DNA of 20,876 nucleotides from a bacterium (GTDB lineage Bacteria > Chloroflexota > Dormibacteria > UBA8260 > Bog-877), in contig JAKABA010000052.1 of assembly GCA_021802115.1 (NCBI GenBank), positions 1-20,876 on the forward strand, given 5' to 3'. Below the pieces are notes generated by a model. That model saw only the letters and a list, made by a program, of their open reading frames with translations, did no database searches and was not told the DNA's origin. A program made the translations under genes and the position numbers. Of this stretch, positions 1 to 20,876 are shown piece by piece (the stretch's first letter is position 1; every line of letters starts with the position of its first letter).

Positions 1-447
1 CAGAGCATCTATGACCTTTGGCCGGCCGAGCTGTTGGAGCGGCAGTTCCTCGATCAATTGCAGGCTCATTTGGCAGATCTGGGCACCCCCGACCGTCCCT
101 TGGAACTGGAGTGGGAGGCCAGGGGGCATCTGGCCGACCTGACCCGGGAAACCCGCCAGGTGCTGTTGGGCGTGGCCCAGGAGGCGCTCAGCAACGTGGC
201 GCGGCACGCGCGCGCGCATCGGGTGACGGTGGTGTTGGATGCCGGATCTGACCCTGTCCGACTACAGGTGTCAGACGATGGCGGTGGCATGGCCGTTGAA
301 CCGATGCGCCCTCAGTTCGGCATTCGCGGCATGCGCTCACGGTTGGCGGCGTTCGACGGCCGCTTGGAGCTCATCTCCGAGCCCGGCCAGGGGACCACGG
401 TCGAGGCGACGGTCCCCCGGTCGATGGCGGTGGCGGCGGCACCGTGA
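1..447 (+). CDS. NarL-family sensor histidine kinase, C-terminal part (5' truncated by window)
   Basis: The reading frame is open from base 1, so the N-terminal sensor part and the phospho-accepting His lie upstream of the window. The 148 visible residues are the HATPase_c domain: an N-box EALSNVARHARA at about residues 61-72 of the fragment, a G1 box SDDGGG near 91-96 and a G2 box FGIRGM near 106-111. The EALSNVARHA pattern is typical of the NarL/DegS/LiaS (HisKA_3) kinases, which pair with LuxR-type regulators. The stop overlaps the GTG start of the response regulator by 4 bases, so the two are co-transcribed and very probably a cognate pair. The signal sensed cannot be told from this fragment. 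Confidence 0.9.
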   Translation, partial: QSIYDLWPAELLERQFLDQLQAHLADLGTPDRPLELEWEARGHLADLTRETRQVLLGVAQEALSNVARHARAHRVTVVLDAGSDPVRLQVSDDGGGMAVEPMRPQFGIRGMRSRLAAFDGRLELISEPGQGTTVEATVPRSMAVAAAP

Positions 448-1091
448 TCCGCCTCCTGATCGCAGATGACCACGAGATGGTCCGCGAGGGGCTGCAGCTC
501 ATGTTCGCAGCTGACCCGGATCTCGAGGTCGTGGCCACCGCGGCCAGCGGGGAGGAGGCGGTCGAGCTGATCACCACCTCGCAGCCCGACGTGGTCCTGA
601 TGGATCTGCACATGCCGGGCATGGGGGGGCTCGGCGCTCTGCGCGCGCTGCGCCATCGGGGCGCGACCGCGCGGGTGCTGGTTCTGACCGGGATCGCGGG
701 CGATCAGGACGCGCTGGCGGCGATCGGTGCCGGGGCCGCAGGCTACGTGCTCAAACAAGTGCCCGTGGCCCAGCTCAGAGTGGCGATCCGGGCGGTCGCG
801 GCCGGCCAGGCGTACCTCGACCCGGCCGTGACCGGGATCGTCCTGGGCTTCGCGCGTCGTGGCTTCAGGGACTCCGGCGGTCCCTGGCATCTCAGCCAGC
901 GGGAACTGGAGGTTCTGGAGCTGATCGCCGCGGGTCTCAGCAATCGAGAGATCGCCTCTCGCCTGTTCCTCAGCGAACAGACGATCCGCAGCCATATCAA
1001 GTCCACGCTGCGCAAGATGGGCAAGAAGCATCGCTTGGAAGCGGTTCTGGCGGCTCTCCAGGCGGGCCTGTTGGAGCCTGCTCCGAACTAG
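444..1091 (+). CDS. NarL/FixJ-family response regulator (receiver + LuxR HTH)
   Basis: This is a 215-residue two-component regulator. The receiver domain has the acidic pair D8-D9, phospho-acceptor D54 (VLMDLHMPGM), T82 and K104. The C-terminal LuxR-type helix-turn-helix (about residues 148-210) has the signature LSQRELEVLELIAAGLSN followed by REIASRLFLSEQTIRSHI. The GTG start overlaps the kinase stop. The gene ends 127 bases before the sHdr operon on the same strand, and the gap holds a palindrome and a promoter-like sequence. Control of the sulfur operon by this regulator is therefore a reasonable inference, not something the sequence proves. Confidence 0.95.
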   Translation: MIRLLIADDHEMVREGLQLMFAADPDLEVVATAASGEEAVELITTSQPDVVLMDLHMPGMGGLGALRALRHRGATARVLVLTGIAGDQDALAAIGAGAAGYVLKQVPVAQLRVAIRAVAAGQAYLDPAVTGIVLGFARRGFRDSGGPWHLSQRELEVLELIAAGLSNREIASRLFLSEQTIRSHIKSTLRKMGKKHRLEAVLAALQAGLLEPAPN

Positions 1092-1115
1092 CCGAACCCT
1101 GACGGCAAGCCCGAA

Positions 1116-1131
1116 TCCCCCCTTTGGGGGA
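1116..1131. promoter_or_regulatory. G/C-run inverted repeat, candidate operator upstream of sHdr operon
   Basis: Arms TCCCCC (1116-1121) and GGGGGA (1126-1131) form a perfect 6-base inverted repeat around CTTT. The GGGGGA half-site recurs in direct orientation at 1149-1154, 23 bases further on. If transcription starts near 1190 (see the promoter entry), these lie about 60 and 40 bases upstream, where activators often bind. The palindrome could instead be a weak terminator hairpin after the response regulator, but no T-run follows it. Confidence 0.4.
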
Positions 1132-1155
1132 TGCTAATCACCTCAATCGGGGGAG

Positions 1156-1215
1156 TGTCAGGACGACTTGGCTCTCACATACTGAGGCGCGGTCATTGAC
1201 ATAGGAGGCAAGGAG
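1156..1215 (+). promoter_or_regulatory. Putative promoter and strong RBS of the sHdr operon
   Basis: A -10-like CATACT lies at 1178-1183. The same octamer CATACTGA precedes the Lon-domain gene at 17382. A weak -35-like TGTCAG lies at 1156-1161 with a 16-base spacer. Transcription would start near 1190 and leave a leader of about 28 bases. AGGAGG at 1203-1208 and AAGGAG at 1210-1215 give a strong ribosome binding site for the ATG at 1219. The poor -35 match fits an activator-dependent promoter. This is a visual assignment. Confidence 0.4.
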
Positions 1216-1218
1216 CGT

Positions 1219-2433
1219 ATGAGCGACGAGCCGTTGATGAGCATCGCGGGGTCACCTCCCCCATCGTCTCTGGCCCGGAAGTTTGAGCGGGACCCGGCAA
1301 AAGCGCCGACCGAGGATCTGCGCGAGGCGGTCTTCGACTTGGAGCGACAGGGCGAGTGGGTGGTGCAGCGAGTGCCCGAGCCCTACGTCGAGGTGGAGAC
1401 CAAGTACGGGCGCAAGAAGAAGATTCCGATGCAGCACACCTGGCACCACAAGAGCTGCGGCCAGTGTGGGCACATACCCGGCTACTCCACCTCCATATTC
1501 TGGCTGCACCGGGCTCTGGAACTGGACTACAACGACCCCCGTGACCAGACCTCCTGCACCGCCTGGAACTACTACGCCTCCGCCACCTCCAATGCGGCCG
1601 CTCAAGCGGCCGTGGCGCAGCGCAACTTTGCCGCTGCCTATGAGACCGGCTACTACCCGATGATCCACTGTGGCACCAGCTACGGCCACTACAAGGAGGT
1701 GCGGGAGCAGCTGGTGCACAGCCCGGAGCTACGCGCCCAGGTGCGCGACATCATGACCCGGCTGGGCAAGCCGCTGGTGATCCCCGAGGAGATAGTGCAC
1801 TACAGCGAATGGGTGCACGCGATGCGGGGAGAGTTCGCCAAGCGGCGGGTGTTGGACTTCTCGAACATCACGGTGACGGTTCACCCGGCCTGCCACTACT
1901 ACAAGCTGGTCGCTGAGGACGCCATCTACGACGCGGACATCTACAGTGGTCAGCGCACTGCGATCGTGTCGGCGGTGGTCCAGGCCATGGGCGCCAAGGT
2001 GGCCGACTACTCCACCTGGTTCGATTGCTGCGGCTTCGGCTTCCGCCACATCCTGGTGCAACGGGACTTCACGCGCTCCTTTGCCACCCTGCGCAAGATC
2101 CAGGTGATGAAGGACGAAGCGAATCCGGACGTGGTGCTCACCCACGACACCGGCTGCGTCACGACCCTCGACAAGAGTCAGTTCGTGGGCCAGGCGAAGG
2201 GGTACAACGTCGGCATCCCGGTGATGTCGGAGGCCCAGTTCGTGGCCCTGGCGATGGGGGCGCATCCCTACCGCGTCTGCCAGCTGCACTGGCACTCGGT
2301 CGACTACCGACCCCTGCTGGAGAAGATGGGCATCGACTGGGAGGCGCGCTGGGCCGAGTTTGAGCAGGACCTGAAGCGGATTCAGAGCGGGGAGATGCAG
2401 TACCTCACCTGGGAGCAGACCGGTGTCAAGTGA
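1219..2433 (+). CDS. shdrB1: Sulfur-oxidising heterodisulfide reductase-like subunit sHdrB1 (CCG-domain protein)
   Basis: This 404-residue soluble protein has two cysteine-rich (CCG) regions of the HdrB type, the fold that holds non-cubane 4Fe-4S clusters at the disulfide-handling site. The second is near canonical: C225, C270-C271-G and C313, plus C354. The first is altered: C80, C83, a lone C113 where a CC pair is expected, and C151. About 75 residues precede the first cysteine, so the protein is longer than a typical HdrB of about 300 residues. The ATG follows a strong RBS. It heads the operon with sHdrA 11 bases overlapping, and LbpA and TusA downstream point to the sulfur-oxidising sHdr complex rather than a methanogen Hdr. 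Assignment as B1 rests on context and sequence pattern. Confidence 0.85.
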   Translation: MSDEPLMSIAGSPPPSSLARKFERDPAKAPTEDLREAVFDLERQGEWVVQRVPEPYVEVETKYGRKKKIPMQHTWHHKSCGQCGHIPGYSTSIFWLHRALELDYNDPRDQTSCTAWNYYASATSNAAAQAAVAQRNFAAAYETGYYPMIHCGTSYGHYKEVREQLVHSPELRAQVRDIMTRLGKPLVIPEEIVHYSEWVHAMRGEFAKRRVLDFSNITVTVHPACHYYKLVAEDAIYDADIYSGQRTAIVSAVVQAMGAKVADYSTWFDCCGFGFRHILVQRDFTRSFATLRKIQVMKDEANPDVVLTHDTGCVTTLDKSQFVGQAKGYNVGIPVMSEAQFVALAMGAHPYRVCQLHWHSVDYRPLLEKMGIDWEARWAEFEQDLKRIQSGEMQYLTWEQTGVK

Positions 2434-3493
2434 AGCCATCCTGGTGATCGGCGGTGGCCCGGCTGGCCTGGAGGCGGCGCGGGGGGCGGCGGACCTCGGC
2501 AGCGAGGTGATCCTGGTCGAGCGCAGGGCACGGTTGGGCGGGACCCCGGACTCGGCGGGCTACTCCGCCTTCGCACTGGATCACCGCCCCGCCCAGGAGG
2601 TGCTGGAGATCGCCCGCCAGGCGGTGCTGACCCACCCCTTGATCAAGGTTCACCTGGAGACCGAGGTCACCGCCTTCGACGGGGAGCTGGGGGAGTTCAG
2701 GGCCAGCCTGCGAGCGGCGGACGGCGCGGCTGCCGAGGTCAGCTGTGGCGCGGCCATCATCGCCACCGGCTTCGACCACTTCGACCCGGGCCGGGAGACC
2801 CAGTCCTACGGCTACTACGAGTACGACGACGTGATCACTCTGGTCGACGCCGAGCGGATGCTGGCGGCCAAGAACTTCGTGCGCCCATCCACCGGCCAGC
2901 CCCCCAAGCAGGTCTGTTTCATCCAGTGCGTCGGCTCCCGCGACCGCCGCATCGGCAACGAGTACTGCTCCAAGGTCTGCTGCGGCGTCGCCACCAAGGA
3001 GGCCTCCGAAATCCGGGAGCTGGTCCCCGACTGTCGCGTCTTCATCTTCTATATCGACATGCGGATGTACGGGTTCTGGGAGGACCGCATCTACTGGAAG
3101 GCGCAGGAGCAAGACCACGTGAACTTCGTGCGCGGGATCGTGACCGAGATCACCCGCCGGGGCGACCGCCTGGTGATCAAGGGAGAGGACACCACCATGA
3201 ACCGTCCCATGGAGATCCCCATGGATGTGGTGGTCCTCTCGGTGGGGATGGTCCCGTCGGAGGGGACCAAGATGGTGGGCAAGCTGCTGGGCGTGGCCCA
3301 GGACAAGCACGGCTTCATCGCCCCCCCGGAGAACGCCCTCGACTCCGTCGGCACCTCGGTGGCGGGCATCTACGTGGCCGGCGCGGCGGCGGGTCCCAAG
3401 GATCTGGACGACTGCGTCTCCATGGCCGGATCGGCCGCCATGAAGGCGGTGGCCGCGCTCCGCCGCCGTTCAGCGGTCCCTGTCGCGGGATGA
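2423..3493 (+). CDS. shdrA: sHdrA, FAD/Fe-S flavoprotein of the sHdr complex
   Basis: This 356-residue flavoprotein is a short HdrA-like protein. A Rossmann FAD motif GGGPAGLEAA lies at residues 10-19, a second conserved stretch AAIIATGFDHFDP near 110-122, and the HdrA cluster motif C165...C169...C182-x3-C186-C187 (QCVGSRD, then YCSKVCCGVA). The C-terminal GIYVAGAAAGPKDLDD region (316-330) closes the FAD site. The length matches sHdrA and is far below full methanogen HdrA. The family is thought to form the flavin core of sHdr, passing electrons from sulfur substrate oxidation to the other subunits. The GTG start overlaps shdrB1 by 11 bases and is preceded by GGGAG at 2411-2415. The stop overlaps the next ATG. 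Confidence 0.9.
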   Translation: MSSEAILVIGGGPAGLEAARGAADLGSEVILVERRARLGGTPDSAGYSAFALDHRPAQEVLEIARQAVLTHPLIKVHLETEVTAFDGELGEFRASLRAADGAAAEVSCGAAIIATGFDHFDPGRETQSYGYYEYDDVITLVDAERMLAAKNFVRPSTGQPPKQVCFIQCVGSRDRRIGNEYCSKVCCGVATKEASEIRELVPDCRVFIFYIDMRMYGFWEDRIYWKAQEQDHVNFVRGIVTEITRRGDRLVIKGEDTTMNRPMEIPMDVVVLSVGMVPSEGTKMVGKLLGVAQDKHGFIAPPENALDSVGTSVAGIYVAGAAAGPKDLDDCVSMAGSAAMKAVAALRRRSAVPVAG

Positions 3494-4233
3494 TCACCGG
3501 CCACGGCCAGGTGGTCGACACCGAGGCCGCTCAGGAGTTCATGCGCGAGGCCGAGCGGCTGATCCAGGCGCCGGAGCTCGATGGGATCGCCTTGGAGCTC
3601 GAGGTGAAGTCCCGGCGCTTCCGGGAGATGCTGGACCGCGACTCGCTGCCCGCTCTGTCCTCGGAGCAGCTGCGAGGCTGTCTGCGCACCATCTTTGCGG
3701 CTCGGCGCCACTCCGACGAGCTGCTGGCCCAGGTCGGAGATGGACGGTGGCGGCAGGCGCTCTGGAACCTTCTCCACGAGCCAGGGCCCGTCTCGGCGCG
3801 CATCGACTCGTTCGATCAGGAGCTGGCGGAGGTGGACCAGGGCATCCGCCGGGACGTGGCGGGGGAGGCACTGCACTTCTTCGACCCCGAGCGTCACTGG
3901 CTCTGGACGCGCTGGATCTGGGACCCGGAGATCGGCACCGGCGCCCTCCCGCTGGTGACCATGGAGGAGCACGACCTATCCGCCAGCTCGGCCGGGGAGA
4001 CCTACCTGCGGGTCGGCGAGGGCATTGCATTTGTCAACCAGACGGGACGCTCCGTCGGATTCACGCGCTTCGGAACCGAGGCCTTCGGGGTCGACGTCTA
4101 CCTCGCCTGCGTCTATGGGGTTTACCTGTACACGATCACCCGGATCCGGATGAGCCAGGAGTTCAACAAGGTCATCCCCCCCTTGCCCCAGCTGACCCGC
4201 CGGCTGCTGGGCATCCACCGGATGGAGGTCTGA
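3490..4233 (+). CDS. shdrH: sHdrH-like conserved protein of the sHdr cluster
   Basis: This is a 247-residue protein with no cysteine-cluster motif or known catalytic signature. The N-terminal half is charged and probably helical. The C-terminal half has aromatic-rich segments (FDPERHWLWTRWIWDPE) and a moderately hydrophobic stretch, VDVYLACVYGVYLYTI. The start is the ATG inside the ATGA that overlaps the shdrA stop; an in-frame extension further upstream would lie inside shdrA. Known sHdr clusters carry a conserved gene of similar size and unknown function (sHdrH, formerly Hyp) in exactly this place after sHdrA. The name rests mainly on position and size. The next gene starts immediately after the stop. 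Confidence 0.7.
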   Translation: MITGHGQVVDTEAAQEFMREAERLIQAPELDGIALELEVKSRRFREMLDRDSLPALSSEQLRGCLRTIFAARRHSDELLAQVGDGRWRQALWNLLHEPGPVSARIDSFDQELAEVDQGIRRDVAGEALHFFDPERHWLWTRWIWDPEIGTGALPLVTMEEHDLSASSAGETYLRVGEGIAFVNQTGRSVGFTRFGTEAFGVDVYLACVYGVYLYTITRIRMSQEFNKVIPPLPQLTRRLLGIHRMEV

Positions 4234-5499
4234 ATGTCTGAGATAGAGGCGGAGCGAGTCCACGAGGAAGAGCACCTGGTCTTTGAGGGCATGGACATCT
4301 CGGGCCAGTGGAACCGGATGTTCGAGCAGCGGGTGGTCTGGGAGCACGACATCAGCGCCCTGGACCGGGTGACCGAGATCCCCGGGGCGGAGTCTTTGGC
4401 CTACTGCTACCAGTGCGGCAAGTGCACGCCCGCCTGCCCGGTGGATCACGTGGGCGACTACAGCCCCCGCAAGATATACCGTCGCACCCAGCTGGGTGCG
4501 GATCTGCTCACCAGCCCGGACCTCTGGCTCTGCACCACCTGCGGCAACTGCCTGCGGGTGTGCCCCAAGGAGGTCAATCTGCTCAAGATCATGCCTGCGG
4601 TCAGGGAGCAGGCCGTCGCCGCCGGCAACGTCCCGGCCGAGCTGCAGAAGGCGTTCGAGAACACCTTCCAGTACGGCAATCCCCTGGGTGAGCCAGCGCG
4701 CAAGCGCGCGGACTGGGTGGCCGAGGCCGGGGCCCCGGTGACCGTTCTCAGTCGCGAGCCCCGTCCCGTGGACGTGCTCTTCTTCGTCGAGTGCTACTGG
4801 GCCTACCACCCCAGGGGCCGCGATGCGGCCAGAGCCTTTGCCAGGACCATGGCCGCGCTGGGGGTCGATTGGGGCATTCTGGGGTCGGAGGAGAAGTGTT
4901 CCTGCGACAGCCAGCGGGCGGCGGGGGAGCGTGGCCTCTTCGAGATGGTGGCGGAGCAGAACATCGCCACCCTGGGTCGTTACGAGTTCAAACGGCTGGT
5001 CACCCCCGACCCCCACGCCTACAACTCCTTCCGCAATGAGTATCCCAAGCTGGGCGGGGTCTACGACGTCACCCACTACACCCAGTTCCTGGCGCCCTTG
5101 ATGGGCCAGCTGCCCTGGCAGCGGGAGCTGCCCTATCGCGTCACCTTCCACGATCCCTGCTACCTGGGCCGCCACAACGGTGAGTACGACGCTCCCCGCG
5201 AGATGATCCGGCAGATCCCCGGGCTGGAGTTCGTGGAGATGTTCCGCTGCAAGGAGAACGGGTACTGCTGTGGCGGCGGGGGCGGGGGCATGTGGCTGGA
5301 CAGCTTTTCCGGCAATCACACCAAGGAGCGGCTCAGCGAGCGGCGGGTGCGGGAAGCGGTGGAGACCGGCGCGGAGATGCTGGTCGTCTGCTGCCCCTAT
5401 GAGGTCTCCCGCTTCGAGGACGCGGTGAAGTCAACCGGCAACGAGGGCAAATTGCTCGTTCGCGATGTCATCGAGCTCGTGGACGAGGCCCTGCACTAG
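4234..5499 (+). CDS. shdrB3: HdrC-HdrB fusion (sHdrB3 / HdrD-like Fe-S protein)
   Basis: This 421-residue soluble protein joins an HdrC-like ferredoxin domain to HdrB-like CCG domains. Two 4Fe-4S motifs are clear: C58-x2-C61-x2-C64-x3-C68P and C100-x2-C103-x2-C106-x3-C110P. The CCG part starts near residue 180. Its first site keeps C187, C222 and C224 (KCSCDSQ, a CSC in place of CC). The second is complete: C309, C339, C345-C346-GGGGGG, then C386-C387. No transmembrane segment is visible. It replaces separate sHdrC2 and sHdrB2 genes, and its layout parallels the soluble half of the EMO-like protein two genes downstream. It sits directly before etfBA, so it may link sHdr to EtfAB. ATG follows the sHdrH stop with no gap. 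Confidence 0.88.
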   Translation: MSEIEAERVHEEEHLVFEGMDISGQWNRMFEQRVVWEHDISALDRVTEIPGAESLAYCYQCGKCTPACPVDHVGDYSPRKIYRRTQLGADLLTSPDLWLCTTCGNCLRVCPKEVNLLKIMPAVREQAVAAGNVPAELQKAFENTFQYGNPLGEPARKRADWVAEAGAPVTVLSREPRPVDVLFFVECYWAYHPRGRDAARAFARTMAALGVDWGILGSEEKCSCDSQRAAGERGLFEMVAEQNIATLGRYEFKRLVTPDPHAYNSFRNEYPKLGGVYDVTHYTQFLAPLMGQLPWQRELPYRVTFHDPCYLGRHNGEYDAPREMIRQIPGLEFVEMFRCKENGYCCGGGGGGMWLDSFSGNHTKERLSERRVREAVETGAEMLVVCCPYEVSRFEDAVKSTGNEGKLLVRDVIELVDEALH

Positions 5500-5509
5500 G
5501 AGGCGGTGC

Positions 5510-6277
5510 GTGCATATCGCAGTGATCTTGAAGCAGGTCCCCGATCTGGTGGAGGAGGTGGAGGTTGACGCCACGGGTACCGACATAGACCGGGACAGCG
5601 TCAAGTGGAAGTTGAACGAATTCGACGACCACGCCCTGGAGGAGGCGATCCTCCTCAAGGAGGCTGGAGGCGGTGAGGTCACCGCCCTGGCTCTGGACGC
5701 CGATGGGGTCGACCAGATGCTCTACGCCGCGCTGGCGCGGGGTGCCGACCGGGCCGTGAAGATCCCCACCCCCGACGGGCGCACCGATGCGCCACGGGCG
5801 GCGGCGGCTCTGACCGAGGTTCTCCCGGGGATGGCTCCCGATCTGGTGCTGACCGGGGTTCAGGCCGCCGACGACATCCATGGCCAGCTAGCCCCGATCC
5901 TGGCAACCAGCCTGGGGTGGCCCCACGTCAGCGTTGTCAGTGGCATCGAGCCGGGGGCGGCCACGGTCCGGGTGCAGCAGGAGTACTCCGGCGGGCGCAT
6001 GGCAACCCTGGAGGTCCAATTGCCGGCAGTCCTGGGGGTGCAGGCGGCCGCTCGGCCGCCCCGGTATGTCCCCATCAGCCGCCTCCGCCAGGTCATGGCC
6101 TCCGCCCAGATCACCGCGGCGGCGCCGGCGGCTGGGGCTCCGGTCGGGGCCCCGGCGGTCACCCGCCTGGCCGCGCCCGCCAGGGGCGCGGGGGCAAGGA
6201 TGCTGGAGGGCAAACCCGAGGAGGTGGCCCAGCAGATAGTCGACCTGCTCCGCGAGCGCGGATTGGTGGGAGCATGA
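5510..6277 (+). CDS. etfB: Electron transfer flavoprotein beta subunit
   Basis: This 255-residue EtfB begins MHIAVILKQVPD, the usual N-terminus of the family. The nucleotide-binding stretch TGVQAADDIHGQLAP lies at residues 115-129, and the C-terminal LPAVLGVQAAARPPRYVPI (171-189) is characteristic of EtfB. The GTG start at 5510 is chosen because AGGAGG at 5498-5503 lies just upstream and it gives the family N-terminus. Its stop overlaps the etfA ATG. With EtfA it forms a soluble heterodimer carrying FAD and AMP or a second FAD. Between the sHdr genes and a membrane oxidoreductase it probably accepts electrons from the sHdr complex. Whether it bifurcates cannot be decided by eye. An Ala/Gly/Pro-rich linker spans about 200-230. 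Confidence 0.95.
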   Translation: MHIAVILKQVPDLVEEVEVDATGTDIDRDSVKWKLNEFDDHALEEAILLKEAGGGEVTALALDADGVDQMLYAALARGADRAVKIPTPDGRTDAPRAAAALTEVLPGMAPDLVLTGVQAADDIHGQLAPILATSLGWPHVSVVSGIEPGAATVRVQQEYSGGRMATLEVQLPAVLGVQAAARPPRYVPISRLRQVMASAQITAAAPAAGAPVGAPAVTRLAAPARGAGARMLEGKPEEVAQQIVDLLRERGLVGA

Positions 6278-7248
6278 GCATGGCCGGTGTGATGGTCTAC
6301 GTGGAAGCCGACCAGGGCCGGGTCGCTCCCATCACCTTTGAGCTGCTGGGTGCGGCGCGGCAGCTGGCGGAGGCGTTTGGCGGCCCGGTCGAGGCCCTGG
6401 TGGCGGCGGCGGACTGCGAGCCGCTGGCGGACCAGCTGGGCGCCGCGGACACCATCGTCACCGTCACCAGCCCGGCTCTGGCGGACTACCTCCCGGAGGC
6501 CCACCAGGCGGTGCTGGTGGAGGCGATCCGGGCTCGCGAGCCGGCGGTGGTGCTGGTGGGGTACACCTCGGCCGGGATCGACCTCGCGGCCGGCAGCGCG
6601 GTCGCCACCGGGCGGCCGCTGGTGGCGTACTGCGTCGGGCTCAGTGCCGAAGGTGGCGAGCTGGTGGCCGAGAGCCAGCTCTACGGAGGCAAGTTGGTGG
6701 CGACCACCAGGACCGCCCCGCCGGCGGTGTTCTCGGTGGTCGCCGGCACCTTCGCGGAGGCAGCCGGCCACTCCGGCGGGGAGGGAATCAGGAGCGTCAT
6801 GTCCCCTCCGGAGGCTCTCGACCACCTCAGGACCCGGCTCATCGCCACCGGGAGCGGCGGCGAGGGCGGGATCGACATCACCAAGGCGGAGCGGATCGTC
6901 AGCGTCGGGCGTGGCATCGGTGGGCCCGACAACATCGAGGTGGCGGAGGAGTTCGCGGCGGCCCTTGGAGCCGAGCTGGGAGCCTCTCGTCCTGTGGTGG
7001 ACAGTGGCTGGCTGCCCAAGGAGCGCCAGGTCGGCAAGTCGGGAATGACGGTCAAGCCGAAGCTCTACGTGGCGGTCGGCATCTCCGGGGCGCCCGAGCA
7101 TTTGGAGGGCATGCAGGCTGCCGGCCTGATCATCGCCATCAACACCGATCCCAACGCTCCCATCTTCCAGGCTGCCAGCTACGGGACCACCTGCGATCTC
7201 TTCGACATCCTCCCCGCCCTCAGCAAGCGTCTCAAGGCGGCTGGCTGA
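6274..7248 (+). CDS. etfA: Electron transfer flavoprotein alpha subunit
   Basis: This 324-residue EtfA starts at the ATG that overlaps the etfB stop. The C-terminal FAD-binding domain carries the family motifs in order: VGRGIGG (211-217), SRPVVDSGW (238-246), QVGKSGMTV (252-260) and YVAVGISGAPEHLEGM (265-280), followed by INTDPNAPIFQAASYG. The N-terminal domain (about 1-185) pairs with EtfB. EtfA holds the FAD that shuttles electrons to the quinone reductase. The gene ends three bases before the membrane-bound Hdr-type oxidoreductase, the expected electron acceptor of EtfAB. Confidence 0.96.
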   Translation: MSMAGVMVYVEADQGRVAPITFELLGAARQLAEAFGGPVEALVAAADCEPLADQLGAADTIVTVTSPALADYLPEAHQAVLVEAIRAREPAVVLVGYTSAGIDLAAGSAVATGRPLVAYCVGLSAEGGELVAESQLYGGKLVATTRTAPPAVFSVVAGTFAEAAGHSGGEGIRSVMSPPEALDHLRTRLIATGSGGEGGIDITKAERIVSVGRGIGGPDNIEVAEEFAAALGAELGASRPVVDSGWLPKERQVGKSGMTVKPKLYVAVGISGAPEHLEGMQAAGLIIAINTDPNAPIFQAASYGTTCDLFDILPALSKRLKAAG

Positions 7249-7251
7249 CCG

Positions 7252-9246
7252 ATGGCACCGACCACGATCGCCCTGCTCGCCCTGATGGTGGCAACCTTCG
7301 CGTGGTCCGGCTATCGCTTCGCCAGGCTGCTGCGACCCCTGACCAAAGCTGGGGCGGAAGACCGTTTCGACCATCCGCTCCGCCGCATCTTGGGGGTGGT
7401 CACCAACGTCGGAGGACACACCCGCCTGCTGCAGATCCGCTACTCCGGGACCCTGCACCTGATGATCTTCAGCGGCTTCGTGGTCCTGCTCACCGCCGTG
7501 GTCGAGGAGTTCGGCAAGGGCCTCGTTCCCGGATTCAGCCTGGCGCCGATAGGCGGCAACACCTGGATCGCCCTGCTGCAGGACATCTTTGACGTTTTGG
7601 TGCTGGTGGGCCTGGCGATGGCGGCCTTCAACCGCTACGTGCGGCGGCCGGAACGCTTCAAAGGGTCCAACGAGCGGGACGCCACCATAATCCTGATCCT
7701 CATCTTCTGCGTCGTCGCCAGCATGCTGCTGCACAGCACCTTCCGGGTGGCCGAGGGGCATGACCCCTCGGCCGCCTGGCGGCCGGTCAGCTCCGCCTTG
7801 GCGGCGGCGGTGGGGCTGGCGGGGATCCACGGGCGGGCGGCCCAGCCCTACGCCCACGTCTTCTACTGGACCCACATCCTGGCGATCCTCGGCTTTCTGG
7901 CCTACATTCCGACCTCCAAGCATCTGCACATCTTCGTGGGCATCCCCAACATCTACTTCCGGGACCTGTCCCCCAAGGGCACCCTGCCGGCGGCGGATCT
8001 CAGCCAGCCCTCGATCGGCCTCAAGGAGATCCACCAGATGGGTTGGAAGCAGATGCTGGATCTCTACGCCTGCACGGAGTGCGGGCGCTGCCAGGCGGTG
8101 TGCCCTGCCTTCGCCGCGGGCCAGCCGCTCAGCCCCAAGCTCCTGATCATGGATTTGCGCGACCACCTCCTGGAGCAGGAGGGCATCGGCTCCCACCGCA
8201 AGGGGGTGGGTGGGGTCCAGCTGCTGGGCGACGCGGTCCGTGACGACACGCTCTGGGCATGCACCACCTGCCGCGCCTGCATGCAGGTCTGTCCGCTCCA
8301 TATCGAGCATGTGCCCAAGATCGTCGACATGCGCCGGCAGCTGGTGGAGCAGGGACGGATGGAGCCGCGGCTACAGGACACCTTGGCCAGCCTCGCCCAG
8401 TACGGCAACTCCTTCAATCAGTCTGAGCGGCTGCGCTCCAAGTGGACCAAGGATCTCGGCTTCACGATCAAGGACGCGCGCAAGGAGCCGGTCGACGTGC
8501 TCTGGTTCGTGGGCGACTTTGCTTCCTACGACCCCCGGGTCCAGCGCCTCACTCAGACCGTGGCCAGAGTCCTCCACCGCGCCGGAGTGGACTTCGGGAT
8601 TCTCTATGACAGCGAGCGCAACAGCGGCAATGATGTGCGCCGGGTCGGCGAGGAGGGCCTCTTCGAGATGCTGGCCCAGCACAACATCGAGACCCTCGGC
8701 AAGTGCCAGTTCCAGCGCATCATGACCACCGACCCCCACAGCCTCAACGCGCTCGGCCAGGAGTACCCCAGACTCGGGGGAACCTATCCCGTGCTCCACT
8801 ACACCCAGCTCTTGTTGGAGCTTCTGGAGCAGGGGGCACTCAAGCCCACTCGGGGTCAGGAGATGGTGGCCACCTACCACGACCCCTGCTATCTGGGCAG
8901 GTACAACAACGGCTTCGACGCACCCCGCCGGGTCATGGAGTTGCTCGGGGTCAAGGTGCACGAGATGCCCCGCTGTCGCGAGAACAGCTTCTGCTGCGGG
9001 GCCGGCGGCGGTAGGATCTGGATGGACGATCGTGGGGTCAAGGAGCGCCCCAGTGAGAACCGGATTCGCGAGGCGGTGGCCCTTGGCGATGCCCGCTACT
9101 TCGTGGTGGCGTGCCCCAAGGACGTGGTCATGTACACGGCGGCGGTGCAAACAACGCAAATGGACGGCCGCATCGAGGTGATGGACGTCATCGAACTGGT
9201 GGAGGCTGCCCTGGAGCCGGAGGAGGCCACCGTTGCTGTCGCTTGA
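7252..9246 (+). CDS. emo: Membrane NarI-HdrC-HdrB fusion, EMO-like ETF:menaquinone oxidoreductase
   Basis: This is a 664-residue fusion. Residues 1-230 form a NarI-like membrane domain with about six hydrophobic segments (near 5-25, 65-85, 105-127, 143-162, 178-194 and 203-220). Histidines H69, H161, H202 and H208 could ligate b-type haem. Two 4Fe-4S motifs follow: C274-x2-C277-x2-C280-x3-C284P and C337-x2-C340-x2-C343-x3-C347P. A double CCG domain occupies about 415-650. Its second site is complete (C545, C575, C581-C582-GAGGG, C621). Its first site has lost its cysteines (DSERNSGND near 453-461). The layout matches the family proposed to move electrons from EtfAB to menaquinone, and the gene directly follows etfA. 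Substrate use is inferred from family and context. Confidence 0.88.
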   Translation: MAPTTIALLALMVATFAWSGYRFARLLRPLTKAGAEDRFDHPLRRILGVVTNVGGHTRLLQIRYSGTLHLMIFSGFVVLLTAVVEEFGKGLVPGFSLAPIGGNTWIALLQDIFDVLVLVGLAMAAFNRYVRRPERFKGSNERDATIILILIFCVVASMLLHSTFRVAEGHDPSAAWRPVSSALAAAVGLAGIHGRAAQPYAHVFYWTHILAILGFLAYIPTSKHLHIFVGIPNIYFRDLSPKGTLPAADLSQPSIGLKEIHQMGWKQMLDLYACTECGRCQAVCPAFAAGQPLSPKLLIMDLRDHLLEQEGIGSHRKGVGGVQLLGDAVRDDTLWACTTCRACMQVCPLHIEHVPKIVDMRRQLVEQGRMEPRLQDTLASLAQYGNSFNQSERLRSKWTKDLGFTIKDARKEPVDVLWFVGDFASYDPRVQRLTQTVARVLHRAGVDFGILYDSERNSGNDVRRVGEEGLFEMLAQHNIETLGKCQFQRIMTTDPHSLNALGQEYPRLGGTYPVLHYTQLLLELLEQGALKPTRGQEMVATYHDPCYLGRYNNGFDAPRRVMELLGVKVHEMPRCRENSFCCGAGGGRIWMDDRGVKERPSENRIREAVALGDARYFVVACPKDVVMYTAAVQTTQMDGRIEVMDVIELVEAALEPEEATVAVA

Positions 9247-9646
9247 ACAGCCGGAGCCAGGAAGCGCCCTCGCGGATGCCATCGCCGACCGCCAGGCGGG
9301 CTTGCTGCGCGCTCACGAGCGGGGGCTGGCGTTGGCCCCGGGGGCGCCGCTGGAAGCGGGGTCGGGGGGCGCTGGGCGCAGTCTTTCCGAGGCGCTGCTG
9401 AGGCGTGCCCTGCAGTGCCTGGCCGAGTCCTCTGAGTATTCCCTGGCACGGCGGCTCGTGGCCGAGGGCAGCCTGGCGGCCACCCCCAGCCCGCTCGTGG
9501 AGGTCTCCCGGCAAGCGCTCGCGCAGGCCGGCTTGGCGACCTGGAATCCGGCGACCGGCGAGCTGCGCGGGACCGCCCTGGTCGCTGCCCTGATGCGATT
9601 CTTCGAGGCTGGCATCGAGGGGGTGCGCAACCAGGCGAGCCCATGA
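9233..9646 (+). CDS. Unknown 137-residue protein in the sHdr operon
   Basis: I do not recognise this family. The TTG start at 9233 lies inside the end of the EMO-like gene, giving a 14-base overlap, with a purine-rich GGAGGAGG just upstream as ribosome binding site. The stop overlaps the next ATG as ATGA, so it is translationally embedded in the operon. The protein is rich in Ala, Leu, Glu and Arg and looks largely alpha-helical. It has one cysteine (LQCLAES), no membrane segment and no metal motif. The central stretch LSEALLRRALQCLAESSEYSL and the closing LVAALMRFFEAGIEGV could be amphipathic helices. Position suggests a role in LbpA or electron-transfer function, but this is only association. 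Confidence 0.7.
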   Translation: MLSLEQPEPGSALADAIADRQAGLLRAHERGLALAPGAPLEAGSGGAGRSLSEALLRRALQCLAESSEYSLARRLVAEGSLAATPSPLVEVSRQALAQAGLATWNPATGELRGTALVAALMRFFEAGIEGVRNQASP

Positions 9647-9933
9647 CCTGTCCATTTTGCGAGCGGGCCGGCGAGCGGCGCGAGCTGCACGCGCACATGC
9701 TGTCTGACCATAGGGACCGGCTGGTCACCAGAAGCGAGGAAGGACGAATCTTCATGGAGGTGAACTGCCCGACCTGTTCCGAGGGGATCAGCAAGGAGGT
9801 GAACCCGCGCGGGCGCGACCCCGAGTTCTTGGACAAGTTCGCGGACGAGATTAGGATGGTGGGCTTCGATCTCTTGCTCTATCACTGGGAGACGCATGTC
9901 GCAGCCGCCGTAGAGGGACCGACGGAGGGATAG
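9643..9933 (+). CDS. Small C2H2-like zinc-finger protein in the sHdr operon
   Basis: This 96-residue protein opens with CPFCERAGERRELHAHMLSD followed by H, a C-x2-C plus closely spaced histidines that resembles a C2H2/U1-type zinc finger. A second pair, CPTC, lies near residues 43-46. The rest is charged, ending in an amphipathic-looking FADEIRMVGFDLLLYHWETH. No enzyme motif is visible. The ATG overlaps the preceding stop (ATGA), and the LbpA gene starts two bases after its stop. A zinc-dependent scaffold, chaperone or delivery role for lipoylated LbpA is possible but unsupported beyond context. Confidence 0.75.
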   Translation: MTCPFCERAGERRELHAHMLSDHRDRLVTRSEEGRIFMEVNCPTCSEGISKEVNPRGRDPEFLDKFADEIRMVGFDLLLYHWETHVAAAVEGPTEG

Positions 9934-9935
9934 CC

Positions 9936-10373
9936 TTGGCCACAGTCAACCACTGCAACATTCCGGACGATCTCCATTACATGATCCAAAAGCATGTCTG
10001 GGTCCAGCGCGAAAGCGACGGCTGTGCCCTGATCGGCATCACCGATGTCGCCCAAAAGCTGGCGGGCAAGATCATCGTGGTCACCACCAAGAAAGTCGGC
10101 CGGGGTCTGACCAAGGGTCAGAGCACAGGCACCATCGAGAGCTCAAAATGGGTGGGCCCGATCCCGAGCCCGCTCACCGGTGAGATCGTGGCTGTCAACC
10201 AGGCGCCCCAGGACGATCCCACCGTGCTGAACCGGGACCCGTACGGCAACTGGATAGTGCGGCTGCAACCCTCCAATTGGGAGGAGGAGAGTGGCGACCT
10301 GGTGACCGGGACCGATGGGGTCGAAGCCTACCGCCGCCTGCTGGAGGCGGAGGGGATCGACTGCGGCAGCTGA
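9936..10373 (+). CDS. lbpA1: Lipoate-binding protein LbpA, first copy (GcvH-like)
   Basis: This 145-residue protein of the GcvH/lipoyl-carrier fold has the lipoylation motif GTIESSKWVGPIPSP, with K71 as predicted acceptor. The ExxKW form is typical of LbpA from sHdr clusters. The N-terminal DDLHYMIQKHVWVQRES corresponds to the opening strand of GcvH, and GEIVAVNQAP plus NRDPYGNWIVRLQPSNW complete the fold. No glycine cleavage genes are nearby. In the sHdr pathway the lipoyl arm is thought to carry sulfur intermediates for oxidation. The TTG start lies two bases after the previous stop and six bases after GGAGGG, and gives the expected N-terminus. A second copy follows directly. Confidence 0.92.
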   Translation: MATVNHCNIPDDLHYMIQKHVWVQRESDGCALIGITDVAQKLAGKIIVVTTKKVGRGLTKGQSTGTIESSKWVGPIPSPLTGEIVAVNQAPQDDPTVLNRDPYGNWIVRLQPSNWEEESGDLVTGTDGVEAYRRLLEAEGIDCGS

Positions 10374-10375
10374 AT

Positions 10376-10840
10376 GTGGACATTCCCCCGCGTACCCATC
10401 AGGGCTGTGCCATCCCCCATGATCTTGAGTACGACCTCGAGAGCGATGTGTGGGTGCGCTTCGAGGCAGACGGCAGCGCCACCATGGGCATGACCGATCC
10501 CGCCCAGACCCGGGCGGGCAAGCTGGTGAGCATCCTCTTCAAACGTCCGGGCAGGCTGCTCGAAGCCGGCCAGAGCGTGGCGACCATCGAGAGCGCGAAG
10601 TGGGTGGGGCCCTTCCCAACCCCCCTGTCGGGGGAGCTCCTGGAGGTCAATCAGGCAGGCTTCCAGAGAGACATCCTGATTGCCAATCGCGACCCCTATG
10701 GCGAGGGCTGGCTGGCCCGGCTGCGCCCCAGCGACCTCGTTCGCGACCGGCCCCGGCTGACGGCAGGTCCGCAGGCCTTCGACTATTACAAGGAGCGCAT
10801 CGACCGTGAAGGAATCCGATGCTACCGCTGCGCCGACTGA
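10376..10840 (+). CDS. lbpA2: Lipoate-binding protein LbpA, second copy (GcvH-like)
   Basis: This 154-residue paralogue of the preceding protein has the motif ATIESAKWVGPFPTP and predicted lipoyl-lysine K75. HDLEYDLESDVWVRFE, GELLEVNQA and NRDPYGEGWLARLRPSD align with the first copy without gaps worth noting, though many positions differ, so this is an old duplication rather than a recent repeat. A C-terminal extension ends in CYRCAD, adding a C-x2-C absent from copy one. The GTG at 10376, two bases after the lbpA1 stop, gives the right N-terminus, but the nearest purine-rich RBS (about 10352-10363) is farther than ideal, so the start is less certain. Two carriers may serve different subunits or steps. 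Confidence 0.88.
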   Translation: MDIPPRTHQGCAIPHDLEYDLESDVWVRFEADGSATMGMTDPAQTRAGKLVSILFKRPGRLLEAGQSVATIESAKWVGPFPTPLSGELLEVNQAGFQRDILIANRDPYGEGWLARLRPSDLVRDRPRLTAGPQAFDYYKERIDREGIRCYRCAD

Positions 10841-11027
10841 GCAGCTGTGCCCGCTCTGCCAGATGATGCCGATGGAGGCCGGACGGCCGATGTGCCCGAC
10901 CTGCTGGCGGCTGGCCCCCACCTGGGTGCGGCGCAAGTTCAAGGACAACCAGCAGGCGGATTGGTCACGCCTCCTTGAGGAGGATTCCATCCGCACCCCC
11001 AAGCAGGAGGAGAACGATGGCGATTGA
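10806..11027 (+). CDS. Small zinc-ribbon protein between LbpA2 and TusA
   Basis: This 73-residue protein has two C-x2-C pairs (CPLC near residues 15-18, CPTC near 30-33) that make a compact treble-clef or zinc-ribbon-like site, followed by a basic WRLAPTWVRRKFKDNQQADW helix and a polar tail. The likely GTG start at 10806 overlaps the end of lbpA2 by 35 bases. tusA starts before its stop, so translation is probably coupled on both sides. I do not recognise the family. It is the second zinc-binding mini-protein flanking the LbpA pair, and the two may work together. Confidence 0.7.
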   Translation: MKESDATAAPTEQLCPLCQMMPMEAGRPMCPTCWRLAPTWVRRKFKDNQQADWSRLLEEDSIRTPKQEENDGD

Positions 11028-11256
11028 AGGTGCCGACAAGACGCTCGACTGTCTCCACATGATGTGCCCGATGCCGATCGTGAAGGTGTCCAAGGCGATC
11101 AAGGAGGTGGAGGTGGGGCAGACCTTGCTGCTGATCGCCGACGACCCGGGCGCGACTCCGGACATTCAGACCTGGTCGCGGCGGATGGGCCACGAGTTGG
11201 TCGCCACCGAGCAGGACGGCAAGGTGCTGCGATTTCTGATCCGGAGGACCAGCTGA
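11017..11256 (+). CDS. tusA: TusA-family sulfur carrier protein
   Basis: This 79-residue protein has the TusA fold signature LDCLHMMCPMPIVKVSKAI. C17 in the CPMP motif is the expected persulfide-bearing residue, and C12 is the partly conserved upstream cysteine. The C-terminal DIQTWSRRMGHELV matches the family helix and strand pattern. ATG at 11017 follows AGGAGGAG at 11005-11012, and the stop overlaps the next start as TGATG. In sHdr clusters TusA relays sulfane sulfur to the oxidation machinery. No DsrE or rhodanese gene, the usual partners, is found in this window. Confidence 0.95.
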   Translation: MAIEGADKTLDCLHMMCPMPIVKVSKAIKEVEVGQTLLLIADDPGATPDIQTWSRRMGHELVATEQDGKVLRFLIRRTS

Positions 11257-11939
11257 TGCGACCCACCTCGATTCCCGACGCCACCTTCGAGGAAAAGCAG
11301 CGCCTCTTCAGCGAGGTGGAGGCCGACCCCCGCTTCCCGGAGTACCTCAAGGGTTGTTACGAGTGCGGGATCTGCGTGGCCGCTTGCCCGTCTGCCCGTT
11401 TCTACAACTTCAGTCCTCGTCGCATCACGCAGGCGGTGGCCCGCCAGGACGTGGAGCTGGTGTGGGAGCAGATGAACGGTGAGGTCTGGGATTGCTCCCA
11501 GTGTTTCTCCTGCTTGCGCTGCCCTCGCGGGAACAATCCCGGGGGAGTGATCACGATCCTGCGCGAGGTGGCGGTGAGGCATGGCTTGCGCACCGCCAAG
11601 GAGGCGCTGGAGGGCTACGGCCGGATCATCTACAAGATCATGGGGACCGGCACCCAGGTCTCCCCCGACATGATTCAGCCGGAGGCCTTCCCCGACTGGG
11701 GCCCGGACACCAAGGAGACCTCCGCGAACCTACAGCTGTGGCGCAAGGCGCTGCCGCCAGAGACCCTGCACACCACCAGCACCTCCTGGGACGTGGCCCC
11801 CAAGACGCTCACCGAACTGTATTTGATCTGGCACCTCACCGGGGTGCTGGACATGATCAAGAGCATCGATCCCAATCTGCACATCATCCTCGGCGACGTG
11901 ATGGAGGAGCTGCTGGAGGAGCAGGGTTACCAAATGTGA
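11256..11939 (+). CDS. shdrC1: sHdrC1, HdrC-like Fe-S subunit
   Basis: This 227-residue HdrC-like protein has the ferredoxin motif C34-x2-C37-x2-C40-x3-C44P (CYECGICVAACP) and a second set C80-x2-C83-x2-C86-x2-C89P (CSQCFSCLRCP), whose last spacing is two residues instead of the usual three. The C-terminal half, with LWRKALPPETLHTTSTSW and a helical end, resembles sHdrC1 proteins. It would form a two-cluster wire between sHdrB1 and the flavin subunit. In most described clusters shdrC1 precedes shdrB1; here it is last in the operon. ATG overlaps the tusA stop by one base. The last 56 bases overlap the convergent minus-strand J-domain gene. Confidence 0.88.
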   Translation: MRPTSIPDATFEEKQRLFSEVEADPRFPEYLKGCYECGICVAACPSARFYNFSPRRITQAVARQDVELVWEQMNGEVWDCSQCFSCLRCPRGNNPGGVITILREVAVRHGLRTAKEALEGYGRIIYKIMGTGTQVSPDMIQPEAFPDWGPDTKETSANLQLWRKALPPETLHTTSTSWDVAPKTLTELYLIWHLTGVLDMIKSIDPNLHIILGDVMEELLEEQGYQM

Positions 11940-13239
11940 CCCTCCAGAAATCCCCTTCCGCGTAGAGGAGATAGAGATCATCTCCCACCCATTCGGCTTG
12001 GGCTGGTCGCAGCAGCCGCGACTGTGCCACTGCGCCATCGCCGGTTACGAGCATCAGCCCCTCCCGCCCGTGGGCGACGATCCCGGCCGGGGTGGCGCGC
12101 AGCTCGTATTCCCAGTCCACCGGGATCGGTACCAGGCCTCCGTGGGCGAGCCGCAGCTCCCCCGGCCCCCCGGCTGCGACCAGATCGCCGACTGCCGTGA
12201 CCGCCAGTCTGACCGGTGCGTGGCGGCTCAGCCGCCCTTGCTCCCGCTCCCGGCCCCCGCCGTCGAGGAGATGCCAGGTGCCCGAACAGGTGGCGACCCA
12301 GGCCTGGTCTGGTCCACAGGGCCAGACTCCGCTGATCTCCAAGCGGCCGCTGTCAACCAGGCGGTGCGCTGGCGACGGTTGCCGCTGGAGCAACACCCGA
12401 TAGGCATTGGCCACCGCCCGGAAGCGCTGCTCCGCCTCCGGCTCTTCGGGATGGTGATCCGGGTGGGTCTCCTTCGCCCGGCGGCGGAAGGCGCGCCGGA
12501 CCGTGGTGGGGCTGGAGTCGAGCGGGATCCGGAGCAACTCCGCCGCCTGGCGGCGGCCCGGCTCAGAGGTGTCGTCCCCGGCCGCCGGAGCCGCCCAGCT
12601 CCACCGCACGGCGCCCACCCCGTCCAGTTCGGTGATCCCGCCGCGCTCGGAGACCCACACCCTGCCGCCACCGGGGGAAGCCCACACACGCTGCTCGGGA
12701 GTGGCCGGCCAGCCGGGCACCGCATGGCTCCAGAGGTGGCCGCCACTGGGGTCGAAGGCGCTGAGCGCACCGCCGGAGGTCGCCACCAGCACCAGCTCCC
12801 CTGCCACCACGATCTGGGTCAGAGCGCCGTCCAGGGTCAGGACCCGAGTCACCACGCCCGCCGGAGAGAGCACCACCAGCTGCCGGCCGAACGGCCGATA
12901 CCCGGCCCGATCGGCGATCCGGGCGGGCCAGGAGCGCAGCCACAGCCAGCCCCCGGCGGCAGCCACGATGCGGTAGGCGGGCAGCGCCAGCTCCGCGACC
13001 TGCCGATACTCCCGGCTTGGCGAGGGCAGTGCCGCCAGCTCCGAGCTCACGGCATCGCGGGCCACCAGCACAGTGTGGTCCGAAGCCACCGTCCAGGCTC
13101 GAACGATAGGCCGCAGGGTGAGCGACTCCACCACCTTCCAGCCCACCGTGGGCGGCCAGAATGGTGACGGCAGCTCGAGCTCGGGGGCGACCCGAACTGA
13201 CCACTTCCGCGGCGGCAACGCCTGGTGGGAGGGCTTCAT
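11884..13239 (-). CDS. J-domain protein embedded in beta-propeller-like sequence
   Basis: This protein of up to 451 residues has a DnaJ-type J domain in its middle (about residues 232-286). It has AAELLRIPLDSSPTTVRRAF, the HPD motif (259-261) and EQRFRAVANAYRVLL. On both sides are repeating strand-rich segments such as LVLVATSGGALSAFDPSGGHLWSHA and DLVAAGGPGELRLAHGG, which resemble PQQ/WD-type beta-propeller blades. No signal peptide or membrane segment is visible. J domains stimulate Hsp70 ATPase. The gene converges with shdrC1 (56-base overlap). The ATG at 13239 lies in a CATG shared with the ligase start on the other strand and has no clear RBS; a TTG at 13218 is an alternative. Function unknown. 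Confidence 0.78.
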   Translation of the reverse strand: MKPSHQALPPRKWSVRVAPELELPSPFWPPTVGWKVVESLTLRPIVRAWTVASDHTVLVARDAVSSELAALPSPSREYRQVAELALPAYRIVAAAGGWLWLRSWPARIADRAGYRPFGRQLVVLSPAGVVTRVLTLDGALTQIVVAGELVLVATSGGALSAFDPSGGHLWSHAVPGWPATPEQRVWASPGGGRVWVSERGGITELDGVGAVRWSWAAPAAGDDTSEPGRRQAAELLRIPLDSSPTTVRRAFRRRAKETHPDHHPEEPEAEQRFRAVANAYRVLLQRQPSPAHRLVDSGRLEISGVWPCGPDQAWVATCSGTWHLLDGGGREREQGRLSRHAPVRLAVTAVGDLVAAGGPGELRLAHGGLVPIPVDWEYELRATPAGIVAHGREGLMLVTGDGAVAQSRLLRPAQAEWVGDDLYLLYAEGDFWRVTFGNPAPPAAPPSRRRG

Positions 13240-14326
13240 GGACGAAGTGAGACTGCTGGATTTGGGGCTTTGCTCATACACCCAAAGCCAGACTCTTTAT
13301 CACGCGCTCGCCGACAGCCTGCGGCCTGACCAACCGAACACCATCATCCTCTGTCGGCCCCGCCGGCCGTACGTCTGTATCGGACGCCACCAGGAGCTGG
13401 GCCGCGAAGTTGACACGGCCGCATGTGCCCGCCTGGGGCTGCCGATTCTGCGCCGGGAAGTGGGTGGGGGAGCGGTTTACCTGGATCGCGATCAGCTCTT
13501 CTTCCAGATGGTCTGGCAGCCCCGAGATGTGCCGCCGCGCATCGCCCAGGCATTCGAGTACTTCGCGCGCGGGCCGGTCGAGTGCTACCGTGCCCTGGGG
13601 ATCCCGGGCGCTCATTTCGCGCCTGTCAACGATCTCCAGGTCGGTGGCCGCAAGATTGGAGGCCTGGGGGCGGCCACGATCGGTCAGGCGTTCGTCTTCG
13701 TGGGTTCGATCATCAGCGCCTTCGACGCCGGCGCCGCCGCCAGCGTCCTGCTCATCCCTGACGAGAAGATCCGGGACAAGGTGGCCAACACCATGGCGGC
13801 GTACGTGTCTAGCCTGGAGCGGGAGTTGGGCCGACGGCCGGCGCCACGGGTGGTAGGCCGGGCGCTGGTGACCGCGTTCGAGCGTACCCTGGGGGTCGCC
13901 TTGATCCCCGGCACCCTGCGAGGAGACGAGCGCCAGGCCTACTCGCGGCGGGTCCGGCGCATGCGCAGCCGCGCGTGGCTGGATGATGTGCGCCTTCCGG
14001 CGGACCGTCTCCGGGCCTTGCGGATCACGGGAAACGTGAGGGTCGGCCACGCTGTCCGCAAGGCCCCGGGTGGCTTGGTGCGGGCGACCTTGATCATCGC
14101 TGACGGCCAGATCACCCAGGCCCTGCTCAGCGGCGACTTCTACGCGGTCGGCGATGTCGTCCCGGAGTTGGAGCAGGCGCTTCTGGGGCCAGTTGCCAAA
14201 TCGGGTCCGCGAGATCGCCTCTACCGCCGGTGGCGTGCCGATGCCATCCCCGGGCTGGATCCTGGAGATGTCGCGGAGGTGGTCGAGTCCGCCCTGGAGC
14301 CCACGGCTTCGCAGGAACTGGCCTGA
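13238..14326 (+). CDS. slpl: Lipoate-protein ligase-like protein of the sHdr type (sLpl)
   Basis: This 362-residue protein of the LplA/BPL superfamily has [18 protein letters not shown] (42-59), the ligase signature [20 protein letters not shown] (70-89, close to the family RRxxGGGxVYHD) and [12 protein letters not shown] with catalytic-type lysine K139. About residues 255-345 form a C-terminal domain like the LplA/LplB accessory domain, so this is a single-chain ligase. ATG at 13238 follows GGGAGGG at 13227-13233. In sHdr organisms a dedicated ligase attaches octanoate or lipoate to LbpA and partner LipS1/LipS2 insert sulfur; no LipS gene is visible here. Location next to two LbpA genes makes them the likely substrates. 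Octanoyltransferase-like activity cannot be excluded. Confidence 0.85.
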
Positions 14327-14765
14327 CCAGGTGGCCCTCGTCGGTCTTGGGTCCCGTCTCCACGTTTGGGCTGGGGGCGGCTGTGAGGTGGTCGGCGGCG
14401 GCCGAGGCTGGCCTGCGGCGGCCACCTGAGCCCTCCGTACCGAGCGGGCTACCTGAAGACCAGTCGATGCCACTGGCCCTCAATCCCCAGCCGTTCTGGG
14501 CGAAGCGACGCTACCGCACGGGCCAGCGCTCACCCAGCAGACCGCTCCGTCCCGGTGGGACGGGCTTGTTGAAGGACCACCACCGAGCATCGCTGGACGC
14601 ACTGGGTCGGCGACCGACCACCAAGGTCCCGTCCCCCCGTCACCTGGGCGGGCTCCCATCATCTCCGATCCGGCATCTCAGCCACCGCGGGGCGGGCGGT
14701 TCGCCACACCTTTTGGTGGCGGCTCAGTTTGGGGGCAGGGTGGTTTCGGGTACTCTGAGATTGAA
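14327..14765. other. 439-base non-coding interval
   Basis: No convincing gene is visible on either strand. The short open frames here have shadow-like, Arg/Pro-rich translations without RBS. The interval holds a terminator-like hairpin (14546-14570) and the putative fmdB promoter at its right end. I looked for RNase P, SRP, tmRNA and tRNA signatures and saw none. Confidence 0.6.
14546..14570 (+). terminator. Candidate intrinsic terminator downstream of the lipoate ligase
   Basis: TCCGTCCC (14546-14553) pairs with GGGACGGG (14557-14564) around a GGT loop: seven Watson-Crick pairs plus one closing G-T. It is followed by CTTGTT, a weak T-rich tail. It lies 220 bases after the ligase stop. The stem is strong but the tail is poor, so efficiency is uncertain. 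Confidence 0.45.
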
Positions 14766-14766
14766 G
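14729..14766 (+). promoter_or_regulatory. Near-leaderless promoter of the fmdB-trx genes
   Basis: TACTCT at 14751-14756 is a good -10 hexamer, with a weak -35 TTGGGG at 14729-14734 and a 16-base spacer. Transcription would start within about three bases of the GTG at 14766. No ribosome binding site precedes this start, which fits a leaderless or nearly leaderless mRNA. Confidence 0.5.
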
Positions 14767-15134
14767 TGCCCACATACGCCTACCGGTGTGACTCGGGACA
14801 CGACTTCGAGGTCGTCCAGCCGATCACGGCTGCCCCCCTCACCTCATGCAGCGTGTGCGCCGCTCCAGTGCACCGGGTGGTGTTCCCCGTGGGGATCGTC
14901 TTCAAGGGGCAGGGCTTCTACAAGACCGACTCCCGGTCTTCTTCGAGCGGCTCGATCGGACCTGCGAGCTCGGCCTCCAACAACGGGGCCGCAGGCAAGC
15001 CGGCGGAGCCATCCGAAGCGGCCAAGCCGACGGCCCAGAGTGAGGCTGCAACGACCAAGAGCAGTAAGGAAACCCAGCCGAGCGTCCCCACCACAACCGG
15101 TGGCGCCGCCGCTGGTGGAGGCAAGAATGGCTGA
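14766..15134 (+). CDS. FmdB-family zinc-ribbon regulator-like protein
   Basis: This 122-residue protein has the FmdB N-terminus [16 protein letters not shown], the second knuckle C28-x2-C31 (SCSVC) and the conserved [17 protein letters not shown]. The first knuckle is normally C-x2-C-G-H; here it reads C8-D-S-G-H, so one zinc-binding cysteine is missing. After residue 55 comes a low-complexity tail rich in Ser, Ala, Lys, Pro and Gly, ending in [11 protein letters not shown]. The family is common and poorly defined, with a putative regulatory role. GTG at 14766 gives the canonical N-terminus. The end overlaps the thioredoxin start by 8 bases. Confidence 0.88.
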
Positions 15135-15450
15135 GCCAGTGCATGTGAGCGACGCGACCTTCGACAGCGAGGTGATCAAGGCGGACGGACCGGTCCTGGT
15201 CGACTTTTGGGCCGAGTGGTGTGGCCCGTGCAAGATGCTGGAACCGGTCGTGAAGGACCTCGCGTCCGAGTATGGGGCCCGGGTCAAGGTGGCCAAGCTG
15301 GATGTTGACGCCAACCCCAACATCGCCGGCAAGTTCGGGGTCATGAGCATCCCGACGTTGATCCTGTTCAAGCAGGGAGAGGCCGTACAGCGCTTGGTGG
15401 GATACCAGCCCAAGTCCGCGCTGAAGGCGAAGCTCGACCCGATGGTCTGA
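15127..15450 (+). CDS. trxA: Thioredoxin
   Basis: This 107-residue classical thioredoxin has active site WCGPC (C32, C35), buried D26 and cis-proline P76 in the SIPT motif ([15 protein letters not shown]). The length is standard and there is no signal peptide, so it acts in the cytoplasm as a disulfide reductant. ATG at 15127 is preceded by GGTGGAGG and overlaps the end of the fmdB-like gene, so the two are co-translated. It could also serve cysteine-rich sHdr or TusA proteins, but thioredoxin is a general housekeeping protein and proximity proves little. Confidence 0.97.
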
Positions 15451-15473
15451 GACCGCTCCCGCACCCGACCGGT

Positions 15474-15489
15474 TACGATCAGGTGCCGA
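15474..15489 (+). promoter_or_regulatory. Near-leaderless -10 element of argS
   Basis: TACGAT at 15474-15479 lies 15 bases before the ATG at 15489, the same distance as in the fmdB promoter. No Shine-Dalgarno sequence is present. This favours ATG 15489 over the in-frame GTG at 15483, which would be too close to the -10 box. Confidence 0.45.
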
Positions 15490-17366
15490 TGCCAGACCTC
15501 CAGAGCGAATTCGCGCGCGCCATCCGGGAGGCGATCCTCGAACTGGGGATCGCAAGCCCGGTGGAGGTTCTAGTCGAGCCCTCCGCAGTCCCGGAGGCCG
15601 GGGACTACTCGTCCGCAGCGGCTTTCCGGCTCGCCCGCGAACTGCACCGGGCTCCCCGCCAGATCGCCGAGGAGCTGGCGGACCGGATCTCCCGGCGGCC
15701 GCCGGGGCACGTCAGGGAAGTCACGGTTACGGGTGGGGGCTATCTCAACCTCAGGATCGACTTCTCGACGTTTGCGCCCCAGGTGGTGGAGGACGCCCTC
15801 CGGGAGCCCAGGGTGCTCGACGCGGACCCGAGAGCCGGGGTCAAGGTGGTGGTCGAACACACCGCCACCAACCCCAACAAGGCCGCCCACCTCGGGCATC
15901 TGCGCAATGCCTGCATCGGCGACACCGTGGCCCGGGTGCTGCGGGCCCGCGGGCACCAGGTGGAGGTCCAGAACTACATCGATGACACCGGCGTCCAGGT
16001 GGCGGACGTGCTGGTGGGCATCCGCCACCTCGGGCTCAGTCCCCATCCTGGCGAGGCCTACGACCGCTTCTGCTCCCGCGCCTACGTCGAGGTGTGCCGC
16101 CGCTACGAGCAGGAACCCGACCTGGTCGAGCTGCGCCGCCAGACCCTGCACGCCATCGAGTCCCGGGAGGGAGAGGTGGCCGCCGCGGCCAAGGAGCTCA
16201 CCAGCCGGATCGTCGACTGCCATCTCAAGACCATGGCCCGCGCCGGGATCGGCTACGACCTCCTGACCTGGGAGTCCGACATCATCGAGCTTGGCTTTCT
16301 GCGGCATGCGGTCGATCTGCTGCTGGAGCGTGGGGTGATTCACAAGGCTGAGCAGGGGCGGCTGGCAGGATGCTGGGTCCTGCCGGTGGAGGAGGGCTGG
16401 GAGGATGCCGAATCCGACCAGGTGGACGCCAAGGTCCTGATCAAGAGCGACGGGATCGCCACCTACACCGCCAAGGACATCGCCTACCACCTCTGGAAGT
16501 TCGGAGTCCTGGGCCTGGACTTCAACTACCGCCCCTGGAGAGAGGGCGGACCGGCCACGTCCTGCGCGGATCCCACCCAGGCGTCCTTGGACCCGCAGCG
16601 GTTCGGTCGCGCGGGGGCGGTGGTGAATGTCATCGACCAGCGCCAGAGCGCCCCCCAGCGGGTGGTCAAGGAGGCGCTGCGGCGGCTGGGATTCGTCGAT
16701 CAAGCCGAGCAGCTGCACCATTTGGCCTACGAGGTGGTCGCCCTGTCCCCGGCCGCCGCCGCCGCTCTGGGGGTGGACATCAGCGACGGGAGGGCGATGT
16801 ATGCCCTGAGCGGCCGTCAGGGCATCGAGGTTGGCGCCGACTCGCTGCTCGACGAGGCCCAGCGTCAGGTGCAGGCCAAGGCCAAGGACGAGGCCACGGC
16901 CGCCGAGCTGGCGGCCAGCGCGGTGCGCTATTACCTGCTGCGCTTCGGTCTCAACTCCATCATCACCTTCGACTTCGGAGAGGCGCTGCGGACCACCGGT
17001 GACAGCGGGGTCTACCTGCAGTACGCTCACGCCCGGGCCTGCGGGGTCCTCCAGCGGGTCGAGCCGGCACCGGTCCCCGAGGTGGCTCCCGAACTCACTC
17101 GGGAGGAGCGCGAGCTGGTCAAGCTGGTGGCGAGCTTCCCGCGCGCGGTCGCGGACGCGGCGGACTCCCTGAGCCCCTCCACCCTGGCGGGCTACACCTA
17201 CCGGCTGGCCACCGCCTTCAGTGATCTGTACGAGCACACCGAGCGCCTGTATCGGGTCGAGGATCCGGCGGTCAGGGGGTTCCGCCGCGCCCTGGTCGAT
17301 GCCACCAGGGCCACCCTGGCCGATGCCCTCACCCTGCTCGGCTTGAAGCCGCTGGCGCGGATTTGA
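15489..17366 (+). CDS. argS: Arginyl-tRNA synthetase
   Basis: This 625-residue class I synthetase charges tRNA-Arg with arginine. An N-terminal additional domain (about 1-110, with AGDYSSAAAFRLAR) is followed by the signature HTATNPNKAAHLGHLRNACIGD, HLGH at 134-137 being the HIGH motif. YIDDTGVQ, then KSDGIATYTAKDIAYHLWKF, then a LSGRQG stretch near 440 take the place of KMSKS, as in several ArgRS. The C-terminal DALR anticodon-binding domain includes VYLQYAHAR and FSDLYEHTERLY. The overall length is a little above the common 550-600. An in-frame GTG at 15483 would add two residues; the -10 box favours the ATG. Confidence 0.93.
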   Translation: MPDLQSEFARAIREAILELGIASPVEVLVEPSAVPEAGDYSSAAAFRLARELHRAPRQIAEELADRISRRPPGHVREVTVTGGGYLNLRIDFSTFAPQVVEDALREPRVLDADPRAGVKVVVEHTATNPNKAAHLGHLRNACIGDTVARVLRARGHQVEVQNYIDDTGVQVADVLVGIRHLGLSPHPGEAYDRFCSRAYVEVCRRYEQEPDLVELRRQTLHAIESREGEVAAAAKELTSRIVDCHLKTMARAGIGYDLLTWESDIIELGFLRHAVDLLLERGVIHKAEQGRLAGCWVLPVEEGWEDAESDQVDAKVLIKSDGIATYTAKDIAYHLWKFGVLGLDFNYRPWREGGPATSCADPTQASLDPQRFGRAGAVVNVIDQRQSAPQRVVKEALRRLGFVDQAEQLHHLAYEVVALSPAAAAALGVDISDGRAMYALSGRQGIEVGADSLLDEAQRQVQAKAKDEATAAELAASAVRYYLLRFGLNSIITFDFGEALRTTGDSGVYLQYAHARACGVLQRVEPAPVPEVAPELTREERELVKLVASFPRAVADAADSLSPSTLAGYTYRLATAFSDLYEHTERLYRVEDPAVRGFRRALVDATRATLADALTLLGLKPLARI

Positions 17367-17381
17367 GACGTCCGCCGTTGG

Positions 17382-17396
17382 CATACTGATCCGTCG
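17382..17396 (+). promoter_or_regulatory. Near-leaderless -10 element of the Lon-domain gene
   Basis: CATACT at 17382-17387, part of CATACTGA, lies 14 bases before the GTG at 17396, with no Shine-Dalgarno sequence between. It is the third case in a row in this region of a -10 box at about this distance from a start codon, and has the same octamer as the putative sHdr promoter. Confidence 0.4.
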
Positions 17397-18040
17397 TGCA
17401 GGTAGTCCCCATCTTTCCGCTCGGCACGGTCCTCTTCCCCGGGGCGCGGATCCCACTCCACGTCTTCGAGCCTCGTTACCGCGCGCTGGTGAGGGACTGC
17501 CTGGTCGGTGACTCCCACTTCGGCGTGGTCGCCATCCGGCGTGGCTCGGACACCGACCCCAGCCCCGACTGGTACCGGGTGGGCACCCTGGCGCGGATCG
17601 AACGCGTGGTCCGGCTGCCCGGAGGACGGCTCAACCTGGTCGTCGCGGGCGCGACCAGGTTCCAGGCGATCCACGAGCTGGAGGGACGTCCGTACCTTCG
17701 CGCCGAGGTCGAGCTGGTGGAGTCGGCGCGGGCCGTGGCGCCATCTCCCGGGGTCGCCTTGCAGCTGCGCGAGAGCTATGAGGGCTACCGCAGCAGCCTG
17801 CTGGCGATGGGGGTCGCGATTCCCCCGTTCTGGGAGCTGCCCGCCGAGCCCGCCGAGCTGTCGTGGGCGGTGGCGGGCCACCTGGTGGTGGAACTCCGGG
17901 ACAAGCAACGCCTTCTGGAGGAGTCCGACCCCATGTCCAGGATCGGCCTGGAGCTATCCCTGCTCCGCCGGGAGGCGCTGCTTCTCGACCGTCAGCTGGC
18001 CAGCCGGCTGGTGGGATCGCCCGCCTACAGCCTCAACTGA
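17396..18040 (+). CDS. Lon N-terminal (substrate-binding) domain protein
   Basis: This 214-residue stand-alone LON_substr_bdg domain opens with VVPIFPLGTVLFPGARIPLHVFEPRYRALV, the well-conserved start of the domain. GTLARIERVVRLPGGRLNLVVAGATRF and the C-terminal helical bundle with LVVELRDKQRLLE follow. There is no ATPase or protease part, so it is not a Lon protease. Such short proteins are widespread and probably bind protein or peptide substrates; their role is unknown. GTG 17396 gives the family N-terminus. It converges with the anti-sigma gene, with only 18 bases between. Confidence 0.92.
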   Translation: MQVVPIFPLGTVLFPGARIPLHVFEPRYRALVRDCLVGDSHFGVVAIRRGSDTDPSPDWYRVGTLARIERVVRLPGGRLNLVVAGATRFQAIHELEGRPYLRAEVELVESARAVAPSPGVALQLRESYEGYRSSLLAMGVAIPPFWELPAEPAELSWAVAGHLVVELRDKQRLLEESDPMSRIGLELSLLRREALLLDRQLASRLVGSPAYSLN

Positions 18041-18062
18041 TCTAAGAGCGCGCCTAGGTCAG
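18037..18062. terminator. Inverted repeat between convergent genes
   Basis: CTGATCTA (18037-18044) and TAGGTCAG (18055-18062) pair over eight positions with one mismatch (G-T in RNA), around a 10-base loop. The stem contains both stop codons of the convergent genes. No T-run follows on either strand, so a bidirectional terminator role is tentative. Confidence 0.3.
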
Positions 18063-20350
18063 TTCTGCAGCTCCAGGACCACCCTCTCGCCGGCGGAGCT
18101 GGTCTCGCTCCCCGGTAGGAGATACGCACTGTCGATCTTGGTCGCCCGGCTGAGCTGGAGCAGGTACGCCGCCCCGCTGAACCCGGGGACCTGGGTGGGC
18201 GTCACCTTGGTGACGAGCCCGCCTGGGGCGGGTTGGGCGACGGCGGCTCCCGGTGCCACTCCTGACATCTCGAGGTAGAGGTCGGTCGCGCCGCTGAACC
18301 CAGTTGTGACCTTGGGCGCCCCGGTCCCCTGAATGAGCTGAAACACGACCCAGAGCTGGGTGTTGTTCTGGTGCAGGCCGTAGCGCACGTTCTGGACCTG
18401 ATACCCGCTGCCGGTACCGCCGAAGCTCTGCGTGTCGGTGAGTGTCACTGCCGGTTGGGTCGAGGCCGTCGGCTGCTGGGTGGGGGTCGGCTTGGACTGC
18501 GTCGGGAGGATGGCATGGTGGTGAGCGGTCGGCTTGGGAGCAGGGGTGGAGCTGTGATGGAGCAGGCTCCACCCGATCAGGAAGACCGCCAGCGCGGCGA
18601 TCGCGATGGTAGCTGTCTTGGTCCAGCTGCGGGGTGGGGCCCCCCCCTGGCTCTCCTCCGTCGGCACCCGCCGCCGCCGGGGCGGGATCGCTGCCTGCCG
18701 GCCGCTCTGCAGCCGGCCCGGCGCCGAAGGCTCTGACGGTGGGACCACGGAATCCTTGGGGCGCGTCGCCGCGCCTGATCCGAGCACAGCGCTCGCCTCC
18801 ACCCGGTCCATCTTCCAGGGGCGCTCCGTGGGCTTGGGCTCGGTGTCGCCGGCATCGAGCGCCGCTGCGGGGAGCTGATCCAGCCCCAGATTGAGTGAGC
18901 TGCTGGGCTCCCAGCCGAGGTTGCCCGAGCGACTGGTGATCGATGGAGGTGGGGGGATCGAAGGTTCTGCCGGGGCCGGACCCGGAGGTCGGGGATCCGC
19001 TGCCAACCGGTCGAGCTGGCTCAGCTCCCCCAGCAGCGCCGACTCCTCCAGCGCGACCTGCATCACCTCGTCGCTCTGATGGGACGATGGAGGCGGTGGT
19101 GGAGGGGCCGCATCCATGGGGGTGTTTCCGGTCGCTACGAGATCCGGGGGCCAGGCGCTCGGTCGCGGGGTGTGTGGAGAGTCATCCCCAGCGTCGAACC
19201 GCAACGGCACGAAGAGGGGTGGCGGGCCATCTCCTACCTCGATGGGCTGCTCCGGACCGCTGTCGGCTGGCCACACGCTGGTCGCGGGCTCGTTTCCGGC
19301 GAGTACTTCGGGTGGATCCGTGGGGGACGGCAGCGGGCCCAGGGTGTCCGGTGTGCCCTCAAGCTGTGCGCTGCGGTCTGGGGCAGCGTTCCAGCCGTCG
19401 CGGTCCGATGACCACGGCTCCGGCTCACCATCCAGGAGGTCGGCCTCGCCGGTCGTACCTGGGGCTACCGGAGCGTCCGCAGGTGCGCCGCCGGATGGTG
19501 GCTGCGGATCATCGGGCGGTCGCGTGCCGTCGACGACTCCCAGCTCGGCTGAGGGCCGGTCCTCGTCTCCGCCCTGGACTTCTGGATCCGGGTCGGCGGC
19601 CTGTGCCGCGGTGGGCTCTGAAGTACCGTCTCCAGCCGGGGCTGCCATGGCATCGCCGTCAGCGGGAGGCTTGTCGAGTTCGGTCTCCGCGATCGCGGCT
19701 GCCATCGGAAGCGAGGCGTCGTCATCGCCTGCCTCCGGGTTGGTCGCCGCCTCACCCAGCGATCCCCCGGCCGCGGCTGCGGACTCCGCCTCGTCGTTCT
19801 CGGCACCGGGGGAGTGGTACTGGTCGGCGGGGGGCGCAGGAGCATAGGAGAAGGCTCCCGGCGGCAGCAGGATGGGTTCGGGCGCTGGCTCGGCAACGTC
19901 GTCGGCGATCGGAACCTGGGGCTCCCCCGGTTCCTCGGCCATCTGTTCCGCGGCGGGCGGCTCGACTGGGATCTCGGTGGCGTGTTCGCTGGGCGCCGCG
20001 TCCAGGAGTTCTCCGGCCGCCACCGCCTCGGTGCCGATGCCCATGAGGTTGAAGGGATCGACCGCGCTCTCCTTCCCCTCGTCGCTCGGGTCCGGCGGTT
20101 GCTTGGTCTCGGGCTCGACCGACTCCGACGGCGTCACCACCACCCGGGCCCGCTCCAGGAGCGCGGTCGCGGTCGTGCCGGAGACCTCCACTCGGGCCAG
20201 CTGGGAGATGCGGTCGGTCTCGTCCCGGAGGTAGCGCATACCGGTTCGGCAGCGTTCGCAGGTGACCAGATGGGCCTCCAGCTCTGACTGCCGCTCCCGG
20301 GATAGCTCGCCATCCAGGGCGCAGCTCAGGGTCAGGAGGCTGCACTTCAT
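18059..20350 (-). CDS. Large single-pass membrane anti-sigma factor with AMIN-like C-terminal domain
   Basis: This is a 763-residue protein. Residues 1-50 carry an anti-sigma zinc finger of the ZAS type, H27-x3-C31-x2-C34, with further cysteines C3 and C10. Then comes an unusually long, probably disordered acidic Pro/Ala/Glu/Asp-rich region (about 70-575), one transmembrane segment near 578-597 (TIAIAALAVFLIGWSLL), a Pro/Thr/His linker and a C-terminal domain of about 130 residues. In that domain YQVQNVRYGLHQNNTQLWVVFQ and the later strands resemble AMIN-like extracytoplasmic domains. It would hold the sigma factor at the membrane until an outside signal is sensed. ATG at 20350 lies two bases after the sigma stop; an open frame upstream of it is a shadow of the sigma gene. 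Confidence 0.82.
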   Translation of the reverse strand: MKCSLLTLSCALDGELSRERQSELEAHLVTCERCRTGMRYLRDETDRISQLARVEVSGTTATALLERARVVVTPSESVEPETKQPPDPSDEGKESAVDPFNLMGIGTEAVAAGELLDAAPSEHATEIPVEPPAAEQMAEEPGEPQVPIADDVAEPAPEPILLPPGAFSYAPAPPADQYHSPGAENDEAESAAAAGGSLGEAATNPEAGDDDASLPMAAAIAETELDKPPADGDAMAAPAGDGTSEPTAAQAADPDPEVQGGDEDRPSAELGVVDGTRPPDDPQPPSGGAPADAPVAPGTTGEADLLDGEPEPWSSDRDGWNAAPDRSAQLEGTPDTLGPLPSPTDPPEVLAGNEPATSVWPADSGPEQPIEVGDGPPPLFVPLRFDAGDDSPHTPRPSAWPPDLVATGNTPMDAAPPPPPPSSHQSDEVMQVALEESALLGELSQLDRLAADPRPPGPAPAEPSIPPPPSITSRSGNLGWEPSSSLNLGLDQLPAAALDAGDTEPKPTERPWKMDRVEASAVLGSGAATRPKDSVVPPSEPSAPGRLQSGRQAAIPPRRRRVPTEESQGGAPPRSWTKTATIAIAALAVFLIGWSLLHHSSTPAPKPTAHHHAILPTQSKPTPTQQPTASTQPAVTLTDTQSFGGTGSGYQVQNVRYGLHQNNTQLWVVFQLIQGTGAPKVTTGFSGATDLYLEMSGVAPGAAVAQPAPGGLVTKVTPTQVPGFSGAAYLLQLSRATKIDSAYLLPGSETSSAGERVVLELQN

Positions 20351-20352
20351 GG

Positions 20353-20874
20353 TCAGATCGAAATGTCCCTGTAGATGCTGCCGAACTCCCGACGGGCGGT
20401 GGCGACCAGCCGCGAGGCCGCCTCCGGGGAGCACTCCATGGCGACGCCGATCTCCCGATAGCTGAGCTTGGCCAGGTCGCGCAGCAAGAGTGCGGACCGC
20501 CTGCCGAACTCGCACGCGAGCAGCGCCCGCTTGGCGGTGTTGATGCGGGAGGCGTCGGCCCCGGACGACCCCAGGCTGATCAGCGGCGGCCGCTTGCCAA
20601 AGAGCCGGCCGACCCCCTTTCGCTGGGGGGGGTAGTGCTGGTGCTGCCGCGCCGCTCTGGTCACGGCCCGGTACAGGATCGCCCGCCCATCCCGCTGCAG
20701 GCTGGCGGGCGGGAAGTGCCGAGCATAGTAAAGACCCGCCGTCACGTACTCCACCGCCTCCTCAGGGGTCCCGGTGAGATGGAGTGCGTAGGTGACCAGC
20801 GAATCGAGATGCTGGCGGGCGAGCTCCTCCAGCGTGCTCGCGGCAGTTTGAGGTCGTTCTAAGACGCTGTTCAT
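20353..20874 (-). CDS. ECF-type RNA polymerase sigma factor
   Basis: This 173-residue protein has a sigma region 2-like N-terminus (LARQHLDSLVTYALHLTGTP then EEAVEYVTAGLYYARHF) that is divergent from the usual DAEDLVQETF pattern, and a clear region 4 helix-turn-helix (LLLRDLAKLSYREIGVAMECSPEAASRLVATARREF). The two are joined by a basic, Pro-rich linker. It would direct RNA polymerase to a specific promoter set under control of the adjacent anti-sigma factor. ATG at 20874 lies two bases from the window end, so an upstream start cannot be ruled out. Its promoter is outside the window. Confidence 0.85.
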   Translation of the reverse strand: MNSVLERPQTAASTLEELARQHLDSLVTYALHLTGTPEEAVEYVTAGLYYARHFPPASLQRDGRAILYRAVTRAARQHQHYPPQRKGVGRLFGKRPPLISLGSSGADASRINTAKRALLACEFGRRSALLLRDLAKLSYREIGVAMECSPEAASRLVATARREFGSIYRDISI

Positions 20875-20876
20875 GA

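Follow-up and report, generated by a model that had tools for sequence, protein, structure and literature searches.

What does a run of fourteen closely packed genes encode, and how far does the pathway that it specifies reach? The window, that is, the whole stretch of DNA that was analyzed (20,876 nucleotides of contig JAKABA010000052.1), carries these co-directional genes on the plus strand at 1219-11939, either overlapping or separated by no more than about 10 bases. The original prediction described them as a complete sHdr-LbpA sulfur oxidation system linked to EtfAB and an EMO-like protein, in a high-GC Terrabacteria host. Open frames on the plus strand confirmed the run, Pfam matches together with the sHdrA and LbpA trees bore out the system, and ArgS points to Candidatus Dormibacteria as the host. 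It appears likely that the locus is a type II sHdr-LbpA operon with which this bacterium oxidizes protein-bound sulfane sulfur to sulfite. The gene content, the family placing of sHdrA and LbpA, the distribution of an operator, and the presence of a further module in relatives along with its absence at two places in the window were observed; homology and the literature suggest the chemistry, its direction, the sulfite product, the transfer to quinone, and the control by a regulator.

The operon consists of sHdrB1, A, H, a C-B fusion, EtfBA, the EMO-like protein, two LbpAs, TusA, sHdrC1, and three small proteins. In a profile search, 10 of the 14 genes scored over the curated Pfam cut-off. The operon begins with the HdrB-like sHdrB1 (1219-2433; CCG 2.4e-11), whose eight cysteines are kept in 80/80 homologues. 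It is followed by sHdrA, a short HdrA-like flavoprotein of 356 aa (2423-3493; Pfam match to flavoprotein domains), sHdrH (3490-4233), and the HdrC-HdrB fusion, or sHdrB3 (4234-5499; Fer4_8 1.3e-11, CCG 1.6e-21). Next are EtfB (5510-6277; ETF 1.6e-28), EtfA (6274-7248; ETF_alpha 1.5e-34), and the EMO-like membrane Fe-S protein (7252-9246), which has Fer4 and CCG matches in Pfam. The small proteins p137 (137 aa, an open frame at 9233-9646) and p96 (96 aa, 9643-9933) precede the two LbpAs (9936-10373, GCV_H 4.4e-34; 10376-10840, GCV_H 3e-28). The operon ends with the 73-aa p73, whose sequence has two CxxC (10806-11027), TusA (11017-11256, start read by eye; TusA 5.1e-24 on 11020-11253), and sHdrC1 (11256-11939; Fer4_8 2.6e-8, with HdrC models matching below their cut-offs). 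The sHdrC1 proteins of G272, G001, G002, and G003 are 85-93% identical to that of the window. The gene set recurs in many other loci, indicating more than chance: B1, A, H, B3, and C1 were found in all 45 loci with enough flank, EtfB in 44, EtfA and TusA in 43 each, and EMO in 37.

A ligase was predicted next door. An LplA-type lipoate-protein ligase gene is indeed present on the plus strand at 13238-14326 (LplA-B_cat 4.2e-29), but between it and the operon lies a minus-strand gene for a DnaJ-domain protein (11884-13281; DnaJ 4.7e-12), so the run is broken before 14326. The catalytic domain of the ligase is clear; at the C-terminus (275-353), the match to the LplB model (1.3e-5) stayed under that model's cut-off. 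The DnaJ-domain gene is also found in G272, G001, G002, and G003 at 48-65% identity, and in G001-G003 the ligase and sHdr genes share one contig. In G321, there is no DnaJ gene between them and a ligase fragment directly follows sHdrC1.

The type II class is defined by the presence of shdrC1B1AHB3 together with etfAB in a single syntenic cluster (PMC11582611). By this definition the window cluster is type II; all of these genes are in it, C1 coming last, some 10 kb away from where B1 starts. Group III hdr-lbpA or type II clusters likewise hold C1, B1, A, H, B3, and EtfBA together with LbpAs (PMC6067878, PMC11582611), whereas in the window TusA and C1 have moved to the end. Among solved structures, sHdrA matched 6TJR of H. 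denitrificans best (290.8 bits, E 1.6e-85), compared to at most 210.8 bits for methanogen HdrA chains. In a tree of 22 rows, from which QmoA and methanogen HdrA were left out, the sequence grouped with 13 other type II rows (80/92, drawn open) beside type I, and all sHdrA rows split from four QmoB rows at 100/100. Both LbpAs carry the lipoyl Lys, N- and C-terminal Cys, and an ESxKWVGP motif. In the LbpA/GcvH tree, 27 LbpA rows part from 8 GcvH-like rows at 100/99 on both sides. Thus, sHdrA and the LbpAs both lie inside the sulfur-oxidation clades, the point on which the original prediction had staked itself. The ETF was also compared with solved structures with an electron-bifurcating type in mind, which has a site for the bifurcating FAD in its beta subunit; EtfB is closest to 1O94 (132.7 bits, compared to 72.7 bits for 5OL2) and EtfA to 6FAH and 5OL2.

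Two other identities were considered and rejected. A methanogen HdrA does not fit a protein of 356 aa, as the solved chains have 643-671 aa and the main match covers their residues about 313-577. A glycine cleavage H protein does not fit the LbpAs, which both fall outside the GcvH-like clade. Three of the eight GcvH-like rows come from contigs in G005, G252, and G017 that also carry sHdr genes.

How would the electrons leave the pathway? The EMO-like protein resembles mycobacterial EtfD (9OJN; E 5.7e-99) in its haem His pair, two [4Fe-4S] motifs, and second CCG domain (PMC13083937). In 9OJN, the two CCG domains of EtfD bind a linear [3Fe-4S] and a noncubane [4Fe-4S] cluster. The haem pair, H69 and H226 (EtfD 78 and 241), is His in the window protein and in 46/46 sHdr-locus homologues, and all 46 have the eight cubane cysteines. 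However, relative to EtfD, the window protein is missing the first-CCG cysteines along with the final one of the second CCG. EtfD cysteines 503, 538, 581, and 584 correspond to D422, N457, D494, and S497, and the last second-CCG cysteine to D624. The four cysteines that bind the linear [3Fe-4S] cluster are missing in all 46 full-length sHdr-locus proteins as well as in that of the window, and 10 of 11 paralogues from the same genomes retain all four. Because of this absence, the protein is named EMO-like and not filed as EtfD. The cysteine loss is a sequence mark that separates sulfur-linked EMO proteins from most paralogues, and it makes a clear prediction on cofactors. A paralogue in Alicyclobacillus (L244) is also without the first-CCG cysteines.

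A model of the pathway can be put together from these families. TusA, which in relatives would be fed by a DsrE2 encoded upstream of the kinase, may pass sulfur to the lipoyl arm or the end cysteines of LbpA, itself predicted to be charged by the adjacent ligase. sHdrC1, B1, A, H, and B3 would take off the electrons, and EtfBA may ferry them to the EMO-like membrane protein and on to the quinone pool, the ETF-to-menaquinone route of the original prediction. The EMO-like protein's lack of one EtfD cluster site is a point against this route. Another finding counted against the model is that lipA scored over its cut-off in three of six relatives.

The operon is preceded by a sensor histidine kinase gene truncated at the window edge to its C-terminal part (1-447, plus strand; HATPase_c 1.7e-11) and a gene for a NarL/LuxR-type response regulator (444-1091, plus strand; Response_reg 1.3e-26, GerE 2.2e-19) that is 83% identical to that of G272. 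The original prediction did not include this pair (1-1091). The G272 kinase homologue has HisKA_3 and HATPase_c with DsrE2 upstream, and the order DsrE2-kinase-regulator precedes the sHdr genes in G272, G003, and G001. The operator-promoter before sHdrB1 (1116-1218, plus strand) contains GGGGGA twice, 17 bases apart (1126-1154), and then CATACTG. Four close genomes have six such operator sites, every one of them before these operons, and in two relatives operator-promoters of one kind stand before both the sHdr and the sat-apr-qmo operons. This kinase/regulator pair probably activates the operon, acting via the tandem GGGGGA operator. Counted against this model, the operator was not found before the module in G003, nor in G252 and G321.

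Does the pathway proceed to sulfate? Relatives hold DsrE2, the kinase/regulator pair, TusA, LbpA, sHdr, and a sat-aprBA-qmoAB-hdrCB module in one locus, and AprA scored over the cut-off in 6/7 genomes of the class that bear sHdr. In the window, the module is absent from both sites where close relatives have it, and the called genes gave no match to DsrE, rhodanese, or a sulfite-oxidizing enzyme. The predicted completeness of the system is therefore not supported, since the window has neither a sulfite step nor DsrE. It is almost an even question whether the module was lost, because sat-apr-qmo may lie elsewhere in the genome or the join at 1092-1218 may be an assembly error. Relocation is in keeping with a module position that shifts among relatives, being downstream of the ligase in G003, about 30 kb off on the same contig in G252, and on other contigs in G005. 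A false join could have arisen at the promoters flanking the module, which are 69-74% alike in G272 and G001. However, these two promoters are too dissimilar for an assembly collapse to be likely, and the window aligns unbroken through both sides of the join. Both points argue against a false join and have no bearing on relocation.

A more tentative proposal, which we would sooner doubt than accept, combines these observations. The sHdr-linked EMO would form a separate class of ETF:quinone oxidoreductase, having given up the site for the linear [3Fe-4S] cluster as well as the final second-CCG cysteine, as a shorter electron wire fitted to the sulfur-oxidation ETF. At the same time, DsrE2-kinase-NarL in part of the Dormibacteria would run sHdr and sat-apr-qmo as one regulon via twin promoters that also permit loss or relocation of the sulfate-forming cassette; the window would then represent a variant ending at sulfite.

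The same machinery could act on another substrate, with small thiols or organosulfur-derived sulfur used for maintenance during starvation and not inorganic sulfur for growth. In persistence, the 19-gene cluster of Thermomicrobium roseum showed a mean 45-fold rise, and its authors predict that a thiol and a carrier become linked by a disulfide (PMC6776052). This explanation is unlikely here, as TusA in the window and DsrE2 with Sat/Apr/Qmo in the relatives' locus fit the oxidation of inorganic sulfane sulfur to sulfate, and the LbpAs have two cysteines. In principle, Hdr enzymes can work in either direction, and sulfate reduction also makes use of Sat, Apr, and Qmo, which relatives carry. A pathway working in the reductive direction would fit both of these properties but is highly improbable, because sHdrA groups with that of sulfur oxidizers and ETF with an EMO-like protein suggests electron entry into quinone (PMC13083937).

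Sulfane sulfur oxidation by such an operon would add the Dormibacteria, uncultured and barely studied, to the likely cytoplasmic sulfur oxidizers, and our literature search found no report of sulfur oxidation in Candidatus Dormibacteria. The novelty is less than originally claimed, as clusters of this kind have been published (PMC6067878, PMC4378227, PMC6776052), including one from the Chloroflexi member T. roseum. Type II-like clusters are on record for Actinobacteria and Firmicutes (PMC6067878). Sulfobacillus hdr cluster II, already published with its EMO-like long hdrC, resembles the window in combining etfAB with hdr genes and in a longer hdrC for which the paper gives 6 transmembrane helices and 2 CCG domains; gcsh and lpl appear in its figure key (PMC4378227). 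Its host and gene order differ, and the Sulfobacillus proteins that we compared, L027, L028, L039, and L059, lack the first-CCG cysteines. The T. roseum cluster (trd_0160-0142) also combines hdrABC, etfAB, tusA, and lbpA but has three lbpA and two dsrE (PMC6776052), whereas the window holds two lbpA and lacks dsrE; our gene-order comparison set the window against other loci, T. roseum itself left out. A NarL-type regulator pair adjoins the window operon, whereas H. denitrificans has ArsR-type repressors (PMC12423496).

The accessory proteins are unevenly distributed. sHdrH had neither a Pfam nor an NCBIfam match in the profile search; its homologues are found at 73/80 sHdr loci, and its AlphaFold2 model has a pLDDT of 92.5. 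p137 and p73, both without a Pfam match in that search, each occur at 3/80 loci (L001-L003) as well as in G272 and G321, p137 at 38% in the latter. The Cys/His protein p96 has a sub-threshold zf-Di19 match and is present at 24/80 loci, and its residues C3, C6, H16, H18, H23, C42, C45, and H81 are invariant across 25 sequences.

The window's cluster is a well-formed member of the published sHdr-LbpA type II system, and the literature search found no report of a sulfur-oxidation system of this kind in its host group, the Dormibacteria. The run consists of fourteen genes, all on the plus strand (1219-11939). Ten of them match Pfam above the curated cut-off and p96, a 96-aa Cys/His protein, matches below it; the search gave no match for sHdrH, a 137-aa protein and a 73-aa protein. 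The end part of a histidine kinase gene (1-447) and a NarL/LuxR-type regulator gene (444-1091) lie upstream. The fourteen-gene set of the original prediction was borne out, but the ligase (13238-14326) does not directly adjoin the run as had been claimed, with a DnaJ-domain gene (11884-13281, minus strand) intervening between it and sHdrC1. This opposite-strand gene occupies the same place in four relatives (genomes G272, G001, G002, and G003). The downstream part of the window encodes thioredoxin, ArgS, and a Lon-domain protein, along with a sigma/anti-sigma pair (18059-20874, minus strand) made up of a sigma factor and a long, anti-sigma-like protein that contains a zinc finger.

Phylogeny left sHdrA inside the sulfur-oxidation clades and LbpA apart from glycine cleavage H proteins, the two points on which the original prediction was to stand or fall. 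Among solved structures, the best match of the window's sHdrA is 6TJR, from H. denitrificans. The sHdrA tree contained 20 rows chosen from 37 matched open frames, plus the window and 6TJR, and omitted QmoA and some duplicate frames. In it the window grouped with 13 other type II rows (80/92), and every sHdrA was separated from four QmoB rows at 100/100. The neighboring group comprised 6TJR and second copies from three Bacillota genomes (84/76, with a long-branch warning for 6TJR). These second copies are read as type I because Sulfobacillus has two hdr clusters, according to PMC4378227, and because LbpA genes lie on the same contig in genome G018. Two genomes of the window's class, G005 and G252, clustered with Bacillota instead of the window (93/92), hinting at possible separate acquisitions of sHdr. 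More HdrA-like frames occur on contig C3 of G001 (36200-38418; L203 and L210), distant from the sulfur locus.

For LbpA, 41 matches in 11 genomes were reduced to 30 loci, giving 35 rows with the window's two included. The tree split 27 LbpA from 8 GcvH-like rows at 100/99 on both sides. Both window LbpAs carry an N-terminal Cys, a C-terminal Cys, and ESxKWVGP. The GcvH-like rows of G001 (L183), G003 (L180), and G252 (L184) have no Cys, and that of G002 (L182) has two, within a longer open frame. Three of the eight sit on sHdr contigs (G005:C130, G252:C160, and G017:C85); thus, some clusters include a third, GcvH-like lipoyl protein.

The window's ArgS has a match at 99% identity and another, named Candidatus Dormibacteria bacterium, at 80%. 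Among the 120 matches listed, organism-named ones at 62% identity or more were all Dormibacteria, Dormibacteraeota or Dormiibacterota, and the first differently named organism appeared at 61%. A very similar cluster is present in G272, G001 (locus L001), G002 (L002), and G003 (L003), whose sHdrB1 is 84-94% identical to that of the window. A tree of 12 concatenated proteins from six genomes, with G005 as outgroup, placed the window as sister to G272 and G002 (100/100), with G001, then G003, branching outside these three. sHdrB1 relatives (E 1e-60 or better) were found in 7 of 110 genomes of G001's class and 13 of 201 sampled from its phylum, G001 included in both; among the seven, G321 has only a partial sHdrB1 and that of G252 is split across two contigs.

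The species-genome scan confirmed at least 587 sHdrB1 relatives. The 80 loci retained bear titles including Chloroflexi, Actinomycetota, Bacillota, Rokubacteria, Neomarinimicrobiota, Bacteroidota, SAR324, and Euryarchaeota, among others. Sufficient flank (>2.5 kb before B1 and >9.5 kb after) was available for 45 loci, in which genes were counted as best-assigned frames above 30 bits. B1, A, H, B3, and C1 were each present in all 45, followed by EtfB (44), EtfA (43), TusA (43), EMO (37), ligase (33), and p96 (21); a frame closest to the window's first LbpA occurred in 42 and to its second in 35. TusA or C1 usually precedes B1. The two genes stand at the end of the run in the window, L001-L003, G272, and G321. 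C1 starts ~10 kb past B1 in 3 of the 80 loci, and in L074 the C1 and B1 frames start 4 bases apart, leaving their order ambiguous.

Three additional features deserve follow-up: a cysteine-poor EMO class, an operator with its regulator, and a missing sulfate-forming module. The EMO-like protein (7252-9246) has two long matching stretches with mycobacterial EtfD (PDB 9OJN). The ligands of the linear [3Fe-4S] cluster of EtfD, given in PMC13083937 as Cys503, 538, 581, and 584, correspond to D422, N457, D494, and S497 in the window protein. Full-length EMO frames (at least 80% of the length, >250 bits) were obtained from 46 of the 80 loci, the other 34 being left out. In all 46, the first and third sites are D, the second is N or S, and the fourth is S, T or A, with Cys at none of them, and every frame retains the haem His positions and all eight cubane Cys. 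Where the second CCG would have its final Cys, the 39 frames with a residue at that site all carry D. Across twelve genomes, the four Cys were missing from 12 of 12 copies at sHdr loci and present in 10 of 11 other copies, the sole exception being L244 (Alicyclobacillus); in this comparison the copy at L249 is truncated ahead of the second-CCG end. The first CCG of sHdrB3 is likewise decayed, with Cys187 in 27 of 68, Cys222 in 32 of 68, and the remaining two sites never Cys. A limited look at the literature, covering sources in part, found no description of either Cys loss. In relatives, the C-B fusion (4234-5499) matches the EMO-like protein's soluble half at 40-45%, and on this similarity the two look like paralogues within one operon.

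p96 (9643-9933) recurs in type II clusters (24 of 80 loci), in many of them between EMO and LbpA. C3, C6, H16, H18, H23, C42, C45, and H81 are invariant in 25 sequences, and our guess is that it binds zinc. sHdrH (3490-4233) has a confident, helical predicted structure. That model found no firm structural relative; the closest, below threshold, were two 8-oxoguanine DNA glycosylases.

The sulfate-forming module (sat-aprBA-qmoAB-hdrCB) is absent from the window at both places used in close relatives, before sHdrB1 and after the ligase. In G001 and G272 the order is regulator, phosphoesterase, sat, aprB, aprA, qmoA, qmoB, HdrCB protein, and sHdrB1. The G002 contig starts at the phosphoesterase, so any regulator there is outside the sequence. 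The module follows the ligase in G003, lies ~30 kb off on the sHdr contig in G252, and is on other contigs in G005. Three of the 80 loci (L001, L002, and L007) have aprA and sat within their covered DNA. Of the class's 7 genomes with sHdr, 6 gave an AprA match above the cut-off, as did 10 of 45 genomes selected from the 80 loci. Window 1-1233 aligns to 9568-10798 of G272 contig C141 (76%) and window 1116-14190 to 21085-34166 (83.6%), skipping ~10.4 kb of G272 DNA; 3' of the ligase, thioredoxin-ArgS stands instead of the module. Because the window is nested as sister to G272 and G002, the simpler reading of these alignments would be loss or relocation of the module in the window's lineage.

The stretches preceding the module and sHdrB1 resemble each other in G272 (69% over 124 columns) and G001 (74% over 118 columns). 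They share a putative operator in which two copies of GGGGGA, 17 bases apart, are followed by CATACTG. The window has a single site (1126-1154) with one mismatch, where 0.01 would be expected with up to two. At up to one mismatch, G001 and G272 have two sites each and G002 and G003 one each, all six preceding the sHdr operon or the module. Since the pattern was derived from these very sites, finding them again is built in, and the informative part is that the four genomes have no other sites. Backward-pattern controls gave 0 sites. At the same threshold G005 has one site, at a different place, and G252 and G321 have none, the G321 contig stopping within sHdrB1. In G003 the operator precedes the sHdr operon only; its module has no site, which counts against the operator as a general rule. 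Taken jointly, the sHdr-linked EMO would be a separate class, sHdr and sat-apr-qmo would, in some Dormibacteria, form one regulon with a losable or movable cassette, and the window would stop at sulfite. We hold this combined reading tentatively, as somewhat short of an even chance, and slightly lowered it because the G003 module lacks the operator. We infer that the NarL/LuxR-type regulator binds the GGGGGA operator. DsrE2 and a kinase lie directly upstream in G272, G003, and G001.
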